Source: an uncultured Bacteroidales bacterium
GTDB lineage: Bacteria > Bacteroidota > Bacteroidia > Bacteroidales > Muribaculaceae
Length of the DNA stretch: 64,000 nt
Direction: 5' to 3'
Assembly (NCBI GenBank): GCA_947175245.1
Contig: CAMWLW010000003.1
Location: 1-64,000, forward strand
In this document: piece after piece, positions 1 to 64,000 of the stretch
Position numbering within the stretch: position 1 is the first letter of the stretch
How the letters are laid out: the number at the start of each line of letters is the position of its first letter
Translations under genes and position numbers: made by a program
The notes under the pieces: generated by a model
Databases searched by the model: none
Seen by the model: the letters and a program-made list of their open reading frames with translations, nothing else
Told to the model about the DNA's origin: nothing

Positions 1-1365
1 GGTGATGGTGCGGATGATGATCTTGATGTCGAGGAGGAGGTTCCAGTTCTCGATGTACCAGACGTCTTTCTCGACGCGGCCTTCCATCTGCCAGAGTTCT
101 TCGGTGGCGCCGCGGTAGCCTACGACCTGGGCCCAGCCGGTGATGCCGGGCTTGACGACGTGGCGCAGCATGTAGCGGTCGATGAGGCGTGAGTAGTCTT
201 CGGTCTGCTTGACCATGTGGGGGCGTGGGCCGACGACTGACATGTCGCCGCGCAGGACGTTGATGAACTGGGGGAGCTCGTCGAGTGATGTGCGTCGCAG
301 GAAGTTGCCGAAGCGGGTCTTGCGGGGGTCGTCGGCGGTGGCTTGCCGGCGGTCGGAGTCGTTGTTGACGCGCATGGTGCGGAATTTCCAGCAGAGGAAT
401 TCGTGGCCTTTGTAGCCTGTGCGCAGTTGCTTGAAGAAGACGGGGCCGGGTGAGGTGGCTTTGATGCCGATGGCTATGGGGATGAAGATGAGGGGGCTGA
501 TGAGGAGGAAGAGGCCTGAGAAGGTGATGTCGAAGGCGCGTTTGACGGCGCGGTTGAGGTGGTTGTCGAGGGGGTTGTTGTGGGCGGCGAGGACGGGGAT
601 GGAGCCTATGCGGCGGAGGTGAAATGTGCGTGCGACGCTGCGTGAGAGGCGTGGGACGAAGTAGAAGGTGACCATCTGGTCGTCGGCCATGCGCAGGACG
701 GTGTTGAGCCGGGTGTCGCTGCCTGAGAGGGTGTAGTAGATCTCGTCGATGTGGTGCCGGTCGAGGTAGGCGGGCAGGTCGTTGTCGATGTCGCCGAGGT
801 AGCGGCCGTTGCCGTAGCGTTCGGGTGGGGTGTTGTCGAAGAAGCCGTGTATCTTGAAGCCGTAGCCGGGGTCGCGCTGGAGCTCGGTGGCGATGCGTTG
901 GGCGTGCTCGTCGTGGCCGATGATGATGACGTCGACGTAGTTGCGTCCGCGGCGGCGTATGGCTTTGACGGCCAGTCGGGTGACTATCCAGCTGAGTGGG
1001 AGCCCGATGATGAGCATGCCGTAGAACTCGGCGCAGAAGGTCCAGTTGATTGTGGGTATCTCGAGGAAGGCGACGAGGGCGAGGAAGATGACGGCGTGGA
1101 GCAGGACGGTGGTGAAGGCTTTGCCTGCGAGGCGATCCATGTGGAGGGCTCGCTCGCGGCGCTGGGGCATGGACATGCGCGCGAGGGGTATGTAGGCGGC
1201 GTTTATGAGTACGAGCAGCATGCGCTGTGACTCGGGGGTGATGTGGGGGTTGAGGCACAGGGCGATGAACAGCAGGATGTTGAGGACGACGAAGTCGGAC
1301 AGGAGCATGGCGTATGGCACGTAGATGCCATACCGCCCTCTCGTTGTGAGTTTCTCGCCGGTCAT
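1..1365 (-). CDS. Polyprenyl glycosylphosphotransferase (WcaJ-like), 3' end cut by window
   Basis: Transfers a sugar-1-phosphate from a nucleotide sugar to undecaprenyl phosphate, the first membrane step of capsule or exopolysaccharide synthesis. Reading from ATG at 1363-1365 (MTGEKLTTRGRYGIYVP), 455 codons run off the left edge, so only a few C-terminal residues are missing. Four N-terminal membrane helices are followed by a Rossmann-like domain with VDVIIIGHDEHAQR, and then the bacterial sugar transferase domain, with KRAFDITFSGLFLL (re-entrant helix region), KATSPGPVFFKQ, the WKFRTM motif, LDELPQFINVLRGDMSVVGPRP and the terminal WYIENWNLLLDIKII. This domain order is typical of the WcaJ/PssY group. 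The sugar donor cannot be read from the sequence. The family call is secure; pathway membership is inferred, because the partner glycosyltransferases lie outside the window. Confidence 0.93.
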   Translation of the reverse strand, partial: MTGEKLTTRGRYGIYVPYAMLLSDFVVLNILLFIALCLNPHITPESQRMLLVLINAAYIPLARMSMPQRRERALHMDRLAGKAFTTVLLHAVIFLALVAFLEIPTINWTFCAEFYGMLIIGLPLSWIVTRLAVKAIRRRGRNYVDVIIIGHDEHAQRIATELQRDPGYGFKIHGFFDNTPPERYGNGRYLGDIDNDLPAYLDRHHIDEIYYTLSGSDTRLNTVLRMADDQMVTFYFVPRLSRSVARTFHLRRIGSIPVLAAHNNPLDNHLNRAVKRAFDITFSGLFLLISPLIFIPIAIGIKATSPGPVFFKQLRTGYKGHEFLCWKFRTMRVNNDSDRRQATADDPRKTRFGNFLRRTSLDELPQFINVLRGDMSVVGPRPHMVKQTEDYSRLIDRYMLRHVVKPGITGWAQVVGYRGATEELWQMEGRVEKDVWYIENWNLLLDIKIIIRTIT

Positions 1366-1389
1366 GCTCTTGGGGTGTGGTGGGTCGAT

Positions 1390-3309
1390 TTATCGTGTGG
1401 GACGGACGGGGGCGATGGTGCCGTCGGGGTTGATTGTCATGGGGTCGATGCAGACTTCGCGGTGTGTGCCGGGCGAGTCGTTGAGGTAGTTTTCGTTGAT
1501 GCGGTGGTAGACGATGCGCCAGTCGTTGGTGGCGGGGGTCTTGACTACCGAGTTGTGGGCGGGGCCGTAGATGCCTTGGGCGGGATCCTGTGACAGTATG
1601 ACGGGGTTCTTGGCGACGGTGATGGGGCCGAGGGGTGACTCGGAGGTGCCGTAGGCGACGTGATAGTTGGGTGAGCCGGTGTCGTCGACTGACCATAGGA
1701 AGTAATACTTGCCGTCATGATAGAAGACGTAGGGTGCCTCGCGGTATTGCCATGTCTTGAGTGTGCCGCCCCGGGGGGTCATGACGGTGAGGGTGGAGTC
1801 GATGATTGATGTCATGTCGGGGGCGAGCTCGGCGCCGGCCATGTAGCCGTTGCCCCAGTAGAGGTAGCTCTTGCCGCTGAGGGGGTCGGTGAAGACGTCG
1901 ACGTCGATCTGCTGGCCGTGGCCTGTGGGTGAGTCGGTGATGATGGGGTGGCCGAGGTCGGTGAAGGGGCCTGTGGGTGAGTCGGCCACGGCGACGCCTA
2001 TCTGTTTGCCGCCGCCGGCGACGGGGTTGCCGCTGAAGTAGAGGAAGTATTTGTAGCGGCCGTCGATGACTTTCTCCTCGATGGCGGGGGCCCAGCAGTT
2101 GCCGTCGGCCCACTCGACCTGGTCGGTGGCGAGGTCGAGGACGATGCCCTCGGGGGTCCACTCGACCATGTCGGGCGATGAGAAGCAGGTGTAGTAGGTG
2201 CCGCTCCAGCCGGGCTGTCCGTCGGTGGTGGAGTAGATGTAGTAGCGGCCGTCGCGCTGTGAGTAGAGTACCTCGGGGTCGGCGTGGAAGCCGGGGAGCA
2301 CGGGGTTGGCGTCGACGTGGAGGCCGTCCATGTCGGCTGAGGGCCAGCGGCGCATTAGGCGCTGCATCTCGGCGCGTGTGATGGGCAGGACGGTGCCGTG
2401 GCGGGGGTGGAAGTTCATGGTGACGTCGTTGTCGATGACCGCGAAGTTGGCGAGGTCGGTGGTCTCGGTGAACTGGTATTTGCCTTTCATGTAGACGTCG
2501 TACATGAGGATGTATTTGTCGGTGCCGATGAGTTTGAATGTGCCGGCTCCCTCGACGCTCTCGGGGGTCTGCTGTTTGTAGTCGGGCTGTTCGGTCCACT
2601 GTCCGCTTGTGAGTGAGGGGGTGGTGGCTACTTTGATGCCGTTGCCGTTGCCCTCGGTCTTGTAGAAGAGGTGGTAGAGGCCGTCGTGGTAGACGATGTC
2701 GCCGTCGATACATGATGTGCCGTTGGCGGGGATGAAGAGGGGGCGGTAGTCGCCCTCGAGGTCGGTGAAGTCGTCGTTGGCGTAGGCGTAGTAGATGATG
2801 TCGGGGCCGCCTTCATATTGCATGGACCAGTATATCATGTATTTGCCGGCCTGCTCGTCGTAGATGGTCTGGGGTGCCCAGACGCGTTTGAGTTTTGACT
2901 GGTGGGGGTAGCGTTTCTGGATGTTGACGACTGAGTGATCCCAGTTGATGAGGTCGCGGCTCTTGAGCAGTACCATAGCGCGGTTTGAGTCCCAGCCGTT
3001 GCCTGATACCATGTCGGTAACGACCATATAGAATGTCTCGCCGTCGGCTCCGCGCAGGATGTGTGGGTCGCGTACGCCGCCGGTCGATGATATGACTTTG
3101 GAGTCGATGACGGGGCGGTTGTTGTTGAGTGCTTTGAAGTTATAGCCGTCGTTGGAGAGGGCGAAGCGTATCTGCTCGCCGTCGATGGAGTTGCCTGTGA
3201 AATAAGTGAATAGGTAGCCGGCGAGGTCTTTCTGCTCGGGTTGCGCGGCCTTGGCGGGGGCCATCGTTAGTAAAATTGATGCCGCGATGGTCGTGAGGAT
3301 ATGTTTCAT
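1390..3309 (-). CDS. Secreted glycoside hydrolase with two GH43 domains
   Basis: Predicted arabinan- or xylan-side-chain-cleaving enzyme of family GH43, exported to the periplasm or surface. I choose the ATG at 3307-3309 because it begins a clear signal peptide (MKHILTTIAASILLTMAPAKA); an in-frame start 57 bases upstream would bury it. Two five-bladed propeller domains are visible. The first has VRDP (base Asp), VWAPQ, IDGDIVYHDG (modulator Asp) and VEGAG (acid Glu). The second has HADPEV, CWAPAIEE, IDVDVFTDP and YREAPYVFYHDGKYYF. Both triads therefore look complete, whereas many tandem GH43 proteins have one decayed copy. No SusC/SusD pair lies next to it, so it is not in an obvious polysaccharide utilisation locus. 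Exact substrate is unknown. Confidence 0.9.
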   Translation of the reverse strand: MKHILTTIAASILLTMAPAKAAQPEQKDLAGYLFTYFTGNSIDGEQIRFALSNDGYNFKALNNNRPVIDSKVISSTGGVRDPHILRGADGETFYMVVTDMVSGNGWDSNRAMVLLKSRDLINWDHSVVNIQKRYPHQSKLKRVWAPQTIYDEQAGKYMIYWSMQYEGGPDIIYYAYANDDFTDLEGDYRPLFIPANGTSCIDGDIVYHDGLYHLFYKTEGNGNGIKVATTPSLTSGQWTEQPDYKQQTPESVEGAGTFKLIGTDKYILMYDVYMKGKYQFTETTDLANFAVIDNDVTMNFHPRHGTVLPITRAEMQRLMRRWPSADMDGLHVDANPVLPGFHADPEVLYSQRDGRYYIYSTTDGQPGWSGTYYTCFSSPDMVEWTPEGIVLDLATDQVEWADGNCWAPAIEEKVIDGRYKYFLYFSGNPVAGGGKQIGVAVADSPTGPFTDLGHPIITDSPTGHGQQIDVDVFTDPLSGKSYLYWGNGYMAGAELAPDMTSIIDSTLTVMTPRGGTLKTWQYREAPYVFYHDGKYYFLWSVDDTGSPNYHVAYGTSESPLGPITVAKNPVILSQDPAQGIYGPAHNSVVKTPATNDWRIVYHRINENYLNDSPGTHREVCIDPMTINPDGTIAPVRPTR

Positions 3310-3523
3310 GGTATACGTAACTTGGTTTTGGAATACAAATTTAATAAAAAATCGGTATCGCGGCAAAAAATGTGTGGGTTGTGGGAATTTTGCAGGCGGT
3401 TTTTACGGGTGGGGCGTGACGGAGTGAATTTTGGGCGATTTTAGTGGGTTGAGGGTGAGGTGGTTGGCGAAAGGGGGTGAAATTTTGTTGCCGAAAAATT
3501 TTTATTCGGGTATCGGGCGATTA

Positions 3524-3531
3524 TAACTTTG
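3524..3531 (+). promoter_or_regulatory. Promoter -7 element of the capsid cassette
   Basis: TAACTTTG matches the Bacteroidetes -7 consensus TAnnTTTG. No good TTTG is seen about 20 bases upstream. Transcription would begin near 3535, which argues that the small protein starts at 3582 and not at upstream in-frame ATGs. The 3310-3523 stretch before it holds nothing else I recognise. Confidence 0.55.
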
Positions 3532-3581
3532 CAATGTCGAATGACAATGACGTCACTAAGTTTAATCTAATCATATTGCCT

Positions 3582-3821
3582 ATGGAACAAACACAAGAAA
3601 TCAACACTCAAACTGAACAGACTGAACCGAAAATCGTGCAGGGCTCTCACGAGCCTGACACTCAGATGCCTGACATTGACAGGCTCATTGCCGAGGCTGA
3701 GGAGCGCGGCTATCGTCGCGGCCGTGAGGAGGCCGGGCAGGTGGAACCGGCTGAACAGGAGCCGGCAGACGAACCCGAGATACTGATTCTGGCGCATCGG
3801 CGTCGCAGTATTTGGGACTGA
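3582..3821 (+). CDS. Small acidic coiled protein heading the capsid cassette
   Basis: A 79-residue protein of unknown function, starting at ATG 3582 (MEQTQEINTQ). This start sits about 47 bases after the predicted transcription start, while longer in-frame starts lie at or upstream of the promoter. It is rich in Gln, Glu and Pro, with one short amphipathic segment (DIDRLIAEAEERGYRRGREEA) and a basic tail ending RRRSIWD. Placed immediately before a major capsid protein, a small acidic helical protein could be a scaffold or capsid-binding peptide, but nothing in the sequence proves that. The 68-base gap to the capsid gene and the shared strand suggest one transcript. Confidence 0.6.
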   Translation: MEQTQEINTQTEQTEPKIVQGSHEPDTQMPDIDRLIAEAEERGYRRGREEAGQVEPAEQEPADEPEILILAHRRRSIWD

Positions 3822-3889
3822 AACAAATCTTGCCTTAAATGACCATGAAAAACACAATCAATCTATTAATCAATTAAATTACATTATCT

Positions 3890-5086
3890 ATGAAAAACAT
3901 TGTAACTACCGATGTGGTAAACCAGGCTGCGCCCGAGCTGCTGCGCAGTGAGATTGACAGCCGAATTGTTAAAATCCGCCCGATGGCAACGCCTATCGAC
4001 CAGATTTCGCGTCACGCCAACACGCGCCGTGCGGGCAGTATGGTGGTTGAGTATTATGCTGTCGACAGCAAGCCTTTTGTGGCTACGCTGCGGGCCGACA
4101 TCGTGGGCAAGACCGAGACTGACCTCAATAAAAAGGTCAAGATGGCGCTGTCGGTCGAAGACACGAAGATGTTTGCTGTCAGTGAGACTGTCCTGCTGGC
4201 CAATGTTGTCAATAGTGCGGGCCGTCCCGTGACGGGTTACATCTCGGAAAAGACCGAGACGATGCTCAAGGGCTATTTCACGTGTACCGACAAGAACGGA
4301 TTCTCATCGATTCCTGAGATCAGCAAGGGTACCAAAATTGTGCGCATGGGTCGCGCGGCCGGTGAGCTCGACATCCAGACCGAACAGTTCCAGGCGCTGC
4401 CGCGCAAGGACAGTAACTTTTGCCAGATTTTCAAGACTCAGATCGAGCAGAGTACCCTGGTGACGCTGTCAAACAAGGAGGTGGGGTGGACTTTGAGCGA
4501 CCAGGAGGAGGCTGCGATCATTGACATGAGGCAGTGTATGGAGCGCAATTTCATGTTCGGCAACAAGTTGCGCCTTGACTTTGACGACGAGGATACGGTG
4601 ATGCTCACGGGCGGTATATGGAATCAGGCCGGTAAGGAGATGTCGTATATGATGGGTGAGCTTACTGACGAGAAGATGGTGTCGATATGCCGCGAGGCGT
4701 TCACGGGCTCGAACGGGTCGTCGCGCAAGCTGCTGATAGGCGGCAGCGGGTTTATCGAGGCGATGCACGGGCTGGGCGCGGCACGCACGCTGTCGGCGGC
4801 CGACAAGATGACGCGCTGGGGCCTTGATTTCACGACCTACGTCTCGAAATTCGGCACGCTCTACGTGCTTCTGAGCGAGACTTTCGACCAGTGTGGCCAC
4901 GCTAATGACGCCATGATTATCGACCCTGAGTATCTGACCAAGTACAGTCACATACCGTTCAAGACCGAGAAGCTGAACCTGCGAGCCGGCGGTGTACGCA
5001 ACACCGATGCCATAGTCATCACCGAGGCGTCGTGTCTGGTTCTGCGCTATCCCGATGCTCACATGCGTATCATCGCTAGCGAGTGA
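3890..5086 (+). CDS. Major capsid protein, SU10/DUF5309-like
   Basis: A 398-residue protein with the hallmarks of the HK97-fold major capsid proteins grouped as SU10-like/DUF5309: an N-terminal segment with PMATPIDQISRHANTRRAG, a central SNFCQIFKTQIEQSTLVTLS block, then a helix containing EEAAIIDMRQCMERNFMFGNK (spine-helix-like) and a Gly-rich segment with RKLLIGGSGFIEAM. Size is normal for such proteins. The start ATG at 3890 is the only good one. It is followed five bases later by a connector-sized gene and then a portal-like gene, so the call rests on both sequence and order. No signal peptide. What is odd is the setting: no terminase, protease or tail genes nearby, and ordinary host genes on both sides. 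Confidence 0.78.
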   Translation: MKNIVTTDVVNQAAPELLRSEIDSRIVKIRPMATPIDQISRHANTRRAGSMVVEYYAVDSKPFVATLRADIVGKTETDLNKKVKMALSVEDTKMFAVSETVLLANVVNSAGRPVTGYISEKTETMLKGYFTCTDKNGFSSIPEISKGTKIVRMGRAAGELDIQTEQFQALPRKDSNFCQIFKTQIEQSTLVTLSNKEVGWTLSDQEEAAIIDMRQCMERNFMFGNKLRLDFDDEDTVMLTGGIWNQAGKEMSYMMGELTDEKMVSICREAFTGSNGSSRKLLIGGSGFIEAMHGLGAARTLSAADKMTRWGLDFTTYVSKFGTLYVLLSETFDQCGHANDAMIIDPEYLTKYSHIPFKTEKLNLRAGGVRNTDAIVITEASCLVLRYPDAHMRIIASE

Positions 5087-5090
5087 CGTC

Positions 5091-5624
5091 ATGGAGTACA
5101 CGCTTAATGAACTGATAGCTGAGTGGAAGATGCGCAAGGGTCTCGTACCCTTGCGTGTCGACGCTGCGGTCACGCGCCATGACGCGTTTGAGATTGACGA
5201 GTACGCGGCGCGGGTCATAAGGGAGTGGTATGAGGAGCTGCTCGACACGGCCGATGTGTCGCTGCTAGATGTCGAGGATATCACCGAGCGTGTAGACATC
5301 GAGGATTTCAGCGACGGTGTGGCTGTGATGAGGCTTCCCGACGGTTGCCGCCGGCTGGTGGAGGTGACGATGGAGCAGTGGCGCTGCCCGGCAACGATTG
5401 TCACCGACCCTGACTCGGAGCTCGCGCTGAGACAGCGCTCGGTGTTCGGGCGCGGGGGCGCATGCTGTCCGGTTGCTGTCACCGAGGGGGCGGGCAGGGT
5501 GAGGCTGTACAGTTTCAGGGGTGCCGTGACGCCGTCGCCGGTGAGGGTGCTGGGTGTCATGAGTCAGCCCGAGGGGGTGATACGCTGCTCGCCGAGGGCG
5601 CTGTCGTTGCTGTTCAATTCTTAA
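5091..5624 (+). CDS. Connector/adaptor-sized protein of the capsid cassette
   Basis: A 177-residue protein starting at ATG 5091, four bases after the capsid stop codon. It begins MEYTLNELIAEWKMRKG and contains a helical N-terminal half (AARVIREWYEELLDTADV, where phage head-completion proteins also carry helices) and a beta-rich second half with DGVAVMRLPDGCRRLVEVTMEQW and SPVRVLGVMSQPEG. I cannot match it to a named family. Its size and its place between capsid and portal genes fit a head-to-tail connector or ring protein. Tight spacing on both sides (4 and 13 bases) shows it is part of the same operon. Function is inferred from position only. Confidence 0.6.
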   Translation: MEYTLNELIAEWKMRKGLVPLRVDAAVTRHDAFEIDEYAARVIREWYEELLDTADVSLLDVEDITERVDIEDFSDGVAVMRLPDGCRRLVEVTMEQWRCPATIVTDPDSELALRQRSVFGRGGACCPVAVTEGAGRVRLYSFRGAVTPSPVRVLGVMSQPEGVIRCSPRALSLLFNS

Positions 5625-5637
5625 ATACTGATTTACT

Positions 5638-6951
5638 ATGGAAAATGCAAAAGATATTCTTGACGCCGCCTGCAGGGCATGGTCGGGGTGGGCCTCGGTC
5701 AGGACACGGCGTGACAAGTACAAACGGTTTACGTATGGCGACCAGTGGAGCTACATGGTGAGTGACGGTGACCGTTACATGACGGCGGCCGAGCGTGCCG
5801 TGGCTCACGGCCGACGCCCGATGACCAACAATATGCTGAGGCGGCTTGTCAAGTCGGTCATAGGACGTTACCGCTACCGGCGTCAGGACGGCGAACAGCT
5901 CACGGGCGAGGCTGCCCGGGTGTACGCGTTCAACAATCTTGACGAGATTGACTGCCGGTCGCTCGAGGAGTTCCTGATATCGGGGTGTACGATCCAGAGG
6001 GTGATACGCGAGCGCCGGCTGATGGGTCACGAACTGTGGGTCGACATGGTGTGCCCCGACCGATTCTTTGTCAACCCTATACGTGACCCGCGGGGATGGG
6101 ATGCCGAGCTGGTGGGGATGCTTCATGACTGGAGCCTGACTGAGACGGTGATACGCCTCGCCGGCGATGACCCCGGGCGCGCTGCCGCCATAAGGCAGAT
6201 ATATGGCAGCATGTGCAGCAACCCTGTGTTGGGCGACTGGTGTGCGGGGTCAGACCATATTGACTCGTTCCTGTCGGCGCCGCCGGGCCGCTGCCGTGTA
6301 ATCGAGGTGTGGACGCTCGAGGCTGTAACCCGCAGGCGTCCCAGGCGCAAGACGGCCGGCGCCGGCGCCACGGCCTGTGACGTGTCGACCATGTGGCGCT
6401 GCCGGTGGCTCGCTCCCGACGGCACGGTGCTGGCCTCGCACGTGTCGCGGTCGCCCGACGGGATGCACCCGTTCAAGTTCCGTTTCTACCCTATGATCGA
6501 CGGTGAGGTTCACTCGCTGGTGGAGGATGTCATAGACCAGCAGATTTACATCAATGAGCTCATATCGCTCATTGACCACGTGGTGAGCTGCGCGGCCAAG
6601 GGTGTGCTGGTCTTTCCGGTCGAGGAGATGGCGCCGGGCATGACGCTCGAGAAGGTGACGGAGAAATGGAGCTCGCCCGATGCCGTCATTCCGATTAGAC
6701 GCGGCATCTCAAAGCCCGAGCAGATTACCGCGTCGGGCGGCTCTCTCGCGGCTAAGGAACTGCTGGAGATTCAGATGCAGATGTTTGAGGATGTGTCGGG
6801 CGTGACAAATGTGCTGATGGGGCGCACGGCGTCGGGCCGTATAGGCGTCGAGCAGTATGAGAGCCAGGTGCGCAACGCTCTCATTGCCATCGCCGACATT
6901 CTCGACACGTTCGGCAACTTCATCGCGGCGCGCAACAGTGCGCTGGTGTAA
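5638..6951 (+). CDS. Portal-like protein of the capsid cassette
   Basis: A 437-residue protein resembling phage portal proteins of the P22-like type. An early segment YKRFTYGDQW (residues 29-37, compare the conserved G-x-Q-W start of such portals) is followed by MTNNMLRRLVKSVIGRYRYR, then SLEEFLISGCTIQRV, a VWTLEAVTRRR wing region, DQQIYINELISLIDHVVSCAAKG (long stem helix) and SGVTNVLMGRTASGRIGVEQYESQVRNAL (crown-side helix with the typical loop). It is shorter than the P22 portal (over 700 residues) but long enough for the conserved core. It ends at a strong terminator. The portal call is moderately firm; whether it still assembles is unknown. It is the last gene of the four-gene cassette. 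Confidence 0.68.
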   Translation: MENAKDILDAACRAWSGWASVRTRRDKYKRFTYGDQWSYMVSDGDRYMTAAERAVAHGRRPMTNNMLRRLVKSVIGRYRYRRQDGEQLTGEAARVYAFNNLDEIDCRSLEEFLISGCTIQRVIRERRLMGHELWVDMVCPDRFFVNPIRDPRGWDAELVGMLHDWSLTETVIRLAGDDPGRAAAIRQIYGSMCSNPVLGDWCAGSDHIDSFLSAPPGRCRVIEVWTLEAVTRRRPRRKTAGAGATACDVSTMWRCRWLAPDGTVLASHVSRSPDGMHPFKFRFYPMIDGEVHSLVEDVIDQQIYINELISLIDHVVSCAAKGVLVFPVEEMAPGMTLEKVTEKWSSPDAVIPIRRGISKPEQITASGGSLAAKELLEIQMQMFEDVSGVTNVLMGRTASGRIGVEQYESQVRNALIAIADILDTFGNFIAARNSALV

Positions 6952-6958
6952 AACGAAG

Positions 6959-7000
6959 AGGAGGGTTGTACCATACTTGACGGTACAACCCTCCTTGCTT
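6959..7000 (+). terminator. Terminator closing the capsid cassette
   Basis: Perfect 14-bp stem (6959-6972 with 6982-6995, AGGAGGGTTGTACC) and 9-base loop, followed by TGCTT. It lies between two convergent genes and can serve both strands. Confidence 0.8.
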
Positions 7001-7019
7001 ATGTATTAATAAGGTGAAA

Positions 7020-10000
7020 TCAGCGTACGGCGACCTTGGCTACCACATTGCCACACTTGACGATGTAGATGCCTGTCGAGACGTTGACTGTGATGTCGTC
7101 GCCTGTGGTCTCACCGGCGGCAATCACTATGCCCGAGGTTGCAGCCACGGTGTAAGCGTTGCCGGCTGCGAAGCCCTTGAGCACGATTGTCTTGCCGTCG
7201 ACAACGATGGCCGCGCGGCCGTCGGCGGTAACATTGTCGATGCCCGACTCGTCATCGTCGATCCAGATGACGTTAGAGCGGTCAGACTCGACGGTCTCGC
7301 CGTTGACGGTGCCTACCGACATGACGTAGTAGCGTACGGGTACCGAGGTGTCGACGCCCTTGTCGGTGAAGCCGGGGGCGGTGAGCATGTCAGAGGCGGC
7401 CTCGCCGTCGCGATACACGTTGTAGCCGTCGAGGGTCACGGCGGGCTGTGCGGCAGTATAGGCGATGTCGTCGATCATGAAGCCGAATGCTGCCTCGGGA
7501 TCGTCGGTGACATGGTGCAGGGCGAAGTACTTGGCGTTGGCGGGCAGGGTGAACTCAAACTTGGTCCAGCCGGTCTCGTCGGGGCATACATAGCCGCCGT
7601 CAAGCATCTGCTTGAAGTCGGCGGGGTCGTTGCCGGTGGTCGAGTACATCACGAGAACGGTCTCGGGGTATTCGTCTGAGAAGATGTTCATCCAGAACGA
7701 CATCGTGCTGCCGGGTACGACCTCGGGCGAGATCAGCCAGTCGTCTGACTCTACCTTGCTGGCCGAGGTGCAGAGCAGGTATTGTGTGCCGGTGTGGGCT
7801 GCGAACAGCGGGCTGTCGGTGATCGAGGCGTCAAATACCTGGAAGGCCTTGGCCGAGCCCTTGCCGGGGTATGAAACCTCTGAGATGCCCCATTCCTTAC
7901 CCTCGTCGAGGTCTATGTTCCTGAAGCCTTTGAGGGTGGCGCCCATCTCCCAGGCGTCGATGGCCTCGAAACTCTCGGTGAACTTGGGTTCGGTCCAGCT
8001 CAGTGTCACGTCCGAGCCGTTGAGGCTGTATGAGAGGTCGGTGACAACGGGGATGGGGGCATTGAGCACCACCACCTCTTTCTCGACTTTGGATGTCGAC
8101 TCTGAGGGCTGACCCTCGAGGTTGAAGGTCACGAGCATGTCGCCCTTGTCGGCTGCCTTGGGTGTCACGTCAAAGCTGAGGGTGACTTTCTTGCCGGCAG
8201 CGATGGTGGCGGGAGCGTTCGAGTCCTTGAGGTCGGCTACGGTACCGTTGTTGCCGGTGGCCTTGAACGTGTACTGGGGCATGGGCTGTGTGGCGGTGCC
8301 GGCGTTCTCGATCTCGACGCTGTAGGTGAGGGTCTCACCGACAGCGCCGCGGCCGGGGCCGCTGAACGACGATATGGTCATCATGTCGTCGGGATAGTTG
8401 GCTACCGAGTAAGAGTCGAGCATGAAACATTCAGAGTAGCCGGTGATCTTGACGCGGATGGTGATCTGTACCCAGGGCTGGTTCTGGCACATGGCCGGGA
8501 GCGATACGAGCTTGTTCTCCCACGGCCCGCGGCCCGACTCGGGGGCGAACTGTGCCACGGGCTCCATCTCGAGAGCGGGCGATGTGGCGTAGACGGTGAC
8601 GAGTGAGGGAGCGAGGTTGCCGGTGTAGAGGTCGAGGTTGAGTTTCACGTTGTTCATGCCGGTGGTCGAGAAGCGCGGCAGCAGGATCTGTGACTCACCG
8701 TCCCACATGCAGGCCAGAGCGTTGGCGGTAGAGTTGGCGGCGTCCTCGTCCATATCGCGCGGGTCGACAAATCCCCATGTCGACTGCAGGTAAGAGAGGT
8801 GTTCGATCGAGAGGGGCTCCTTGAAGTCGACAGCCTGGCCGCTGGTGGGGAAGGTCTCAACCAGGGGCAGTGTATAGAGCTTGCCGAGGTGGATCATGAA
8901 CGAGTTCATCTCCTCACAGGTGCCGACGGCGTTCTTAGACACGACGCCGAACATGAACATATCCTGCTTCGAGGCGTCGGGAACGGTGAACTCCCACGTG
9001 CGGTTCTTGCCGATGTCGGCGACGGGACGCCACTCGTCGTTGATGCGGCGGTAGATGATGACGTCGGTGAGGTCGGGACCGGTGAACTCGCCGTTCGCGT
9101 TGTAGTCGTCGAGGTCAATCTCGAGGGAGAGCTTCATGTTGTCGTCTGACACGCTCGTGAACACATAGGGTGTTGCCGGACGGTAGATGCCGCAGTAAAC
9201 GGTGGTCTCGGCTATCTGGCCCTGACCCTTGTCGCTCGATGTGGTGACGCGTATGATGTTTGAACCCTGGATGGCGGGAACTTTAACCGACACGGTCTCG
9301 CCGGGCTTGCCTGTCACTGATGCGCTGCCGGCCTCAGACACGGCCTCGGCTGTGATGACGGTGGCGGCATCGAGCGCGGTGCCCGAGATCGAGAGTGTGG
9401 GCATCTTGAATGTGAGCGTGGCTGCGAGTTCTCCGCGAGCGCCGGCTACGGCTGTGACGTCGGTGACGGCAGCCGGGCTGTCGCTCGACGAGTTGGCCAC
9501 CTCGACCATGAAGTTGCGGGCATACAGGCGGTAGTTGCCTAATGGCGATATGTAGTGGATACCGATGTACCACTCACCGGCTTCGGGAACCTGGAAGATG
9601 GTCTCAGAGAGCTCGAAAGCGGGGTTCTTGTAGACGGTCGAGGCCTCGCGTATGATTGTGGGGCGCGAGCCGTTGGGGCGCTGGCACAGCGCTACCTCAT
9701 AGATCTCGTCGGCGGTGAAGAAGTGGTAGCCTGTCCACACCTCCATCGTGAAGCGGTAGTGTGCGTCCTTGTCGGTGAAGTTGATGGCGGGCAGGAAGAG
9801 CCACTCGTTGCCGGTGTCGCCTGTTGAGCTTGACGTGGGGTAGAGGCAGTAGAAGCCGCCGGTGTGCTCCGACTGGTCGTCATAGCGCCAGCCGCGCATC
9901 GACTCGTTGTTCAGTATGTCCTTGACGGGGGTAAACATCGATATCACCTCGGGGTCGAGGTCTTTCTCGCCCTCTTCGGGGCCGAGGTAGACGGGGAGCG

Positions 10001-11633
10001 AGAGGGCGCCGTCGACATAGAGCTTGCCCGAGACGCCGGGTGCCGATGTCTTGCCGTCGCAGATGGCATAAACCTCGGCGCGGTGAGCTACCACGCCTGT
10101 GGGCGGGATGGTGATGTCGAGTGTCGTGGCCTTGACGGGCTCGGGTGTCATGAGCACCTTGTCGACATATACATTATAGGTGACGTTGGCAGCGTCGATG
10201 GCACCGCCGTTGGCGCCCTCGGTCACTGCATCCCAGCTCACGCGGGTCTCGGTGAACACTACGTTGGCCGGAGCCTTGGGCACGTCGTTACCCAGGGCGC
10301 GGTCAAACAGCAGGGCCGAGCCGAGCACTTTGCCGTCGTCTGACAGCACGTAGGGTACTACCGAGAAGTGGTGCAGCCCCTCGTCGGTGTTGACCGGAAT
10401 GGTGACGTCTGCGCCGGCATTGCCGCTGTATGAGCCGCTGACGGCGTTGCCGTCAACCGTCACTTCGAGATAGACCTTGCCGGTGATGGCTTTGCCGTTC
10501 TCGAGCTGTGAGGGCAGGGTTACAACGAAGTTGCCCTGTGTGGCGCCGGCCGCTACATTCCAGCTCTTGAGCGCGGGAGCCTTGGGGCCGTTGGCATTGA
10601 CGTAGGCGTCCTTGACATAGAGCATCGCATATTGAGGGCCGTTGGGCAACTTGCCCAGGTAGGTGTAGTTGCCGGTTGTGGGCATCACAAACAGGCCGGT
10701 GAACTCGCCGTCGGCGTCGGTGTACACGTCAACGGGCATGATGAAGCCGTTGTCTTTGGGGCTGTAGATCATGCACTGGGTGTATTTGTCGATCTCGTAG
10801 GGGAGAGTGTTGGTCTGGTTGAAGCGCTTGGCTTTGCTGTCATATTTCTTGAGCAGTCCCGACTCATCGAACATGTAGAGCGAGTTGTCGGCCGGGTTCC
10901 AGCCCAGGTTGAGCCAGTCGCCGGGCATGTTGACACCTAAGTTGGTGAACTGACCGCTCTTGGGGTTGAACTTCTGGAGCAGGTATGAGGTGCCTGTTGC
11001 ATTGGCAGTGATTACATACGCAACGTCCTCGGCGCTGTCATAGGCGGCAGCATACACCACTTCTTCGAGCGAGTCGAAGATTGACGCTGTAACCTGGCTC
11101 GTCACGGTGCCGTCGCTGAGGTTCTGGATATAATAACCGGCGTCAGTTACATAGTATTCGTTGTCATAAACCTTTCCGTAGACATAGAATGAGTACACCT
11201 GGTCGCCGCGCACGAAGCCGGTCGAGGGCGAGAACTGGGTGCTGTGTTCCCACACGAAGCTGATTGATAGGTCGGCGTTCAGTGTGCCCCAGCCTGTGGT
11301 GCCCACAGAGCCGTTGTAGGTGCAGTAGCCCTGCAGGCCGGTTGCCTTAGGAGCGGCCTTGGCGGGTACGGGATTGTAATAGTTGGCTGTGAATGTACGG
11401 GGAGCCTTGGTGACGGCCTGGAGTTCGGGGAAGATGTTGCTGGTTTTTTGTGAGGCCTCGTTTGCGCGGGTGCGGGGCAGCATGTGGGGGGCGATTTTCA
11501 CACAAGGCTGCTCGACAGTCTTGGCGAACGCCCGCTCGGGGGCATTGCCCTCGCGCTGTATCTGAGCCGGTGCTGTCAAACAGCAGGCAAGCATAAGCGC
11601 ACTGAAGCCTAAAGCTTTAAGAGATTTTTTCAT
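7020..11633 (-). CDS. Giant secreted protein with choice-of-anchor J and Fn3-like domains, T9SS-type tail
   Basis: A 1537-residue exported protein, probably surface-displayed. It has a signal peptide (MKKSLKALGFSALMLACCLTAPAQ) and a beta-propeller-like region at about 80-340 with repeats such as YYIQNLSDG and MPVDVYTDADGEFTGLFVM. Fibronectin-III-like domains follow, and at least two choice-of-anchor J/cleaved-adhesin-like jelly rolls: one near residues 590-720 (GNEWLFLPAINF) and one near 1280-1420 (DDWLISPEVVPGSTMSFWMN ending in FGFMIDDIAY). The last 75 residues (from IDNVTADGRAAIVVDG to YIVKCGNVVAKVAVR) look like a T9SS sorting domain, and PorU is encoded at 59.7-63 kb. It resembles gingipain-associated adhesins and M6/C10-protease accessory regions, but no catalytic domain is visible. 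It is transcribed divergently from the S8 protease gene. Confidence 0.85.
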   Translation of the reverse strand: MKKSLKALGFSALMLACCLTAPAQIQREGNAPERAFAKTVEQPCVKIAPHMLPRTRANEASQKTSNIFPELQAVTKAPRTFTANYYNPVPAKAAPKATGLQGYCTYNGSVGTTGWGTLNADLSISFVWEHSTQFSPSTGFVRGDQVYSFYVYGKVYDNEYYVTDAGYYIQNLSDGTVTSQVTASIFDSLEEVVYAAAYDSAEDVAYVITANATGTSYLLQKFNPKSGQFTNLGVNMPGDWLNLGWNPADNSLYMFDESGLLKKYDSKAKRFNQTNTLPYEIDKYTQCMIYSPKDNGFIMPVDVYTDADGEFTGLFVMPTTGNYTYLGKLPNGPQYAMLYVKDAYVNANGPKAPALKSWNVAAGATQGNFVVTLPSQLENGKAITGKVYLEVTVDGNAVSGSYSGNAGADVTIPVNTDEGLHHFSVVPYVLSDDGKVLGSALLFDRALGNDVPKAPANVVFTETRVSWDAVTEGANGGAIDAANVTYNVYVDKVLMTPEPVKATTLDITIPPTGVVAHRAEVYAICDGKTSAPGVSGKLYVDGALSLPVYLGPEEGEKDLDPEVISMFTPVKDILNNESMRGWRYDDQSEHTGGFYCLYPTSSSTGDTGNEWLFLPAINFTDKDAHYRFTMEVWTGYHFFTADEIYEVALCQRPNGSRPTIIREASTVYKNPAFELSETIFQVPEAGEWYIGIHYISPLGNYRLYARNFMVEVANSSSDSPAAVTDVTAVAGARGELAATLTFKMPTLSISGTALDAATVITAEAVSEAGSASVTGKPGETVSVKVPAIQGSNIIRVTTSSDKGQGQIAETTVYCGIYRPATPYVFTSVSDDNMKLSLEIDLDDYNANGEFTGPDLTDVIIYRRINDEWRPVADIGKNRTWEFTVPDASKQDMFMFGVVSKNAVGTCEEMNSFMIHLGKLYTLPLVETFPTSGQAVDFKEPLSIEHLSYLQSTWGFVDPRDMDEDAANSTANALACMWDGESQILLPRFSTTGMNNVKLNLDLYTGNLAPSLVTVYATSPALEMEPVAQFAPESGRGPWENKLVSLPAMCQNQPWVQITIRVKITGYSECFMLDSYSVANYPDDMMTISSFSGPGRGAVGETLTYSVEIENAGTATQPMPQYTFKATGNNGTVADLKDSNAPATIAAGKKVTLSFDVTPKAADKGDMLVTFNLEGQPSESTSKVEKEVVVLNAPIPVVTDLSYSLNGSDVTLSWTEPKFTESFEAIDAWEMGATLKGFRNIDLDEGKEWGISEVSYPGKGSAKAFQVFDASITDSPLFAAHTGTQYLLCTSASKVESDDWLISPEVVPGSTMSFWMNIFSDEYPETVLVMYSTTGNDPADFKQMLDGGYVCPDETGWTKFEFTLPANAKYFALHHVTDDPEAAFGFMIDDIAYTAAQPAVTLDGYNVYRDGEAASDMLTAPGFTDKGVDTSVPVRYYVMSVGTVNGETVESDRSNVIWIDDDESGIDNVTADGRAAIVVDGKTIVLKGFAAGNAYTVAATSGIVIAAGETTGDDITVNVSTGIYIVKCGNVVAKVAVR

Positions 11634-11735
11634 TTGGTTTTATAAGTTTTAGAAAATTGTTTTATTGGTTACCAAATCACGCTTCCGGCCAAGGAAATGT
11701 GAGCATCTCCCAACAGTTAGTTGGTAATTTGGCTA

Positions 11736-11743
11736 CAAATATA
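11736..11743 (-). promoter_or_regulatory. Promoter -7 element for the giant secreted protein
   Basis: On the minus strand the sequence is TATATTTG, matching TAnnTTTG, about 100 bases upstream of the ATG. The -33 position is a weak match. Confidence 0.5.
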
Positions 11744-11801
11744 GCCTAAAATTTTTAAAAATCTAAAATTTTGGCTCAAAAAGAAAATTTTTGCTCATTT
11801 T

Positions 11802-11833
11802 TTTGGTAAATCATTAGATAAATTCTACTTTTG
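11802..11833 (+). promoter_or_regulatory. Promoter of the S8 protease operon
   Basis: TTTG at 11802-11805 and TACTTTTG at 11826-11833 are separated by 20 bases, the Bacteroidetes primary-sigma arrangement. It predicts a 5' leader of about 160 bases before ATG 12001. The 11634-12000 gap holds only the two divergent promoters and AT-rich DNA. Confidence 0.7.
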
Positions 11834-12000
11834 TCGGGTAATAACCGTCTACTGAAAATTCTTACAGTTTTAAAGCAATCCGGCCGCTTAGGGTTATCAC
11901 ATATAAGGTATAATTGAATTTGACGCTAAGGTATAAGTTTCTGCGGTTTTCGACTCTCGGCTTGCCTAAGTGTCATATTGCTCATTATAGAAAAGCTTAA

Positions 12001-14217
12001 ATGAAGAAACGACTACTGCTATTAACTCCAATCATTATCTCATCGCTGTGTGCGATGTCTCAGGTATCGTTCAGAGATGCCGACCTTTTTAAACTCAACT
12101 ACCTGATGCACAATAAGTCGGGCGATGGAGGCCCGCGCTTTGCCCGAGGCGTCAAACGCGGTGCCGACAACCGTGTCGATGTCATCGTGCGTTATGACGG
12201 CCGTGAGGCTATTACTGAAATCGAGGCCAACGGCGGCGAGATCGTCAGTCTCGTAGGCACCCGTACTGCCATCGTGCGTGTGGCTCCCGAGGATGCTGTC
12301 GCTGTGGCAGCGTCGCGCGGCGTCACCGGCGCCCGCCTGTCGGCTAAGCTCAAACGTGTCAACGATAAGTCGATGTCATTTTCCAATGTCACGGCCGTGC
12401 GAGAGGGCACGGGGCTGCCACGCTCGTTCGACGGCAGCGATGTCGTCATCGGCCTGTTTGATGTAGGCATCGACCCCAACCATATAAACTTCAAGGACGC
12501 ACAGGGTAACTCGCGTGTCAAAGTGGTGTATGAATACCCCGAGCCTAATGCCCGCCCCGATGTGTATGACACACCGGCATCGATATCTTCCTACACCAGC
12601 GATACGCGCTCGGAGAGCCACGGCACTCACGTGCTGGGCATCATGGGCGGCAGCTTTGTCGACCGCACGACGGCCGGCGCGCCCGACTATCGCGGCGTGG
12701 CACCGGGTGCCGACATCGTGGTGGCGAGCGGCGAGGGCTACAACGTGCAGATTCTTGACGCCATCGACCGTATAGGCCGGTACGCACAGTCTCAGGGCAA
12801 GCCGTGTGTCATCAACCTGTCGTTCGGCGACAACATGGGCCCCCACGACGGTTCGGATGAGTTCACCGAGGCTATCAATGACGTGGCCGAGAAATATAAC
12901 GCGGTGATATGTCTTGCCGGCGGTAACGAGCGCGAGGACAAGAGCTATATCATCAAGGAACTGACCGAGGACTCTCCGGCACTGAAGACCCTCGTGACCA
13001 AGGGCAGCAGCATCTCGAGCACCACGGTACAGGCCTCGAGCGAGGTCGAGATATGGACTGAGGACGGCACCCCGTTCACCGTGTCGCTCGACATCATCAG
13101 CAAGACCAAGCCCGACGAGGTGCTCTACTCCTATGTAATACCCCAGAAGAAAGCCGGCTTTGTGACCCAGGGCGACCTCATCAACGATGTCACCGACACA
13201 CGCCGCATCGATATGATCACCGAGGGTACCAAGTTCCACGAGCTGTACAGCAACAGCTTCATGGGCGGCATAGCCGGTGTCGACATCTACAACAAACGCT
13301 ACAACGCCCAGCTCATGCTCCACCTCGAGGCGCGCAACAGCGGTAACGCCAACCGCTACTTCGTGCGCATCAACGTGACCGGCCAGCCCGGCAAGAAGAT
13401 ATTCATGTATGCCAACGAGCCGTACATGAACTTCAGCTCGCGCTACATTCCCGGTCTCGACGAGCCCGACGGCGCCGGCAGCAACAGCAACATGGCTTCG
13501 GGCCCCAACACCATCGCCGTGGGCAGCTATGTGACACACAATATTGACGGCTCGGGCTATAAAGAAGGCACCATTGGCGACATCAGCTACTTCTCGTCGT
13601 TCGGCGAGACGCTCGACGGCCGCGTGATGCCCGATGTGTGTGCCCCCGGCCAGGTAATCGTCAGCTCGCGCAACAGCTACATGAGTTCGTCCTACGAGCA
13701 GTATTACCCCGCCACTTACAGCTACCGCGACAACTCGACCCGCAAAGACTACGTGTGGACTATCTGTGCCGGCACGTCACAGGCATCGCCCCACATGGCC
13801 GGTATCGCCGCCCTGTGGCTGCAGGCCAATCCCGAGCTCGGGTACACCGACATTCAGCGCATAGCCCGCGAGAGCGCAGTGGCTCAGACCGAGGGCAAAG
13901 GCTGGGGCCACGGTAAGGTCGACGCGCTTGCCGGCCTGAAGATGATTCTGAGTGAGGCGTCGGTCAACGACGTCATCAGCGACATCGCCGACAAGATTAT
14001 GATCGAGCCTGCCGGCAACGGCACCTATGAAGTGTTCGCGCCGGGCAACCACAAGGTCACAACCGCCGTGTACTCGATGCAGGGCATCGCGGTGCTCACA
14101 GCCTCGGCCCCCGACGGCAATCTCACCGTCGACACCTCGTCGCTCCCTGCCGGCGTGTATGTGATGCAGGTCAGCAGCGAGTCGGCCACGCGTTCAATGA
14201 AATTCACCGTTCATTAA
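12001..14217 (+). CDS. Secreted subtilisin-like S8 serine protease with T9SS tail
   Basis: Exported endopeptidase of family S8. A signal peptide (MKKRLLLLTPIIISSLCAMSQ) and an inhibitor-like propeptide (to about residue 140) precede the catalytic domain. The triad is visible: Asp154 in FDVGID, His207 in SHGTHV, and Ser593 in GTSQASPHMAG, with the oxyanion Asn at LAGGNE (309). About 200 residues inserted between Asn and Ser form a beta-rich domain, as in the fervidolysin/C5a-peptidase-like branch. The C-terminus (ADKIMIEPAGNGTYEVFAPGN to RSMKFTVH) is a type-A T9SS sorting domain, so the product should cross the outer membrane and be trimmed by PorU. The next gene begins 20 bases downstream and probably shares the transcript. 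Confidence 0.92.
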   Translation: MKKRLLLLTPIIISSLCAMSQVSFRDADLFKLNYLMHNKSGDGGPRFARGVKRGADNRVDVIVRYDGREAITEIEANGGEIVSLVGTRTAIVRVAPEDAVAVAASRGVTGARLSAKLKRVNDKSMSFSNVTAVREGTGLPRSFDGSDVVIGLFDVGIDPNHINFKDAQGNSRVKVVYEYPEPNARPDVYDTPASISSYTSDTRSESHGTHVLGIMGGSFVDRTTAGAPDYRGVAPGADIVVASGEGYNVQILDAIDRIGRYAQSQGKPCVINLSFGDNMGPHDGSDEFTEAINDVAEKYNAVICLAGGNEREDKSYIIKELTEDSPALKTLVTKGSSISSTTVQASSEVEIWTEDGTPFTVSLDIISKTKPDEVLYSYVIPQKKAGFVTQGDLINDVTDTRRIDMITEGTKFHELYSNSFMGGIAGVDIYNKRYNAQLMLHLEARNSGNANRYFVRINVTGQPGKKIFMYANEPYMNFSSRYIPGLDEPDGAGSNSNMASGPNTIAVGSYVTHNIDGSGYKEGTIGDISYFSSFGETLDGRVMPDVCAPGQVIVSSRNSYMSSSYEQYYPATYSYRDNSTRKDYVWTICAGTSQASPHMAGIAALWLQANPELGYTDIQRIARESAVAQTEGKGWGHGKVDALAGLKMILSEASVNDVISDIADKIMIEPAGNGTYEVFAPGNHKVTTAVYSMQGIAVLTASAPDGNLTVDTSSLPAGVYVMQVSSESATRSMKFTVH

Positions 14218-14237
14218 TCACACAAATATATCTTAAT

Positions 14238-17200
14238 ATGAAAACTAAAAATCTAAAACTGGCGGCGTTCCTGACGCTTGCAGCGGCCTCACAGGCTGCT
14301 CTGGCTGCTCCGACTGAGTATAAGATTCCGTCGACACAGGCCGCGTTCGAGACCATGTGGACAACCGTCGCCGGCGAGGCTAATGCCGGTGGCTCATGGG
14401 CGTGGGCCTATGATGAGGCAACAGCTACACCCTACGCTCATGTTTCTGTTACAGGTACCGCCGACAACAGCCCGGTCGGTGAAACACTCGTGCTTAACGA
14501 GCCTATCAGCATGAAGGCCGGTGATGTTTACTACCTTCAGGCCAAGGTATCGAGCGATCACTTTAACAATGATGTATGGTTTTATATCGTTTATGGTACC
14601 GATAAGGATAATCTGGTAGCGATGCCCGACGATTACTCCTCATTCAAATGCTGGGGTAAATCGGGCGGAGGCGTCAACTGGTCGACCAAACCGTCTGAAA
14701 GTTCGAGCATGCGTGTGCTTAATATTACTGAGGACGGCGACTACTACATCGGCATACGCAGCAAGAAAGGTAGCAGCGCTACCGCAAAATTCTGCGTCGC
14801 ATCATTATTTGCCGAGAAGTCGGTCAACTATCCGGCTACCATCACAAGCGGTAAAGCCACGACGCTCAGTGGCGTTCTGGGAACTGAACTCACTTGGACA
14901 TGGCCCAAGAAGAACAAGAACGGTGATGACATAGTGGGTGAGATCGGTGCCAACATCTATCGTGGCACATCTGACACGAAAGCGAGTCTATACACTGCCG
15001 AAAATCTCATCGGCACGGTGACCGGTGGTCAGCCCGGCCAGACAGGTTCGTTCATCGACGATCCCGAGCACAGTCTCATTCCCATCACCGAGCCCGGCAA
15101 GTATTACTATTATGTGGCTCCGTTCAACGCCGATGGTGAGAATGGCGAGTTTGCTTCTCAAGGTCGTATCACCTGTAAATGGGTAGGTGAGGAGACTCAG
15201 TTCCAGCCAATTCTCAACAGCTCATATTATCCGGCTACAGCGTCTATGATTGATGAGCACAGTGTTGAGATTACGTTTATCCCCCGCAAAGAACCGGTTA
15301 ATGGAGGTTATTATGATGAGTCACAGCTGTTCCTCAAGGTTACCCGTCAGCTGGGTAGTGAGGAGCCGGTGGTTATAACCGAGACTGCACCTATCGAGTC
15401 GCCATATGTTGACAATACACTCACCGAGCCCGGCATCTACACTTACACTCTCTATGTGGTGTATAAAGGTAACGAGTCGAGCGCATGTAAACTTGACCCT
15501 ATATATGCAGGCGGTACGCTTCCGTTACCCTTCTCTACAGGCTTTGACAGTGCCGATGATCTGAATCAGTTAACTATCCTAAGCACCAGCAGCTACAACA
15601 AGTGGTCGCGCCACTCTAAAGGATACATGCAGTTTTATTCTTATGCCAGCGCTAAGTCGGCAATTGTAACTGCTCCGATTAAGATGGAAGCCGGTAAGAC
15701 TTATCGCATAAACTGTATGGCATGGGTTAGTTCAAGCTCAAGCACACTGTCGGTAGTGGCAGGCAACAAGGCTGACCTGAATGAATTGAAATCGATAAAG
15801 GATTTTACCATTGACCAAAAAGAGGCCGACAAGCAGACCGTCGAGGCATTCTTTGCTCCCGAAACAACAGGTATATACTATTTAGGCTTTTGTACTGAGA
15901 CTACCAGTGTAAATCTTTATCTTGACGACATGCTCGTCGAAGAGTCGGCAATAGCTCCGGCTGCTGTCAGCGACCTGACCGCAACGCCCGACGGTGCCGG
16001 TGCGCTGAAGTCGACCATCAGCTTCACCATACCATCGACCACAAATGCCGGTATGCCTTTGGATGAGCTTACATCGGTAACGGTTTACCGTCACAGCGGC
16101 GAGGATGCTGTTATCATCAAGGAGATTAAGGGTGACGCATGTGTGCCCGGCGAGAAAGTCGAGTTTGACGACGCTGTGACCGAAGCCGGCATGTATTCTT
16201 ACTCGGCTGTGGCTCAGCTTGATGGCGAGGAATCAGCCGTAGCTGCCACCGATGCAGCCTGGGTAGGATATGACATTCCGAAGAGTATCTCATCGTTCAC
16301 CATTCGTGCCGATTTGAATGTCAAGGGTGGTGCCGACGTTAAGTGGAACGGCTTGAGCGGTACGACACTTGGTAAGAACGGCGGATATGTTGATGCCGCC
16401 AACCTCAAGTATCGCATCTATCGCGTTCCCCGCGTCTATAGCGAGGAGCCTCAGCTCGCCGGTGAGACTCAGGATGTTACATTTACTGATAACGACTTGG
16501 CCGAAGCTCAATGGGATCGCTACGCTTATGCTGTCGCCGTGGTTAACGGCCCGCAGGAGGGTGATATGGTTACCGGCAATACCGTGTCGGGCGGCGTGGT
16601 AAGCGCTAAAACCTTCGAGCCCGATCTTACCAACGAGACATTTATCGATGGTCTCGAGGGGCGTGCATTCGTTTGTGACAACGGCCTTGTGTTCAAGAAC
16701 CGCGGTACTACCGCCGGCCAGGAGTACACAGCCTATCTGCCCGCGTTCAATCTTAACGACTTTACCGGCAAACTGGTTAATATCAATCTTGAACTGTCGC
16801 GCGACAATGCCGAGTATGAGGAGCTCCTCGAGGTGTACCTCTGCACGGTCGAGACCGATACTCCCGTGCTCGAGAGCGCGTCTAAAGCCGAGCAGGAGGC
16901 CGTCGTGATTGCCGGCTCTGAAAACCGCAAACTGATTTCGACCATCCCCGTGCACGCATCGTTTGACGCTCCCGCCCAGGAGACCGTGCAGTATATGGCA
17001 CCGGCTAACGGCAAGTATCGTGTAGCCCTGCGCTGTGCGTCGGCCGACAATAAGGGCCTGCGTGTACACACACTGAAACTCTTCAGCGGCATCACCACAG
17101 GCATCGATGTTATCGGTGCCGACGACAATGACGATGCCGAGGCTGAATATTACAACCTGCAGGGCGTTCGCATCGAGCATCCCGCCAAGGGCGGCCTGTA

Positions 17201-17243
17201 CATCAAGCGCCAGGGCGGCAAAGTAACCAAAGTCGCGCTCTAA
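14238..17243 (+). CDS. Large secreted Fn3/jelly-roll protein with T9SS tail
   Basis: A 1001-residue surface protein with signal peptide MKTKNLKLAAFLTLAAASQAALA. Beta-sandwich repeats follow, including jelly-roll carbohydrate-module-like segments (AGDVYYLQAKVSSDHFNNDVWFYIV near 90-115; AGKTYRINCMAWVSSSSSTL near 490) and fibronectin-III-like linkers beginning APAAVSDLTATPDG. The terminal 45 residues (EYYNLQGVRIEHPAKGGLYI ending KVTKVAL) are the common Bacteroidales T9SS sorting motif. It lies 20 bases after the S8 protease gene and before a strong terminator, so the two form an operon. It has domain style in common with the giant protein at 7-11.6 kb, suggesting shared substrates or a shared surface complex. 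No enzyme motif is visible. Confidence 0.85.
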   Translation: MKTKNLKLAAFLTLAAASQAALAAPTEYKIPSTQAAFETMWTTVAGEANAGGSWAWAYDEATATPYAHVSVTGTADNSPVGETLVLNEPISMKAGDVYYLQAKVSSDHFNNDVWFYIVYGTDKDNLVAMPDDYSSFKCWGKSGGGVNWSTKPSESSSMRVLNITEDGDYYIGIRSKKGSSATAKFCVASLFAEKSVNYPATITSGKATTLSGVLGTELTWTWPKKNKNGDDIVGEIGANIYRGTSDTKASLYTAENLIGTVTGGQPGQTGSFIDDPEHSLIPITEPGKYYYYVAPFNADGENGEFASQGRITCKWVGEETQFQPILNSSYYPATASMIDEHSVEITFIPRKEPVNGGYYDESQLFLKVTRQLGSEEPVVITETAPIESPYVDNTLTEPGIYTYTLYVVYKGNESSACKLDPIYAGGTLPLPFSTGFDSADDLNQLTILSTSSYNKWSRHSKGYMQFYSYASAKSAIVTAPIKMEAGKTYRINCMAWVSSSSSTLSVVAGNKADLNELKSIKDFTIDQKEADKQTVEAFFAPETTGIYYLGFCTETTSVNLYLDDMLVEESAIAPAAVSDLTATPDGAGALKSTISFTIPSTTNAGMPLDELTSVTVYRHSGEDAVIIKEIKGDACVPGEKVEFDDAVTEAGMYSYSAVAQLDGEESAVAATDAAWVGYDIPKSISSFTIRADLNVKGGADVKWNGLSGTTLGKNGGYVDAANLKYRIYRVPRVYSEEPQLAGETQDVTFTDNDLAEAQWDRYAYAVAVVNGPQEGDMVTGNTVSGGVVSAKTFEPDLTNETFIDGLEGRAFVCDNGLVFKNRGTTAGQEYTAYLPAFNLNDFTGKLVNINLELSRDNAEYEELLEVYLCTVETDTPVLESASKAEQEAVVIAGSENRKLISTIPVHASFDAPAQETVQYMAPANGKYRVALRCASADNKGLRVHTLKLFSGITTGIDVIGADDNDDAEAEYYNLQGVRIEHPAKGGLYIKRQGGKVTKVAL

Positions 17244-17265
17244 CCCCCGCATAACACCCCTACAC

Positions 17266-17304
17266 AAAGCGAGGCGTGTCACCCCCGACACGCCTCGCTT
17301 TTTT
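17266..17304 (+). terminator. Intrinsic terminator of the S8 protease operon
   Basis: A 13-bp perfect stem (17268-17280 with 17287-17299, AGCGAGGCGTGTC), 6-base loop ACCCCC, then six T. Confidence 0.92.
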
Positions 17305-17313
17305 CAATTCACA

Positions 17314-17341
17314 ATGCACGATGCACGATGCACGATGCACA
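17314..17341. repeat. Four tandem copies of a 7-bp unit (ATGCACG)
   Basis: ATGCACG is repeated three times and followed by ATGCACA. It sits just after the terminator and before the HipA-like gene promoter. Likely slippage-prone spacer DNA; no function seen. Confidence 0.8.
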
Positions 17342-17388
17342 ATTGGCTATGCACACGCTACGGGGGTGGCGCGTGGCGGTGAGGGGGA

Positions 17389-17420
17389 TTTGTAGATTAG
17401 AGGGGTTTTGTATATATTTG
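17389..17420 (+). promoter_or_regulatory. Promoter of the HipA-like/DUF3037 operon
   Basis: TTTG at 17389-17392 and TATATTTG at 17413-17420 with exactly 20 bases between, ending 16 bases before ATG 17437. Confidence 0.75.
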
Positions 17421-17436
17421 CACAAAATGATGTCGT

Positions 17437-18222
17437 ATGGATGTAAGAACTCAGGAGCTGACGCGGTATATTGTACCGATGAGAGAGGGTGGCTCGCTGC
17501 CGGTGCTTGGCGAAGCTGACGATGGTTTCAAATATGTGGTGAAGCTGCGCGGCGCGGGGCATGGCAAGAAGGCGCTGATAGCCGAGTTTTTGGGCAGTAT
17601 GATTGCCAAGGCGTTCAAGTTTAATGTGCCCGAGACGGTGCTGCTCAATCTGCCGGGAGTGTTCGGTATCACTGAGCCTGACCAGGAGGTGCAGGAGCTG
17701 ATGCGTAACTCTGAGGGGCTGAATGTTGGGTTGCATTATCTGGCCGGTGCGGCGACGTTTGACCCGGCGGTCAACACGGTCGACCCGCTGACGGCGTCAA
17801 AGATTGTGTGGCTGGATGCTTTCCTGACCAACGTTGACCGTACGCGTCTCAATCCCAATATGATGATATGGAACAATGAGCTGTGGCTGATTGACAACGG
17901 GGCGTCGTTCTATTTCCACCACGCGTGGCGCGACCCGGCCAAGGCGGCTCTTGACCCGTTTCCGTACATAAAGAATCATGTTTTCCTTGGGCAGGCCGCC
18001 CGGCTGGAGGAGGCTGACCGGCTGATGCGCCAGGCAATCACGCCACGCACGCTGTCTAAGATTGTGGGTCAGATACCTGATGAGTGGCTCGATGAGGAGA
18101 ACTCGGACGTAACGCCCGGTGAGCGCCGCCGGGGCTATGAGACATTCCTGCTCGACAGGTTGAAAAACAGCCGTATATTTGTCGACGAGGCTATAAAACA
18201 GCAAAAATTATCGGGATTATGA
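17437..18222 (+). CDS. HipA-family kinase (single-domain form)
   Basis: A 261-residue protein of the HipA-like kinase family, lacking the N-terminal HipA domain of the classical persistence toxin. Visible kinase elements are the ATP-lid-like KYVVKLRGAGHGKKALIAEFLG (residues 32-53), the catalytic loop TNVDRTRLNPNMM (Asp134, Asn139) and the metal-binding LIDNGASF (Asp153). The following gene overlaps by four bases (ATGA) and encodes a DUF3037 protein, a partnership seen repeatedly in bacteria and thought to be toxin-antitoxin-like. It has a good promoter 16 bases upstream. The substrate is unknown; classical HipA phosphorylates glutamyl-tRNA synthetase, but that cannot be assumed here. Confidence 0.82.
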   Translation: MDVRTQELTRYIVPMREGGSLPVLGEADDGFKYVVKLRGAGHGKKALIAEFLGSMIAKAFKFNVPETVLLNLPGVFGITEPDQEVQELMRNSEGLNVGLHYLAGAATFDPAVNTVDPLTASKIVWLDAFLTNVDRTRLNPNMMIWNNELWLIDNGASFYFHHAWRDPAKAALDPFPYIKNHVFLGQAARLEEADRLMRQAITPRTLSKIVGQIPDEWLDEENSDVTPGERRRGYETFLLDRLKNSRIFVDEAIKQQKLSGL

Positions 18223-18626
18223 GCCAATTGCCTACCAATAACGCGCGGGCCGTGCAGGCTCCCGATGCTAACCTGTATGAGTATGCCGTCATAAGATACG
18301 TGCCCCGTGTGGAGCGCGAGGAGTTTGTGAACATCGGCCTGATAATGATGTGCAAGCGTCGGCGCTGGCTCAGGTGTGAGATAAGGATTAACGAGGAGCG
18401 CATAAGGTCGCTGTGTCCGTCGGCCGACGTGGCGCTGCTGCGCCGTCAGGTGGCGCTGTTCGGCCGCCGCGATGTCCCCGAGCCGGGACTGCCTGTCGAG
18501 GAGACTTACCGCTGGCTCACCGCGGCCAAGAGCGCGATACTCCAGACGTCGGCGTCGCATCCCGGGCTGAGCGCGGCGCCGATGGATGACACGTTCGCGC
18601 GGCTGCTCGCCGAGCTTGTGGAGTAA
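18219..18626 (+). CDS. DUF3037 protein, partner of the HipA-like kinase
   Basis: A 135-residue DUF3037 protein (core YEYAVIRYVPRVEREEFVN, then IGLIMMCKRRRWLRC). Its ATG overlaps the kinase stop codon, so translation is coupled. Function is unestablished; the fixed pairing with a HipA-type kinase suggests an antitoxin or regulator role. The last 13 codons (18588-18626) recur at 19569-19607 beyond the inserted RhuM gene, with changes only at third codon positions, so the gene has a regenerated 3' end. The present end reads LAELVE and looks intact. Confidence 0.8.
   Translation: MSQLPTNNARAVQAPDANLYEYAVIRYVPRVEREEFVNIGLIMMCKRRRWLRCEIRINEERIRSLCPSADVALLRRQVALFGRRDVPEPGLPVEETYRWLTAAKSAILQTSASHPGLSAAPMDDTFARLLAELVE
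18588..18626 (+). repeat. Direct repeat copy 1: 3' end of the DUF3037 gene
   Basis: Thirty-nine bases, 36 identical to 19569-19607; the first 29 match perfectly. The three differences (CTT/CTC, GTG/GTC, TAA/TAG) leave the encoded residues and stop unchanged. This looks like an attachment-type duplication. Confidence 0.9.
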
Positions 18627-18640
18627 CCAAAGCGGGTGGG

Positions 18641-19507
18641 TTACAGTCCATTGATTAGCTGGGTGCCTGTTATTACTTCCATTTTGGAGAAAGCGAACAG
18701 CTTTTTACCAAGGTCTTTGAGTGATGCCCCTATGTGATATACATCTTCATCGATGATCAGGAAGCGGTCGTGAGCCTTAGTGTATTTATGAAGTGTCACG
18801 CCCGGATATTGTTTGTTATGTCTATCAGTATCCTGTATTAATTGTCGGGATATTTGACTATCGTAGATGTCTACTGTAACCCCGGGTTTACGCTTTGACA
18901 ATTGTACAAGAACCGAATCATCAATATAATTGTCAATTAGGGCGATTCTCGTCTTAGCTTGTCGGATTAGGTCGGCCACAAGTGCGTATGCATCAAAAAT
19001 CTGGCCGTTGAAGAATATGCCCTCTATAGGCTGCAATGATGAGCGGACAAAGAAATCTACTTTCTCATCAAGTTTAGAAAGATGACGATCGTGTTCAGAT
19101 AGACGTCGATCCATTCTATCTTCCAACTGCAACAATCGCTGATTTATGGAATAACCTCTTAGAAGATAATCTTTCAGAATTTTATTTGCCCAAACTCTAA
19201 ATTGAATACCACGCGTAGATTTTACTCTATACCCAATGGATGTAATCATCTCAAGATTATAGTGTTCTACTTGATATGTTTTACCATCAGAGGCAGTTAT
19301 CGCAAATTTTGCGACAACTGGTATGTCGGCCAATTCTTCTTTGAGTGCGTTAGCCACATGTTTACCGATGGTTTTCACGTCACGACCAAATAATTCGGCT
19401 ATCTGGTTTCTGTTCAGCCATACCGATTCATCCTGAACCCTTACGTTCAGTTTTAAAGCCTCATCAGGCTGGTAAAGTACTATTTCATCAGTTTGCGACT
19501 TTTCCAT
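18641..19507 (-). CDS. rhuM: RhuM-family DNA-binding-like protein with PLD-like C-terminus
   Basis: A 288-residue protein of the RhuM group. The N-terminus has the family signature: an HTH-like segment LNRNQIAELFGRDVKTIGKHV, then VVAKFAITASDGKTYQVEHY and NLEMITSIGYRVKSTRGIQFR-VWA. A linker coil (RMDRRLSEHDRHLSKLDEKV) leads to a C-terminal domain resembling phospholipase-D-like nucleases (AKTRIALIDNYIDDSV, then AHDRFLIIDEDVYHIGASLKDLG), with an H-x-R in place of the usual H-x-K. I take ATG 19505-19507: a TACATTTG -7 element at 19511-19518 (minus strand) puts the transcript start almost on this codon, so the message may be leaderless. The gene is clearly AT-richer than its neighbours and is inserted between two copies of the DUF3037 gene end. 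Confidence 0.8.
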   Translation of the reverse strand: MEKSQTDEIVLYQPDEALKLNVRVQDESVWLNRNQIAELFGRDVKTIGKHVANALKEELADIPVVAKFAITASDGKTYQVEHYNLEMITSIGYRVKSTRGIQFRVWANKILKDYLLRGYSINQRLLQLEDRMDRRLSEHDRHLSKLDEKVDFFVRSSLQPIEGIFFNGQIFDAYALVADLIRQAKTRIALIDNYIDDSVLVQLSKRKPGVTVDIYDSQISRQLIQDTDRHNKQYPGVTLHKYTKAHDRFLIIDEDVYHIGASLKDLGKKLFAFSKMEVITGTQLINGL

Positions 19508-19568
19508 GTACAAATGTAGCGAAAAATCTGATAATTTTGCAGCTTTTGGTCATCCTATTGTTGAAAAG

Positions 19569-19607
19569 GACACGTTCGCGCGGCTGCTCGCCGAGCTCGT
19601 CGAGTAG
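19569..19607 (+). repeat. Direct repeat copy 2: remnant 3' end of the DUF3037 gene
   Basis: Second copy of the 13-codon gene end, directly followed (23 bases) by the terminator that presumably once served the HipA-like/DUF3037 operon. That adjacency suggests this is the original end and that the copy at 18588 came with the inserted segment. Confidence 0.88.
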
Positions 19608-19629
19608 CTGACAAAATTCATGAAAAAGA

Positions 19630-19666
19630 ATAAGTGTGGGGCTGTGTCACAGCCCCACACTTATAT
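19630..19666 (+). terminator. Strong hairpin terminator between convergent units
   Basis: A near-continuous 17-base inverted repeat, ATAAGTGTGGGGCTGTG with its complement around a single central T (19630-19646 and 19648-19664). It separates the HipA-like/RhuM region from the fimbrial operon running the other way. Confidence 0.85.
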
Positions 19667-19699
19667 TGTTAACGTTTGTTGATTGGGGTGCGGCTCATT

Positions 19700-22522
19700 T
19701 CATTTTCGTTTTACGGCACTTGTCTTCTCATTCCTGCGTGTGCTCGCATACGGATCGATGATTCGTTGGCATCTTATTCCTAAGCCCGAGCATAAAGATT
19801 CAGACTCCGTACCGCTGGGGACGATGATATCACTCGAGGTGTATTTTACTGCGTATCCATCTCTCGTCCAGAGACCGTTTCCGAAATCTTGCGGTTCTCC
19901 GCCTTCAACATTTCCGGCATCATCATATTTCAAGTTTGGATAATCAGGATATTCCTCGAATACTTCACATCCACCTTGATCACCCGAACGTGTGCCCTGT
20001 CCCGGCAGCCATATTGCTAAGCTTTCGTCCTTGACATAGCTCGTATCAAAAATATATGTATTTTCTTCACCGGATATAAATCCTGTGCTTTCATCAAAGG
20101 CGTTCGTTATTAAATCGCAGTCTACCCAGTAGGCTCCGAACATTCTTCCGGCAGCTATAGCGGCTGAATTTTCAAGTTTCATCCAGGGATCCTTTCTTGC
20201 AGTCGTCCCTGGTTGATATTCCAACCTTGCAAAGTTGCTCATATCGGGCACCTGCCAGCCGGGCGGACATGGATCAAGCATACTTTTCCCATATTCAAAC
20301 TCTACTCCCATTCCGGCGAACCAATTGTTATACGATTCTTCTAAGTCTCCCCACTCGGAATAATCCCACCAGGGGGCCGGCTGATCGGCTACCTCTCGAT
20401 ATGTAGATACAAAGAATAAATAAGGCTTACTTACTGCTTCAGCGAATGGGTACGAAACGTCCGGTTCACCCAAAATCATATTCACAACAGGAGTTGAGTC
20501 ATGAGTGCCTGCCGGTTTGGTCTGAGCATGCATAAACTCTTTGATTACTTCACCCTTGATATTATATATAGGTTGCGCATTGGGGCTCGCGGTTGGGAAT
20601 GGAGCAGTTCGTCCATATTGATAATATAGACCAAATGTTTTCCTGCGTAACACTATTTCCTCAGGAGTGGCTACATCGGGAAGTTTACCGTTAACATCCG
20701 ATAGCTCCTGGTATGGAGGTTCGACGGTGAGTGCTCCAAGATTTCGGTCCATGAGATAGGCCGTCGGGAAGGGTTCAATAGAGAGATTTTTATAATATCT
20801 TTGCACCTTTCCTTCATGAACATCGTAAGACTTTTTATTGTAGCCCCAGTTGAGAGGAACGTCTAACTCCCGACCCGGAATCTCAATCCCCGGATTATAT
20901 TCGGTGATCCAGATATGCCAGGTCCACATGTACTCCCTTTTATCAGGAGCGGGTATTTCGTCTTCGGGAACCTTCTTTCTTACTCCTATGATCACGTTGC
21001 CTTCACCGGTGCCGGTGGTGCGGAATGCAAAGCCGATCTCATTGCCTGCTCCTTCATACTTATCGCGTGCATCTAATGCATCATCTTCGACCACAGCGAA
21101 GTCAAGGATTCGCAGCGGTGTATCCTGCCATATCACCTCGGCTACCCACTCCGTGATACTATCCAAACACATATCAGGCTCCCACATCTCCCAATAATAA
21201 TTAATTTGATCCAAGGGAACCCTGTAGGGGTCTTTAGTGTCAATCGGGAGCATATAGCAGTTGGATGGCGGAAGTTCAACAAAAGTCGCCTCCGGAAACA
21301 ATGGGTGTCCCTTAGGGAGCTTTTGTATGTCAACCTTTATACTATAGTAATGGTTAGGCTCGAAATCGAACTGGTCAAATTCTCCGGTTTCTGCGTATTT
21401 ATCCGGATCAAATGATGGATACAGTTTAAACTCATATAGCGTTTTATCACCGATTGGTCCGTTCGAGTTGGCACCTCTGCATCCGATGGCGAAGTATGTG
21501 GGGTCTTCCTCTCTGACATACTCATACTCATCTGCCGGGTTCTCGCCGGTGGATGCAAGATTGGGTTGGTAGTAGTTTTCTTCAGGCAACCACACGTTGC
21601 AGGGAACCCAGAAGTCGTAACCTTTTTTTATTTCTTCCAAAGCATCTTCCTGTTCATCCTGGGTGTGTTGTTTCCAGTCGCGGCTTACTTTCTGAATATA
21701 ATGGACTTTCTCCCCGTGTGGAAACAACTTGCCAAAGGGAACATTGCGCCATTGCCAGTATTTGAAAACCAAATCATCAGTAAAATTCTCTAATTTGACA
21801 TGCACCTTGCATGCATTACGAATCAGGTCGACCGAGGGGTTCCACGTTTCAGGGTCTTTGGATATTTTGGTCCATCCGCTCATGAGCAGATATTTTTCAG
21901 GCTGTTGTATATCATTATTTACCGGATAGAAAAAGTCCTGCTGATTGTGGATGTCAAAGTCAAAGTTCCTCAGCGAGTCGAGTGTACTGAATTTTGAACG
22001 ATTTTTTGCATTAAACAGGTTTTCATCATGTGTATTGGCGATGACGACACATGTGAAGTCTTCCTGATCCTTACGGGGGACCAATAGATTGATGCTTTTA
22101 GTGCTTACTTCACATTTTTCGTGGTCAGTTTCCCATTTTTTATCAACTTCCGCGAACGATGGATTATCGGCGTTAAAGGTTTTTAAAATCTTATAGTACC
22201 GTGGTTTCCCGACTCTGGTGCCCTCTTCATTATACTCGATGATCCAGAAATCGGCGATTGTCTTTTCTTCAGGTGTCGCATCAAAGTAAGTTTCTCCGGC
22301 ACGTGTCTCGGGATTCACAGCTACCATAGGAACCACTGTGAGTGATAACGGCATGGTGATCTCTTCGGCTATGATTGACGGGTCATCGTCATAATCGAAC
22401 TTATAATTGTCAAAATAATCATCAGCGCATGACGATAATCCTGAGGTCAACAGTGCAAGCCCGAGGATAGCAAGGATTATACTGCTTTTCCGACTTTCAG
22501 TCAGTTTATATATATTATTCAT
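19700..22522 (-). CDS. Fimbrial tip/adhesin lipoprotein, DUF4906-like
   Basis: A 940-residue lipoprotein, the last gene of a fimbrial operon. The leader ends with the lipobox LSSC at about residue 32. An N-terminal Mfa/Fim-like domain (FWIIEYNEEGTRVGKPRYYK, NLLVPRKDQEDFTCVVIANTHD) is followed by a central beta domain. A long C-terminal lectin-like/FISUMP-type region has TAYLMDRNLGAL, LYYQYGRTAPFP, DPCPPGWQVPDMSNF and GLGIRCQRI. Such large tip proteins cap type V pili of Bacteroidales and bind host or bacterial ligands. It is placed 15 bases after the upstream fimbrillin gene. Ligand unknown. The AT-richer composition sets the whole operon apart from its neighbours. Confidence 0.82.
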   Translation of the reverse strand: MNNIYKLTESRKSSIILAILGLALLTSGLSSCADDYFDNYKFDYDDDPSIIAEEITMPLSLTVVPMVAVNPETRAGETYFDATPEEKTIADFWIIEYNEEGTRVGKPRYYKILKTFNADNPSFAEVDKKWETDHEKCEVSTKSINLLVPRKDQEDFTCVVIANTHDENLFNAKNRSKFSTLDSLRNFDFDIHNQQDFFYPVNNDIQQPEKYLLMSGWTKISKDPETWNPSVDLIRNACKVHVKLENFTDDLVFKYWQWRNVPFGKLFPHGEKVHYIQKVSRDWKQHTQDEQEDALEEIKKGYDFWVPCNVWLPEENYYQPNLASTGENPADEYEYVREEDPTYFAIGCRGANSNGPIGDKTLYEFKLYPSFDPDKYAETGEFDQFDFEPNHYYSIKVDIQKLPKGHPLFPEATFVELPPSNCYMLPIDTKDPYRVPLDQINYYWEMWEPDMCLDSITEWVAEVIWQDTPLRILDFAVVEDDALDARDKYEGAGNEIGFAFRTTGTGEGNVIIGVRKKVPEDEIPAPDKREYMWTWHIWITEYNPGIEIPGRELDVPLNWGYNKKSYDVHEGKVQRYYKNLSIEPFPTAYLMDRNLGALTVEPPYQELSDVNGKLPDVATPEEIVLRRKTFGLYYQYGRTAPFPTASPNAQPIYNIKGEVIKEFMHAQTKPAGTHDSTPVVNMILGEPDVSYPFAEAVSKPYLFFVSTYREVADQPAPWWDYSEWGDLEESYNNWFAGMGVEFEYGKSMLDPCPPGWQVPDMSNFARLEYQPGTTARKDPWMKLENSAAIAAGRMFGAYWVDCDLITNAFDESTGFISGEENTYIFDTSYVKDESLAIWLPGQGTRSGDQGGCEVFEEYPDYPNLKYDDAGNVEGGEPQDFGNGLWTRDGYAVKYTSSDIIVPSGTESESLCSGLGIRCQRIIDPYASTRRNEKTSAVKRK

Positions 22523-22537
22523 CTATTAATAGTTTTC

Positions 22538-23656
22538 TTAGTCGAATATAAAGTCAATCGTATTTCCATCCCACACCCATGCGTCATCGTGTTCATCATC
22601 CTGGTGCTTCGGGTCATCGATATCGATGGTGAAGGAACCGGCCTTGATCTGACCGGTATATGCCTTTTCGATAGTAAACTTATAGGTGTAGTTTGTGCCC
22701 ATATTCCAGGTAACTCCCTTCAAAGGAATGGTAATTTTCCTCAAGACGTTATCGTCATTGACCGAGTAGTATAATCTGATTTCTGAATTAGAATCATCGG
22801 CAAACCACTGAGGCATGATTAACACCGCTTTATCGTTGTCAAAGACACTGACGTTCTCTTTATTGTTGGTGACGGCTACCGGTTTCTTTGAATAATCAAA
22901 AGTATAATTGTATCGTTCATCTTTTATCTCGCAAGTTACCTTGCACTCATCGGTAGAAGTGGCGTTGCCCGACAACGGCTCGGGCGTGAACGAGAATGCA
23001 GCCTTGGTTTTTATCCCGATCAGTTCAATTTTTTGGAACAGGATGTATTCGTCTTTGTTATAAGGATATTTATCTTTTTCATCCTCATTCTCATACATCA
23101 GGACTTCATCCAATGCCGGCATTATATTGAGACACGAGAGGAGGTGGTTGAATTTGAATTTTACAGCCGCCCCGCTGTTTAAATTATATTTCCTTCGGTG
23201 AGCCGCGACAAGAATGTCGGTCACGTTATCCAGTGATTCGGGAAGGGTATATATGAAACTGACCTTGGAATCGCTATAGTCCAAGTCAGATATCTCGGGG
23301 TTGGAATCCAAGTAGGGATGTATAGCCACGAATGTATGCTCCTGACCCATGAGCCAGTAGAGCGGGGTGCCATAGTCCCATTTATTGTTTTTGAATGTTA
23401 CCATCTGCCTGAAAAACAGCTCCTTACGTCCGGCATAGAATTCGCCTCCTCTATACATGTCTCCGAAAAGCATGAAGGGCTGGTTCTTTAGGGTCTCTGT
23501 GGTTGTGATGCTTGCCCTTGAGCCGGCAACTTCGGTCGCATCAAACTCCATCTCGGTCCCGGTTTCCAGGACATCGGGGTCAGACGTACACGATACCACG
23601 CAAGTCAGAGTGAGTATCGCAGGCAATAACGTATGTATTATTATATTGTGTTTCAT
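22538..23656 (-). CDS. Fimbrillin-family (Mfa-like) lipoprotein
   Basis: A 372-residue fimbrillin-family lipoprotein. The signal peptide ends in a lipobox (TCVVSC, Cys near residue 23). Family features follow: PFMLFGDMYRGGEFYAGRKELFF, YGTPLYWLMGQEHTFVAIHPY, VAAHRRKYNL before FKFNHLLSCLNI, and the near-terminal strand TYKFTIEKAYTGQIKAGSFT. In type V pili these are outer-membrane-exported precursors whose strand exchange builds the shaft or accessory subunits. It is clearly paralogous to the protein at 25149-26168 (shared HRR and HLLSR/HILSR motifs). Its start overlaps the previous gene's stop by four bases, so translation is coupled. Confidence 0.84.
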   Translation of the reverse strand: MKHNIIIHTLLPAILTLTCVVSCTSDPDVLETGTEMEFDATEVAGSRASITTTETLKNQPFMLFGDMYRGGEFYAGRKELFFRQMVTFKNNKWDYGTPLYWLMGQEHTFVAIHPYLDSNPEISDLDYSDSKVSFIYTLPESLDNVTDILVAAHRRKYNLNSGAAVKFKFNHLLSCLNIMPALDEVLMYENEDEKDKYPYNKDEYILFQKIELIGIKTKAAFSFTPEPLSGNATSTDECKVTCEIKDERYNYTFDYSKKPVAVTNNKENVSVFDNDKAVLIMPQWFADDSNSEIRLYYSVNDDNVLRKITIPLKGVTWNMGTNYTYKFTIEKAYTGQIKAGSFTIDIDDPKHQDDEHDDAWVWDGNTIDFIFD

Positions 23657-25131
23657 TCTATTGTAATTTTATCAGTCACGTCCACACCATCTTCTCCCTC
23701 ATTCTTAAAATCATATACCATAGGCCATGTTGTGCCGTTTTCAGTTACGGCGACTGATATCTTGGATATGATAGGTCGGCCGGGGAATAGGTCGGCGGGG
23801 TCTTCTACGCCTACTCCATTGGTGTAGTCGAGTGTGTAGGTGTATTGGTAGCCCGGTTTCCAGCACAGGGTTGACAGGGGGATTGCCGCCCAGCCGTAGT
23901 TTCTGATTTCTTCGGTGTCGGGCGCGGTGTAGACTTGGGTGTGGCCGGGGTCGGTGAAGAACTGCGGGCCATCCTTATACAGGCGCTTCATCACCTCTCC
24001 TGTGGTCCTGTCTACCGAAAGGTAGATTACGTTCATCTTATTGGTGTTAGTGGTGCCCGACATCTGGGCACCTTCAACGTAAGGATAAAGGAGGGTATTG
24101 TTCTTGTCTTTTCCTTTAACCCTCAGCAGGACGCTGAAATAGAGGCCCTGGTTGTTCTTGTTCCAACCGGTGTAATCGGCGGGAATCACCATCGCCCAAC
24201 CGCCGTTTCCCATGATGGAGGTTGCGGCAGTTTCTGCTTTGTAGCTGTCGCCATCGAGCCTGATGACTATGTCACCTTCACGGTATATATATTCCACGCA
24301 ACCCTTCGTCTGGGGTGCCACCCAGTTGCCGGTGGTGGTTCTGTCGCCCGATGCATAATTTGTCGGTTTCTCGGCGAAGTTGAAATCACTCTCCACGACA
24401 GCGCCTCCTATCCTCACGCCTGCTATCTCGATATTTGCAAATCCTGAATTGTTGTCGGTGATGTTTCCCCATGCCTTCAGGGTGACACGGCTCAACTGGT
24501 GTTCAAAGGCGAGATTCACGTCAACGCCGGTTTCGCCGTTGGCCTTCTTGGAGCCCTCGGCGGTAGCGGTCACGAAGTCTATGTGCCGGGATATATCGTT
24601 GTTGATATTGAACCTCGACATGCGGTAGTCGTAGGTGACTGCGGTTCCACGCTTGGTCGACTTGTTTGTCAGTGTGAAATATCCGTCAGACAACTCCACG
24701 GCGGCATCGCGGCTCAACACCTCGCGCGAGGGGTAGAAGGCGAAGAACTTCAACTGACCCTGTTTGCCATGACGGGTGGTGGGCCATACCCATTGTTCTG
24801 ACGATTGGTCGAACATACCGAAGTATCCGGGCATCTCGTCTAACCGAGTCGCAAACTGCTCGGTGAAATAGGTGTTGAGGGTGTTGCCGGCGGCTGCATC
24901 GTCCTCGGGGCAGATGGCCGAGACATAGAAGCCGCCGTCCGACAGGTTGTCCGCCACTGTTGTGCTGTTTGAGCGGCGATCGGCATCGGGCATGGTGACG
25001 CTGAATAGTATCGCCGAACCATCGGCTTTGCCGGCAGCTCCGGGCAGATCCTCGTCGCCCTGCGTGCAGGATATGAGCATGAGCGCGGGAAGCAGGAGGA
25101 GCAAGCTGTATGTAGTTAGCTTATTGTTCAT
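23653..25131 (-). CDS. Fimbrillin-A-clan lipoprotein (BF2992-like)
   Basis: A 492-residue lipoprotein of the fimbrillin-A clan. The leader MNNKLTTYSLLLLLPALMLIS precedes Cys22. The body has the family plan: FSVTMPDADRRSNSTTVADNLSDGGFYVSAIC, WVWPTTRHGKQGQLKFFAFYPS, FEHQLSRVTLKAWGN, and late LSTLCWKPGYQYTYTLDYTN. It is longer than its two paralogues in the operon and probably acts as another shaft or accessory subunit. It overlaps the downstream fimbrillin gene by four bases and starts 17 bases after the upstream one, so all four genes form one unit. The exact pilus position (anchor, shaft, tip) cannot be read. Confidence 0.82.
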   Translation of the reverse strand: MNNKLTTYSLLLLLPALMLISCTQGDEDLPGAAGKADGSAILFSVTMPDADRRSNSTTVADNLSDGGFYVSAICPEDDAAAGNTLNTYFTEQFATRLDEMPGYFGMFDQSSEQWVWPTTRHGKQGQLKFFAFYPSREVLSRDAAVELSDGYFTLTNKSTKRGTAVTYDYRMSRFNINNDISRHIDFVTATAEGSKKANGETGVDVNLAFEHQLSRVTLKAWGNITDNNSGFANIEIAGVRIGGAVVESDFNFAEKPTNYASGDRTTTGNWVAPQTKGCVEYIYREGDIVIRLDGDSYKAETAATSIMGNGGWAMVIPADYTGWNKNNQGLYFSVLLRVKGKDKNNTLLYPYVEGAQMSGTTNTNKMNVIYLSVDRTTGEVMKRLYKDGPQFFTDPGHTQVYTAPDTEEIRNYGWAAIPLSTLCWKPGYQYTYTLDYTNGVGVEDPADLFPGRPIISKISVAVTENGTTWPMVYDFKNEGEDGVDVTDKITIE

Positions 25132-25148
25132 AATGATGCTGTGTTTTT

Positions 25149-26168
25149 TTAAGATTCAGGAACCGTTATACCGGCGTTTTTTTCGGGATGCCAAGGTTTC
25201 ACGCTTACGGTCAGGTAAATCTCTTTGGTGATTTCGCTGATGGCGGTCGCGTAGGTGTAAAACTTTCCCGGCTCCCAGCCCCCGATTGGAGCCTCGGCCG
25301 TCAAGGTCAGCTCCTCGGGCTGCGAGCCTGAGTCATACAGTGTATAGGTTATTTTCACCCTTACATCCTTATTATCGGGCTGAGGTATCATGAAGAGGGC
25401 ATTGTCGTCGGGGAAGAGGGGCTGCTGTTTGTTTTCGAGTATGTCGACGTCGACATTAGCTGTTATGGTTCCCTGATTTGAAATGCCGCTCCATGAGTAG
25501 TTGTAGTCGTCGGTCTGCCGACTGTCGGCTGAGAGCGCTGCCGGCGTGATGGCGAATGTGCCCGTTCGGTTTACACCCTCCAGCACTATTTTTTTCACTC
25601 TCATTCGGTCGGCTGCTCCGGCATTTTCGATCATGAAGTTCACTCTCGACAATATGTGCCAGAAGTTTAGGGTGACGGGAGTGGTCTTTGACGATAGGTT
25701 TTGTTCTTCATAAAACCGCCTGTGGGTCGCCACCATCAGGTCGAGGGTTGATGCAAAATTATCGGGAATAGTGTATTTGAACGAGAGTCGGGAGTCGGAA
25801 TATTCAGTGGCGGGTGCCCCGGTAACGGCGGGATGGAAGGCTACAAACGAGTATTCATGTTGAGGAAACCAATATTGAGTGGCGCCATATCCCCAGCCAT
25901 CATTGCTGTATGTGACAGGGGTGTGGTCAAAAATTACCGAGCGGTCATGAGTCTTGAACTTCATGTCGCCATAGATGGCAAACGGGTAGCTGCGGAAATT
26001 GTCGTCGGTAGTCATCGATGAGCGGCTCAGCTCGCCGACGGCGAGAATCATCTCGTCGGCCTTGGCGGCATCCAGGACATCAGACGGGTCGTCAGATGTG
26101 CATGAACACGTCAGGCAAGCGGCAATAGAGAGCAGGTACAAATATAAGTATGTCAGTTTCGTATTCAT
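25149..26168 (-). CDS. Fimbrillin-family (Mfa-like) lipoprotein, first gene of the operon
   Basis: A 339-residue lipoprotein with leader MNTKLTYLYLYLLSIAACLTCS and lipobox Cys. Family features are YPFAIYGDMKFKTHDRSVIF, YGATQYWFPQHEYSFVAFHPA, MVATHRRFYEE and NFWHILSRVNFMI, and the strand FYTYATAISEITKEIYLTVS near the end. It is closest in plan to the 22538-23656 protein. The first gene of a type V pilus operon is often the major shaft protein or its anchor; which applies here is not evident. A degenerate promoter lies upstream at 26236-26269. Confidence 0.84.
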   Translation of the reverse strand: MNTKLTYLYLYLLSIAACLTCSCTSDDPSDVLDAAKADEMILAVGELSRSSMTTDDNFRSYPFAIYGDMKFKTHDRSVIFDHTPVTYSNDGWGYGATQYWFPQHEYSFVAFHPAVTGAPATEYSDSRLSFKYTIPDNFASTLDLMVATHRRFYEEQNLSSKTTPVTLNFWHILSRVNFMIENAGAADRMRVKKIVLEGVNRTGTFAITPAALSADSRQTDDYNYSWSGISNQGTITANVDVDILENKQQPLFPDDNALFMIPQPDNKDVRVKITYTLYDSGSQPEELTLTAEAPIGGWEPGKFYTYATAISEITKEIYLTVSVKPWHPEKNAGITVPES

Positions 26169-26235
26169 TAAGCGGCTATATTTGGTTTAGTCTAAGCAAT
26201 GCAATCACAATCAGTCCTGTCAGGATATAAAGCGT

Positions 26236-26269
26236 GTAAAGATACTGAAAATTCTTGACTTATACACAA
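26236..26269 (-). promoter_or_regulatory. Possible promoter of the fimbrial operon
   Basis: Minus strand TTTG (26266-26269), 22 bases, then TATCTTTA (26236-26243). The last base of the -7 box differs from consensus and the spacer is slightly long. Confidence 0.4.
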
Positions 26270-26471
26270 ATTTTCATGTGAAAAATCGTCAACGCTTCAC
26301 GGCCGCAGACACATCGCGTCCACTGCCGCACCCGCCCCAGATAACCCCTCCCGCTTAACTCACTTTGTATTATAATATTCACATATTCTATCTCTTTTGT
26401 TAAGAGAAATTGTTAAATACATCATTTAGCGGAGTATAGAAGTCTTTTAACAGCCTGTATCACAATCTCTA

Positions 26472-26503
26472 TTTGGACGGTTGTGAAAATTTGCGTAAAT
26501 TTG
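26472..26503 (+). promoter_or_regulatory. Promoter of the 26.8-kb accessory operon
   Basis: TTTG 26472-26475 and TAAATTTG 26496-26503 with 20 bases between: a consensus match. Predicts a transcript start near 26507, 270 bases before the first gene. The preceding 26270-26471 holds only AT-rich DNA and one short hairpin (TCTCTT...AAGAGA near 26390). Confidence 0.75.
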
Positions 26504-26506
26504 CAA

Positions 26507-26777
26507 TGTTCCGTTGAGACGGGACAAAATACATATTTAAAACACGAAAGTGTCTTACTGATTCTCAGTGTCTGAAGTGTAGCAGCAAAGAGACATAAAA
26601 CGAGGAAAGGAAGACACTCTCGCGTCGTACAGTCATACGGCGTGGGAGTGCTATACCGACCCAAGTTTTATGAGGCAACTGCTACCGCCTGACACTATTG
26701 GGACAGGATAGCGGCTCCTGCGCTTTCGTCATCATTATACTCTTTCCTCGAGGAGCCGGAGAGACTGAATCAATACC
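26507..26777 (+). ncRNA. Long structured 5' leader or small RNA
   Basis: The 270 bases between promoter and ATG 26778 contain no convincing reading frame but several strong pairings. AGTGTCT pairs with AGACACT. A 13-bp stem near 26613-26652 (CTCTCGCGTCGTA with TACGGCGTGGGAG, G-U pairs included) and a CCGC/GCGG stem around 26690-26710 follow. GGCTCCT pairs with AGGAGCC just before the gene. I do not recognise a known RNA family. It could be a cis-regulatory leader or a processed RNA acting with the downstream proteins. Confidence 0.5.
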
Positions 26778-27881
26778 ATGACTCTGACAAACAAATATCT
26801 TGACGGGTTCCACACCTGGTGGACAGCACAGGGACACCCCTCGCGCAGCGCCGACGGTTATCGGTCGGGAATACGCCGCGTGAATGACGAATTCTTTGTA
26901 CCGGCAGTGAAGAAAAACATGTTCGATGTGCTTGACGATGCGATATCATCGGGCAGCGCGGTCGACTGGCTGACGGCACTTATCGGAAGCATCAATGCAC
27001 GCATAGGGCAGACCGACGATGTGACTGCCCGGAAGCGTCTGCAGGACAATCGCAGCCAACTCAAACGCTTTATCGACTATGTTGCCGAGCTTCAGGACTC
27101 GGTCGCCGCGTCAGAGGCCGATGATGATGCCGCTGCCCCCGAATTGCTGCCTGACGGCAAGCAGTATTATGACCGTGATATGCTTGTACGCAACTTCGCG
27201 CTGCGTATCAAGACTCAGGATCGCATGAGCGACGGCAAAAACGTTTTCTTCCCTATACGCATTGTCGGACGCCTGTTTACCGCGGCCGACCGCGATAAAC
27301 AACAGCTTTTCCACGATGCCGGTCTGCTCGCAGCCAACGGTAAACCGATTGAGTTCAGGCGTTGGTTCAAGGACTGGGTGCGGAACATAGTCGAAAACGT
27401 GATTTTCCACACACCCAAAGGCGATTACCGACTTGCCCAAATCGACGGTCTGCTTATTGACAGCAAGCGCATGAAAGCATGGGTGCGTGTTAACGGCAAA
27501 GATATCGTGTTACTGTCTGAAAGCCCCGAGGGTATGCGCGAGATGAAGATATCATCGCTCAGAAATATACATCTCGACCATGCCGAGCGCATGGAAGATC
27601 TGCTCATAAGGCTGGAACCCGTACTGATGACTATGAGACAGCTTACTGATGATATCAAGGCCGCGGTGAAAGACCGTAAGGTGACCGTCAATGGTGTGGT
27701 AATTCAACTCGACAAATACCGCCCCCGCACACTGACCGTGTTGAGCAACTGGTATTGTGACAACGTCGACTGGAACCGTATCGCACCCCTGTTGCCGCTT
27801 CTGTTCACCGAGCTCAACTACATCGCTGCCGCCACACGGCTTGTAGCCATGTCTGATGCCGACAACCTTAGAAAGCACTGA
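26778..27881 (+). CDS. Uncharacterised protein heading an accessory operon
   Basis: A 367-residue soluble protein I cannot assign. It opens with MTLTNKYLDGFHTWWTAQGH and a helical segment SADGYRSGIRRVNDEFFVPA, reminiscent of the DNA-gripping SAM-like N-terminal domain of tyrosine recombinases, but no recombinase catalytic residues follow. The middle contains an acidic linker (VAASEADDDAAAPE). A beta-rich domain with FHTPKGDYRLAQIDGLLIDS and KAWVRVNGKDIVLL is followed by a helical C-terminal half (RMEDLLIRLEPVLMTMRQLTDDIK). It has a strong promoter and a very long structured leader, and a PD-(D/E)XK nuclease gene 113 bases downstream. The setting suggests defence or mobile-element biology; function unknown. 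Confidence 0.65.
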   Translation: MTLTNKYLDGFHTWWTAQGHPSRSADGYRSGIRRVNDEFFVPAVKKNMFDVLDDAISSGSAVDWLTALIGSINARIGQTDDVTARKRLQDNRSQLKRFIDYVAELQDSVAASEADDDAAAPELLPDGKQYYDRDMLVRNFALRIKTQDRMSDGKNVFFPIRIVGRLFTAADRDKQQLFHDAGLLAANGKPIEFRRWFKDWVRNIVENVIFHTPKGDYRLAQIDGLLIDSKRMKAWVRVNGKDIVLLSESPEGMREMKISSLRNIHLDHAERMEDLLIRLEPVLMTMRQLTDDIKAAVKDRKVTVNGVVIQLDKYRPRTLTVLSNWYCDNVDWNRIAPLLPLLFTELNYIAAATRLVAMSDADNLRKH

Positions 27882-27994
27882 CCGAGGTGTTAAATATTAT
27901 TAAACGCGACTGCCGACTCATTCTAAACGACTACATTTACTGCAGAAAGTGCCGAATCGCTTGAAAGGACGTAGGCAGGAATTTTGACAAAAAG

Positions 27995-29185
27995 ATGGAA
28001 ACGACTAATATTTCGGATGTTTTTGAAGCAATAAGCAACTTTTATAGTTCGCCCACCTATGCTTTACTGAAACGACGCCTGCTCACGGTTCCGTTTATGG
28101 AAACTATAGGTAAGAGTCGTAGTGAAACGTGTCACAGCGCTTTCCTTCACTGGTTTTTCCATGCACCTGATTTAATGCAGATAGTTGCATCCCCTGTAGC
28201 CTCGTTATTGAAATTATTGGCTATGAGGAGTAAGTATGATGCGGCCCTGATGGATCGGGAATTGTGTCGGGATATTTTAACCGATAACCTGATTGTTGAT
28301 AATGTGTGTGCCGAGGTGGAACAGTCCACTAAATCAGATGAAGGGAATGGTCGTGCAGACATAGTGCTGGATGTTTATTATAGGTTAAAAAACCACTGTA
28401 GCCAATGTCAGCAGCGATTGAGAATAGTGATAGAGAATAAGATAGATTCAAAGGAGGGTGAGAAACAATGTATGAAGTATCACGCTCACTACAGCCAAAA
28501 GAATGATGTGGCACACACATTATATGTTTTTCTTGCACCCTCGGTTGTAGATCAACTGTCATCGCCCCATTTTATTCAGATTACATATAACGACCTTGTC
28601 ACCAAGGTGATTGAACCTCTTATGTATGACCGGGTGGCCATATCTCCGAGAGCACATGGATATATCACCAATTTTTTAGAGAATATAACATCGCTTAGAA
28701 ACACTAATATCCATCCCCAAATAGCTATGGACTCAGAATTAAAGAAACTGCTCACCGACTTCTATAATAACAATCAGGAACTGATACTTGCTTCAATAGA
28801 AGCGGCTGCTGATGAAGAAACGCGTGAAGTAGCCAGGAAAATACGCGACCATAACGCTAAAGATTATACTTCATATACATTGACCTACAATGGAGCCGGG
28901 AAAAATGTAGTCATTGAGGTAAAGGCAAAGAGTAAACTTGCAAAATCTTTTGTAGAGGCTTACTGTAATGTGCATCCCGAGGCATCGCTATCAGATATGC
29001 AGCGCATCCTCAGTGAAGTCAAGAATGGAGTGATAACTGACGAAGAACGCGACCGCACCTACCAAATTGATGGCAAGGACTGGTATATCGACGCCGGTAT
29101 CTGGGGCAAAGGACACAAATATCTCGATACCCTTCTCAAAGTAATCCGTAAAAACGGATTTGAAATTACTGAAATCGAACAATAA
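27995..29185 (+). CDS. PD-(D/E)XK nuclease superfamily protein
   Basis: A 396-residue protein of the PD-(D/E)XK superfamily (PDDEXK_4-like). N-terminal family motif SRSETCHSAFLHWFFHAPD (compare E-x2-HS-x-FLAWLL), then the catalytic core GRADIVLDVYYRLKNH (Asp), followed by LRIVIENKIDSKEGEKQCMKYH (E-N-K with the following Q-x3-Y). The C-terminal part is helical and ends with a lysine-rich segment. Members are usually found in defence and mobile contexts and are predicted DNases. The gene is AT-rich relative to the core genes. It is preceded by the unknown 26778 gene and followed 26 bases later by another unknown gene, so the three may form an operon. Substrate unknown. Confidence 0.8.
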   Translation: METTNISDVFEAISNFYSSPTYALLKRRLLTVPFMETIGKSRSETCHSAFLHWFFHAPDLMQIVASPVASLLKLLAMRSKYDAALMDRELCRDILTDNLIVDNVCAEVEQSTKSDEGNGRADIVLDVYYRLKNHCSQCQQRLRIVIENKIDSKEGEKQCMKYHAHYSQKNDVAHTLYVFLAPSVVDQLSSPHFIQITYNDLVTKVIEPLMYDRVAISPRAHGYITNFLENITSLRNTNIHPQIAMDSELKKLLTDFYNNNQELILASIEAAADEETREVARKIRDHNAKDYTSYTLTYNGAGKNVVIEVKAKSKLAKSFVEAYCNVHPEASLSDMQRILSEVKNGVITDEERDRTYQIDGKDWYIDAGIWGKGHKYLDTLLKVIRKNGFEITEIEQ

Positions 29186-29211
29186 ATAATCTTATAAAGA
29201 CGATAAAAATC

Positions 29212-29787
29212 ATGAAACTGACAAAAGAACAGCAAATCGAGAAGTGGCTGGAGGCCAACCCCGGTAAAACAACTAAGGATTTTCTGCTTGAAGTCCGCTG
29301 TCCTGACGAAGCAAGCCGTAAGGCAATGGAAAATCTCCTCGATGCGCTTGATGTCAACGGTATCAACTACGGCATCTTTACTGAACTCAAAAACTATAAG
29401 AGTAATCAGATGCAGCAGAATGTGCCGCTCAACGGTATTGACTCAGTGGTATTCGACCTGATGATTGCCCCAGGTATTGGTCACAATAGTTGGTTGATTG
29501 AGGCTGATATGCCCGATGAAGTTCTTGGTAAGCAGATTGAGAAAACCAGGGGCACCTACGAAGCAATACCTGCAGAAGCGTTCGCGTGGCTGTTAAGTCA
29601 GTGGTGTCCCGATTTTGAGATCAACTCCATTGATGAGAAGCAGTATAGGAAGCTAATGTGGGAAGATATGGGTGGCTTCCTTGGTAAAGTCATCGGTAAC
29701 CGAGGATTCGCACAATGGAAAGACCCAAAATTTGCTCAAAAAGTGGTCGAAACATATTTGCGAGACAAGAGTGCAGCAGGCTGTTAA
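29212..29787 (+). CDS. Uncharacterised 191-residue protein
   Basis: Not recognised. The protein starts MKLTKEQQIEKWLEANPGKT with a helical N-terminus, followed by an alpha/beta segment (FLLEVRCPDEASRKAMENLL) and VNGINYGIFTELKNYKSNQM. A second half contains IDSVVFDLMIAPGIGHNSW and many aromatic residues (WLLSQWCPDFEI, FAQWKDPKFAQKVVETYL). No signal peptide or membrane helix. The phrase FDLMIAP resembles FELIIAP in the FtsZ C-terminal-like protein at 31126-31479, the only internal hint of relatedness. It lies 26 bases after the nuclease gene and probably shares its message. Confidence 0.65.
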   Translation: MKLTKEQQIEKWLEANPGKTTKDFLLEVRCPDEASRKAMENLLDALDVNGINYGIFTELKNYKSNQMQQNVPLNGIDSVVFDLMIAPGIGHNSWLIEADMPDEVLGKQIEKTRGTYEAIPAEAFAWLLSQWCPDFEINSIDEKQYRKLMWEDMGGFLGKVIGNRGFAQWKDPKFAQKVVETYLRDKSAAGC

Positions 29788-29835
29788 GAAATTAAGTTAA
29801 AATCGCTGAAGCAAGGTGTTAAGAGGATGTTTAAC

Positions 29836-29866
29836 TTTCTATAATGCAAATGTTTGGCTATCTTTG
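29836..29866 (+). promoter_or_regulatory. Promoter of the mini-DnaB gene
   Basis: TATCTTTG at 29859-29866, with a near-consensus TTTC at 29836-29839. It lies downstream of an alternative in-frame start (29844), which rules that start out and supports ATG 29889. Confidence 0.6.
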
Positions 29867-29888
29867 TGATAGAAAAATATTTATAGAT

Positions 29889-30398
29889 ATGTTCCCACCG
29901 ATTCCATCATTCCAGACCTCACGACTTATAGCCGTCGCTGCACGTCCGGCTATGGGCAAGACTCCCTTTCTTTGTGCTCTTGCCCAAGAAAGATCAAATC
30001 AGTACCCTGTACTGATTAAATCGTTAGAATATTCAGAAAAGCAGATACTCAATAAGTTGAGCTATCCTGTAGAATCAATACTAATTGATGATGCACCGCA
30101 TCTATCTTTTCAGGAGTTAGAGAGCTGTGTCAGGGATATGGTTGTAACGCATAGAATTAAAACTGTGATTATCGACTATGTTAACCTTATCCGTGATATT
30201 GAGGCTGATGCCATATTCTCCGCACTCAAATCCTTAGCTCAGGAGTTGGATATCGAGATTATAGCAGGAGTGTTGGTGCCGAGACGACAAGATGGCGTTA
30301 AAGACCCGACTGTTACCCTCGCAGACCTTCCGATGAAAGGAACTGAGCCGATCGATGAGTTCATTCCATTGGAAAGCCAAATGCAGTATTGTGTCTAA
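29889..30398 (+). CDS. Miniature DnaB-like RecA-fold ATPase
   Basis: A 169-residue protein corresponding to part of the DnaB helicase C-terminal RecA domain. Walker A is ARPAMGKTPFLCALA (DnaB: ARPGMGKT). Walker B plus its following segment is IKTVIIDYVNLI (DnaB: IDYLQLI). The SLAQELDIEIIAGVLVPRR stretch parallels the DnaB LAKEL...VIALSQLNR strand. The N-terminal DnaG-binding domain is absent, and so is the space for linker and hexamer contacts. The start at 29889 follows from the promoter at 29836-29866. Stand-alone fragments like this could not be replicative helicases; a regulatory, decoy or defence role is possible. Followed 14 bases later by a small membrane protein. Confidence 0.72.
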   Translation: MFPPIPSFQTSRLIAVAARPAMGKTPFLCALAQERSNQYPVLIKSLEYSEKQILNKLSYPVESILIDDAPHLSFQELESCVRDMVVTHRIKTVIIDYVNLIRDIEADAIFSALKSLAQELDIEIIAGVLVPRRQDGVKDPTVTLADLPMKGTEPIDEFIPLESQMQYCV

Positions 30399-30412
30399 TT
30401 CCGTAACTAACT

Positions 30413-30661
30413 ATGTCGAGACTGAGACTGCTTGCAATCGTGGTGCTGACGGTGGCGTTCCTGCTGTCGCTGTGGGCTGTACCCGCTGCAATGATTACGG
30501 TAGCGCTGACCTTGGTTCAAACACTATGGATCAAGGTCGCGCTATGTGTGGTTGCCGTCCTTTGGCTCCTGCTGTTGCGCCCGTGGGCTATGTTCCGCGA
30601 CCCTCGCTTCGGGCGGTTTGTCAGCGATATGCGTCGCGCTTTAATCGCATTAATATCATAA
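30413..30661 (+). CDS. Small membrane protein with two helices
   Basis: An 82-residue protein with two hydrophobic helices (about residues 5-28 and 35-57) and a positively charged tail (RPWAMFRDPRFGRFVSDMRRAL), so the C-terminus is expected in the cytoplasm. Not assigned to a family. It sits 14 bases after the mini-DnaB gene and 7 bases before the next gene, which supports it as a real member of the operon. Small two-helix proteins in accessory clusters can be membrane-acting effectors, but nothing here proves that. Confidence 0.62.
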   Translation: MSRLRLLAIVVLTVAFLLSLWAVPAAMITVALTLVQTLWIKVALCVVAVLWLLLLRPWAMFRDPRFGRFVSDMRRALIALIS

Positions 30662-30668
30662 AAATACA

Positions 30669-31139
30669 ATGAACAACCAATATTCAGATTTTTACCATCA
30701 CGACTACGATGGCGACGGTATGCCATTCAGCACACCTGTAAACCCCACAACCACCATCTTTCAGCTTAAATGTAGCAAAGAGGCTGCCGCAGCGGCAATC
30801 GCATTAGCTAACGATGCTATGCTCAACAATTCTACTGCTGAAAAGGAGTATGTAAGTGTCAAAGACTATACCATCGGCGAACATTTCTGCATAGAAATAC
30901 GCACCAACAATTTCATTCCTCAGTTGTATGATGCAATCAAGGCCGTCAAGGGGGTTGAGACGCTCAATTATGCCGTCTACGATGCCGCCCACGGCCGTAT
31001 GATTACCGACCACAAGAGCATGGGCAATGCCATCAAGCGCGCCTATAAACTCGACGTAGACATTGAGGTTGATGACCAACCTGATATGTTCCCCGAAGAA
31101 ACCGAACTCTCGCTCCCCGACCTCAATGACGCTGACTGA
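30669..31139 (+). CDS. Uncharacterised acidic protein
   Basis: A 156-residue acidic soluble protein of unknown function. After a short disordered N-terminus (MNNQYSDFYHHDYDGDGMPF) comes an alpha/beta domain with TTTIFQLKCSKEAAAAAIAL, EKEYVSVKDYTIGEHFCIEI and LYDAIKAVKGVETLNYAVYD, ending in an acidic tail (DDQPDMFPEETELSLPDLND). No membrane segment. It overlaps the start of the following FtsZ C-terminal-like gene by 14 bases, so the two are translationally linked. Partnership with that protein is likely but the role is not visible. Confidence 0.65.
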   Translation: MNNQYSDFYHHDYDGDGMPFSTPVNPTTTIFQLKCSKEAAAAAIALANDAMLNNSTAEKEYVSVKDYTIGEHFCIEIRTNNFIPQLYDAIKAVKGVETLNYAVYDAAHGRMITDHKSMGNAIKRAYKLDVDIEVDDQPDMFPEETELSLPDLNDAD

Positions 31140-31479
31140 GAAAATGTGCAAAGCCTTGCATCAACCGATGATTGCCGTAGATGCGGAAAAAATTGATGCG
31201 CTGATAGGCGACGGAAAGGATGTTCAGACAATCACTATTGAGGGCGACTCGGTGGCAGCACTTGTCAATCAATTGAAAGACGATTCGCATCTCCACTCGG
31301 CCGGCAAAGTCCTGTTCGAACTCATAATAGCCCCGGACTATGAATTCCCTTTCACTGAACTCGCACTCCTCTCGGATTATCTTGTTACGCTCCCTTCGGA
31401 CCCCGAAATCATCTGGGGATGCCACCGAGCCACCAAACAATCCCAAAACCTTGAACTAAATATATTGATTAGGTCGTAA
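31126..31479 (+). CDS. Stand-alone FtsZ C-terminal-domain-like protein
   Basis: A 117-residue protein that reads like the C-terminal (tubulin-2-layer) domain of FtsZ without the GTPase domain. SAGKVLFELIIAPDYEFPFTEL corresponds to GAKNILLNISSG...EI in Bacteroidetes FtsZ. DPEIIWGCHR followed by LELNILIRS corresponds to DADLIWGNGRDE...ISVTIIATGF. I take ATG 31126, overlapping the previous gene by 14 bases; an upstream in-frame start (31063) would overlap far more. The match is by eye and covers only about 70 residues, so it is an inference. If right, the protein could interfere with division or act as a decoy. It is followed at once by the first structured repeat element. Confidence 0.5.
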   Translation: MTLTEKMCKALHQPMIAVDAEKIDALIGDGKDVQTITIEGDSVAALVNQLKDDSHLHSAGKVLFELIIAPDYEFPFTELALLSDYLVTLPSDPEIIWGCHRATKQSQNLELNILIRS

Positions 31480-31483
31480 AATT

Positions 31484-31582
31484 AAGAAGCAGTCCCGTTG
31501 CTGCGAGTTGGCTACTGTGGGCCGTTCAAATACCGGAATAACCAAGCTCCGAGGGTGGTACAGAACGGGACTGCTCCTTTTT
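31484..31582 (+). repeat. Structured element, copy 1 of 3
   Basis: Closed by AGCAGTCCCGTT (31488-31499) pairing with AACGGGACTGCT (31564-31575) and followed by CC and five T. The interior is almost identical to copies 2 and 3 (four differences from copy 3 over about 80 bases). A full promoter for the next gene lies downstream of it (31626-31657), so this copy most likely ends the transcript of the preceding genes. Confidence 0.85.
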
Positions 31583-31625
31583 ATTAAATGTCAGAATGTT
31601 TTATGGTTGAATTATCGGCTTGAAT

Positions 31626-31657
31626 TTTGTGGTTTAAGCTTGTTTTATGTAAATTTG
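31626..31657 (+). promoter_or_regulatory. Promoter of the AAA/DUF4143 gene
   Basis: TTTG 31626-31629, 20 bases, TAAATTTG 31650-31657. Consensus match, 39 bases before ATG 31697. Confidence 0.75.
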
Positions 31658-31696
31658 CAGTGCTACTGAAAAATTACATAAATCGAACATCCAATT

Positions 31697-32848
31697 ATGG
31701 AACGATACATACATAGAGCTATGACTGAGGCTATTGGTGAGGCCTCAAATTATTTCTCGGTTATTACTCTCACGGGGCCACGACAGTCGGGTAAATCGAC
31801 ATTGCTTCGTCATATATTCCCGACATTACCCTATGTGTCAATGGAAAATCCTGATACGCGTACCCGTGTAAAATTTGATCCGCGAGGCTTCCTTGATTCT
31901 TTTCATGATGGCGTAATAATTGATGAGATTCAACATACCCCCGAACTGCTATCTTATATTCAGGGAATTGTTGACGAGAACCCTCGGCGTAAGTTCTATC
32001 TGACAGGCAGCTCGCAGTTTTCGCTTTTGAAAAATGTAACACAAAGTCTTGCCGGCCGAACGGCCGTATTTGAGCTAATGCCGCTAAGTATCTCTGAGAT
32101 CGGCACATTTATGGATAAAAACAGCGTGAATGATATTCTATACAAAGGTTTCTATCCCGCGATATGGAGTGATAAGAATTTGCCGCGATTGCTCTACCCT
32201 AATTACATAAAGACTTACATTGAGAGAGACGTGCGCGATATTCTCGCGATAAAAGATCTGGATTTATTTCAGAGGTTTATTCGCTTGTGTGCCGCCCGTA
32301 TTGGGTCTATATTCAATGCGTCCGAGCTCTCAAATGAGTTGGGAGTGGCCGTAAACACGATCAATTCATGGCTTTCGGTACTGCAGGCTTCTTATATAAT
32401 TTATCTGCTTCCGCCGTTCTTTACCAATACACGAAAACGTTTGACCAAGAGTCCTAAAATTTATTTCACTGATTGTGGCTTAGCGTCATATCTGCTTGAT
32501 ATAGATTCGCCTCAGACTATGGCCCGGGATAAGATGCGCGGGCATCTGCTTGAGAATGTGGTGGTTATGAATTTTCTTAAGAACCGATATAATCAAGGGG
32601 TGAACGGCGGTTTGTATTTCTATAGAGACTCAAACGGCAACGAGGTTGACCTGCTTGTTAAAACCGGCTCGCGGTATTCTTGCTATGAAATCAAATCATC
32701 GTCCACATTCCATCCTGATTTTACCAAAGGACTCAGGAATTTCGAGAAAAACTATCCCGACATAGTCAATGAAAAATCAATTATTTACACGGGTGAAAAT
32801 ATTCCGGGTTTTGAGGGAATCTCGGTTGTGAATTTCGCCGGTATCTGA
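31697..32848 (+). CDS. AAA ATPase with DUF4143 / nuclease-like C-terminus
   Basis: A 383-residue ATPase of the AAA_14-DUF4143 family. Walker A GPRQSGKST (Lys33), Walker B GVIIDEIQ (Asp76, Glu77), sensor-like FYLTGSSQFSLL. A winged-helix portion follows (FNASELSNELGVAVNTINSWLSVLQA). The DUF4143 C-terminus has YRDSNGNEVDLLV then SCYEIKSSSTFHPDF, an E-x-D...E-x-K pattern typical of a PD-(D/E)XK-fold domain. Such proteins are common and variable in Bacteroidales genomes, with unclear function, and often lie in mobile or defence regions. It has its own promoter and is flanked on each side by a copy of the ~97-nt structured element. Confidence 0.88.
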   Translation: MERYIHRAMTEAIGEASNYFSVITLTGPRQSGKSTLLRHIFPTLPYVSMENPDTRTRVKFDPRGFLDSFHDGVIIDEIQHTPELLSYIQGIVDENPRRKFYLTGSSQFSLLKNVTQSLAGRTAVFELMPLSISEIGTFMDKNSVNDILYKGFYPAIWSDKNLPRLLYPNYIKTYIERDVRDILAIKDLDLFQRFIRLCAARIGSIFNASELSNELGVAVNTINSWLSVLQASYIIYLLPPFFTNTRKRLTKSPKIYFTDCGLASYLLDIDSPQTMARDKMRGHLLENVVVMNFLKNRYNQGVNGGLYFYRDSNGNEVDLLVKTGSRYSCYEIKSSSTFHPDFTKGLRNFEKNYPDIVNEKSIIYTGENIPGFEGISVVNFAGI

Positions 32849-32930
32849 TGCGCGTTACGAATGACTGTTAAAACGCCGTGCTCGCAATTGTTAAGAATAG
32901 AATTAACACCCAAAATATATGTAGTATTGT

Positions 32931-32938
32931 TATCTTTG
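32931..32938 (+). promoter_or_regulatory. Promoter -7 element just before structured element copy 2
   Basis: TATCTTTG, giving a start near 32942, only a few bases before the element (32949). This copy would therefore be the 5' end of its transcript. No clear -33 TTTG. Confidence 0.5.
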
Positions 32939-32948
32939 TAAAAAATTA

Positions 32949-33046
32949 ATGAGCAGTCCCGTTGCTGCAAGTAGGCTACTGTGGGTCGTTTAAATATCGG
33001 AATAACCAAGCTCCGCGGGTGGTACAGAACGGGACTGCTCCTTTTT
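32949..33046 (+). repeat. Structured element, copy 2 of 3
   Basis: GAGCAGTCCCGTT (32951-32963) pairs with AACGGGACTGCTC (33028-33040), followed by C and five T. The internal hairpin CGGA...TCCG is shared by all copies. It is placed right at a predicted transcript start and 63 bases before the LRR gene, so here it could be a small RNA or an attenuating leader. Confidence 0.85.
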
Positions 33047-33108
33047 CTCCTCTAAATAAAGCAATGCGCCAATCGCCCAATCCCCAACCCTCAAACTAAA
33101 TATAATAT

Positions 33109-33903
33109 ATGTCTAAAACTTATAGTAAATCCGATTACGAGAATGCTGGCTCTCCCGCTAATCTAATTATACCTGAAGGGGTGACGGAGATAGATGAGTA
33201 TGCATTAATGAATTGTATTTTGCTGCGGAGCGTAATAATTCCAGCCAGCGTTAGAAAGATAGGTTACTCAGCATTTTGGGGTTGCACTTCTCTACAAAGC
33301 GTTAATATCTCAATGGGATTATCAGAGATAGATGATTGCGCATTTTGGGGATGCATCTCACTACAGGGCATCAGCATACCTGAAAGCGTGATTGTGATTG
33401 GCGCTTGCGCATTCAGTGACTGCTCCTCTCTGCGTAGCGTCCACCTCCCTGAGAGTGTGACGGAAATATATGATGCTGTATTTAATGGGTGTAGTCTTGA
33501 TACCTACAAAATAGAGACATCTAATTTTTTACTTAAGAATGGGCTTCTCATTGATAAACGCGATAATAAGCTTGTTTCATCAGCTTTTACTGAAAAAACA
33601 AGAGTTTTCATCCCTGAGAGTGTGACGGAGATTGGCGTCAGTGCATTCAGTGAATGTACCTCACTACAAAGTGTCATTATTCCCAAGGGTGTAACGAAAA
33701 TTGACGAATACGCCTTCTACGGCTGCATATCTCTGGAAAGTGTCAAAATTTCAGAATGCGTAACAACGATAGACGACAACGTATTTGAACGCTGCACTTC
33801 TCTATCTACGGTTAATCTTCCCAAAGGCATAACATGGCATAATGTCAAAAACAAATTTAAAGATTCTCCGTGGGGTCAGAACAAACCCAAGGAAAGCAAA
33901 TAA
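33109..33903 (+). CDS. BspA-like leucine-rich repeat protein (LRR_5), no signal peptide
   Basis: A 264-residue protein made of about nine BspA/LRR_5 repeats with the pattern GVTEIDEYALMNCILLRSV-IIPASV (for example residues 21-45 and again SVTEIGVSAFSECTSLQSV). A non-repeat insertion at about 125-165 contains LLIDKRDNKLVSSAF. Unlike the LRR proteins at 45.7-48.1 kb it has no signal peptide and should stay in the cytoplasm. Such repeats bind proteins; no partner can be named. The gene is bracketed by structured elements 2 and 3 and is AT-rich. The sequence around its ATG recurs in shortened form at 33909-33939 just before element 3. Confidence 0.82.
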   Translation: MSKTYSKSDYENAGSPANLIIPEGVTEIDEYALMNCILLRSVIIPASVRKIGYSAFWGCTSLQSVNISMGLSEIDDCAFWGCISLQGISIPESVIVIGACAFSDCSSLRSVHLPESVTEIYDAVFNGCSLDTYKIETSNFLLKNGLLIDKRDNKLVSSAFTEKTRVFIPESVTEIGVSAFSECTSLQSVIIPKGVTKIDEYAFYGCISLESVKISECVTTIDDNVFERCTSLSTVNLPKGITWHNVKNKFKDSPWGQNKPKESK

Positions 33904-33929
33904 TCACTAAACTAATATATGTCAAAACT

Positions 33930-34028
33930 AAAGGAGTAGTCCCGTTGCTGCAAGTAGGCTACTGTGGGTCGTTCAAATACCGGAATAACCAAGCTCCGAG
34001 GGTGGTACAGGACGGGACTGCTCCTTTT
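33930..34028 (+). repeat. Structured element, copy 3 of 3
   Basis: AAGGAGTAGTCCCGT (33931-33945) pairs over 15 bp with ACGGGACTGCTCCTT (34012-34026) and ends in four T. It stands 17 bases before the next ATG (34045). Confidence 0.85.
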
Positions 34029-34044
34029 CATTGCTGAATAGATT

Positions 34045-34527
34045 ATGACAGGAATAGATGAATTATTAACACTGTGCCGGCAGTGGGCCGAGCGGGAAGA
34101 CGAAGTGACAGTTGTCGAGGCTCTTACTCTGCTGACAGAGTTCTATATGGAGCAGTGCGGAGTAAGCCTTACGCAGCGCACTCTGGTAAACGAGTGTGGC
34201 GAATATTGGTTGTACAAACTCAGCCTGACTGACCATCCGTTGGCTGAACGGGTTGGCAAGGATTCATTCACGCAACTGATGCCCCATTTCTCGGAGGAGT
34301 TTGCCCGGAATAAGCAGCACTACGGGGACTATGATATATCCAATCTGTATGAGGATTCAATGGTCAGTGGCATGACGGAAATTATGACCGACGAATGTTT
34401 GGATGACAAACTTCGCATAGCCTTCGCCTGCGGTTTTATTGAGTACTATAAAGAATACAAGGAGTTTGAGCGTACTTATAATAGGTGGATACAAACTCAA
34501 AACAAAGAGGATGGCAATGAAAACTGA
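34045..34527 (+). CDS. Uncharacterised helical protein
   Basis: A 160-residue, mostly helical, acidic soluble protein without a recognised family. It opens MTGIDELLTLCRQWAEREDE, contains YWLYKLSLTDHPLAERVGKD and MVSGMTEIMTDECLDDKLRI, and ends in an Asn/Asp-rich tail. Its ATG lies 17 bases after structured element 3, so that element may control it. The next gene starts inside its 3' end (34511), giving a 17-base overlap and probable translational coupling with the esterase fusion. No motif points to a function. Confidence 0.65.
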   Translation: MTGIDELLTLCRQWAEREDEVTVVEALTLLTEFYMEQCGVSLTQRTLVNECGEYWLYKLSLTDHPLAERVGKDSFTQLMPHFSEEFARNKQHYGDYDISNLYEDSMVSGMTEIMTDECLDDKLRIAFACGFIEYYKEYKEFERTYNRWIQTQNKEDGNEN

Positions 34528-35896
34528 AAATAAGAATGATAATCTGCCCGTGATGATGTACCTCCACGGTTTTATGTCGGGGGCCAACGGGGCGAAGCAA
34601 CGGCAGTTGCAACGTCATTTCAAAGGCCGCTACCGCGTGATTGCGCCCGAACTTACCGCCAACCCTGTGGAATCGCTGAAAATTATCAACGCGTTGATTG
34701 AGGAGGAAAACCCCGAAATAATAATCGGCACATCGCTCGGCGGCTGGATGGCTATAGAGTGTAATATCGGCTTAGCTGACGTTATCGTAATCAATCCGAG
34801 CCTCACGCCACAGACATCGATTTCGCGGTGGCGTGATCAGGAGCAGACATATTTCTGCAAACGTCTTGACGGGGTGCAGACCTACACGCTGACTCAGGAT
34901 ATTCTCGACCTTTACAAAGACTATGATGCCATATCAACGGCGGAATACCGCCGCCTCCACATCTCGGCTCTTTGCTCCTCTGCTGACGAATTGCTTGGCG
35001 ATTCGCATTATACGGTGCTGCGTGAATTTCTGCCCAATGGTTATTGCAAAGTAGTGAACGACTTTGGCCATCAGTGCCGTGACGCCGGTATGCCCCATCT
35101 CTATGAGTTGATTGAAAAGGTTATAGCCCGTCGCAAGCAGATTGCCGACAATATGATGACCTTCGAGGAGTTCAAGGAGATGGTGCGCACACGTCCCACG
35201 CCTGATACCCCCGGTTGCTATCGATTGAAAATACTCCGCACCGATAATCCCCGCGTCGAGTCGGGTTATTATGCCACGAAAGAAGACGCCGAGGCCGAGA
35301 TGCTGAAGCGTGCATGCAATGACAAGGAACTGACATTCAAGATTGACCGCATAGGCTTCGGCCAGGTTGCGTCGGTGCAGTTCCCGGTTGAGGAGTGGCT
35401 ATGTGATTGTGAAGGCAAACTGCTGGAGCAGGCCAGTTGCTCGTCCTTCCACTATCAGCAGCCGGGTATTTACGGTAAGTTTTTCGGACACGTCCTGTCG
35501 CCCCGTCGCCCATTTATGGTCAACCAATACGTGACGGTGCGCAATCGGCAGGGACAGTCAGTGCTCGGGATAGTTCTCAGCGAGGGCTTGAGTCTGGATT
35601 GGGGTTACCGCAATTATCGGTGGACGTTAGATGAGTGGATCAGAGAGGGCAACCAACCCGACGAGTGGGTTAATACAACCCTATTTCCCGGCTCCGACGA
35701 AGATGAATATTTCGTGCAGTTCGGCCCGTTTACCGAACTGATGGAAAACTTCGCCTTCTTTCACCCTATGAACATGACCCCGGTACAGCGGATGCTCTCC
35801 GACGAAGAAACCGCTGACCTCAAAAAATGGCACCGCGACTACCTCGACTATTTAGACTCAGAAAAAAACAGTGATAACGACAATTCACAAAACTGA
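34511..35896 (+). CDS. YqiA-like alpha/beta esterase fused to an unknown C-terminal domain
   Basis: A 461-residue two-part protein. Residues 1-205 form a YqiA/YcfP-type alpha/beta hydrolase: YLHGFMSGANGAKQ, nucleophile Ser75 in GTSLGG, INPSLTP, and the late His in NDFGHQC. The rest (about 215-461) includes YYATKEDAEAEMLKRACND, as in mobile-element-associated domains, and WRDQ/FAFFHPMNMTPVQRMLS. I take ATG 34511 (MAMKTENK); ATG 34517 is equally possible. A longer in-frame start would lie deep in the preceding gene. The hydrolase core alone is the normal length of YqiA (about 190 residues), so the 250-residue extension is unusual. The DprA-like gene overlaps its end. Confidence 0.72.
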   Translation: MAMKTENKNDNLPVMMYLHGFMSGANGAKQRQLQRHFKGRYRVIAPELTANPVESLKIINALIEEENPEIIIGTSLGGWMAIECNIGLADVIVINPSLTPQTSISRWRDQEQTYFCKRLDGVQTYTLTQDILDLYKDYDAISTAEYRRLHISALCSSADELLGDSHYTVLREFLPNGYCKVVNDFGHQCRDAGMPHLYELIEKVIARRKQIADNMMTFEEFKEMVRTRPTPDTPGCYRLKILRTDNPRVESGYYATKEDAEAEMLKRACNDKELTFKIDRIGFGQVASVQFPVEEWLCDCEGKLLEQASCSSFHYQQPGIYGKFFGHVLSPRRPFMVNQYVTVRNRQGQSVLGIVLSEGLSLDWGYRNYRWTLDEWIREGNQPDEWVNTTLFPGSDEDEYFVQFGPFTELMENFAFFHPMNMTPVQRMLSDEETADLKKWHRDYLDYLDSEKNSDNDNSQN

Positions 35897-36842
35897 CCCG
35901 GAATTTCCACGCCGTCTGCGGCGGATTGGTGTGGACTGCCCGGAGGCAATCTATTGCCGGGGTAATCTTGACCTCCTGAGTCAGTATAACCGGGTTGCGA
36001 TTATCGGCGCGAGGGCTGCCGACGGGGAAGGCTGCGGGGCAGCCTATCGTCTCGGCCAAATATGGGCGCGCAATGGCTATGTCGTGGTCAGCGGATTGGC
36101 GTTGGGCTGCGACACGGCGGCCCACCGAGGCTGCCTTGACGAGGGTGGAAAGACAATCGCTATCGTGGCGAGCGGACTTGACATCTGCCACCCCAGGGAG
36201 AACAAAGCACTCGAACAGGAAATCATCGACAAAGGCGGACTGATAATCTCCGAACAACCTCTCGGAGTCAAAGCCAATCCCACGCGCCTCGTTGCCCGCA
36301 ATCGCCTACAGGCAGCCCTCTCCAATATCGTCATTCTTGCCCAGTCACCTGTCAAGGGCGGAAGCATGTACACCATCAATTTCGCCCGACGCTACGGAAA
36401 ACGAATCCAGGCCGTCCGTTTCGACCACGAGTCTGAAATCAACGGTGGCAATTTCCTCTTGCTCAACCAGGGCGTAGCCGCCGAGGCGCCATTAGTATTG
36501 GAACGTCTTGGCCCGACTGAGATGAGAAGTCGTGGGCTCGCACATGAAGCCTTCAACTCGGTCAAACATCAACTGTTGGCTGATATAGACCATATTCTCG
36601 CCACTCCCGAGCTGGCATCATCACCGATGCCGCCGTTCAACTCAGCCGCCACCCGTGAGCAAGTGCGTCTCGGCGCCTATCTCACATGGTGGCGAGACCA
36701 CGGCTCAGAACCGCGCCCCAAAAATCCAATCCTGTGGGGCGAATTTCTCTACTACTGTAATCGCACCTTTCCAACAATCACCACCCCGGCAAGTATTAGA
36801 GATATAATCGATCGATATTCTGATAAAAAGAATCCCCGATAA
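35871..36842 (+). CDS. DprA/Smf-like DNA-processing protein
   Basis: A 323-residue protein of the DprA/Smf family, which binds single-stranded DNA and loads RecA during transformation. Rossmann signature: VAIIGARAADGEGCGAA, then YVVVSGLALGCDTAAHRGCL and GKTIAIVASGLDICHPREN. Later RLVARNRLQAALSNIVILAQ and KGGSMYTINFARRYGKRI. The start is GTG at 35871, overlapping the esterase-fusion gene by 26 bases, so it is coupled to an accessory gene rather than in the usual housekeeping setting. The C-terminal region lacks the standard DML1 winged helix and instead ends WWRDHGSEPRPKNP and a helix. It is probably an accessory paralogue with a defence or mobile-element role; this is inference. Confidence 0.82.
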   Translation: MITTIHKTDPEFPRRLRRIGVDCPEAIYCRGNLDLLSQYNRVAIIGARAADGEGCGAAYRLGQIWARNGYVVVSGLALGCDTAAHRGCLDEGGKTIAIVASGLDICHPRENKALEQEIIDKGGLIISEQPLGVKANPTRLVARNRLQAALSNIVILAQSPVKGGSMYTINFARRYGKRIQAVRFDHESEINGGNFLLLNQGVAAEAPLVLERLGPTEMRSRGLAHEAFNSVKHQLLADIDHILATPELASSPMPPFNSAATREQVRLGAYLTWWRDHGSEPRPKNPILWGEFLYYCNRTFPTITTPASIRDIIDRYSDKKNPR

Positions 36843-36911
36843 CCTGACTGACAAGCGATTTAAGGCGTGTGTAGAACAGCAGCCATTGGATTCCTCATCA
36901 CCCAAAGATGG

Positions 36912-37508
36912 TTATTCGCGGTAGGAGGGGCAGGTGTAGTCCTTCTGGAGAAATTCGCCGGGTGTGATCTTGCCGGTATATGCTCCGCGGCTTTTCAGCA
37001 GCTCAAAACATTCCTGTGCCGATTCGGGCTTTTTAACACGTCCGAAGGTAGCCCTTTTCTTCTCGTCCGAAATGGAAATCTCCCAGTCGACCCACTGTCC
37101 GATAGATATGGCATAGGCAATATAGTGCCCGTCAAACGGTACGAACATCATGTACAGTGCTTCTCTCAGGTATTCGGTTTCAGGGAAACGCCATACATAT
37201 ATTTTCTTGCCTTCATCCTCAAATATGCTTACCTCAATCTCCTCGTCCTTGAACGGCGACAGGAAGCCGATATCGATAGGCTCATAAGTGTTGAGCGGTT
37301 TTGGCCACCCGAAAATCTCCCCATCTTCTTCGGGAACGTTTTTAGCGATGACCGACAAATACTGGTGCTGAAAAAAGTATGGTGACACAACGTGCATGTC
37401 AGCGAGGTGGATAGCGGTGGTATCAAGTTCGATCACCTCCTGGCAATAAGCAGAGACGGCCGAAAGGGTGAGTGTCAGGCTCAGGAATAGTTTAAAAACA
37501 GGCTTCAT
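36912..37508 (-). CDS. Secreted protein of unknown function
   Basis: A 198-residue exported protein. ATG 37506-37508 starts a good signal peptide (MKPVFKLFLSLTLTLSAVSAYC); a longer in-frame start would place hydrophilic sequence in front of it. The mature part is acidic with many aromatic residues (VVSPYFFQHQYLSVIA, GWPKPLNTYEPIDIGFLSPF, YIAYAISIGQWVDWEI). No family recognised. A minus-strand TATTTTTG element at 37546-37553 is a likely -7 box, and its -33 region falls in the 26-bp repeat at 37557-37582. The defence-like module next door therefore appears to have inserted into this gene's promoter. Confidence 0.7.
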   Translation of the reverse strand: MKPVFKLFLSLTLTLSAVSAYCQEVIELDTTAIHLADMHVVSPYFFQHQYLSVIAKNVPEEDGEIFGWPKPLNTYEPIDIGFLSPFKDEEIEVSIFEDEGKKIYVWRFPETEYLREALYMMFVPFDGHYIAYAISIGQWVDWEISISDEKKRATFGRVKKPESAQECFELLKSRGAYTGKITPGEFLQKDYTCPSYRE

Positions 37509-37556
37509 GACAAAAACAGCATCAATTTTACAATCTAACTCAACACAAAAATATAA

Positions 37557-37582
37557 AAACAAACTGTTTGCATACAACAAAT
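37557..37582. repeat. 26-bp direct repeat, left border of the defence-like module
   Basis: Identical over 26 bases to 41342-41367. It contains the short palindrome CAAACTGTTTG. The identity stops exactly at both ends. It lies 49 bases upstream of the secreted-protein gene start. Confidence 0.93.
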
Positions 37583-37677
37583 AGCTACGCCTTTTTGATA
37601 CGGCTGATTGTTTTATCGTGGATTTGACAAATTTTTATATCGAATTTACGTTAACTGCTATAAATCATTATATTGTG

Positions 37678-38685
37678 TTAGTGTTGGGATTTGCCATTCC
37701 CTTTATTCTTGGCTTTTGTGCTTAGAGTCTTGATGGTGTCAAGATACGCTTGTTCAACAGGAGTTAGTTCACGAACTTGAAATTTGCGATACTCTTCACG
37801 CGCTTTATCCATTGCCTGCTGATGGCTGACAGAGCCTGGACCATTCAGCAAAGCCTCACCAGTTGAGGATAGTATCGTATCGAGTTGCCTGACATAATCT
37901 TCCATATACAAAGGACGACGACGCATTGCCTGAATCTCGGCAAAATCAAAGTAACCTGAAACAAGATTATTTAGAATCTTCAATTCATTCTCGCTAAGAT
38001 AATTCTTGGCAATCTGAGCATCTCGGAGCGTAGGATGATCTCCCTTGAATGATGTCAGACCCATCATCGGTGCATCGGCATCGGCACGCTTAAAAATCAC
38101 CTCAGCAGCAGTATTACCATGAGTAGCAAAATGAAGTTTGTTTTGTACAATCTTGAAGAACTCTATTGAAATCTCCGAACGAGGGTCATAGTCAACAGCT
38201 GTGGCATAAAGGTCGAGCACTTGGCGATACATTACTTTTTCAGATGAACGTATGTCGCGGATACGATCAAGCAACTCGCGCCAATAAGCACCACCGCCAT
38301 TACCCTTTAACCGCTCATCATCTATGGTGAATCCTTTGATGATATACTCCTTCAGTCGTTCAGTAGCCCACCGCCTGAAATGCGTAGCAATCAACGACCT
38401 GATGCGATATCCCAGCGAGATAATCATATCGAGATTATAATAAGTCACATTGTAGGATTTACCATCGGCGGCAGTTGTTCGGAATTTCCGAACAACTGAA
38501 TCCTCTTCAAGTTCACCATCTTCAAATATATGCTTAATGTGCTCGCTTACATTGGCTTTGCTTGTGTTGTACAGCTCGCACAGTTGCTGCTGGGACAGCC
38601 ATACAGTCTCGCCTGTAAACTTCACTTCGATATGGATCGCACCGTCCTCACTGTGATATATGATAATCTGATCGTTATCGTTCAT
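37678..38685 (-). CDS. rhuM: RhuM-family protein
   Basis: A 335-residue RhuM-family protein. N-terminal motifs are VWLSQQQLCELYNTSKANVS (HTH-like), VVRKFRTTAADGKSYNVTYY and NLDMIISLGYRIRSLIATHFR-RWA. The C-terminal half, which distinguishes RhuM proper, has RDIRSSEKVMYRQVLDLYATAVDYD and MMGLTSFKGDHPTLRDAQIAKNYLSENEL. RhuM was named from a Salmonella pathogenicity island and is widely found in islands; its biochemical role is not established. It is the third gene of the 26-bp-repeat module, 94 bases after the HARE/GIY-YIG gene. It shares the N-terminal plan of the RhuM protein at 18.6-19.5 kb but differs entirely at the C-terminus. Confidence 0.88.
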   Translation of the reverse strand: MNDNDQIIIYHSEDGAIHIEVKFTGETVWLSQQQLCELYNTSKANVSEHIKHIFEDGELEEDSVVRKFRTTAADGKSYNVTYYNLDMIISLGYRIRSLIATHFRRWATERLKEYIIKGFTIDDERLKGNGGGAYWRELLDRIRDIRSSEKVMYRQVLDLYATAVDYDPRSEISIEFFKIVQNKLHFATHGNTAAEVIFKRADADAPMMGLTSFKGDHPTLRDAQIAKNYLSENELKILNNLVSGYFDFAEIQAMRRRPLYMEDYVRQLDTILSSTGEALLNGPGSVSHQQAMDKAREEYRKFQVRELTPVEQAYLDTIKTLSTKAKNKGNGKSQH

Positions 38686-38779
38686 AATTAAATTATATAC
38701 TTAGTCAATTGGGCTTGTTAATGCGTCATATAATCAGGTCATTAATTACCTAAAAAGGGCGCTGCTATATGTTGCGAAA

Positions 38780-39568
38780 TTACAATTTCTTAAGATTTGA
38801 GAGTAGTTTATCTTTCAAAACGTCTTTATCTATTTCTTGATAATATTCGAATCCAAAATTGTCTCCTTGTCTCCTGTTTTGACGAGGCTCTAGTCCCTCT
38901 ATTAGAATTCCCTCCAAGACATTGGCAAGAGAATGTATATCAGAGGTGAAAACTTCAGATTGTTTAATTATTTTTCCACTATCTGAATGAATACTATCAA
39001 AGCCAAACCAAGAAAAACGATTCCACCGAGTCGCTAAACGATTCTTTGTATGTTCAGATAAACGTTTTATTATTGGACGATCAATAGCTTGCCCTACATA
39101 AATTACTTCTCTTCCATCGTAAAGCATATATATTCCCCTCATCTCACTTAAATCTATCGGAGATGCTCCGGTAGATTCAACCCCTAGAAGTTTTGGCGCA
39201 GAGTCCCAATTAATGGCATCCCTCATCCAAAACATACCATATGAAGGTACTAATTTAGAAATTGTACATGGCGTTTTATCTGAATTGGTGATCAATGCCG
39301 TTTTCTCTTTGGTTGAAGTAGTATTATGTGTCTTTGCTTGTTTCTGAGCATCCATTGTAAGTGTGTAAATACCTTCATCCACTCGTGTGAAAATTCCCAC
39401 TGAAGTTGTAAGAATTCTACTTACGGTATTGGCCGGGGTCTTACCATAACTATCTACTAGATTAGCCTCAATGATTTTATCAGTTATATCTCGATAATGC
39501 ATAGGTAGATAAGAATCACCCACTTTATTTTGGAGCAAAATTGTCCGTATAGCTTCTTTCCAAGTCAT
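38780..39568 (-). CDS. HARE-HTH / GIY-YIG nuclease fusion
   Basis: A 262-residue predicted nuclease starting at ATG 39566-39568 (MTWKEAIRTILLQNKVGDSY); the upstream in-frame extension is rich in isoleucine and unlikely. Residues 1-70 form a HARE-type winged helix ending DEGIYTL, known from domain analyses as a reader linked to restriction and DNA-modification systems. After a linker comes a GIY-YIG domain: RGIYMLYDGREVIYVGQ (GIY 145-147, YVG 157-159), Arg169, Glu219 in LEGILIEG, and PRQN. All catalytic residues are present. It is encoded between the AIPR-like gene and rhuM, with a palindrome and a TAACTTTG box just upstream. Likely a restriction-type effector; target unknown. Confidence 0.8.
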   Translation of the reverse strand: MTWKEAIRTILLQNKVGDSYLPMHYRDITDKIIEANLVDSYGKTPANTVSRILTTSVGIFTRVDEGIYTLTMDAQKQAKTHNTTSTKEKTALITNSDKTPCTISKLVPSYGMFWMRDAINWDSAPKLLGVESTGASPIDLSEMRGIYMLYDGREVIYVGQAIDRPIIKRLSEHTKNRLATRWNRFSWFGFDSIHSDSGKIIKQSEVFTSDIHSLANVLEGILIEGLEPRQNRRQGDNFGFEYYQEIDKDVLKDKLLSNLKKL

Positions 39569-39669
39569 ATGAAATATTCTTTTCGATGTAATTAATAATA
39601 TTATTATTGGCACTCTGTCACATTTTGCATCACAATATCAATCTTCAGAGTGTGTTCAATTATGAAATA

Positions 39670-39705
39670 CTTTGATCCCCTAAATGATTTAGGAGATCAA
39701 AGTTA
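39670..39705 (-). promoter_or_regulatory. 33-base palindrome overlapping a -7 element
   Basis: Two 16-base arms (39670-39685 and 39687-39702) pair with one mismatch around a single G. On the minus strand TAACTTTG (39698-39705) overlaps it, so it could be an operator at the promoter of the HARE/GIY-YIG gene. It lies just past the AIPR-like stop codon and could instead be a terminator stem, but no T tract follows. Confidence 0.6.
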
Positions 39706-39707
39706 AA

Positions 39708-41039
39708 TTATTTGCATCTTTTTAGATACGCTTCGTATGCTTCTTCCGCTTCAAGATACATTAACTGATTCTTACCGTTATGTTGGGGGTCTAGATCTTT
39801 TCTCAGCCAACCAAGATATTTGAGCAGTGGTATATCCTTGGGTATAAACTGGACTGATGTCGGGTCAACTTTCCATTTGAGGGTATCTGTCAGTTCATCG
39901 TATTTAATCAAGGCAACAATTCCTCCAATGAGGGGATAAATAAAGCCGTCTGGATAAATATAAGGAATGGTGGTATTAATAGTACGGAAAAGAGGGAGAC
40001 TGTGAGAATTCTCATCATTCTTTACACACGAGATTCTCCCGAAACTTCCCTGGTTCTTATTGTACATATCAGGGAATGAGACATAAAGAATGTCAAAATA
40101 CTTCATGATAGCTTCGGTCAGGTCCAAGGCTGATTTAAGTAGCGGGCTTGTTATGATATATTTGCCGTGTTCTTGCACAGAGAAATCTTCATTGGAGATG
40201 ACTTCGTTAAAAAAAGTAACGCACTGGGTTTTGGATGAATAGAGATTTACTCGATTGAATTTCTTTATTCCCTTTGGGAGAAAGCCGGCTTCTTGAAGGA
40301 AATAGAGTGGAATACATGCCATTGCAATCACGTCTTCTGACTTGATTTTTCCTTTCTCGCCTGTTTTCCAGATAATGTCATAGTTGCCAAGACGTTCTTT
40401 GAGATAGTCATAACAGCCAATCTGATTGCCTTTTGCAGTTTCACGAAGTTGGATGTTATTGTTACGCGCTGAGCAGATCTCAGCAATACTGGTGTAATAC
40501 TCTTCTTTAGCTTCTTCACAATCAGCCGGGAAAACGATCTCTACAGGAATACTGAATCGAAAGATGCTCTCATTTTCCCGTTCTTTGAACCGAGCGATGA
40601 TATCATCGTAATTCTCATTCCAAAAATCCTTACATTCTTTCCAGGTTTTGAATGTCTTACCAAAAAGTTTATCAATGATAAATCTAGCTATGGCAAAAGT
40701 GTTATGTCCTCCATCCATAATCCCTTCGTAAGCTGGATTGCTGAAAGTGACCCTAATACGATTACGCTCGAGTCGCTCGCAATTTTCGGTAGCAAGGAGT
40801 ATACCCTTAGTTTTAAACCAAAACAATTCAGGCGATGTGTCAAGAGTTTCGTAAATGGCCTTAGTAATAGGATTTGCAGTAGCCGTGCGTGGATTAATCT
40901 GATTGTCTGCGTCTTTTACCAGACGAATCAATGTTGCAGGTGAGATACTGGAGATTATCTTCCGTATTTTTACAGACTCTCGTGAAATTTGAGCTTCAGT
41001 GCTATGCTCAAGTTTTAAGATAATGGAGTTATTTCCCAT
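39708..41039 (-). CDS. AIPR/DGQHR-like protein, candidate phage-defence effector
   Basis: A 443-residue soluble protein resembling AIPR (abortive-infection phage-resistance) and DGQHR/DndB-like proteins. The diagnostic stretch is ELFWFKTKGILLATENCERL followed by FSNPAYEGIMDGGHNTFAIAR (compare F-W-x2-N-x-G and I-V-N-G-G-Q-T or D-G-Q-H-R). Further on come IPVEIVFPADCEEAKEEYYT and SIAEICSARNNNIQLRETAK, matching the family's Asn/Gln-rich helix that binds near this site. The rest is alpha/beta with no known motif. The assignment is by eye, hence moderate confidence. The gene begins 24 bases after a terminator that ends a short hairpin-rich RNA with its own consensus promoter. This organisation resembles type III toxin-antitoxin loci. 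It heads the repeat-bounded module. Confidence 0.65.
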   Translation of the reverse strand: MGNNSIILKLEHSTEAQISRESVKIRKIISSISPATLIRLVKDADNQINPRTATANPITKAIYETLDTSPELFWFKTKGILLATENCERLERNRIRVTFSNPAYEGIMDGGHNTFAIARFIIDKLFGKTFKTWKECKDFWNENYDDIIARFKERENESIFRFSIPVEIVFPADCEEAKEEYYTSIAEICSARNNNIQLRETAKGNQIGCYDYLKERLGNYDIIWKTGEKGKIKSEDVIAMACIPLYFLQEAGFLPKGIKKFNRVNLYSSKTQCVTFFNEVISNEDFSVQEHGKYIITSPLLKSALDLTEAIMKYFDILYVSFPDMYNKNQGSFGRISCVKNDENSHSLPLFRTINTTIPYIYPDGFIYPLIGGIVALIKYDELTDTLKWKVDPTSVQFIPKDIPLLKYLGWLRKDLDPQHNGKNQLMYLEAEEAYEAYLKRCK

Positions 41040-41061
41040 TTTTACAGTTATTAATAGGATA

Positions 41062-41089
41062 CAAAAAAAGCTGTTATTATATTACAGCC
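41062..41089 (-). terminator. Terminator between hairpin RNA and AIPR-like gene
   Basis: On the minus strand GCTGT and ACAGC (41070-41074 with 41084-41088) enclose an AT-rich loop and are followed by seven T. A 14-base inverted repeat (41050-41063 with 41112-41125) encloses this hairpin and could form an alternative fold, allowing regulated read-through. Confidence 0.75.
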
Positions 41090-41208
41090 TACTACAAAGA
41101 TAAAGAAAGAATGTATCCTATTAATTCTTACTCCAATCCTGGTGTAGAGACCGCGCGATTATCCAATCGCAAAACAAGTATCCACTTGTCTATCATTATC
41201 CAATGATG
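41063..41208 (-). ncRNA. Small RNA with five GGAU hairpins upstream of the AIPR-like gene
   Basis: Predicted 145-base transcript from the promoter at 41212-41243 to the terminator at 41062-41089. It holds five hairpins at 41192-41207, 41174-41189, 41155-41170, 41130-41145 (one mismatch) and 41107-41129. The first four have 6-bp stems of different sequence and the same four-base loop GGAU; the fifth has a 6-bp stem and GGAU inside a longer loop. Changing stems with a constant loop indicate selection on RNA structure. Function unknown; an RNA antitoxin, a protein-titrating RNA or a regulatory leader are all possible. Confidence 0.72.
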
Positions 41209-41211
41209 GTG

Positions 41212-41243
41212 CAAATTTAGAGGTAAAAATATAAACTCACAAA
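41212..41243 (-). promoter_or_regulatory. Consensus promoter of the hairpin RNA / AIPR operon
   Basis: Minus strand TTTG (41240-41243), 20 bases, TAAATTTG (41212-41219). The predicted start (about 41208) falls at the first base of the hairpin array. The AT-rich 41244-41341 beyond it shows nothing else. Confidence 0.8.
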
Positions 41244-41341
41244 TAATAAGTTATGTTCTACAGCATATAATTAGAATTTATAATATTTTTACGGCCTAAT
41301 GGACATTTTTACGGATCACAGTGACACAGGGAAAGAAAGAT

Positions 41342-41367
41342 AAACAAACTGTTTGCATACAACAAAT
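41342..41367. repeat. 26-bp direct repeat, right border of the defence-like module
   Basis: Perfect second copy of 37557-37582. It abuts the terminator of the DUF2795 gene, so the module sits exactly between that terminator and the promoter of the secreted-protein gene. Confidence 0.93.
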
Positions 41368-41390
41368 CCACCCCGCTCCCGAGGTGGATT
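41365..41390 (-). terminator. Hairpin downstream of the DUF2795 gene
   Basis: AATCCACC (41365-41372) pairs with GGTGGATT (41383-41390). On the minus strand it is followed by TTTGTTG, a modest T tract. Confidence 0.55.
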
Positions 41391-41438
41391 GTTATGAATG
41401 CCTGTGGTTTCCTAATGATTCAACTAATCGATGTCCAA

Positions 41439-41660
41439 TCAATACTCCTCCTCGTTGAAGAAGAAGTCTTCTTTGGAGGGGTAGTCGGGCCAGATGTCTT
41501 CGATACATTCGTAGGTCTCGCCTTCGTCTTCCATCTCCTGCAGGTTCTCGATTACTTCGAGGGGTGCGCCTGAGCGCATGGCGTAGTCTATGAGCTCGTC
41601 TTTGGTTGCGGGCCAGGGTGCGTCTTCAAGTTTTGATGCTAATTCAAGTGTCCAGTACAT
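41439..41660 (-). CDS. DUF2795 domain protein
   Basis: A 73-residue acidic protein of the DUF2795 family, highly conserved in Bacteroidales (MYWTLELASKLEDAPWPATK, DELIDYAMRSGAPLEVIENL, then SKEDFFFNEEEY). The function of the family is not known. Its size is that of the normal full-length protein, and it is probably a core gene. It has a -7 box at 41734-41741 and a hairpin terminator just before the 26-bp repeat, so it is an independent unit bordering the inserted module. Confidence 0.92.
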   Translation of the reverse strand: MYWTLELASKLEDAPWPATKDELIDYAMRSGAPLEVIENLQEMEDEGETYECIEDIWPDYPSKEDFFFNEEEY

Positions 41661-41706
41661 GGGTATAATGCTTTAATTGGTTATAGTTTAGTGTTTTATG
41701 GTGTCA

Positions 41707-41741
41707 GGGGGCGGTGCCCCCAGAACAGGTGCGCAAATATA
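41707..41741 (-). promoter_or_regulatory. Promoter -7 element and leader hairpin of the DUF2795 gene
   Basis: Minus strand TATATTTG at 41734-41741. A GC hairpin (GGGGGC, loop GGT, GCCCCC; 41707-41721) lies in the leader or ends the upstream adenosyltransferase message. Confidence 0.5.
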
Positions 41742-41757
41742 GTTATTTGATTTTATA

Positions 41758-42321
41758 TCAGCAATTTTTATCCCAAAATATTTCGGGCTCTCCGGCTTTA
41801 TGGTTGATGTAGCGTGAGAGGACGAAGAGGTAGTCGCTGAGGCGGTTGACGTAACGCCGGACGTCGGGGTCGACGTAGGCCTCGGCGGCGAGTGACACGA
41901 TGCGGCGCTCGGCACGGCGGCAGACGGTGCGTGCCAGGTGGGTGGTGGCGGCCAGCGGTGTGCCTCCGGGCAGCAGGAAACGATTGAGCGGCGGTAGGGC
42001 GTCGTCCATCAGGTCGATGTTGTGCTCGAGCCGGGCTATGGCTTCGTGGCCCAGGCCGTTGCACGATGTGACGGCGTCGGGGCCGCTGTCGGTGGCGAGG
42101 TAGGCGCCGATGTCGAACAGGCGGTGTTGTATGGCGATGAGGACGGGGCGCTGGTCGGCGGGCAGCCCGGGGGCTGACGTGAGCATGCCGATGGTGGCGT
42201 TGAGCTCGTCGACGGTGCCGTATGCCTCGAGGCGTTCGCTGTTTTTGCCGACGCGCTGGCCGCCTACGAGTGAGGTGGTGCCGAGATCGCCTGTGCGGGT
42301 ATAGAGATTGCTTTTTTTCAT
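41758..42321 (-). CDS. pduO: PduO-type ATP:cob(I)alamin adenosyltransferase
   Basis: A 187-residue enzyme that adenosylates cob(I)alamin to make coenzyme B12. PduO-type signatures are YTRTGDLGTTSLVGGQRVGKNS at the N-terminus (ATP-binding), EAYGTVDELNATIGML, FLLPGGTPLAATTHLART-CRRAER and YVNRLSDYLFVLSRYINH. Length is normal for the family. It is a five-helix-bundle trimer in the cytoplasm. No cobalamin operon surrounds it, which is common for Bacteroidales that salvage corrinoids. It is transcribed divergently from the U32 peptidase gene. Confidence 0.93.
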   Translation of the reverse strand: MKKSNLYTRTGDLGTTSLVGGQRVGKNSERLEAYGTVDELNATIGMLTSAPGLPADQRPVLIAIQHRLFDIGAYLATDSGPDAVTSCNGLGHEAIARLEHNIDLMDDALPPLNRFLLPGGTPLAATTHLARTVCRRAERRIVSLAAEAYVDPDVRRYVNRLSDYLFVLSRYINHKAGEPEIFWDKNC

Positions 42322-42349
42322 ATCGGGATTATATATCAGGATTATTATG

Positions 42350-42357
42350 TAACTTTG
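42350..42357 (+). promoter_or_regulatory. Promoter -7 element of the U32 peptidase gene
   Basis: TAACTTTG, 43 bases before ATG 42401; no clear -33 box. Confidence 0.45.
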
Positions 42358-42400
42358 CAGGGTTATTAATCAACGTATTCAGACGTCAAATTATTACGCG

Positions 42401-43639
42401 ATGGAACGAAAATCATTTGAACTGATGGCGCCTGTGGGCAGTTATGAATCACTGTATGCTGCTATTGAGGCGGGTGCTGACGCTATATACTTCGGGGTCG
42501 AGGGGCTGAACATGCGTGCGCGCTCGTCGGTCAACTTCACTCTCGACGACCTGCGCAACATTGCCGGCATCTGCAATGAGCGCGGTGTCAGAACCTATCT
42601 GACGGTCAACACCATCATATATGACGACGAAATCGATAAGTGCCACCGCATTATCGACGCGGTGGCCGAGAGCGGCATCACGGCTATAATCGCGAGTGAT
42701 ATCGCTGCCATACTGTATGCGCGCTCGCGCGGTGTCGAGGTACACATCTCGACCCAGTGCAACATCACCAATATCGAGGCCGTGAGGTTCTATGCCCGGT
42801 GGGCCGACGTGATGGTGCTGGCCCGTGAGCTGAACATGGACCAGGTGCGCGCCATACACGACGCTATCGTGGCCGAGGATATACGCGGCCCGCGCGGCGA
42901 ACTGGTGAGACTCGAGATGTTCTGCCACGGCGCGCTGTGCATGGCTGTGTCGGGCAAGTGTTACCTGAGCCTGCACGAGATGAATTCGAGCGCCAACCGC
43001 GGCAGCTGCACCCAGATATGCCGTCGCAGCTACACCGTGACCGACAACGAGACCGGCGACCAGCTTGAGATTGACAACAAGTATGTCATGTCGCCCAAAG
43101 ACCTGAAGACCATTCACTTCCTTGACCGCATGATTGACGCCGGCGTGAGCGTGTTCAAAATCGAGGGCCGTGCCCGCGGGCCCGAGTATGTGAGCATCGC
43201 CGTGCAATGCTACAGCGAGGCCCTGAGCGCCATTTGTGACGGCACATACAACGACGCGATGGTCAAGCAGTGGGACGAACGTCTCGGGATGATTTTCAAC
43301 CGCGGCTTCTGGAACGGCTACTACCTGGGACAGCGCCTGGGCGAATGGTCGTCAAAATATGGCTCGTCGGCCACCCGCGTCAAGGAATATGTCGCCAAGG
43401 GCATGCGCTATTTTTCAAAACTCGGCGTAGGCGAGTTCTACATCGAGGCCGGACAGCTGAGCGTCGGTGACGAGATTGTCATCACAGGCCCCACCACCGG
43501 AGCTATCATACTGACCATCGACGAGATGCACGGCGACAACGGCCCCGTCGAGACCGCCACCAAGGGCCAGAGCATCTCGCTCAAAGTGCCCGGCAAGATA
43601 CGCCCCGCCGACCGCCTCTACCGCTGGAAGAAGGTATAA
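42401..43639 (+). CDS. U32-family peptidase-like protein (TrhP/YegQ group)
   Basis: A 412-residue member of family U32. N-terminal FELMAPVGSYESLYAAIEAG, AGADAIYFGVEGLNMRAR, and the family signature EMFCHGALCMAVSGKCYLS followed by ANRGSCTQICRRSY with its cysteines. Relatives include TrhP/YegQ, needed for 5-hydroxyuridine formation in tRNA, and the name peptidase is largely historical for this branch. The C-terminal beta-barrel (GEFYIEAGQLSVGDEIVITG to RPADRLYRWKKV) is present, giving normal length. The tRNA role is the best guess but cannot be settled from sequence. It ends at a strong terminator shared with the convergent TIR operon. Confidence 0.88.
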   Translation: MERKSFELMAPVGSYESLYAAIEAGADAIYFGVEGLNMRARSSVNFTLDDLRNIAGICNERGVRTYLTVNTIIYDDEIDKCHRIIDAVAESGITAIIASDIAAILYARSRGVEVHISTQCNITNIEAVRFYARWADVMVLARELNMDQVRAIHDAIVAEDIRGPRGELVRLEMFCHGALCMAVSGKCYLSLHEMNSSANRGSCTQICRRSYTVTDNETGDQLEIDNKYVMSPKDLKTIHFLDRMIDAGVSVFKIEGRARGPEYVSIAVQCYSEALSAICDGTYNDAMVKQWDERLGMIFNRGFWNGYYLGQRLGEWSSKYGSSATRVKEYVAKGMRYFSKLGVGEFYIEAGQLSVGDEIVITGPTTGAIILTIDEMHGDNGPVETATKGQSISLKVPGKIRPADRLYRWKKV

Positions 43640-43679
43640 TTAACGAGAGTTCAATTAATGAATCGAACTCTCGTTAATT
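43638..43679. terminator. Bidirectional terminator
   Basis: A 15-bp stem (43638-43652 with 43665-43679, AATTAACGAGAGTTC) and 12-base loop, flanked by A/T on both sides, between two convergent stop codons. Confidence 0.8.
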
Positions 43680-43689
43680 GATGGGATAA

Positions 43690-45153
43690 TCAATATGATG
43701 GTTTGTCAGTGTTTGATAGACTCCATGCATTTAATTGGTTAACAATAAAACTTATATCTGATTTTTCTTTGGGAAAATCAAATCTAATTCCAACTGTGCC
43801 CTCCGGCAATATTAATAGTTTGAATTGCTGGTGTAAGGAATCTACTTCGTAAATAATAATGTTTTTTGAAATACTTTTGGATCTCTCTATTTCATTATTT
43901 AAATCAATAGCAGACCCCTTTCCAATCTCCCAGTTGTTATATTTACAAACTATGCTGGATGTTGTTAATCCGGCATCCCTGGCGACGGATATCTCATCAT
44001 CGGGATAGCACCAAGTAAATGTTGAGATATCTTTTAATATTTCTTCATTATATCCGAATAAATTTATTAAAGGTAACCCTTTATTCCGTAGCTTTCTATA
44101 TTTAATATTTAATAATATATCCTCTGAAAAGACTGGCTCCCATTCATTTTTGTCTCTGAGTTTGGAGTATAGAGTCATTGCTTGATCATGTTGATGAAGA
44201 GTACGTCCCCACTTGCTACCCTGCGAAAAGCCACAAAATGATCCTATACAAGCAGCTATAGATACCCCCGCATAGGCAAATTTACTCGTCTTAGAACCAC
44301 CTTTTAGAAATTTGAAATATTTTATATATCCAACGTTTCTCTTAAAAAGGATTGTTGCTCCCGATACGGAACAAGAATTGGTAAATATTTCGATGTTAGA
44401 TTCAGGAATTTTTCCATTGAAATTTTCAAGGTCAATGAATATCGAATCTTGGTCTAAGTCGTATTTTGCCTCTAATCCTCCAAATTCAAATATTGCAGTA
44501 TTACCATCAATACGAGTGTTTTCTATAAGAATATCTTTATCATCGGTTCCGGAAGAAAAATTGCCCCATAAAAAACCGATCCCAACAAATAGTGCGAAAG
44601 CCAGTGCTAAAACTGCAATTACGGCAACTATTCCTTTGATAAATCGTAATAACGTCGTAAATGTATTTGGTTTATCGGCTTTCTCAATGAAATCAGCTAA
44701 TTTATTGAATGTGGCATCAGATAAATCAAAGTCATATCGAATCGATTGTAGTTTTATCAAACGTTCAATCTCCTCACTTTTAAATTTTTTCTCAAGTTCT
44801 ATACGGATCGCGTTCGTATCTAAACTTTTGATTTCATCAAAAAGTACTGGAATTATTGTTACACCACAAACTAAAGCTGTTTGTATCTCTTCGAGGTACC
44901 AATCCTCACCTTCACTTTTGGGGATGAAGCAGTCGTTTGTAACTATCAAAATAAGAGAAGATGATTGCTCTACTGCTTTCTTGAGCTTTGTGTCAAAATA
45001 TTCAGGTCCAATATTATGTTTATCAAGGAAAATATCGCTTTCATTGAAACAATATTTTTCGACAAGAGTCGTCTTAACGAGTTCTGCGTATTCAGCACAA
45101 GTTTTACGATAACTAATAAATGCCTTATATCTGACACTTTTATTTGAACTCAT
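43690..45153 (-). CDS. Membrane-anchored TIR-domain protein
   Basis: A 487-residue protein with an N-terminal TIR domain (residues 8-150). YKAFISYRKTCAEYA is box 1, SSLILIVTNDCF the core strand, and EDWYLEEIQTAL contains Glu89 at the position of the catalytic Glu of SARM1-type NADases (W-x3-E). One strong membrane helix follows (about 174-197, GIVAVIAVLALAFALFVGIG), then roughly 290 residues predicted to lie outside the cytoplasm, with a weak second hydrophobic patch near 300. TIR proteins in bacteria deplete NAD or make signalling nucleotides during phage defence. It is the last gene of an operon with two secreted LRR proteins and a small secreted protein, which suggests that the outer part senses something at the envelope. 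Confidence 0.85.
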   Translation of the reverse strand: MSSNKSVRYKAFISYRKTCAEYAELVKTTLVEKYCFNESDIFLDKHNIGPEYFDTKLKKAVEQSSSLILIVTNDCFIPKSEGEDWYLEEIQTALVCGVTIIPVLFDEIKSLDTNAIRIELEKKFKSEEIERLIKLQSIRYDFDLSDATFNKLADFIEKADKPNTFTTLLRFIKGIVAVIAVLALAFALFVGIGFLWGNFSSGTDDKDILIENTRIDGNTAIFEFGGLEAKYDLDQDSIFIDLENFNGKIPESNIEIFTNSCSVSGATILFKRNVGYIKYFKFLKGGSKTSKFAYAGVSIAACIGSFCGFSQGSKWGRTLHQHDQAMTLYSKLRDKNEWEPVFSEDILLNIKYRKLRNKGLPLINLFGYNEEILKDISTFTWCYPDDEISVARDAGLTTSSIVCKYNNWEIGKGSAIDLNNEIERSKSISKNIIIYEVDSLHQQFKLLILPEGTVGIRFDFPKEKSDISFIVNQLNAWSLSNTDKPSY

Positions 45154-45203
45154 AAATTTTCTTTTATTCGTAATACTGTATTGTCAATCCTTTTATATTG
45201 CTG

Positions 45204-45671
45204 TCAGAAAGGTTTCATCCACTCTAACGAGGGTTCAGTACCCTCTCCGATATATTTCCAATCAGAACGCATCTGCATCATCATTCCTGCCATACCAAAG
45301 CTGTAGAACATACTAAATTGAGAGTAATCGTTTGAGAATACCGCTTGATCATAAATAGTATTGGGCATGATTGACCCACCGTTATATTGGTAGTGATGGT
45401 TACCGTTATAATCGCATATATATACCCACTGAGTGCCGTCTCCCATAGTAATATATTCCATATCGTTTGACCATTTTACCCAGATACTTTGATTTTGCGG
45501 TATATCGGCAATGGGGCCATACGGTCCGCTGGTAAGGACTTGATAGGCCGCATAACTTTTAGTTTGAGCTGTTAAACTCAGTGAGGCCATCATACCTACC
45601 ATTATTAGTCCTATATACAATAAGAAAGACGCCCTTTTTGGGGAAATCGAGCTTAGTTTATTCGTAATCAT
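45204..45671 (-). CDS. Small exported protein of unknown function
   Basis: A 155-residue protein with an N-terminal export signal or anchor (FLLYIGLIMVGMMASLSLTAQ). The remaining 120 residues are rich in Tyr, Gly, Asn and Met (WVKWSNDMEYITMGDGTQWV, FSMFYSFGMAGMMMQM). No family recognised. It lies 23 bases after the LRR gene upstream and 50 bases before the TIR gene, so it belongs to the same transcript and may be part of the same envelope complex. Confidence 0.65.
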   Translation of the reverse strand: MITNKLSSISPKRASFLLYIGLIMVGMMASLSLTAQTKSYAAYQVLTSGPYGPIADIPQNQSIWVKWSNDMEYITMGDGTQWVYICDYNGNHHYQYNGGSIMPNTIYDQAVFSNDYSQFSMFYSFGMAGMMMQMRSDWKYIGEGTEPSLEWMKPF

Positions 45672-45694
45672 ATAAACAGTTTAAATTCGGTTAA

Positions 45695-46705
45695 TCAAAA
45701 GATTATTTTAGAGCTATTTGAGCCCGAGCGGCGAATAAGGATCTGACCGGGGTCTGGCGATAGGATTCGGCGTCCATTAAGGTCATAGTACTCAATCGGT
45801 GCTTCGTGGATGTCCTGAAGAATGTTATCAATAGCGGCAAAGTCGTATTCTACTTTATTGGTGAAATATTTCCATGGTGTGGCACCATCCATAGCAGACT
45901 TTGATCCATTAGGTATGTAGAGTATAGCATTGGAATAGACGGAATCATCGAATGTATTTTTAGTTGCTGAAGCGGGGGAGTTTGTGGGATAGTATATCGA
46001 GGCTATTTTGGTACATTGATAGAACATCATCGAATCAGCAAACATAAGATCGGCCGGTAGATGAACGGTAGTTAAATTAACGCATCCTAAAAAACACGCA
46101 GTTCCCATGATAAATACATCATCGGGGATGTGTATCTCAGTTAGGCTCATACAAGCCATAAATGCATATTCAGAAATTGCCATGAGTGACTGCGGTAAGG
46201 TTACATGTTCAAAGCCGCATCCTGCGAATGTCCCCTCTTTTATTATATAGAGTCCATTCGGGATTACTATATCTCCCATTGACAGGCAGCTAAAAAATGC
46301 GTAGTCACCTATCGTGTTCATCTCATCGGGCAAATCTATCCTTAACATATTAGAACATCCATAGAATGCGTAATTGTCTATTATGTCAACCGATTGCGGA
46401 AGCCATATAGCCAGGAGGCTGGAATTGTTGCAAAAAGAATTCTGACCTATTTTAGTGAGGGTATATTCCTGTCCCGTTTCATCAATGACAATTTCCGGCA
46501 ATATAATGAAACCGGACACTGAATTACCCGGGACATGAACTTCTTTACTGCTATCTTCAGGATCAGTTTCTACAAAGCCCTCTTTGGTTTGCACTGTTTT
46601 TTCATTTTCGTCTAAGATAGAATATACAATTCCTTTGTAGGAAAAGTCTTTTGCACCGAGATACAAACAACTCAGCAACATTGTGATGACGATTTTTTTT
46701 CGCAT
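45695..46705 (-). CDS. Secreted BspA-like LRR protein with T9SS-type tail
   Basis: A 336-residue exported protein. The signal peptide MRKKIVITMLLSCLYLGAKD is followed by a short strand region and about seven BspA/LRR_5 repeats (SVDIIDNYAFYGCSNMLRID, then LPDEMNTIGDYAFFSCLSMG). The C-terminus (EYYDLNGRRILSPDPGQILI ending KIIF) matches Bacteroidales T9SS sorting tails, so it may be surface-anchored. BspA repeats bind host or bacterial proteins. It is the second gene of the TIR operon, 27 bases after the LRR lipoprotein gene. Confidence 0.84.
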   Translation of the reverse strand: MRKKIVITMLLSCLYLGAKDFSYKGIVYSILDENEKTVQTKEGFVETDPEDSSKEVHVPGNSVSGFIILPEIVIDETGQEYTLTKIGQNSFCNNSSLLAIWLPQSVDIIDNYAFYGCSNMLRIDLPDEMNTIGDYAFFSCLSMGDIVIPNGLYIIKEGTFAGCGFEHVTLPQSLMAISEYAFMACMSLTEIHIPDDVFIMGTACFLGCVNLTTVHLPADLMFADSMMFYQCTKIASIYYPTNSPASATKNTFDDSVYSNAILYIPNGSKSAMDGATPWKYFTNKVEYDFAAIDNILQDIHEAPIEYYDLNGRRILSPDPGQILIRRSGSNSSKIIF

Positions 46706-46732
46706 AATTATTAATTGATTAGTGGTTGATTA

Positions 46733-48100
46733 TTAGTAACCTGGTATATATTCGTGTTTGGTTATAACCCCGGTCCCGTGACATGTATGGCATGTCAATC
46801 GTACGGTACTTGTACGGTCTCCACCATGCCAGACCATTTTTTCATTATATCCTCGGCCCATACAGTTGCTACATCTTTCTTTACTGATTTCATAGTGGCC
46901 ACCATGTGCAGATGCCGGTGTAGTGCTATTTGGTGGATAATAATATATGCGATTAGATGGAGCCCCAGGATTGTAATTTCCAGAAGTATTGGCGTTGCTC
47001 TCTATATTGTTACCAGAATCATCATAAGGATATATGGCTATTTTATCAGCTATATTGAGTTCTGCCAATTCATCGCTAGATTTATAACTTGAGTAATACT
47101 CATGTGGAACATATATAGTCAAATTATCTATATATTTAAGATTCCAACTTACATCTACAAATTTTGGAATGGATTTACAACGGAGACTCACTCCTGTTAT
47201 ATTTTGCGCTGAACCAAAACTCTTAATTATCTTTACATTTTCTGGAATAGCAATGAAGTTAATATTAGTTCCAGCAAAAGCAGAATAATCAAGTATGCGT
47301 AGATTGTCCGGCAAATCGATATCATCAATATTACAGTCTGCAAATGCCAAAATGTCAATTTCTCTCAGAGAGGATGGTAACTCAATACTTTCAAGATTCT
47401 TACAATTATGGAATAGACCCGGAGGAATGCTTTTTACACCTTCGGGCAAGCTGATATATTTAAAATCGGTGTTGGCAAATGCTTCGCGCCCATACGATTT
47501 TACCATTGATGGAAATTCTATCGTTGAAAGTGAGCGACATCCACTAAATGCGTATTTTCCAATGTAGTCAAGTTCATCTTCGATTTCTACACCCCACAAA
47601 TTTTCACAGCCTGAAAATGCATGGTCACCAATTTTGGAAATTGGAGAAGGTAAACGCACATATCCCAAATTTGACAATCCATGAAAAGCGCCATTTCCAA
47701 TAGAAGAAAGCCCTTGTATATGTACATAATGAATTTGATCTTTAAATTTACTCCATGGAGTTATATACTCATCTTTATCAGCGTCATATTCAAAATCTAT
47801 CATTGGACCATCTCCATAGATCCAAAGCTTACCATCATTATCAAATTCATAGTAGAGTCGATCATTAATGACACCACGGAGAATTATTTCTGGTTCCGCG
47901 GCTTCTGCTACCTCCTCTACCTCCTCTACCTCCTCTGCGACCACCTCTTCTATCTCTATTTCTTCCGCAACTTCTACCACTGTGGAAACTTCTTTGGAAA
48001 TTTCTGGCTTAGCATAAGCACGTTGCTTACAGCTAAATAGTAGTGTGAAAAATGTGCCTGCAATGCATGTGATAGCCAATAGCAAAAACTTTTGTTTCAT
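46733..48100 (-). CDS. BspA-like LRR lipoprotein with DnaJ-type zinc motif
   Basis: A 455-residue lipoprotein. The leader ends LLFSC (lipobox Cys near 24) and is followed by a Glu/Val-rich spacer (VVEVAEEIEIEEVVAEE) that may form a stalk, then an eight-or-so-repeat LRR_5 domain (for example GLSSIGNGAFHGLSNLGYVR). The last 45 residues carry two C-x2-C-x-G-x-G motifs (CSNCMGRG and CHTCHGTG) as in the DnaJ cysteine-rich domain, unusual on a secreted LRR lipoprotein. It is the first gene of the operon that ends with the TIR protein; the structured RNA at 48150-48298 lies 50 bases upstream and could control it. Confidence 0.82.
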   Translation of the reverse strand: MKQKFLLLAITCIAGTFFTLLFSCKQRAYAKPEISKEVSTVVEVAEEIEIEEVVAEEVEEVEEVAEAAEPEIILRGVINDRLYYEFDNDGKLWIYGDGPMIDFEYDADKDEYITPWSKFKDQIHYVHIQGLSSIGNGAFHGLSNLGYVRLPSPISKIGDHAFSGCENLWGVEIEDELDYIGKYAFSGCRSLSTIEFPSMVKSYGREAFANTDFKYISLPEGVKSIPPGLFHNCKNLESIELPSSLREIDILAFADCNIDDIDLPDNLRILDYSAFAGTNINFIAIPENVKIIKSFGSAQNITGVSLRCKSIPKFVDVSWNLKYIDNLTIYVPHEYYSSYKSSDELAELNIADKIAIYPYDDSGNNIESNANTSGNYNPGAPSNRIYYYPPNSTTPASAHGGHYEISKERCSNCMGRGYNEKMVWHGGDRTSTVRLTCHTCHGTGVITKHEYIPGY

Positions 48101-48149
48101 GCCGGAATTTATCCGCGCTCTATAGGCTTCTCCGAATTCGAGCGGTTAC

Positions 48150-48309
48150 AAAAAAAGCGTGAGTGCCTGTACCTGTTGCTCGTCCCACTATCGGAGGCTT
48201 CTCGCATTGCCTATTGGAGTCGGACGGCAACGCAGAAGCCCACGCTTGAATATGAAATAATAGCACTCAGTATTGCTCCTCACGGCGCAAAATACTGAAT
48301 ACAAATATA
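48150..48309 (-). ncRNA. Structured RNA upstream of the LRR/TIR operon
   Basis: On the minus strand a TATATTTG box (48302-48309) is followed from about 48298 by a hairpin (CAGTATT with AATACTG). A long stem then joins GGCTTCTGCGTTGCC with GGCAATGCGAGAAGCC, and an outer AAGCGTG/CACGCTT pairing ends in seven T (48150-48156). GAGTGC/GCACTC offers a competing pairing, and a second AGAAGCC lies just past the T run. The layout fits an attenuator or small RNA; no known family recognised. Confidence 0.55.
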
Positions 48310-48476
48310 CATATCCACGGGCATCTACTGTTGCTTCATCCCTGACTCCAATGTGAATTTTGCGAGAATTCCCGATAGTCAAGAATCAAGCGTCGAGTAA
48401 ACGCTTTTAAATTATGTCATTGCTTCCCGCCGCTCTTAACCCCAGACCGGGGCTTCTGCTATGCGGTCTGCAGTTG

Positions 48477-48484
48477 CAAAGTTA
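48477..48484 (-). promoter_or_regulatory. Second -7 element upstream of the LRR/TIR operon
   Basis: Minus strand TAACTTTG, with ATTG near the -33 position. A transcript from here would begin with the hairpin AGACCG...CGGTCT (48443-48470) and run 370 bases to the first gene. The rest of 48310-48476 contains only this and a short AAGCG/CGCTT hairpin. Confidence 0.4.
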
Positions 48485-48526
48485 CGAATTATTTTCAGAT
48501 GACAATAAATGTCGCCTAAAAAACGC

Positions 48527-48575
48527 AAAAAAAGCCACAACTGTCACAACAGCTCTTATCACGGTTGTGGTGGCT
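48527..48575 (-). terminator. Terminator of the MATE/DUF3737 gene group
   Basis: On the minus strand AGCCACCACAAC pairs (with a 3-base bulge) with GTTGTGGCT and is followed by seven T. Confidence 0.8.
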
Positions 48576-48582
48576 ATAGGAT

Positions 48583-48951
48583 TTAGACGTCGATCAGATT
48601 GTCGTTCAATTGTGGAATTGCGCTGAGTATTTTTTCCAGTGATTCGGGCTGCTTTAAGTATCGGATTACTTCTTGCTTCGTGCCTTTTAACATAACCCTG
48701 GTGGCTTTGAACGGAACCGGTAATTTGTACCCGACTAACTCCAACCACCTGTCTGTCTCGTGATTGGGCAGATGTTCGGGTAATGCCTGAAGTTTAAGCA
48801 TCACGTCGGTTAAACACATCTCACTATCGGTGATTTTAAACTCGGAATAAACCATCGGAAAATTACCCCGGTCGGGCACTGACTTCTCTATCTTTATCAG
48901 TAAATCAGACACCATACGTTCGACGTTGGCCTGTAATTCGTTTACTCTCAT
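48583..48951 (-). CDS. Uncharacterised 122-residue protein
   Basis: A 122-residue soluble protein without a recognised family. It begins MRVNELQANVERMVSDLLIK, a helix, followed by FPMVYSEFKITDSEMCLTDV and a C-terminal half with VPFKATRVMLKGTKQEVIRY and LEKILSAIPQLNDNLIDV. No signal peptide or membrane helix. The gene starts nine bases after the MATE transporter stop codon and is followed by a clear terminator, so it is the last gene of that unit. The composition is somewhat AT-richer than the transporter gene. Confidence 0.68.
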   Translation of the reverse strand: MRVNELQANVERMVSDLLIKIEKSVPDRGNFPMVYSEFKITDSEMCLTDVMLKLQALPEHLPNHETDRWLELVGYKLPVPFKATRVMLKGTKQEVIRYLKQPESLEKILSAIPQLNDNLIDV

Positions 48952-48960
48952 TTTTTGTAC

Positions 48961-50409
48961 TTATGACTGAGACGACTGTATTTGAGGCGACTGGGTCTTG
49001 ATCCAGCGGCCGCGCAGGAGGCGGATGATGAAGATGAGGCCGCGGAAGGTGAGCTCGATGGCCATCGCTATCCATACGCCTTTCAGTCCGTCGGCACACG
49101 GTTGGGGGCCTGAGAAGTAGGTAGCAAGCCAGGCGGCGAGCGGTACGCGCACGAGCCAGATGCTGCCGAAGTTCATGCACGCCGGCATTATCGTGTCGCC
49201 CATGCCTACAAAGACGCCGTAGGCCACGATCGACGCTGCGAACATCGGCTCGGCCCATGCCTCGATGCGCAGCACCTCGGCTCCGAGGGTCTGAATCTCG
49301 GCCACGGGGGTCATTATCTCCATCATCATGGGGGCTGTGATGTAGAGTATCACGCCCATGAAGGTCATTACCACCATGCCGAGGCCTACCGAGATATAGC
49401 CGAAGCGTTTCACCAAATGTGGATTGCCGGCACCGTGACTCTGCCCCACGAGGGTGGTGGCGGCGTCGCCTATGCCGTAGCCGGGCATGTAGCACAGGCT
49501 CTCGGCCGTGATGGCAAAGGCGTTGGCGGCGATGGCCACTGGGCCGAGCGGGGCGACGATGACGGTGATCATCACCTGGGCGCCACATATCACGGCATGT
49601 TCCACGGTCATGGGCGCAGAGATGCCGAGGGCTTTGGTTATGAGCCGTTTCACCGGCCTGAAGCTGCCGCGCGTGCCTTTGAGTGCCAGTCCGCGCTCAC
49701 GACAGCACAGGAAGTAGAGCATGCAGCAGGCGGTGACAACCTCGGCGAACACTGTGCCGAGGGCGGCGCCGGTGACTCCGAGCCCCGCGCCGGGCATTGT
49801 AAACTGATGTCCGAACCAGCTGACCTCGCGCGTGTCGAAGATGAGCAGATAGTTGAATATGACGTCGAGCACACACATCATCACGTTGAGTATGCTGGGT
49901 ATCTTCATGTTGCCGGCACACCGCAGCATGCCGCCGGCGAGGTAGTTGAGGCTGAGCATGGGCAGTGCCAGCACGAAGACGAGGAAGTAGCGCGAGGCCT
50001 GCCCGGTGATTTCTTCGCCGCCACCGAGCCAGTGTGGAAGCGGGTCGGCTATAGCGACGCCTATGGCGGTGATTATAAGGCTGAAAATGATTGTGGCGGT
50101 AATCGACTGCCGCAGTATGTCGCGCGCGCCGGCATAGTCTTTGGCTCCCACGCGGTGTGACACAAGCACTGAGAAACCCATTGTGATGGCCGAGCACGTG
50201 CCCCAGAACAGCCACAGCGATGTCGACACGAGACCGATGGCGGCGGCCGGGTCGGTGCCGAGGCGGCCCACCATCGAGGCGTCGATATACTGCATGATGA
50301 TGCTCGAGAGCTGTGCCAGTATCGCCGGCATGGCGAGTTTCACAGCCAGCGAGAGCTGTTGTCTGAACGTGCTCGCTTTGCCGTCCTGTATGTACGATAT
50401 GTCGGCCAT
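48961..50409 (-). CDS. MATE-family multidrug efflux transporter
   Basis: A 482-residue inner-membrane antiporter of the MATE family, normally exporting cationic drugs or metabolites in exchange for sodium ions or protons. Twelve hydrophobic segments are apparent. Family features are the N-terminal AMPAILAQLSSIIMQYIDASM, GRLGTDPAAAIGL, VLVSHRVGAKDYAGARDILR in the first half, and the matching LVGQSHGAGNPHLVKRFGYI in the second half. Length is normal. It starts 10 bases after the MalY/PatB gene, suggesting co-transcription. Substrate cannot be predicted. Confidence 0.92.
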   Translation of the reverse strand: MADISYIQDGKASTFRQQLSLAVKLAMPAILAQLSSIIMQYIDASMVGRLGTDPAAAIGLVSTSLWLFWGTCSAITMGFSVLVSHRVGAKDYAGARDILRQSITATIIFSLIITAIGVAIADPLPHWLGGGEEITGQASRYFLVFVLALPMLSLNYLAGGMLRCAGNMKIPSILNVMMCVLDVIFNYLLIFDTREVSWFGHQFTMPGAGLGVTGAALGTVFAEVVTACCMLYFLCCRERGLALKGTRGSFRPVKRLITKALGISAPMTVEHAVICGAQVMITVIVAPLGPVAIAANAFAITAESLCYMPGYGIGDAATTLVGQSHGAGNPHLVKRFGYISVGLGMVVMTFMGVILYITAPMMMEIMTPVAEIQTLGAEVLRIEAWAEPMFAASIVAYGVFVGMGDTIMPACMNFGSIWLVRVPLAAWLATYFSGPQPCADGLKGVWIAMAIELTFRGLIFIIRLLRGRWIKTQSPQIQSSQS

Positions 50410-50419
50410 GTCGGGTTAG

Positions 50420-51601
50420 TTATTTGTTCGTCAGTCGGTTCAGTCCTCTCACTACACGGTCGAGACCCTCGGCGAGCTGTTGGCGCGAGGTGGCCATGTT
50501 GATGCGTATGTAACCGCGAGCGCCATACATGCTGCCGGCGTTGACCCACACCTTGTCGTGCTCCATGAGGTACTCTTCGAGTTGCTCGTCGTCAATGCCC
50601 AGGGTGCTCACGTCGAGCCACGCGAGGTAGGTAGCCTCGAGTCGGGCGAGTTTTACCACAGGCAGGTCGCTCCTGACACGCCCAGCAAGATAGCGGTAGT
50701 TATCGTGAATGTAGCTTATCAGTGAATCGAGCCAGCCGGCGCACTCGGTGTAGGCGGCGATGAGGGCGGTGACGCCGAACGGATTGACATCGCACACCTC
50801 GTTGTCGTTGATAGCGCGGTCAATGAGGTAACGCAGGCGTGGTGACGAGGTGAGAATGTTGGCTATCTGCAGGCCGGCTGTATTGAAGGCCTTGGATGGT
50901 GAGCTGAATGTGACCGTGTGTGTGAGCGGGTCACCGTCAAGAGCCGCCACGGGGGTGAATGTGTGGCCCGGCATCGTCAGGTCGCCGTGGATCTCGTCGC
51001 TGAGCATCGTGGTGCCCGTCAGGCGGCAGATGTCGTAAACGCGCTGAAGCTCATCGCGGCGCCATGCACGGCATGCCGGGTTGTGAGGGTTGCAGAACAG
51101 CAGCACGGGCGTGCGCTCGTCGGCCAGCACGGCCTCAAGCCGGTCAAAGTCTATCTCATAGCTGAACATGTCACCGTCATCAACGCGTATGAGCGGCACG
51201 TCGGCCAGGCGACAGCCGTTGTTGCGTATCGATGAGAAGAAGCAGTTGTAGACCGGGGTCATGACGGCCACGGCATCGCCGGGACGGGTCAGCGCCTTGA
51301 TGGTGGCCGATATGGCCGGCACCACTCCCTGGGTGTATATGAGCCGCATGTCGGGTGGTAGGGTAACACCGTAACGGTTACGGTACCACGAGTCTACCGC
51401 CCGGTAATACTCGTCGGGCACCAGTGTGTAGCCGAACACACCGTGGTCGACGCGCCGCCTGAGTGCCTCGACAATGGGCTCGGCCACCTTGAAGTCCATG
51501 TCGGCTACCCATAGCGGGATAATCCCGTCGGCCGTGGCCGAGTCCCATTTGTATGAGCCTGAGCCACGCCTCGACGGGGTGATATCAAAGAGTTGATTCA
51601 T
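50420..51601 (-). CDS. MalY/PatB-type PLP aminotransferase (cystathionine beta-lyase-like)
   Basis: A 393-residue fold-type I PLP enzyme of the MalY/PatB group, typically a cystathionine or cysteine-S-conjugate beta-lyase. Motifs: SGSYKWDS and IIPLWVADMDFKVAEPI at the start (substrate-gate region), HGVFGYTL, CNPHNPACRAW, LSDEIHGDL (PLP Asp), and the Schiff-base Lys in FSSPSKAFNTAGLQIAN; later MATSRQQLAEGL. Its ATG overlaps the DUF3737 stop codon, a pairing seen in other genomes, so it is translated together with that protein. The reaction is inferred from the family; regulatory functions, as in MalY, are possible. Confidence 0.9.
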   Translation of the reverse strand: MNQLFDITPSRRGSGSYKWDSATADGIIPLWVADMDFKVAEPIVEALRRRVDHGVFGYTLVPDEYYRAVDSWYRNRYGVTLPPDMRLIYTQGVVPAISATIKALTRPGDAVAVMTPVYNCFFSSIRNNGCRLADVPLIRVDDGDMFSYEIDFDRLEAVLADERTPVLLFCNPHNPACRAWRRDELQRVYDICRLTGTTMLSDEIHGDLTMPGHTFTPVAALDGDPLTHTVTFSSPSKAFNTAGLQIANILTSSPRLRYLIDRAINDNEVCDVNPFGVTALIAAYTECAGWLDSLISYIHDNYRYLAGRVRSDLPVVKLARLEATYLAWLDVSTLGIDDEQLEEYLMEHDKVWVNAGSMYGARGYIRINMATSRQQLAEGLDRVVRGLNRLTNK

Positions 51602-52446
51602 CAGTTCTTGATTTGCAGTTTGCAGTTGCCGGGGCGGCGCAGGTTCTCGTCAAAGATGATTTCGCCAAATCCTTTGGCTATGATCTGACCCTCGCGCGGG
51701 TTCTTGACCGAGGTGATGACCGAGTTGACGGTGGCGCGCACGCTCGAGTCCTCGAACGCCAGGTTGCACATCGGGTCGATCTCACAGTCCTCGAGCACGA
51801 GACCCTCACAGTAGCACAGGGGCTGTATGCCCTTGATTTTGCAGCGCACGAATTTCAGATTCTTAGAGTGCCAGCCCAGGAACTCGCCGTCAATCTCCGA
51901 GTCATAGACGGTGACATTCTCGGTCTCCCAGAAGGCGTCGCGCGAGTCGATGACAGCCTTGTGTATCTCCACGTTCTTGCAGTATTGGAACGAGTAGTTG
52001 CCCTGCTGGCGATAGTTGCGTATCTTGATGTCGCGCGAGTGCATGAACAGGTAGTCGCCGTTCTTGACCTCGACGTCCTCGAGCTTGACTTTGGTGCAGT
52101 GCCAGAATGTCTCGAGAGCGTCATTGAGTTTCACGCGTTCGAGTTTGAGCGACTCCATCTCGCGGAACATCTTGGGGGCGTCGACAACGGTGTCGGTCAT
52201 CTCCAGGTCGCGCGAGTACCACAGCGCGGCACGGGCTCCGGGTGTGAACAGGCAGTTGTTGATTTTAAATTTATCCACATGCCAGAACGGGTATTTGCCT
52301 TCAAAACGGCAACCCTCGGCCTCGATGTTTGAACAGCATTTGATGCCGCTCTCACCGGCCGTGATGGTGACATTGACAAGACGCAGGTCTTTTGATGCGA
52401 AGAGTGGACGCTCGCCACCCATCGAAATGTCTTTAAGCTCTTTCAT
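51601..52446 (-). CDS. DUF3737 beta-helix protein
   Basis: A 281-residue DUF3737 protein: a right-handed beta-helix of short repeated strands (RLVNVTITAGESGIKCCSNI, FEGKYPFWHVDKFKINNCLF, DSRDAFWETENVTVYDSEI-DGEF). The family motif HSKNLKFVRCKIKGIQPLCY is present. Function unknown. In many bacteria it is adjacent to a MalY/PatB gene, as here, where the stop and start codons overlap. It has no signal peptide, so a cytoplasmic role is likely. The preceding 70-base gap probably holds its promoter, though I see no clean consensus. Confidence 0.9.
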   Translation of the reverse strand: MKELKDISMGGERPLFASKDLRLVNVTITAGESGIKCCSNIEAEGCRFEGKYPFWHVDKFKINNCLFTPGARAALWYSRDLEMTDTVVDAPKMFREMESLKLERVKLNDALETFWHCTKVKLEDVEVKNGDYLFMHSRDIKIRNYRQQGNYSFQYCKNVEIHKAVIDSRDAFWETENVTVYDSEIDGEFLGWHSKNLKFVRCKIKGIQPLCYCEGLVLEDCEIDPMCNLAFEDSSVRATVNSVITSVKNPREGQIIAKGFGEIIFDENLRRPGNCKLQIKN

Positions 52447-52515
52447 AGTGTATATATTAAATATCTGTATTTGATAATAACGTGTATTTTGAATTTCAGT
52501 TATGGTAAATTGTCG

Positions 52516-53763
52516 TTACCAGCCGCCCGAGGCACCGCCGCCGCCGGTCATGCCGCCGCCAAAACTGCCTCCCGAGAAGCCACCGCCGCCACCAAATCCG
52601 CGACCGCCACCACCGCCGCCTACAATCACGATAGGCGGCTCGACAATCTTGGCGATGTTGTAAGGTGTCTGTGTTTCCTTGCCGCAGTTGTTGCACCGGT
52701 ATAGGCGCACACCCTGACCTTCGTATCGGGTGGTAGGCTGGCGCAGTATGCGGTTGGCTACCAACGAGCGGGCTCTTGCACCGCAGTCGGGGCAAACCGT
52801 GTAGGACGAGCGTCGGTTGATGTAGGGTAGTATGTCGGTCTCGTTGCACGCGGGACACAGCCACACGTCATAGTCGACCGAGTTGAGTTTCTCCTCCATG
52901 TCCTGGGCCGGTGTTAGGTAGTCGTTGTCGTGAATTTCGTCGACACGGTGCATGCGCGTGCCACAGTTCGGACAGTCGTGCCGATGCAGTCTCACGCGGC
53001 GCATCATCAGCCACAATGCTACCCAGGCCACGCAGCCAAATCCAAGTGTGACAGGAATTGACATGAGGAAGGGCAAGCGCATCGAGTCGAGACGCGCATA
53101 TCGCCGCGGGTCAGACTCATGGCGCGTTGCGATACAGGTCATCAACAGCCAAGCGAGCAGCGCCACTACAACGATGAACGATACCGACAGCCACACTCGA
53201 AGAAAATCGGCCAGGCCGACATCCTCACGGCCGGTTTTCTGGTCGCTGTGCAGATAGTCGGCTGCCTTGGGGTCGGTTACGTACATCGATATGGCGTTGA
53301 CGGATTGCAGGAGCGCATTGTCAATGTCGCCGGCTTTCATGTTGGGGGCGATGTCCTGCCGTATGATGCGTCCGGCACGCGCGTCGTTTATGACGCCTTC
53401 GATGCCGTAGCCCGTGCGTATGGCCGCACGCCTGTCGTCACGCGATATCACCATGAGCAGGCCGTTGTCGCGGTCTTTCTTACCGATGCCCCACAGCTCG
53501 AACAGCTCGGTCGCATACGAGTCGATGTCCTGACCGTCGAGGTTGGCCACAACGGCTACCGTGACCTCGGCTGTCGTGGCATTGCTGAGACTGTCGAGCA
53601 CCGCGTCGGCCCGGCGGCGCGCCTCGTCAGACAGCAGGCCGTCGGGATCGCTCACCCAGGCGTCGGCCCGCATCACGTGTACGTTCGGAACCTTGTCGGG
53701 CGATACAGCCCCGGCTGCCATCGGCAACAGCGAGAGGATTAGTATTGCGATATAACGTATCAT
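52516..53763 (-). CDS. TPM-domain membrane protein with zinc ribbons
   Basis: A 415-residue envelope protein. A signal peptide (MIRYIAILILSLLPMAAGA) leads to a TPM domain (residues 30-180: VSDPDGLLSDEARRRADAVL, ELWGIGKKDRDNGLLMVISR, RRAAIRTGYGIEGVINDA). Two membrane helices follow (about 193-215 and 237-262). A cysteine-rich tail (CPNCGTRM, CPACNE, CPDCGARARS, CNNCGK) should form two zinc ribbons, followed by a Gly-rich C-terminus ending GASGGW. Related YgcG-like proteins are common in Bacteroidetes; TPM domains have been linked to photosystem assembly and phosphatase activity, but the role here is unknown. Dgt is encoded 23 bases upstream. Confidence 0.88.
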   Translation of the reverse strand: MIRYIAILILSLLPMAAGAVSPDKVPNVHVMRADAWVSDPDGLLSDEARRRADAVLDSLSNATTAEVTVAVVANLDGQDIDSYATELFELWGIGKKDRDNGLLMVISRDDRRAAIRTGYGIEGVINDARAGRIIRQDIAPNMKAGDIDNALLQSVNAISMYVTDPKAADYLHSDQKTGREDVGLADFLRVWLSVSFIVVVALLAWLLMTCIATRHESDPRRYARLDSMRLPFLMSIPVTLGFGCVAWVALWLMMRRVRLHRHDCPNCGTRMHRVDEIHDNDYLTPAQDMEEKLNSVDYDVWLCPACNETDILPYINRRSSYTVCPDCGARARSLVANRILRQPTTRYEGQGVRLYRCNNCGKETQTPYNIAKIVEPPIVIVGGGGGGRGFGGGGGFSGGSFGGGMTGGGGASGGW

Positions 53764-53786
53764 TTAATCAAGTAGGAAAAGTCAGG

Positions 53787-55142
53787 TTATAATGCCGGGA
53801 GAGATTGACCGTTGAGCTTGCGGTACAGGTCGAGTGCATACACGTCGGTCATGGCCGAGATGTGATCGATGACAGCTTGTACGCGGCCAAAGATGGTGGG
53901 CGCCTTGACGTCATACTGCTCGGGCACCTTTGACAGCAGCAGGCGCGAATAGTTGAGCTCGGGAAATCTCACCGCGTGGATATGTTTCTCGAGCAGGAAC
54001 GTGATGATACGGTTACCGGCCAGCTCGATGTCGACAACATCGCCGGCACAGTATATCTTGTTCCACGACAGCTCGTTGCATGCCTCGTAGGCCTTGCGCT
54101 GAGTCTCGGGTACGGCTTTCAGCAGCGAGCCCTTGAAGGTGCCGTGCATGATGGCGTCCTCGTTGGCCACAAACGCCTCGGCACACTTTGTGACGAGCAT
54201 GCTGATGACACACGAACGCAGGTGGGCCACCTGTTCGTTAGGGTCTGATATGGTCGAGATTGCGTGCCGTATGCGTTCGAGCTGTTCGCCCTCGAAGTAA
54301 GCGAGCAGCAGCGGTATCACCTGTCCTGTTGACAGGATTTTGAGCTTGTGGGCATCCTCGATATCCATTATCTCATAGCAGATGTCGTCGGCGGCCTCGA
54401 CGATGTAGACCAGCGGGTGGCGTGCAAACTCGAGTTTGCCGTCCTCACGTTCGCGCCTTATGATGCCGAGCTCGCGGGCTATCTTTAGGAATGAGTCATG
54501 CTCGGTGGTGAAGAATCCGAATTTACCGCTCTTGCCGGCAATGGTCGACTCGTAGGGGTATTTTACAATGGAGGCCAATGTGGCGTAAGTCATGCCGAAA
54601 CCGCCGTGGCGTCGGCCGTTAAAACGATGGGTGAGAACACGGAACGCATTGGCATTGCCCTCGAAGTGAACCAGGTCGCTCCACTCGGCGTCGGTGAGCT
54701 GAGACCTGAGCGCGGCGCCGTCGCCCTCTGAGAAGAATGTCGATATCGCTTTCTCGCCCGAGTGACCGAACGGCGGGTTGCCCAGGTCATGGGCAAGACA
54801 GGCGGCGGCCACAATCTCGCCTATCGACATCAGCGCCTCAATCTCGGCCGGGTCTTTGTAGCGCGGCATGAGCGCCATCATTGCCTCGGCAGCTATGGAA
54901 CGTCCTACCGATGATACCTCAAGGCTGTGGGTCAGACGGTTGTGTACAAATATGCTGCCGCCGGGAAGCGGGAATACCTGGGTCTTGTTTTGCAGACGTC
55001 TGAACGGCGATGAGAACACAAGGCGGTCGTAGTCGCGGCGGAAGTCACTGCGGACACCCACCTTGTCGTTGACCGCGTCCTCGTGACCGAACCGCTTGTC
55101 GCTCACCAGCCGCGTCCATGTCATTACCTCGTTATTGGCCAT
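53787..55142 (-). CDS. dgt: Deoxyguanosinetriphosphate triphosphohydrolase (dGTPase)
   Basis: A 451-residue HD-domain enzyme hydrolysing dGTP (and probably other dNTPs) to the nucleoside and triphosphate, controlling dNTP pools. Motifs: RSDFRRDYDRLVFSSPFRRL, the HNRLTHSLEVSSVGRSIA segment (first metal His), AACLAHDLGNPPFGHSGEKA (HD plus substrate His), and DICYEIMDIEDAHKLKIL (late Asp). Length is typical. dGTPases also act in phage defence, but this one is in a core setting: its start overlaps hflX by 11 bases and it is followed by the TPM gene. Confidence 0.95.
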   Translation of the reverse strand: MANNEVMTWTRLVSDKRFGHEDAVNDKVGVRSDFRRDYDRLVFSSPFRRLQNKTQVFPLPGGSIFVHNRLTHSLEVSSVGRSIAAEAMMALMPRYKDPAEIEALMSIGEIVAAACLAHDLGNPPFGHSGEKAISTFFSEGDGAALRSQLTDAEWSDLVHFEGNANAFRVLTHRFNGRRHGGFGMTYATLASIVKYPYESTIAGKSGKFGFFTTEHDSFLKIARELGIIRREREDGKLEFARHPLVYIVEAADDICYEIMDIEDAHKLKILSTGQVIPLLLAYFEGEQLERIRHAISTISDPNEQVAHLRSCVISMLVTKCAEAFVANEDAIMHGTFKGSLLKAVPETQRKAYEACNELSWNKIYCAGDVVDIELAGNRIITFLLEKHIHAVRFPELNYSRLLLSKVPEQYDVKAPTIFGRVQAVIDHISAMTDVYALDLYRKLNGQSLPAL

Positions 55143-56382
55143 CGCTGTCGGTATTTTCGTCGTCGGTCACGATGTCGTCGTAACGCTGGAACAGGAAATC
55201 ATTGTAGGGGAACCGGCTCAGGTGTATCTCACGGGCCTTCTCATAGAGCAGATGTTTCAGCTCGTCGATATTGCGGCCCGTCTTGGCCGACACAAACACG
55301 CAGTTGTCGTGCAGCCGGTTCATCCAGGTGGCCTTGAGCTCGTCAAGCGATATGTTGCGCTTAGTCCTGGGGGTGAGGTCGTCGGCATCTTTGGGGGTAT
55401 AGGTGAAGGCGTCGATTTTGTTGAATACCATAATCATAGGCTTCTCGACGTCGCCACAGATGTCGCGCAGGGTCTTGTTGACGACCTCAATCTGCTCCTC
55501 AAACTGGGGGTGACTGATATCGACGACGTGGACGAGCAGGTCGGCGTCGCGCACCTCGTCGAGTGTCGATTTGAACGAGTCGACAAGGTGTGTCGGCAGT
55601 TTGCGTATGAAACCGACGGTATCGGTAAGCAGGAACGGCAGATTGTCGATGATGACTTTGCGCACGGTAGTGTCGAGGGTGGCAAACAGCTTGTTCTCGG
55701 CAAATACCTCGCTCTTGCTCAGCAGGTTCATCAATGTCGACTTGCCGACGTTGGTGTAGCCCACGAGGGCCACGCGGGTGAGCTTGCCGCGGTTCTTGCG
55801 CTGAATCGACTTCTGCTTGTCGATCGCTTTAAGCTCCTCCTTGAGTCGCGATATCTTGTCGAGGATTATGCGGCGGTCGGTCTCAATCTGGGTCTCACCG
55901 GGGCCGCGCATACCGATGCCGCCTCGCTGTCGCTCAAGGTGAGTCCACAGGCGGGTGAGTCGCGGCAGCAGGTACTGGTATTGGGCCAGCTCGACCTGAG
56001 CGCGCGCGTTGGCGGTCTGGGCACGCTTGGCAAAGATGTCGAGGATGAGACTCGTGCGGTCAAGCACCTTGATCTGCAGTTCGCGTTCAATGTTCTGAAC
56101 CTGCTTGGTCGACAGGTCATCGTCAAATATGACCATGCCTATCTCGTTTTCCTCGACATAGAGTTTTATCTCTTCGAGTTTGCCTTTACCCACGAATGTG
56201 CGCGGGTTGGGATAGTCAAGTTTCTGGACAAAACGCTTCACGGTGACAGCGCCGGCGGTGTCGGCCAGGAACTCGAGCTCGTCAAGATACTCATTGACTT
56301 TCTCCTCGCTCTGGTCTCGCGTCACGAGACCCACGAGAACGGCATTCTCGGTTGTTTCTTTACTTATAACAAATTCTTTCAT
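55132..56382 (-). CDS. hflX: Ribosome-associated GTPase HflX
   Basis: A 416-residue GTPase that binds the 50S subunit and splits or rescues stalled ribosomes. N-terminal nucleotide-binding-like domain (GLVTRDQSEEKVNEYLDELE, RTFVGKGKLEEIKLY), a coiled helix containing RGGIGMRGPGETQIETDRR (the HflX signature), then the G domain: G1 GYTNVGKST, G3 DTVGFIRKLPTHLVDSF, G4 NKID, G5 SAKTG. Length is normal. Its end overlaps the dgt start by 11 bases; it begins about 30 bases after pyrC. Confidence 0.96.
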   Translation of the reverse strand: MKEFVISKETTENAVLVGLVTRDQSEEKVNEYLDELEFLADTAGAVTVKRFVQKLDYPNPRTFVGKGKLEEIKLYVEENEIGMVIFDDDLSTKQVQNIERELQIKVLDRTSLILDIFAKRAQTANARAQVELAQYQYLLPRLTRLWTHLERQRGGIGMRGPGETQIETDRRIILDKISRLKEELKAIDKQKSIQRKNRGKLTRVALVGYTNVGKSTLMNLLSKSEVFAENKLFATLDTTVRKVIIDNLPFLLTDTVGFIRKLPTHLVDSFKSTLDEVRDADLLVHVVDISHPQFEEQIEVVNKTLRDICGDVEKPMIMVFNKIDAFTYTPKDADDLTPRTKRNISLDELKATWMNRLHDNCVFVSAKTGRNIDELKHLLYEKAREIHLSRFPYNDFLFQRYDDIVTDDENTDSDGQ

Positions 56383-56415
56383 ATCTACACTATAACACGC
56401 GTGGGGACATGTTTG

Positions 56416-57759
56416 TTAATTGTGTTCAAAACTCAGCGGGACGGCATGAGACTGTTCACTGACCGTGCCGTTGTCAAAAGCGATGCCGCCGTTGACCCAT
56501 GTGGTGACAACGCGGTGTTTTACACGCTTGCCGTCGTAGGGCGTCCAGCCACACTTGCTAATCACGTTGCTGTCGCTGATTGTATCGGGGGTGTCAAGAG
56601 GCTTGACCCTGACCAGGTCGGCGGCATAGCCTTCTCTGATGAAGCCGCGGCCGGTGATGCCGTAGAGTCGTGCGGGGTTGGCGCTCATGAGTCGTGACAC
56701 CGTGCGTGGCTCGATACCGAGCGAGAGCATGACGGGCAGCGAGAACTGTACGCCCGGCATCCCTGACGCGGCGCTGAACAGGTCACCCTCCTTGTCGGCG
56801 CCCAGGTGGGGCGCATGGTCGGTGGCGATGGTGTCGATGAGGCCCTCTTTGACTGCACGCAGCAGGGCCTGGCGGTCGGTATCGGCTTTTATCGATGGGT
56901 TGCATTTGACGCGCGCGCCCTTTGTGGCATATTCTCCCTCGTTGAATATCAGGTAGTGGGGGCATGTCTCGGAGGTGATGCGTTTGGACGATATGTCGCC
57001 GGGCTCGAGCAGTTCGAGCTCCTCGCGTGTCGAAATGTGGAGAAGGTGAAGCCTCGCACCGAGACGGCGTGCCATCTCGACAGCGTGTTTCGACGATTTG
57101 TAGCATGCCGTGCGGTCACGAAGGACGCTGTGCAGTTCAATCGGTACCTCGCCGCGGGTGTAACGGGCCTCGATGGTGGCGCGGTTGGCCCTGATGGTGG
57201 CCTCATCCTCGGCATGCACGGCTATCACCGCCGGTGACTGGGCGAACAAGCGTCCCAGCATGTCGTCGTTGTCGACGAGCATGTTGCCTGTCGACGAGCC
57301 GAGAAACAGTTTTATGCCCGGTACCTGTGTGTAGTCGGCCGCGAGCAGCTCGTCGAGGTTGTCGTTGGTAGCGCCGATGAAGAACGCATAGTTGGCCATC
57401 GATACCTCGGCTGCACGTGCCATCTTGTCGCTCCATGCCCGGACTGTGGTGGTCGCCGGCTTGGTGTTGGGCATGTCAATGTAGGAGGTGACACCACCTG
57501 CCACGGCGGCGCGGCTCTCGGTGGCTATGTCGCCTTTGGCGGTTAGCCCCGGGTCGCGGAAGTGTACGTGTGTGTCGATCACTCCCGGCATGAGCATGTC
57601 GCCTTCACAATCGGTGGCGCCGATGGTGTTATCGTCAAGCAGTCGGGCCGGAGCGTCGCCGTGCCCGGTGGCTTCGATTGTGCCGTTGTTTATGAGCAGC
57701 CAGCCGGTGAACGAGCCGTTAGCGTCGGTTATCGTCGCGTTGTGTAGAAGTTGTTTCAT
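56416..57759 (-). CDS. pyrC: Dihydroorotase
   Basis: A 447-residue zinc amidohydrolase catalysing the reversible cyclisation of carbamoyl aspartate to dihydroorotate in pyrimidine synthesis. Class I (long) type: DTHVHFRDPGLTAKGDIATE (metal His pair and substrate Arg), YIDMPNTKPATTT, HAEDEATIR, LHLLHISTREEL, TCPHYLIFNE and ATDHAPHLGADKEG (metal Asp and the substrate loop). The start at 57757-57759 overlaps the stop of the mannosyltransferase gene by four bases, so the two are coupled. Confidence 0.95.
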   Translation of the reverse strand: MKQLLHNATITDANGSFTGWLLINNGTIEATGHGDAPARLLDDNTIGATDCEGDMLMPGVIDTHVHFRDPGLTAKGDIATESRAAVAGGVTSYIDMPNTKPATTTVRAWSDKMARAAEVSMANYAFFIGATNDNLDELLAADYTQVPGIKLFLGSSTGNMLVDNDDMLGRLFAQSPAVIAVHAEDEATIRANRATIEARYTRGEVPIELHSVLRDRTACYKSSKHAVEMARRLGARLHLLHISTREELELLEPGDISSKRITSETCPHYLIFNEGEYATKGARVKCNPSIKADTDRQALLRAVKEGLIDTIATDHAPHLGADKEGDLFSAASGMPGVQFSLPVMLSLGIEPRTVSRLMSANPARLYGITGRGFIREGYAADLVRVKPLDTPDTISDSNVISKCGWTPYDGKRVKHRVVTTWVNGGIAFDNGTVSEQSHAVPLSFEHN

Positions 57760-58532
57760 TTTTTCAACGGTTTAGGATATTTTTTGAACCAGCTTCCGCA
57801 CTTGAGGCGAATGACGCCAAAGACGGCCTCGCCGAATATACCGCTGTTCATCTTGCTGACACCCAGCACGCGGTTTACAAAGATTATCGGCACCTCGACA
57901 ATCCTGAAGCCGCATTTGTAGGCCGTGAATTTCATCTCTATCTGGAATGCATAGCCCTTGAAGCGTATTTTGTCGAGCTCCATTGTCTCGAGTACGCGGC
58001 GGCGGTAGCACACAAACCCGGCTGTGGTGTCGTGTATCTTCATCCCGGTGATGAGACGCACATACTTCGACGCATAATAGCTCATCAAAACGCGCCCCAT
58101 AGGCCAGTTGACGACATTGACGCCCGTGACATATCGCGATCCTATGGCCACATCGGCGCCGTCGCGCGAGCATGCCTCGTACAGGGCCATCAGGTCGTCG
58201 GGACAGTGAGAGAAGTCGGCGTCCATCTCGAATATGTACTCATATCCGTCGGCCAATGCCCGTTTGAAACCTGTGATATAGGCTGTTCCGAGACCCAGCT
58301 TGCCCTCGCGTTCGATAATGTGTACGCGCCCCGGGTAACGTTCCATCTGCTCCTTGACGATGGCGGCTGTGCCGTCGGGCGAGCCGTCGTCAATGACGAG
58401 TACATCCATAGGGTGGGGGCGTGCCATGACAGCGTCGATGATGGCCGCGGCATTCTCCCGTTCGTTGTACATCGGGATGATGACCACACAGTCGCTGTGG
58501 CGCGAGTCAGTAGTTTGAGTCGGTTTTTCCAT
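57756..58532 (-). CDS. Polyprenyl-phosphate mannosyltransferase (GT2, DPM1-like)
   Basis: A 258-residue GT2 glycosyltransferase most like dolichol/polyprenol monophosphate mannose synthase. Motifs: IIPMYNERENAAAIIDAVMA at the N-terminus, VIDDGSPDGTAAIVKEQ, LGLGTAYITGFKRAL, EMDADFSHCPDDL (D-x-D metal site), VIGSRYVTG, and TTAGFVCYRRRVLETM. No C-terminal membrane domain, as in the soluble DPM1 class. It makes the lipid-linked mannose donor for periplasmic glycosylation, consistent with the general O-glycosylation of Bacteroidetes; the sugar specificity is inferred. It sits between the YeiH and pyrC genes. Confidence 0.9.
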   Translation of the reverse strand: MEKPTQTTDSRHSDCVVIIPMYNERENAAAIIDAVMARPHPMDVLVIDDGSPDGTAAIVKEQMERYPGRVHIIEREGKLGLGTAYITGFKRALADGYEYIFEMDADFSHCPDDLMALYEACSRDGADVAIGSRYVTGVNVVNWPMGRVLMSYYASKYVRLITGMKIHDTTAGFVCYRRRVLETMELDKIRFKGYAFQIEMKFTAYKCGFRIVEVPIIFVNRVLGVSKMNSGIFGEAVFGVIRLKCGSWFKKYPKPLKK

Positions 58533-58552
58533 GACGAGGTGTTATATCTTTA

Positions 58553-59629
58553 TTACAGGAGAACGGGTGCGAGATAGCGTGCGAGCAGGTAGCCGCCGCC
58601 AAGCAGCCATACATATATGATGAACGCGAGCACAAAAGGTTTGGCTCCGGCTTTCTTGAACTTGTCGATTGATGTCTCGGCACCGAGCGCCACCATAGCC
58701 ATGGTGAGCAGGAAGGTGTCGATGTAGTTGATGACATTGACCAGGTCAACGGGTAATCCCACTGGAGTCTCAAGAGTGTTGAGCCACTGTGACAGCGAGT
58801 TGATGCCGATGACGAGCAGAAATCCGAACGCAAACCAGGGCACTGCCAGGCGTTTCTTTCCGCCGGCGGTCTCGTCGTTCTCGCCCTGTCTGACACGACG
58901 GGCGGCCCACACGCCGAGTATGAGCAGTACGGGTACAAGCATCATTACGCGTATCATTTTGACTATCACGGTTGTCGAGGCAATCTCGTCGCCCATAGCG
59001 TTGCCGGCGCCGACGGCGTGTGCAACCTCATGCAGCGTCGAGCCGCCATAGATGCCCATCTCGCCCGGCGTCAGGTGCAGCAAGCCCGTGCGGTAGGCGA
59101 TGGGATAGATGAACATGGATATTGTGCCGAAAATCACCACTGTGGCTACGGCTACGGCTGTCTTGTAGGGCTTGGTGCGCATTGTGGCCTCGGCTCCGAG
59201 CACGGCCGCAGCGCCACAGATGCCGCTGCCTACCGATGTGAGCATGGCGGTGTCACGATCCATCTTCAACAGCCTGCTGCCCACGAGATAGCCGCCGATG
59301 ATGGTGACGGTGACGATGATGGCGTCGATGGTGATGCCGGCGAGGCCTACGTGGGCTATATCCTGAAACGTGAGACGGAAGCCGTAGAGGATGATGCCTA
59401 CACGCAGCAACCGCTTGGAGCAGAACTGTATACCGGGCACCCACGTCTCGGGCAGATGGTTACGCAGCGAGTTGGCATACAGCATGCCGAGCACGATGCC
59501 GATAATCATGGGGCTGAGTGACAGGTCGGTGAATACCTGTGCGCTGCCGATATAGAATGCCGCACAGGCAAAGAGCCCTATCAGCAGCACTCCGTGTAAC
59601 ATACTTGAACGTTGGTCGGTCAGTTTCAT
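58553..59629 (-). CDS. YeiH-family (UPF0324) membrane protein
   Basis: A 358-residue inner-membrane protein of the YeiH/UPF0324 family, annotated in some genomes as a putative sulfate exporter. About ten hydrophobic helices. Motifs: GIVLGMLYANSLRNHLPETW, LLRVGIILYGFRLTFQDI, TSVGSGICGAAAVLGAEATM, GGSTLHEVAHAVGAGNAMGD (conserved His pair) and NYIDTFLLTMAMVALGAETS. Length normal. The transported substrate is not established. It lies between porU and the mannosyltransferase gene. Confidence 0.9.
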   Translation of the reverse strand: MKLTDQRSSMLHGVLLIGLFACAAFYIGSAQVFTDLSLSPMIIGIVLGMLYANSLRNHLPETWVPGIQFCSKRLLRVGIILYGFRLTFQDIAHVGLAGITIDAIIVTVTIIGGYLVGSRLLKMDRDTAMLTSVGSGICGAAAVLGAEATMRTKPYKTAVAVATVVIFGTISMFIYPIAYRTGLLHLTPGEMGIYGGSTLHEVAHAVGAGNAMGDEIASTTVIVKMIRVMMLVPVLLILGVWAARRVRQGENDETAGGKKRLAVPWFAFGFLLVIGINSLSQWLNTLETPVGLPVDLVNVINYIDTFLLTMAMVALGAETSIDKFKKAGAKPFVLAFIIYVWLLGGGYLLARYLAPVLL

Positions 59630-59665
59630 ATTGATGTTTTGGTTGTTTGACTGTTAAAAATTTGA

Positions 59666-62600
59666 CTATTCTTTGACAACTACTATCGTTACCGGGTCGG
59701 TGACCGTGTGCAGCCGGCCGCTCTTGAGCAGGGCGTGAATGGTATATCGTCCGTCGGCCACGTCGTTGCCGTCATTGTCGGTCAGATTCCAGGTGTAGGG
59801 GAAGGTGGCATCGGGTCGTGACACTACCGTGCGGCCCTCGGCGTCTTCAATTATCAGTCGTCCGGCGGGCTCGGCGGGGAGCGTGTGGCTGAGGCTTATC
59901 TCCACGGCATCGGCGGCGGTATCGGTGTCGGTGACGATGCTGACGGGCGCCCGGGCCGAGACAACGTGGAAGTAGCACGACTGTGACGTGTGGTTGCCGG
60001 CGTTGTCGCTTACTACCAGTGTTGCCGTGTGCGTGCCGTCGGTCAGTTCGCCGAGACTGCATGTCACGGAGGCTTTGCCGTCGGCGTCAAATGTGACTGC
60101 ATCGGTCAGGTCGCTGTACCGTTTGCCGTCGAGGTCTATGTATTGTGAGCGTCCCAGCGCTGTCACTGTCGGAAATCCTGACGGCGACGGTGTGACGGTT
60201 GCATATAGCGTGGGGCTGCCGTCGATGACATCGCCGTCGCTGAAGCCGGGCGTGTTGATGTATAATGACTCGATTACAGGCGCCCCGGCTGCAAGGTCGG
60301 CGTTCACATCAAGGTCGGCGACATTGAGGTCGGCGATTGATGTGACTGCACTCTCGCGGCCGTCGGTCGACAGGGCGTGAACAGTGAGGACGTGGCCGCT
60401 GCCGGGGAACGATACCTCGGGGCAGTGTATCTGCATGTCGAAAACGCCGTTGACGACTGTCCCTTCAGCCGTCGTTATGAGATTTTCACGGCGTGAAATG
60501 CCTATGGCGGCGGTACCCGAGGGGTCGTTGTTGGTGTAGTCGGTAACCTCAGGGGCATACAGGTTGGCGATGACGCGCCCGTTGAACGAGGCGTCAGTGA
60601 CGCCGTCGGCATCGGTCACCCGGCCGCTGAGTGTGTTGGTCGATAGCGGACGTATCTCAAACTTGTCGGCGTCATCGAGCATTATCCCGTGACTGTGTGG
60701 GTTGACTGGTAGCGCCGGGTCGCCGAGCAGGTTGTAACACGAGGTGTTGATGGCGAGTTCGTTTGACGAATAACGCTTCATGATGCTGTTGCGGGCCTGT
60801 CTGAAGATGTCGCCCGTGCAGGCTTTGTCGGTGAGAGTGAAATACTCGCGGCCCACGGCGATGTTCAGGTACTGGTTGAGGTTCATCTGCACCGAGCGGC
60901 CGGCACCCACGGCGGCTATGGCACCCCCGTCGGCGCGGTACAGCAGGGCCTCGCCCACGCCGTTCTCCTCGCGGTCATAGCTCAGGGTATAACAGGTCGA
61001 CAGCATGATGAACGGGTAGGTGGTGTTGTTTAACAGCGACGCCGATGAGCGTTTGAAGAACATGTTTGAGCCTATCGAGGTGGGGCTGCCGTGACCCGAG
61101 TAGGCGATGTAGCCGACACCGCGGTCGAGCAGCGATATCATCTTGCCCAGGGGTATTGACTTGTCGTTGTAGAGGGCGAGCATCAGCCGGTTGACGGTGG
61201 TGTGGGGCGCCCAGTTGCGCTGAATCGAGTCGGCGATGGCAAGTGCCTGGTCGGTATGTCCGTTCTTGTCGCCATAGTCACCGATAACGAGTGCGTGTGA
61301 GCGGGCGTCGACAGTCGGGGTCTCGGTGAGGTATTTGTACACCTTGTCGACGTAGGCGTTGATAAGCGACTCGTTGATGCCCGATATGCGGCCTACGTTA
61401 ATCGACATCCGTGCGCTGATGATGTTGTCGGGGGTGTCATCATCGTCGAGCATGCCGTAGAAAGCGTCGGTACAGTAGCTCTTGGCATTGTTGCCCTGAT
61501 AGGTGAAATTCTCAATCTGGTAGGTGATGATGTGGGTGTCGGGGTCGGTGCTGCCCGTCAGACGGCCGCTCGGGTCGTAGCTCGACGGGCCTATGATGAG
61601 CAGATGTTTCAATACCCCCGGCTCACGGTCATAGAGCGATTTCATGAACCGGCGTATGGCGTAGGGGCTTGTGGCGCCCGATGAGTACTCGTTGAACACT
61701 TCCGTCGGTTCGACTATGGCCACCGACATGTTCTGCAGCGTCCGGTGCATCTCGGCGAGCCGTTCGGCCTGAGCCTTGAATCTCGGTGCGGTGAGTATCA
61801 GCATCTCGGGTACCGTCATCTCGGCGAGCCGTCCCGTCTCGACAGGGCCGAGCAGGGTGATGTCGGCCGGCTGTGTGCCGGGGTCAAATGCCACGAGACG
61901 GCTGAAGTCGTTGCCGCCAACCGAGCTGACCGCATACAGCGTGTTGTCGTCAGTGCGCTTTATGACGGGTAGCTGCACGGCGTTCGTCGGGTCGGTGACG
62001 TCCCACACGATTGTCGATGGCGTGCTGCCCGACACGGCGACCGTTGTGCCCGGGGCGAGCTGCTTGAACAGCATGGTCAGCGGCTTGCCGTCGGCATCCA
62101 TGATGTTGTTGCGCTGATAGGTCAGCGTAGCCTGTTCGATAGCCGCGTATGACACCTGTCCGTCAGCCGAGTAGCTGATGCTCATCGTACACTCGTCTGA
62201 CAGTGACGGGGGTGTGATTGACGTCGTCTTGAAGTCTGACACATCATACTTGATGTCGTAGTCATCGTTATTGGATATGCCGCTGATGGTGCTCATCGTC
62301 TTGGTTATCGGGCCGAGCGTGTAGGTGAGTCTCGGCGTCCTGGCTTTGATGGCACCCCTCAGGCGCAGGTTGAGCCGGCTTGACGATGACATGTTGACCG
62401 TGGGCCATTTTACCTCGAGAACCCCGCCGGGCAGTCGGGTGATATCCTCGCCGAGCAGGTGCGTGCCCGATTTGGCCGGATTGGAGGTCATCGGGTGATA
62501 TACGAGTGCCGATGTGTGGGTCGTGAGCACAAGACCTTCGGCCGCAGCATCGCCGACAGCGACCCTTGCCGCATCCTGTTTGGGCCCGATGAAGTAATAT

Positions 62601-62974
62601 GAGTGTTTCTCGGCCGAGTTGAATTGCAGCGACGCGTATGTGTATGACGATACCGACATAGGCATGACCATTTCAGGCCCCTCGGCATAGAATATGAGCC
62701 GCCCGTCATCGGTCACCATCGACGGCACCTCGGGCAGACGGGCGTCGGGAGCGGCTGCCTTGAAGTCGAATGACTGCAACGCCGCGGCACCACAGCCATA
62801 CACCGTCACCTCGTCAGCCCGGTCATATCCCATAGTCCTAAGCTGTTCGGGCGTGATCTGATATATCCCGGTGTCGTCGACACTTATCTTGTAGAGCCTG
62901 TTGGCAGCCTGTGCAGGCAGCACGGCGGGAAGCAGGGCAAAGGTTAGAATTAATATGTGTTTCAGTGATAACAT
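59666..62974 (-). CDS. porU: T9SS sortase PorU
   Basis: A 1102-residue outer-surface cysteine protease that cleaves C-terminal sorting domains of T9SS cargo and joins them to lipopolysaccharide. Signal peptide MLSLKHILILTFALLPAVLPAQA, N-terminal beta domains, then a caspase-like C25 peptidase domain with catalytic His in YIAYSGHGSP (near residue 625) and Cys in IMLSTCYTLS (near 660). Long Ig-like C-terminal domains end with the sequence GRYTIHALLKSGRLHTVTDP, which is PorU's own retained sorting-type domain. Length matches PorU of Porphyromonas. Its presence explains the sorting tails on the proteins at 7-17 kb and 45.7 kb. Confidence 0.93.
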   Translation of the reverse strand: MLSLKHILILTFALLPAVLPAQAANRLYKISVDDTGIYQITPEQLRTMGYDRADEVTVYGCGAAALQSFDFKAAAPDARLPEVPSMVTDDGRLIFYAEGPEMVMPMSVSSYTYASLQFNSAEKHSYYFIGPKQDAARVAVGDAAAEGLVLTTHTSALVYHPMTSNPAKSGTHLLGEDITRLPGGVLEVKWPTVNMSSSSRLNLRLRGAIKARTPRLTYTLGPITKTMSTISGISNNDDYDIKYDVSDFKTTSITPPSLSDECTMSISYSADGQVSYAAIEQATLTYQRNNIMDADGKPLTMLFKQLAPGTTVAVSGSTPSTIVWDVTDPTNAVQLPVIKRTDDNTLYAVSSVGGNDFSRLVAFDPGTQPADITLLGPVETGRLAEMTVPEMLILTAPRFKAQAERLAEMHRTLQNMSVAIVEPTEVFNEYSSGATSPYAIRRFMKSLYDREPGVLKHLLIIGPSSYDPSGRLTGSTDPDTHIITYQIENFTYQGNNAKSYCTDAFYGMLDDDDTPDNIISARMSINVGRISGINESLINAYVDKVYKYLTETPTVDARSHALVIGDYGDKNGHTDQALAIADSIQRNWAPHTTVNRLMLALYNDKSIPLGKMISLLDRGVGYIAYSGHGSPTSIGSNMFFKRSSASLLNNTTYPFIMLSTCYTLSYDREENGVGEALLYRADGGAIAAVGAGRSVQMNLNQYLNIAVGREYFTLTDKACTGDIFRQARNSIMKRYSSNELAINTSCYNLLGDPALPVNPHSHGIMLDDADKFEIRPLSTNTLSGRVTDADGVTDASFNGRVIANLYAPEVTDYTNNDPSGTAAIGISRRENLITTAEGTVVNGVFDMQIHCPEVSFPGSGHVLTVHALSTDGRESAVTSIADLNVADLDVNADLAAGAPVIESLYINTPGFSDGDVIDGSPTLYATVTPSPSGFPTVTALGRSQYIDLDGKRYSDLTDAVTFDADGKASVTCSLGELTDGTHTATLVVSDNAGNHTSQSCYFHVVSARAPVSIVTDTDTAADAVEISLSHTLPAEPAGRLIIEDAEGRTVVSRPDATFPYTWNLTDNDGNDVADGRYTIHALLKSGRLHTVTDPVTIVVVKE

Positions 62975-62995
62975 CAGTAAGGTTTATGTGTGTTT

Positions 62996-63553
62996 TTATT
63001 TAATCTTGAAATGCAGGCAGGTCGACCTGTCGAGAGTGATATCTATTTGGCTGTCAATGACGACGTCACACGTCAGCGCTGGTAAGTCGCCCGGTACGAT
63101 GACATCGCCGTGTTTGATCATGAAATAGCGGCTCATGCGGGCCACCGTGTTGTCAATCAGGCCGCGCGGTATTGACACCGTGGTCTCGGCATCACCCGAG
63201 GCAATGGTCAGCTCCAACTGGTCGGTGTCGGTCGGTATCGGCAGCCATTCGCCTATCACGATCGACGAGTCAAACGCGATGTCGGTGGCCGATGCAGGCA
63301 TCGTCACCGCCGCCGGCCTCAGCCGGGCCACCAGCGTCATGGCGTCATAGTAGCGCGAGGCAAACTTCGGCGCGACAAACTTGCCAAGCCGCGACACCTT
63401 CACCCCCAGACCTATCGTCAACGTCCATCGGTCGTGATGGGGCGGCACAAACAGCGGCTTGTGATTACGCGACACCGACGAGTCGGTGAGCAGTGACACA
63501 ATCGGCTCATCGGTGGGAGCACATACGGGCTGTTCGCTGTACAGTATCTTCAT
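62996..63553 (-). CDS. Fumarylacetoacetate-hydrolase-like protein, active site degenerate
   Basis: A 185-residue protein with the FAH fold outline: HDRWTLTIGLGVKVSRLGKF, FASRYYDAMTLVARLR, FDSSIVIGEWLPI and a C-terminal VARMSRYFMIKHGDVIVPGD (compare ISRFMTLEPGDLILTG). The metal ligands E-x-E expected in the HxE-x-E strand of active FAH enzymes are T and G here, so hydrolase activity is doubtful. The length is near that of short Bacteroidales FAH proteins. It overlaps rex by four bases, so it is co-translated with the redox regulator; whether it functions with Rex is unknown. Confidence 0.72.
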   Translation of the reverse strand: MKILYSEQPVCAPTDEPIVSLLTDSSVSRNHKPLFVPPHHDRWTLTIGLGVKVSRLGKFVAPKFASRYYDAMTLVARLRPAAVTMPASATDIAFDSSIVIGEWLPIPTDTDQLELTIASGDAETTVSIPRGLIDNTVARMSRYFMIKHGDVIVPGDLPALTCDVVIDSQIDITLDRSTCLHFKIK

Positions 63554-64000
63554 ATCTGGCTCGTGAGATTGTCAAGACGGTTGTACATCACCGCCAGGTG
63601 GGCATAGATCGAAGTGTTGGCTATCACAATGCCGTCGGCCACCCTGATGCGCACCGGGGTGAAATTCCACAGCCCTTTGACGCCGGCCGATATAAGCAGG
63701 TCGGCTGCATCCTGGGCATGGTCAACGGGCACCGTGATGATACCGATCTCGGCACGCAGACGCCGGCAACGCGAGTCGAGCTCGTCGACACTGTAGACAG
63801 GCACACCGCCCGGCGTGGTGCCTATGAGGTCGGGGTTGATGTCAAAGCCGGCCACCACATTCAGGCCATAGCGCGACAGACCCGAGTCCTGCATCAGAGC
63901 GGCACCGAGACTGCCTACGCCATATATCACCGCATTGTGCGAGCGCCTGAATCCCAGGAAGTCACGCAGCTCACGCTCGAGCGACGACACATCATATCCG
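63550..64000 (-). CDS. rex: Redox-sensing transcriptional repressor Rex, N-terminus beyond window
   Basis: C-terminal 149 codons of Rex, which senses NADH/NAD ratio and represses anaerobic metabolism genes. The reading frame runs off the right edge without a start: it enters as GYDVSSLERELRDFLG, the junction after the missing winged-helix domain. An apparent GTG start at 63988-63990 is only an internal codon. NAD-binding Rossmann motif YGVGSLGAAL, then FDINPDLIGTTPGGVPVYSV, IGIITVPVDHAQDAADLLIS, the conserved GVKGLWNFTPVRI and NTSIYAHLAVMYNRL. Family call is secure. Confidence 0.93.
   Translation of the reverse strand, partial: GYDVSSLERELRDFLGFRRSHNAVIYGVGSLGAALMQDSGLSRYGLNVVAGFDINPDLIGTTPGGVPVYSVDELDSRCRRLRAEIGIITVPVDHAQDAADLLISAGVKGLWNFTPVRIRVADGIVIANTSIYAHLAVMYNRLDNLTSQI

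What the first reader, a model, noticed from the sequence alone, without database searches (positions are those of the whole stretch)
3524..6951. Stand-alone capsid and portal cassette among host genes
Four tightly spaced genes (small acidic protein, SU10/DUF5309-like major capsid protein, connector-sized protein, portal-like protein) have their own promoter element and a 14-bp terminator. They are flanked by a glycosidase and a T9SS cargo gene. All four frames are intact. No terminase, protease, tail, integrase or lysis gene is present, and the order (capsid before portal) is the reverse of usual tailed-phage head modules. Intact frames argue against a decaying remnant. A domesticated particle, a gene-transfer-agent-like shell, or a capsid-hijacking satellite part are possibilities.
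Basis: partly seen in the sequence, partly recalled or inferred. Interest (0 to 1): 0.76.

Follow-up and report, generated by a model that had tools for sequence, protein, structure and literature searches.

The report
Dispersed gene-transfer-agent-like particle in Muribaculaceae
The four phage genes are one of three scattered pieces of a complete, domesticated virus head, short tail and DNA-packaging motor that this family of gut bacteria has passed down with intact genes, so they probably make virus-like particles that package the bacterium's own DNA.

Summary
In detail: a 79-aa scaffold remnant, an SU10-type major capsid protein (MCP), a ring adaptor and a P22-type portal lie at 3582-6951, with a Bacteroidota promoter box and a perfect 14-bp terminator hairpin, between host genes. 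But the cassette does not stand alone. The same genome carries the matching tail nozzle and large terminase (TerL, contig C6) and a small-terminase candidate plus unknown companion (contig C109), each among host genes. Relatives show the order nozzle-TerL-scaffold-MCP-adaptor-portal-TerS?-companion in one ~10.5-kb run, broken at different joints in different lineages. The MCP frame is intact in 79 of 89 genomes of the family and occurs in six further families. MCP and TerL trees follow host genus; dN/dS is 0.05-0.26; all TerL ATPase and nuclease residues are invariant (45/45). The nearest phages (Bacteroides BS-TP4 group, 31-36% identity) have giant virion, lysis and replication genes not found here. 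Best reading: an independently domesticated, podovirus-like gene transfer agent (GTA), the first I could find for Bacteroidota. Packaging and transfer are untested; no lysis or receptor-binding gene was found. Closest known system: FpGTA of Faecalibacterium.

The parts
3522..3532 (+). Bacteroidota-type -7 promoter box (TATAACTTTGC). TAnnTTTGC-type boxes also lie upstream of locus B (nozzle-TerL) and locus C (TerS candidate) of the same genome
   Evidence: unique in the window, 0 in 100 shuffles; upstream sequences compared; the consensus itself is general knowledge
3582..3821 (+). 79-aa acidic protein, shortened remnant of the phage scaffold-position gene (263 aa in phage BS-TP4, 251-331 aa in families f22/f28/f60/f67/f105, 65-160 aa in family f1)
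   Evidence: iterated profile E 9e-6 to the BS-TP4 gp10 family; lengths; scaffold function inferred from position
3890..5086 (+). major capsid protein, SU10 type, 398 aa
   Evidence: Pfam SU10_MCP E 1.6e-47, phrog_26635 2e-73, PDB 9in6 major capsid E 4e-7; family tree
5091..5624 (+). portal ring/adaptor (head-to-tail ring) protein, 177 aa
   Evidence: homolog of BS-TP4 gp13; AlphaFold2 pLDDT 89; Foldseek: crAss001 tail-barrel ring proteins 7qoj E 1.4e-4, SU10 virion 7z4b E 5e-3
5638..6951 (+). portal protein, P22 type, 437 aa
   Evidence: Pfam P22_portal E 1e-14, phrog_156 E 5e-31, 32% identity to the BS-TP4 portal
6959..6995 (.). 14-bp perfect hairpin between convergent genes, probable bidirectional terminator

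Best explanation
The cassette is the head locus (A) of an eight-gene, three-locus, phage-derived particle system that the host lineage domesticated long ago. Locus A (window) makes scaffold remnant, capsid, adaptor ring and portal. Locus B (contig C6, 19046-23454) makes the tail nozzle (823 aa) and the large terminase (646 aa). Locus C (contig C109, 6744-7648, minus strand) makes a 135-aa TerS candidate and a 154-aa companion of unknown function. Proposed working: the capsid assembles on the portal; TerL, an ATPase-nuclease with no phage genome to load, fills heads with pieces of the host chromosome; adaptor and nozzle close a short podovirus-like tail; particles leave by lysis of a subset of cells and may deliver DNA to kin, i.e. 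a gene transfer agent. Shown: gene identities, dispersal, family-wide vertical inheritance, purifying selection, intact terminase active sites, absence of phage replication genes beside the loci. Inferred: particle assembly, packaging of host DNA, release, delivery and benefit.
For: (1) All core particle and packaging genes of a short-tailed phage are present in the genome, at three loci. (2) The nozzle model (pLDDT 88) matches SU10 tail 7z47_G at E 1e-12 and also P22 gp10, crAss001, Sf6 and Kp7 tail proteins; the adaptor matches crAss001/SU10 rings. (3) TerL K130, R132, G135, S137, T138 (Walker A), E238 and nuclease D444, D453, E503, D603, D604 are invariant in 45/45 domesticated copies. (4) MCP hits at 46-78% identity in 79 of 89 genomes of the family, and in families f22, f28, f60, f67, f86, f105; 337 stretches in GTDB genomes, the 80 kept mostly titled Muribaculaceae or Bacteroidales. 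(5) Genus labels on the MCP tree need 29 changes (minimum 28, shuffled mean 54), on the TerL tree 26 (minimum 26, shuffled 41); phages fall outside both. (6) dN/dS 0.05-0.26 for MCP, 0.09-0.23 for TerL. (7) Order nozzle-TerL-scaffold-MCP-adaptor-portal-TerS-companion in ~10.5 kb in L074, L296, L301, split at different joints elsewhere. (8) Real dispersal: G004 has loci A, C and B at 55, 247 and 706 kb of one 1.24-Mb contig; G062 has MCP at 182 kb and TerL at 2,731 kb of a 3.31-Mb contig. (9) Phage giant protein gp14 was not found in G000, nor gp1 in the domesticated sets of family f1.
Against: No lysis gene, receptor-binding protein or tail fibre was identified in the own genome. TerS identity rests on homology to the phage gene near TerL (gp9) and on size, with no database or structure support. 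Some lineages lost parts: G057 has a split portal frame and no TerL, G012 no TerL, G003 no MCP or portal hit. MCP and TerL distances do not correlate with one genome per genus (r 0.12, not significant; r 0.93 within the genus), probably from saturation or uneven rates. Nothing here shows particles or packaged DNA.
Confidence: 0.74

Rival explanations
1. Domesticated particle that packages DNA or kills but does not transfer genes, like a PBSX-type element: selected as a weapon or a decoy against competitors or phages.
For: The same gene content would be needed; PBSX packages random ~13-kb host DNA without transfer (PMC7667829). No receptor-binding protein was found, so delivery is unproven.
Against: A bacteriocin role normally needs a diversified receptor-binding protein, and none is linked to the cassette. 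Conserved TerL nuclease and ATPase sites point to DNA loading being what is selected.
Confidence: 0.13
2. Fragments of a decaying or defective prophage scattered by rearrangement.
For: Losses and one split portal frame in a few genomes; the scaffold gene is shortened.
Against: Intact frames in dozens of species diverged to ~50% identity, dN/dS well below 1, host-congruent trees, invariant TerL catalytic residues. Apparent TerL stops in G019, G031 and G042 lie upstream of the start.
Confidence: 0.03
3. Phage satellite or helper element, or a still mobile phage whose remaining genes lie elsewhere in the genome.
For: Complete packaging set; the closest relatives are phages of Bacteroides.
Against: No integrase, replication, giant virion protein or lysis gene was recognised beside any locus; single copy, vertically inherited, spread over three loci; no IMG/VR contig encodes a close relative.
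Confidence: 0.04
4. Capsid reused as a protein or nutrient compartment, or another function without DNA.
For: Phage-capsid-fold shells are known to be reused as compartments, e.g. encapsulins (general knowledge).
Against: A compartment needs neither portal, adaptor, nozzle nor an active terminase; all are conserved together.
Confidence: 0.06

Closest known systems
FpGTA of Faecalibacterium (PMC12946183)
   Same: Gut anaerobe; [quoted passage not shown] portal, capsid, scaffold, TerL and TerS candidate in a 10.5-kb operon; further genes at a second locus ~125 kb away; present in all Faecalibacterium genomes examined
   Different: Different phylum, evidently a separate domestication (homology not tested here). 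FpGTA has a second operon with baseplate, fibre, receptor-binding protein, holin and endolysin, and EM, proteomics and DNA evidence; none of these is available for the present system
RcGTA-type GTAs of Alphaproteobacteria
   Same: Vertically inherited, terminase retained, genes split over several loci (general knowledge; summarised in PMC12946183)
   Different: Siphovirus-like with a long-tail gene set; the present set has a short-tail nozzle and an SU10-type capsid, and no tail tube or tape measure was found
Bacteroides phages BS-TP4 / BKO1-TP3 / BF1-TP2 (PQ571277, PQ571269, PQ571263)
   Same: Nearest annotated phages: MCP 35-36%, portal 31-32% identical; homologs of TerL, gp9, scaffold-position gp10, gp13, gp26
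   Different: 64-68 kb phages with giant virion proteins gp3 and gp14, gp1, gp12, endolysin and replication genes; portal lies upstream of the capsid with TerL reversed between; the domesticated set lacks these and has another order
PBSX of Bacillus subtilis
   Same: Defective phage that packages random host DNA (PMC7667829)
   Different: A defective prophage with a bacteriocin-like role (PMC7667829); kept in one cluster (general knowledge), while this set is dispersed

Membership tests
Gene transfer agent (GTA) | Phage-derived head, tail and terminase genes in a cellular genome | tested here: met
Gene transfer agent (GTA) | Vertical inheritance with the host lineage, intact frames, purifying selection | tested here: met
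Gene transfer agent (GTA) | No genes for autonomous replication or integration linked to the cluster | tested here: met
   no homolog of BS-TP4 replication or giant-protein genes in the neighbourhoods examined; gp14 not found in own genome. A genome-wide integrase search was not done
Gene transfer agent (GTA) | Functional packaging motor | tested here: inconclusive
   all catalytic residues conserved in 45/45; activity not testable here
Gene transfer agent (GTA) | Particles carry random pieces of the producer's genome | not testable with these tools
   needs particle DNA sequencing
Gene transfer agent (GTA) | Transfer of genes to recipient cells | not testable with these tools
   needs a marker-transfer assay
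Gene transfer agent (GTA) | Capsid too small for the whole encoding gene set | not testable with these tools
   capsid size unknown
SU10/crAss/P22-type short-tailed phage (prophage) | SU10-type capsid, P22-type portal, ring adaptor, nozzle | tested here: met
SU10/crAss/P22-type short-tailed phage (prophage) | One contiguous genome with replication and lysis genes | tested here: not met
   three loci on three contigs in the own genome; on one contig hundreds of kb apart in G004 and G062
Phage satellite / PICI-like element | Mobile island with integrase and hijacking genes, patchy distribution | tested here: not met
   family-wide, single copy, host-congruent; no such genes recognised near
Encapsulin-type compartment | Capsid protein without portal or terminase | tested here: not met
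   portal, adaptor, nozzle and TerL are conserved with it

The most novel reading that the evidence does not exclude
Muribaculaceae and six other Bacteroidales families produce a working, independently domesticated podovirus-like GTA, inherited since a common ancestor: a hidden, family-wide route of chromosomal gene exchange in a dominant gut lineage, which could account for part of the unexplained bacterial DNA in mouse-gut virus fractions.
Probability: 0.55. Interest if true: 0.88.

Novelty: new variant of a known kind. Interest (0 to 1): 0.8.

Why it matters
Muribaculaceae are a dominant family of the mouse gut (general knowledge). A GTA conserved across the family would mean routine packaging, and perhaps exchange, of chromosomal DNA by a major gut lineage in which none was reported in the held papers. 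It would give a concrete candidate for the 46 mouse-gut contigs with 'generalized transduction or GTA' coverage patterns, and for some of the roughly one quarter of unknown patterns, reported in PMC7667829, where about half of the contigs with transduction patterns (83) were Bacteroidetes. The graded series phage, compact operon, split loci also gives a natural record of how a phage is taken apart into host genes.

Tried and rejected
IMG/VR scan with the MCP: no relative (reaches close relatives only). Pfam for TerL, nozzle, TerS candidate and companion: no hit; PHROGs named only TerL and, weakly, nozzle relatives. Profile search of PDB sequences with the nozzle, adaptor, TerS and companion families: nothing meaningful. 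Companion against phage gp12 or against the TerS family: unrelated, so it stays unknown. Common regulatory word upstream of the three loci: only the general Bacteroidota -7 box, no shared operator seen. Mantel test between MCP and TerL distances: strong within the genus, not significant with one genome per genus. Satellite, decaying-prophage and compartment readings were rejected for the reasons given under rivals.
Full report
WHAT IS THERE. The capsid protein is an SU10-type major capsid protein and the fourth gene a P22-type portal. The promoter box and the 14-bp hairpin are as described. The neighbours are host genes: a GH43 glycosidase on one side and a large secreted adhesin-domain protein on the other; there is no tRNA gene in the window.

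IT IS NOT ALONE. The nearest annotated phages are three 64-68 kb Bacteroides phages; the capsid is 35-36% identical and the portal 31-32%. BS-TP4 has the order gp1-gp3 (giant), portal, TerL and gp8-gp9 on the other strand, gp10 (scaffold position), capsid, gp12, gp13, gp14 (giant), and later gp26. Iterated profile searches of BS-TP4 proteins against neighbourhoods of relatives linked window gene 1 to gp10 and window gene 3 to gp13. They also found homologs of TerL (gp7), gp9 and gp26 in relatives that carry the cassette. A TerL from relative G028 (P0005) then found one TerL in the window's own genome at C6:21568-23373, directly behind an 823-aa gp26 homolog. The gp9 family found C109:7256-7639 (minus strand), followed by a 154-aa companion. 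Their neighbours look like host genes: ribosomal protein S20-like beside locus B; L21/L27-like, SpeA-like and TruA-like genes beside locus C (read from the translations; not searched in a library).

WHAT THE PARTS ARE. The gp26 homolog folds (pLDDT 88) into a tail nozzle: best PDB matches are the SU10 tail (7z47_G, E 1e-12), the crAss001 tail, P22 gp10 and other short-tail proteins. TM-scores are modest (0.2-0.35) and beta-propeller proteins appear lower in the list, but the first ten hits are all phage tail proteins. The 177-aa window protein folds (pLDDT 89) like ring/adaptor proteins of crAss001 (7qoj, E 1e-4) and SU10 (E 5e-3). TerL matches PHROG terminases (E 5e-20) and has every ATPase and nuclease residue conserved in all 45 domesticated copies examined. 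The set is thus head, portal, adaptor, short tail and packaging motor. Not found relative to the phage: giant protein gp14 in G000, gp1 in the f1 sets (it is present only in true phages and in other families), gp12, endolysin and replication genes in the neighbourhoods.

HISTORY. MCP homologs are single-copy, with an intact frame, in 79 of 89 genomes of the host family (81 have a hit; those of G036 and G073 are phage-like) and occur in six further families of the order; most other sampled families lack them. Portal and TerL follow: of the first 59 genomes of the family I count about 48 with MCP, portal and TerL of the domesticated type (my tally). Genus labels fit the MCP and TerL trees almost perfectly (29 changes against a minimum of 28; 26 against 26), while phage copies, some in the same genomes, lie outside. 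dN/dS is 0.05-0.26 (NG86; several dS values are near saturation, so these are approximate). A named-genome scan gave 337 relatives (80 kept), most titled Muribaculaceae or Bacteroidales. In those 80 loci the genes seen form a contiguous part of nozzle-TerL-scaffold-MCP-adaptor-portal-TerS-companion or a rearrangement at one joint. L074, L296 and L301 show the whole run. Other families (G109, G115, G147, G315, G343, G397) keep a full-length scaffold and, in most, gp12, i.e. earlier stages. Separation is real and not an assembly effect: within single contigs of G004 and G062 the loci lie 0.2-2.5 Mb apart; in the one-contig genomes G315 and G343 MCP and TerL are 32-33 kb apart.

HOW IT MOST LIKELY WORKS. 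A set like this under strong selection in many species, with an intact packaging motor and no phage genome to package, is the sequence signature of a gene transfer agent. I therefore propose that a subset of cells assembles short-tailed particles filled with host DNA. Each locus of the window's genome has its own Bacteroidota-type promoter box, consistent with separately transcribed units. How they are co-regulated, how particles are released and how recipients are recognised is not known. No lysis or receptor-binding gene was identified; a 1,260-aa and a 302-aa gene beside the adaptor or capsid in G115 and G109 are possible fibres (inference).

COMPARISON. FpGTA of Faecalibacterium (PMC12946183) is the closest in kind: podovirus-like, two operons 125 kb apart, with particles and packaged DNA shown. 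The present system lacks experimental proof but is spread over at least seven families. No paper in the held library reports a GTA in Muribaculaceae, and I saw none for Bacteroidota; most subscription papers and all bioRxiv preprints are outside that library. In mouse-gut virus fractions, 46 contigs showed generalized-transduction or GTA-like coverage and about a quarter of patterns were unexplained (PMC7667829), which this system might help to explain.

LIMITS. MAG contigs dominate the data. Absences in single genomes (G003, G012, G057) may be real losses or gaps. TerS and scaffold roles are positional inferences. GTA function itself is untested.

Noticed in passing
PQ571277.1 (BS-TP4) 1511-17686 and 26961-34898 (L083, L082): Two giant phage ORFs (about 5,391 and 2,645 aa) flank the head module; no function annotated. 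gp14 was not found in the window's genome.
   Followed up: partly
L082:12341-14437 (BS-TP4 gp7): Annotated as 'tail spike protein' in GenBank, but it is the large terminase by homology to the family.
   Followed up: yes
L074:8137-8622, L193:6744-7208 (family A5): About 155-aa companion protein behind the TerS candidate, very divergent, no database match; function unknown.
   Followed up: partly
G003 (C9, C18): Same-genus genome, 99% complete, has nozzle, TerL and TerS candidate but no MCP or portal hit: a loss or an assembly gap.
   Followed up: no
G057:C11:224172-225445: Portal frame split in two and no TerL found: a probable lineage in which the system is decaying.
   Followed up: partly
L072:4963-8745 and L069:8122-9030: Possible tail-fibre genes beside the adaptor or capsid in families f28 and f22; no Pfam match.
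   Followed up: partly
G062:C1 about 1335800 (L350:9737-10228): gp1-like gene closely resembling BS-TP4 gp1, probably part of a true prophage in the same genome as the domesticated set.
   Followed up: no
window 17437-18222: HipA_2-type kinase gene (Pfam E 2e-16) among host genes.
   Followed up: no
L255, L275 record titles: MAG records titled 'Clostridiales' and 'Pseudoflavonifractor' hold Muribaculaceae-type loci; the titles look wrong.
   Followed up: no

What the first reader, a model, noticed from the sequence alone, without database searches (positions are those of the whole stretch)
41040..41243. Promoter, GGAU-hairpin RNA array and terminator directly upstream of an AIPR-like gene
Seen directly: a consensus minus-strand promoter whose start falls on the first base of an array of five hairpins. 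Four have the identical loop GGAU and 6-bp stems of unrelated sequence; one has GGAU in a larger loop. Seven T after a GC hairpin end the RNA 24 bases before the ATG of a 443-residue AIPR-like protein. Covarying stems around a fixed loop mean that RNA structure, not DNA sequence, is conserved. Established knowledge: type III toxin-antitoxin loci have this order (promoter, repeated RNA, leaky terminator, toxin), and GGA in hairpin loops is the recognition element of CsrA-type proteins, which Bacteroidetes generally lack. Inference: this may be an RNA-controlled defence protein of a new type. The 14-base inverted repeat around the terminator suggests regulated read-through.
Basis: partly seen in the sequence, partly recalled or inferred. 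Interest (0 to 1): 0.86.

Follow-up and report, generated by a model that had tools for sequence, protein, structure and literature searches.

The report
Hairpin RNA paired with AIPR-like gene
Directly in front of a gene for an AIPR-like protein of unknown function sits a small structured RNA built of hairpins that share the same loop (GGAU/GGAC), and the same RNA-plus-gene pair recurs as a single-copy unit in at least five bacterial phyla, which points to an undescribed RNA-controlled protein system, possibly for defence.

Summary
The RNA begins at the promoter start point, carries three perfect GGAU-tetraloop hairpins, a fourth interrupted one and a fifth GGAU in a long inverted repeat, and precedes a 443-aa protein that is weakly AIPR by Pfam and AIPR/ParB-like by predicted fold. 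In 83 non-redundant homologous loci (Bacteroidota, Acidobacteriota, Pseudomonadota, Actinomycetota, Bacillota; one Verrucomicrobiota without it) 73 have a GGAY hairpin of at least 4 bp upstream. GGAY is flanked by 5-bp complements 35% of the time there, about 1% elsewhere. Stems covary (0/500 shuffles), G-U far exceeds A-C, and hairpin 1 starts just after the -10 box. A blind RNA-only scan of 248 genomes recovered a new copy with the gene behind it. Carrier genomes hold one strong copy. Rfam has no match and no neighbour gene is conserved, so RNA plus protein is the unit. Most likely it works like type III toxin-antitoxin or AbiF-ncRNA modules: the RNA binds and restrains the protein. Binding, toxicity and defence are untested; autoregulation through the leader is the main rival. 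CsrA is absent from this genome.

The parts
41212..41243 (-). promoter (TTTG -33, TAAATTTG -7)
   Evidence: sequence; TAnnTTTG ends 3-5 nt before hairpin 1 in 11 of 17 Bacteroidota loci
41192..41207 (-). hairpin 1, 6-bp stem, loop GGAU
   Evidence: covariation
41173..41190 (-). hairpin 2, 6-bp stem plus a G-U pair, loop GGAU
   Evidence: A-U to G-C double change against L006
41155..41170 (-). hairpin 3, 6-bp stem, loop GGAU
   Evidence: covariation
41129..41146 (-). hairpin 4, 3+3 bp around an A-A mismatch, loop GGAU (alternative to the closing helix)
   Evidence: sequence; related fold
41112..41125 (-). 5' arm (beta) of the long inverted repeat, contains the fifth GGAU
41085..41096 (-). 3' strand of a closing helix (pairs with about 41155-41144); overlaps the terminator 5' arm
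   Evidence: the helix at the same place covaries in Bacteroidota, helix 3, although the window's own pairing is offset there
41063..41090 (-). terminator-like hairpin plus T7
41050..41063 (-). 3' arm (gamma) of the long inverted repeat
41063..41208 (-). predicted short RNA (about 145 nt) if terminated at the T-tract
   Evidence: not measured
39708..41039 (-). AIPR-like protein, 443 aa, ParB/Srx-like N-terminal fold predicted

Best explanation
The locus encodes a two-component RNA-protein module. A promoter starts an RNA at its first hairpin. The RNA exposes several identical GGAY tetraloops on interchangeable stems, which are the binding sites of the AIPR-like protein encoded immediately downstream on the same strand. 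Binding holds the protein inactive, and the excess of RNA over mRNA (set by the terminator in this clade and in Bacillota) keeps it so. When transcription or the RNA is disturbed, as in phage infection, the protein is released and acts, perhaps through its ParB-type nucleotide-binding fold. Shown: the RNA family, its RNA-level conservation, strand, likely start point, and one-to-one linkage with the gene. Inferred: direct binding, inhibition, toxicity, trigger.
For: GGAY in upstream regions is flanked by 5-bp complements in 101/289 cases, versus 15/937 in coding sequence and 26/3189 elsewhere; RTCC 0/115, so it is strand-specific; G-U 54 versus A-C 9 at stem positions 4-6, so selection is on RNA. 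Covariation: 0/500 shuffles reach any of the five measures in 13 Bacteroidota RNAs; hairpin 3 score 0.844 versus 0.223. Models from one phylum find loci of other phyla just upstream of the gene (L013 E 5.6e-7; L060 E 9.5e-5). One strong copy per carrier genome. A blind RNA scan of 248 genomes gave one new strong hit, with the gene right behind it. No conserved third gene. The -10 box ends 5-10 nt before hairpin 1 in 31/53 non-Bacteroidota loci. Several copies of one loop on variable stems suit protein recognition. AbiF-RCd22 (PMC12373285) is a characterised case of the same layout with an unrelated toxin. Loci occur on plasmids and viral contigs, some near integrase and restriction genes.
Against: No binding, toxicity or transcript data. 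A terminator between RNA and gene is absent in most Bacteroidota and alphaproteobacterial loci, where the RNA may just be a 5' leader; there the Shine-Dalgarno is often inside a hairpin (31/47), which fits cis-regulation too. Nine loci lack the hairpin, so the protein can apparently live without it. The protein has no recognised toxic domain, and no solved fold matched the C-terminal half.
Confidence: 0.45

Rival explanations
1. Autoregulatory leader: the protein (or a host factor) binds the GGAY hairpins of its own mRNA leader and thereby changes termination or exposes/sequesters the start region; the RNA has no action in trans.
For: RNA always in cis, same strand, mostly within about 200 nt before the start; no convincing orphan copies; Shine-Dalgarno inside a helix of at least 6 bp in 31 of 47 loci, mean 6.4 versus 4.1 shuffled; a long-range helix ends about 15-40 nt before the start in many loci, p<=0.05 in 22 of 81; in the window the closing helix overlaps the terminator arm; the ParB-fold protein DndB is described as an operon repressor (PMC12704722).
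Against: A multi-hairpin array of over 100 nt beginning at the transcription start and ending in a terminator (Bacillota, window clade) is more than a simple leader needs; the switch model itself is weak: overlap of competing helices is 16 of 29 against 10 expected.
Confidence: 0.33
2. Active RNP: the RNA is a needed cofactor, sensor or guide of the protein and not an inhibitor.
For: Deep one-to-one association without any third gene; conserved architecture with variable stem sequence and long-range pairings.
Against: No variable guide-like stretch was noticed; no nuclease domain recognised.
Confidence: 0.15
3. CsrA/RsmA-type RNA sponge: GGA loops titrate a CsrA-like regulator.
For: GGA in tandem hairpin loops.
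Against: No CsrA in the window's genome while the same search finds it in control genomes; loop context is Y-GGAY-R, not ANGGA; linkage is to the AIPR-like gene.
Confidence: 0.02
4. DNA-level operator palindromes or chance hairpins.
For: The stems are palindromic DNA.
Against: Stem sequences differ but stay paired; G-U tolerated, A-C not (54 versus 9); strand-specific loop; covariation.
Confidence: 0.01

Closest known systems
AbiF (Abi_2)-RCd22 ncRNA module (PMC12373285)
   Same: Own promoter, short RNA with repeated stem-loop motifs, terminator, then the gene on the same strand; phage-borne copies. There the RNA binds and neutralises the protein in trans.
   Different: AbiF is an unrelated protein linked to the origin of Cas13, whereas this protein is AIPR/ParB-like; the shared motif here is a GGAY tetraloop; no Rfam match; RNA-protein binding untested here.
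Type III toxin-antitoxin systems (ToxIN, CptIN, TenpIN, AbiQ)
   Same: Order promoter - repeated RNA - (in some clades) terminator - protein gene; mobile distribution.
   Different: Toxins are ToxN-family endoribonucleases; here a 443-aa ParB-like fold protein; the repeats are not sequence-identical tandem repeats but hairpins sharing only the loop.
AIPR (PF10592) / DndB / DUF262 (GmrSD, BrxU, SspE) ParB-fold proteins
   Same: N-terminal ParB/sulfiredoxin-like fold with a D-G-G-H motif; Pfam AIPR hits in 36 of 56 homologues; best viral fold match is an AIPR protein, E 4.2e-6; weak structural matches to ParB-N, SspE, BrxU and the DndB complex.
   Different: No nuclease domain recognised; stands alone with an RNA instead of in a restriction or phosphorothioation operon.

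Membership tests
Type III toxin-antitoxin | Toxin of the ToxN/AbiQ endoribonuclease family | tested here: not met
   Protein matches AIPR weakly and by fold; no ToxN-type match in Pfam, PADLOC or PDB sequence searches
Type III toxin-antitoxin | Tandemly repeated antitoxin RNA upstream on the same strand | tested here: inconclusive
   Repeated hairpin motif with a fixed loop, but not sequence-identical repeats
Type III toxin-antitoxin | Intrinsic terminator between RNA and toxin | tested here: inconclusive
   Present in the window and in Bacillota, absent in many others: 25 of 83, control 5
Type III toxin-antitoxin | RNA neutralises a toxic protein by direct binding | not testable with these tools
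   needs experiment
AbiF ncRNA module | Abi_2/AbiF protein with abiF RNA motif | tested here: not met
   No Abi_2 match for the protein or its homologues; no Rfam match at the array
AIPR (PF10592) | Score above Pfam gathering threshold (25 bits) | tested here: not met
   Window protein 20.4 bits; yet 36 of 56 homologues match at E<=0.01, best 2.7e-8, and the fold matches an AIPR protein, so a remote relative
ParB/sulfiredoxin-like fold | Structural match of the N-terminal domain | tested here: inconclusive
   Best Z 5.1 to ParB-N over 102 residues (rmsd 3.5), SspE 4.9 over 140; the top rows are nearly all of one superfamily but Z is below 8
CsrA/RsmA regulon RNA | CsrA present in the genome | tested here: not met
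   0 matches of PF02599 in G000 (96.5% complete), controls positive

The most novel reading that the evidence does not exclude
A new, widespread class of RNA-controlled effector: a ParB-fold (AIPR-like) protein whose activity is directly switched by a dedicated GGAY-tetraloop RNA, so that a further, unrelated protein fold (besides ToxN and AbiF) is under antitoxin-RNA control, or an RNA-using effector with no known counterpart.
Probability: 0.5. Interest if true: 0.9.

Novelty: new variant of a known kind. Interest (0 to 1): 0.78.

Why it matters
The RNA family is not in Rfam 15 and I found no paper that links an RNA to AIPR-like proteins, yet the pair is found in at least five phyla, on plasmids and in viral contigs. 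If the RNA controls the protein, RNA-antitoxin control has arisen again around a nucleotide-binding fold best known from chromosome partition (ParB) and restriction (SspE, GmrSD), and the poorly characterised AIPR-like proteins gain a handle: a defined RNA ligand with a four-base recognition motif that can be tested at once. Even if it is only a leader, it is a new and very broadly conserved cis-regulatory RNA.

Tried and rejected
Rfam scan of the window region and of eight homologous loci: nothing at the array. PADLOC: no match for the protein. VIPR (PMC13142463, GGY/NN repeat RNAs) considered and dropped: its protein is an ancestral RAMP protein and the text mentions no hairpins. CsrA sponge rejected. 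A general, mutually exclusive switch between hairpin 2 and the long-range helix looked attractive by eye, but the overlap is only 16/29 versus 10 expected, so I do not claim it. Automatic consensus folding of whole upstream regions was poor because hairpin 2 and the spacers vary in length; hairpins had to be aligned in register. Foldseek against PDB gave no significant match for the whole protein. The C-terminal half folded alone (pLDDT 96.1) matched no solved fold clearly. First viral scan with the single protein found nothing; the alignment query found seven contigs. L100 (E 8.8e-5) from the blind RNA scan has no such gene in its 3 kb and is probably chance. Supplementary tables of the human-microbiome structured-RNA survey (PMC8040213) could not be opened, so an unnamed earlier prediction of this RNA there cannot be excluded.

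Full report
What is in the window. On the minus strand a Bacteroidetes-type promoter (TTTG 41243-41240, 20-nt gap, TAAATTTG 41219-41212) is followed by hairpins with loop GGAU. Hairpins 1-3 have perfect 6-bp stems of different sequence; hairpin 4 is 3+3 bp around an A-A mismatch; the fifth GGAU sits in the 5' arm of a perfect 14-bp inverted repeat whose 3' arm follows a terminator-like hairpin with seven T. The ATG of a 443-aa protein is 24 nt further. The region folds better than all of 200 shuffles (z -3.19).

The protein. Pfam gives AIPR with 20.4 bits, below the cut-off of 25; among 56 homologues 36 match AIPR at E<=0.01, best 2.7e-8. An AlphaFold2 model from 55 homologues is confident (pLDDT 93.8, pTM 0.88). 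Its N-terminal part resembles ParB-N, SspE, BrxU and the DndB complex weakly (best Z 5.1), and its best match among viral models is an AIPR protein (E 4.2e-6). The conserved motifs NPR, KG, EGI-DGGH and ARNxN resemble the DGQHR-type motif of that superfamily (own knowledge). The C-terminal half, folded alone, has no clear solved relative. ParB-fold proteins bind CTP, ATP or GTP (PMC12704722), so nucleotide binding is a reasonable but untested guess.

Related loci. The gene is rare in the window's own family (1 of 297 genomes) and order (3 of 393), but a scan of 84,980 species gave 118 relatives, of which 80 were fetched, from Bacteroidota, Acidobacteriota, Verrucomicrobiota, Pseudomonadota, Actinomycetota and Bacillota; seven more lie in viral contigs and five on plasmids. 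The tree of 83 proteins shows wide spread with cross-phylum placements (an Acidobacteriota row inside Bacteroidota, a Frankia row beside a Parvibaculum row). In the window itself, DNA from 38777 to 41267 is shared at 81% with a Bacteroides MAG (L006), while the flank from 41441 on is shared at 86% with a genome of the window's own genus that has different sequence beyond that point: RNA and gene were probably gained as one block, together with the next gene.

The RNA. Tetraloop hairpins in the 400 nt before these genes have loop GGAT 85 times and GGAC 21 times out of 367, while the background shows no such preference. The cleaner test ignores pairing when picking sites: GGAY in the 260 nt upstream of the gene is flanked by perfect 5-bp complements in 101 of 289 cases, against 15/937 in coding sequence and 26/3189 elsewhere; the complementary loop RTCC has 0/115, so the signal is strand-specific; at stem positions 4-6, G-U pairs (54) far exceed A-C mismatches (9), so selection acts on the RNA of the coding strand. 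By label, 67 of 83 loci have a GGAY hairpin of at least 5 bp, 6 have one of 4 bp, 9 none and 1 is cut off by a contig end; the single Verrucomicrobiota locus is among the nine without.

Covariation. Hairpin 3 in 15 loci (Bacteroidota and the Acidobacteriota relative): 95.6% paired against 64.9% shuffled, covariation 0.844 against 0.223, 0/500. Hairpin 1 in 14 loci of the alphaproteobacterial group: 100% against 90.4%, 0.526 against 0.297, 0/500. The four-helix structure in 13 Bacteroidota RNAs: 83.9% against 63.7%, 17 pairs with double changes against 10.3, 48 extra pair types against 33.7, 0/500 on every measure, and far above all slid controls. Even the close relative L006 (94% protein identity) shows an A-U to G-C double change in hairpin 2.

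Predictive power. A covariance model from Bacteroidota finds the Acidobacteriota locus it was not trained on (E 5.6e-7) and weaker ones in Bacillota and Actinomycetota, all just upstream of the gene. A model from alphaproteobacteria finds untrained loci at E down to 6.5e-11 and one in Bifidobacterium at 9.5e-5. In carrier genomes each model gives at most one strong match, at the gene. A blind scan of 248 genomes with the RNA model alone gave three strong matches; two were known and the third (L099, E 6.7e-14) has an AIPR-like gene (48% identity) immediately downstream. Thus RNA and gene predict each other.

Anatomy. The -10 element ends 5-10 nt before the first base of the first hairpin in 31 of 53 non-Bacteroidota loci, with the mode at 6, and TAnnTTTG ends 3-5 nt before it in 11 of 17 Bacteroidota loci: the transcript most likely starts with the hairpin. 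A terminator-like hairpin with T-run between array and gene occurs in 25 of 83 loci by a loose criterion (5 in the reverse-complement control), consistently in Bacillota, in several Actinomycetota and in the window's clade. A long-range helix from the middle of the RNA to a site about 15-40 nt before the start recurs (for example GGTTCTGGAAATA with TGTTTCCAGAACC in L034; 14 bp in the window), with p<=0.05 against shuffles in 22 of 81 loci. In 31 of 47 loci with a Shine-Dalgarno sequence the latter lies in a helix of at least 6 bp. In the window the closing helix competes with the terminator arm. I looked for a general switch between hairpin 2 and the long-range helix and found only weak support (16/29 against 10 expected).

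No third partner. Clustering of 523 neighbouring ORFs finds no family present in more than 5 of 83 loci. Neighbours include integrases, restriction enzymes and other defence-linked genes, which is suggestive but was not compared with a control set.

How it most likely works. The only component conserved besides the protein is an RNA with several copies of one loop on interchangeable stems. This is what a multivalent protein-binding RNA looks like, and the protein encoded by the same unit is the obvious ligand. The layout equals that of type III toxin-antitoxin systems and of AbiF-RCd22 (promoter, repeated motif RNA, terminator, protein), where the RNA neutralises the protein (PMC12373285). I therefore favour RNA-mediated restraint of an AIPR-like effector (0.45). 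A purely cis-acting leader used for autoregulation (0.33) fits the clades without terminator and the hidden Shine-Dalgarno. An RNA cofactor is third (0.15). CsrA is absent from this genome.

Membership. It is not a type III toxin-antitoxin family member (toxin family not met), not AbiF (protein not met), and not a formal AIPR member by score; it may well work like the first two. No Rfam family matches and no paper found links AIPR to an RNA, with the caveat that subscription papers and supplementary tables were out of reach.

Noticed in passing
window 38777-41267: Block shared at 81% DNA identity with a Bacteroides MAG (L006), covering RNA, AIPR-like gene and the next gene (HARE-HTH N-terminus, GIY-YIG-like stretch by eye); the flank from 41441 is shared at 86% with a same-genus genome (L102) whose sequence differs beyond that point.
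   Followed up: partly
window 43690-45153: TIR-domain protein with a hydrophobic stretch by eye, weak PADLOC SAVED_TIR match; possible second defence gene nearby.
   Followed up: no
window 37678-38685: RhuM-family protein, matches PADLOC candidate family PDC-S05 at E 3.3e-162.
   Followed up: no
window 36986-37046 and 36599-36662 (minus): Weak matches (E 0.006 and 0.84) to the alphaproteobacterial RNA model inside open reading frames; probably chance.
   Followed up: no
L003 6139-6245: Sub-threshold match to STnc490 RNA (E 5.7e-6) directly before an IS200/IS605-like tnpA reading frame.
   Followed up: no
L021 around 2980-3001: No in-frame start codon before the AIPR-like reading frame; an A-run upstream suggests a frameshift or assembly error.
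   Followed up: no
L086-L088 (viral contigs): AIPR-like gene (48% identity) without a GGAY hairpin array although it branches among Bacteroidota that have it; loss on virus-classified contigs would be worth checking.
   Followed up: no
window 45695-48100: Two BspA-type leucine-rich repeat proteins in tandem, the larger one with a weak DnaJ zinc-finger match at its C-terminus.
   Followed up: no
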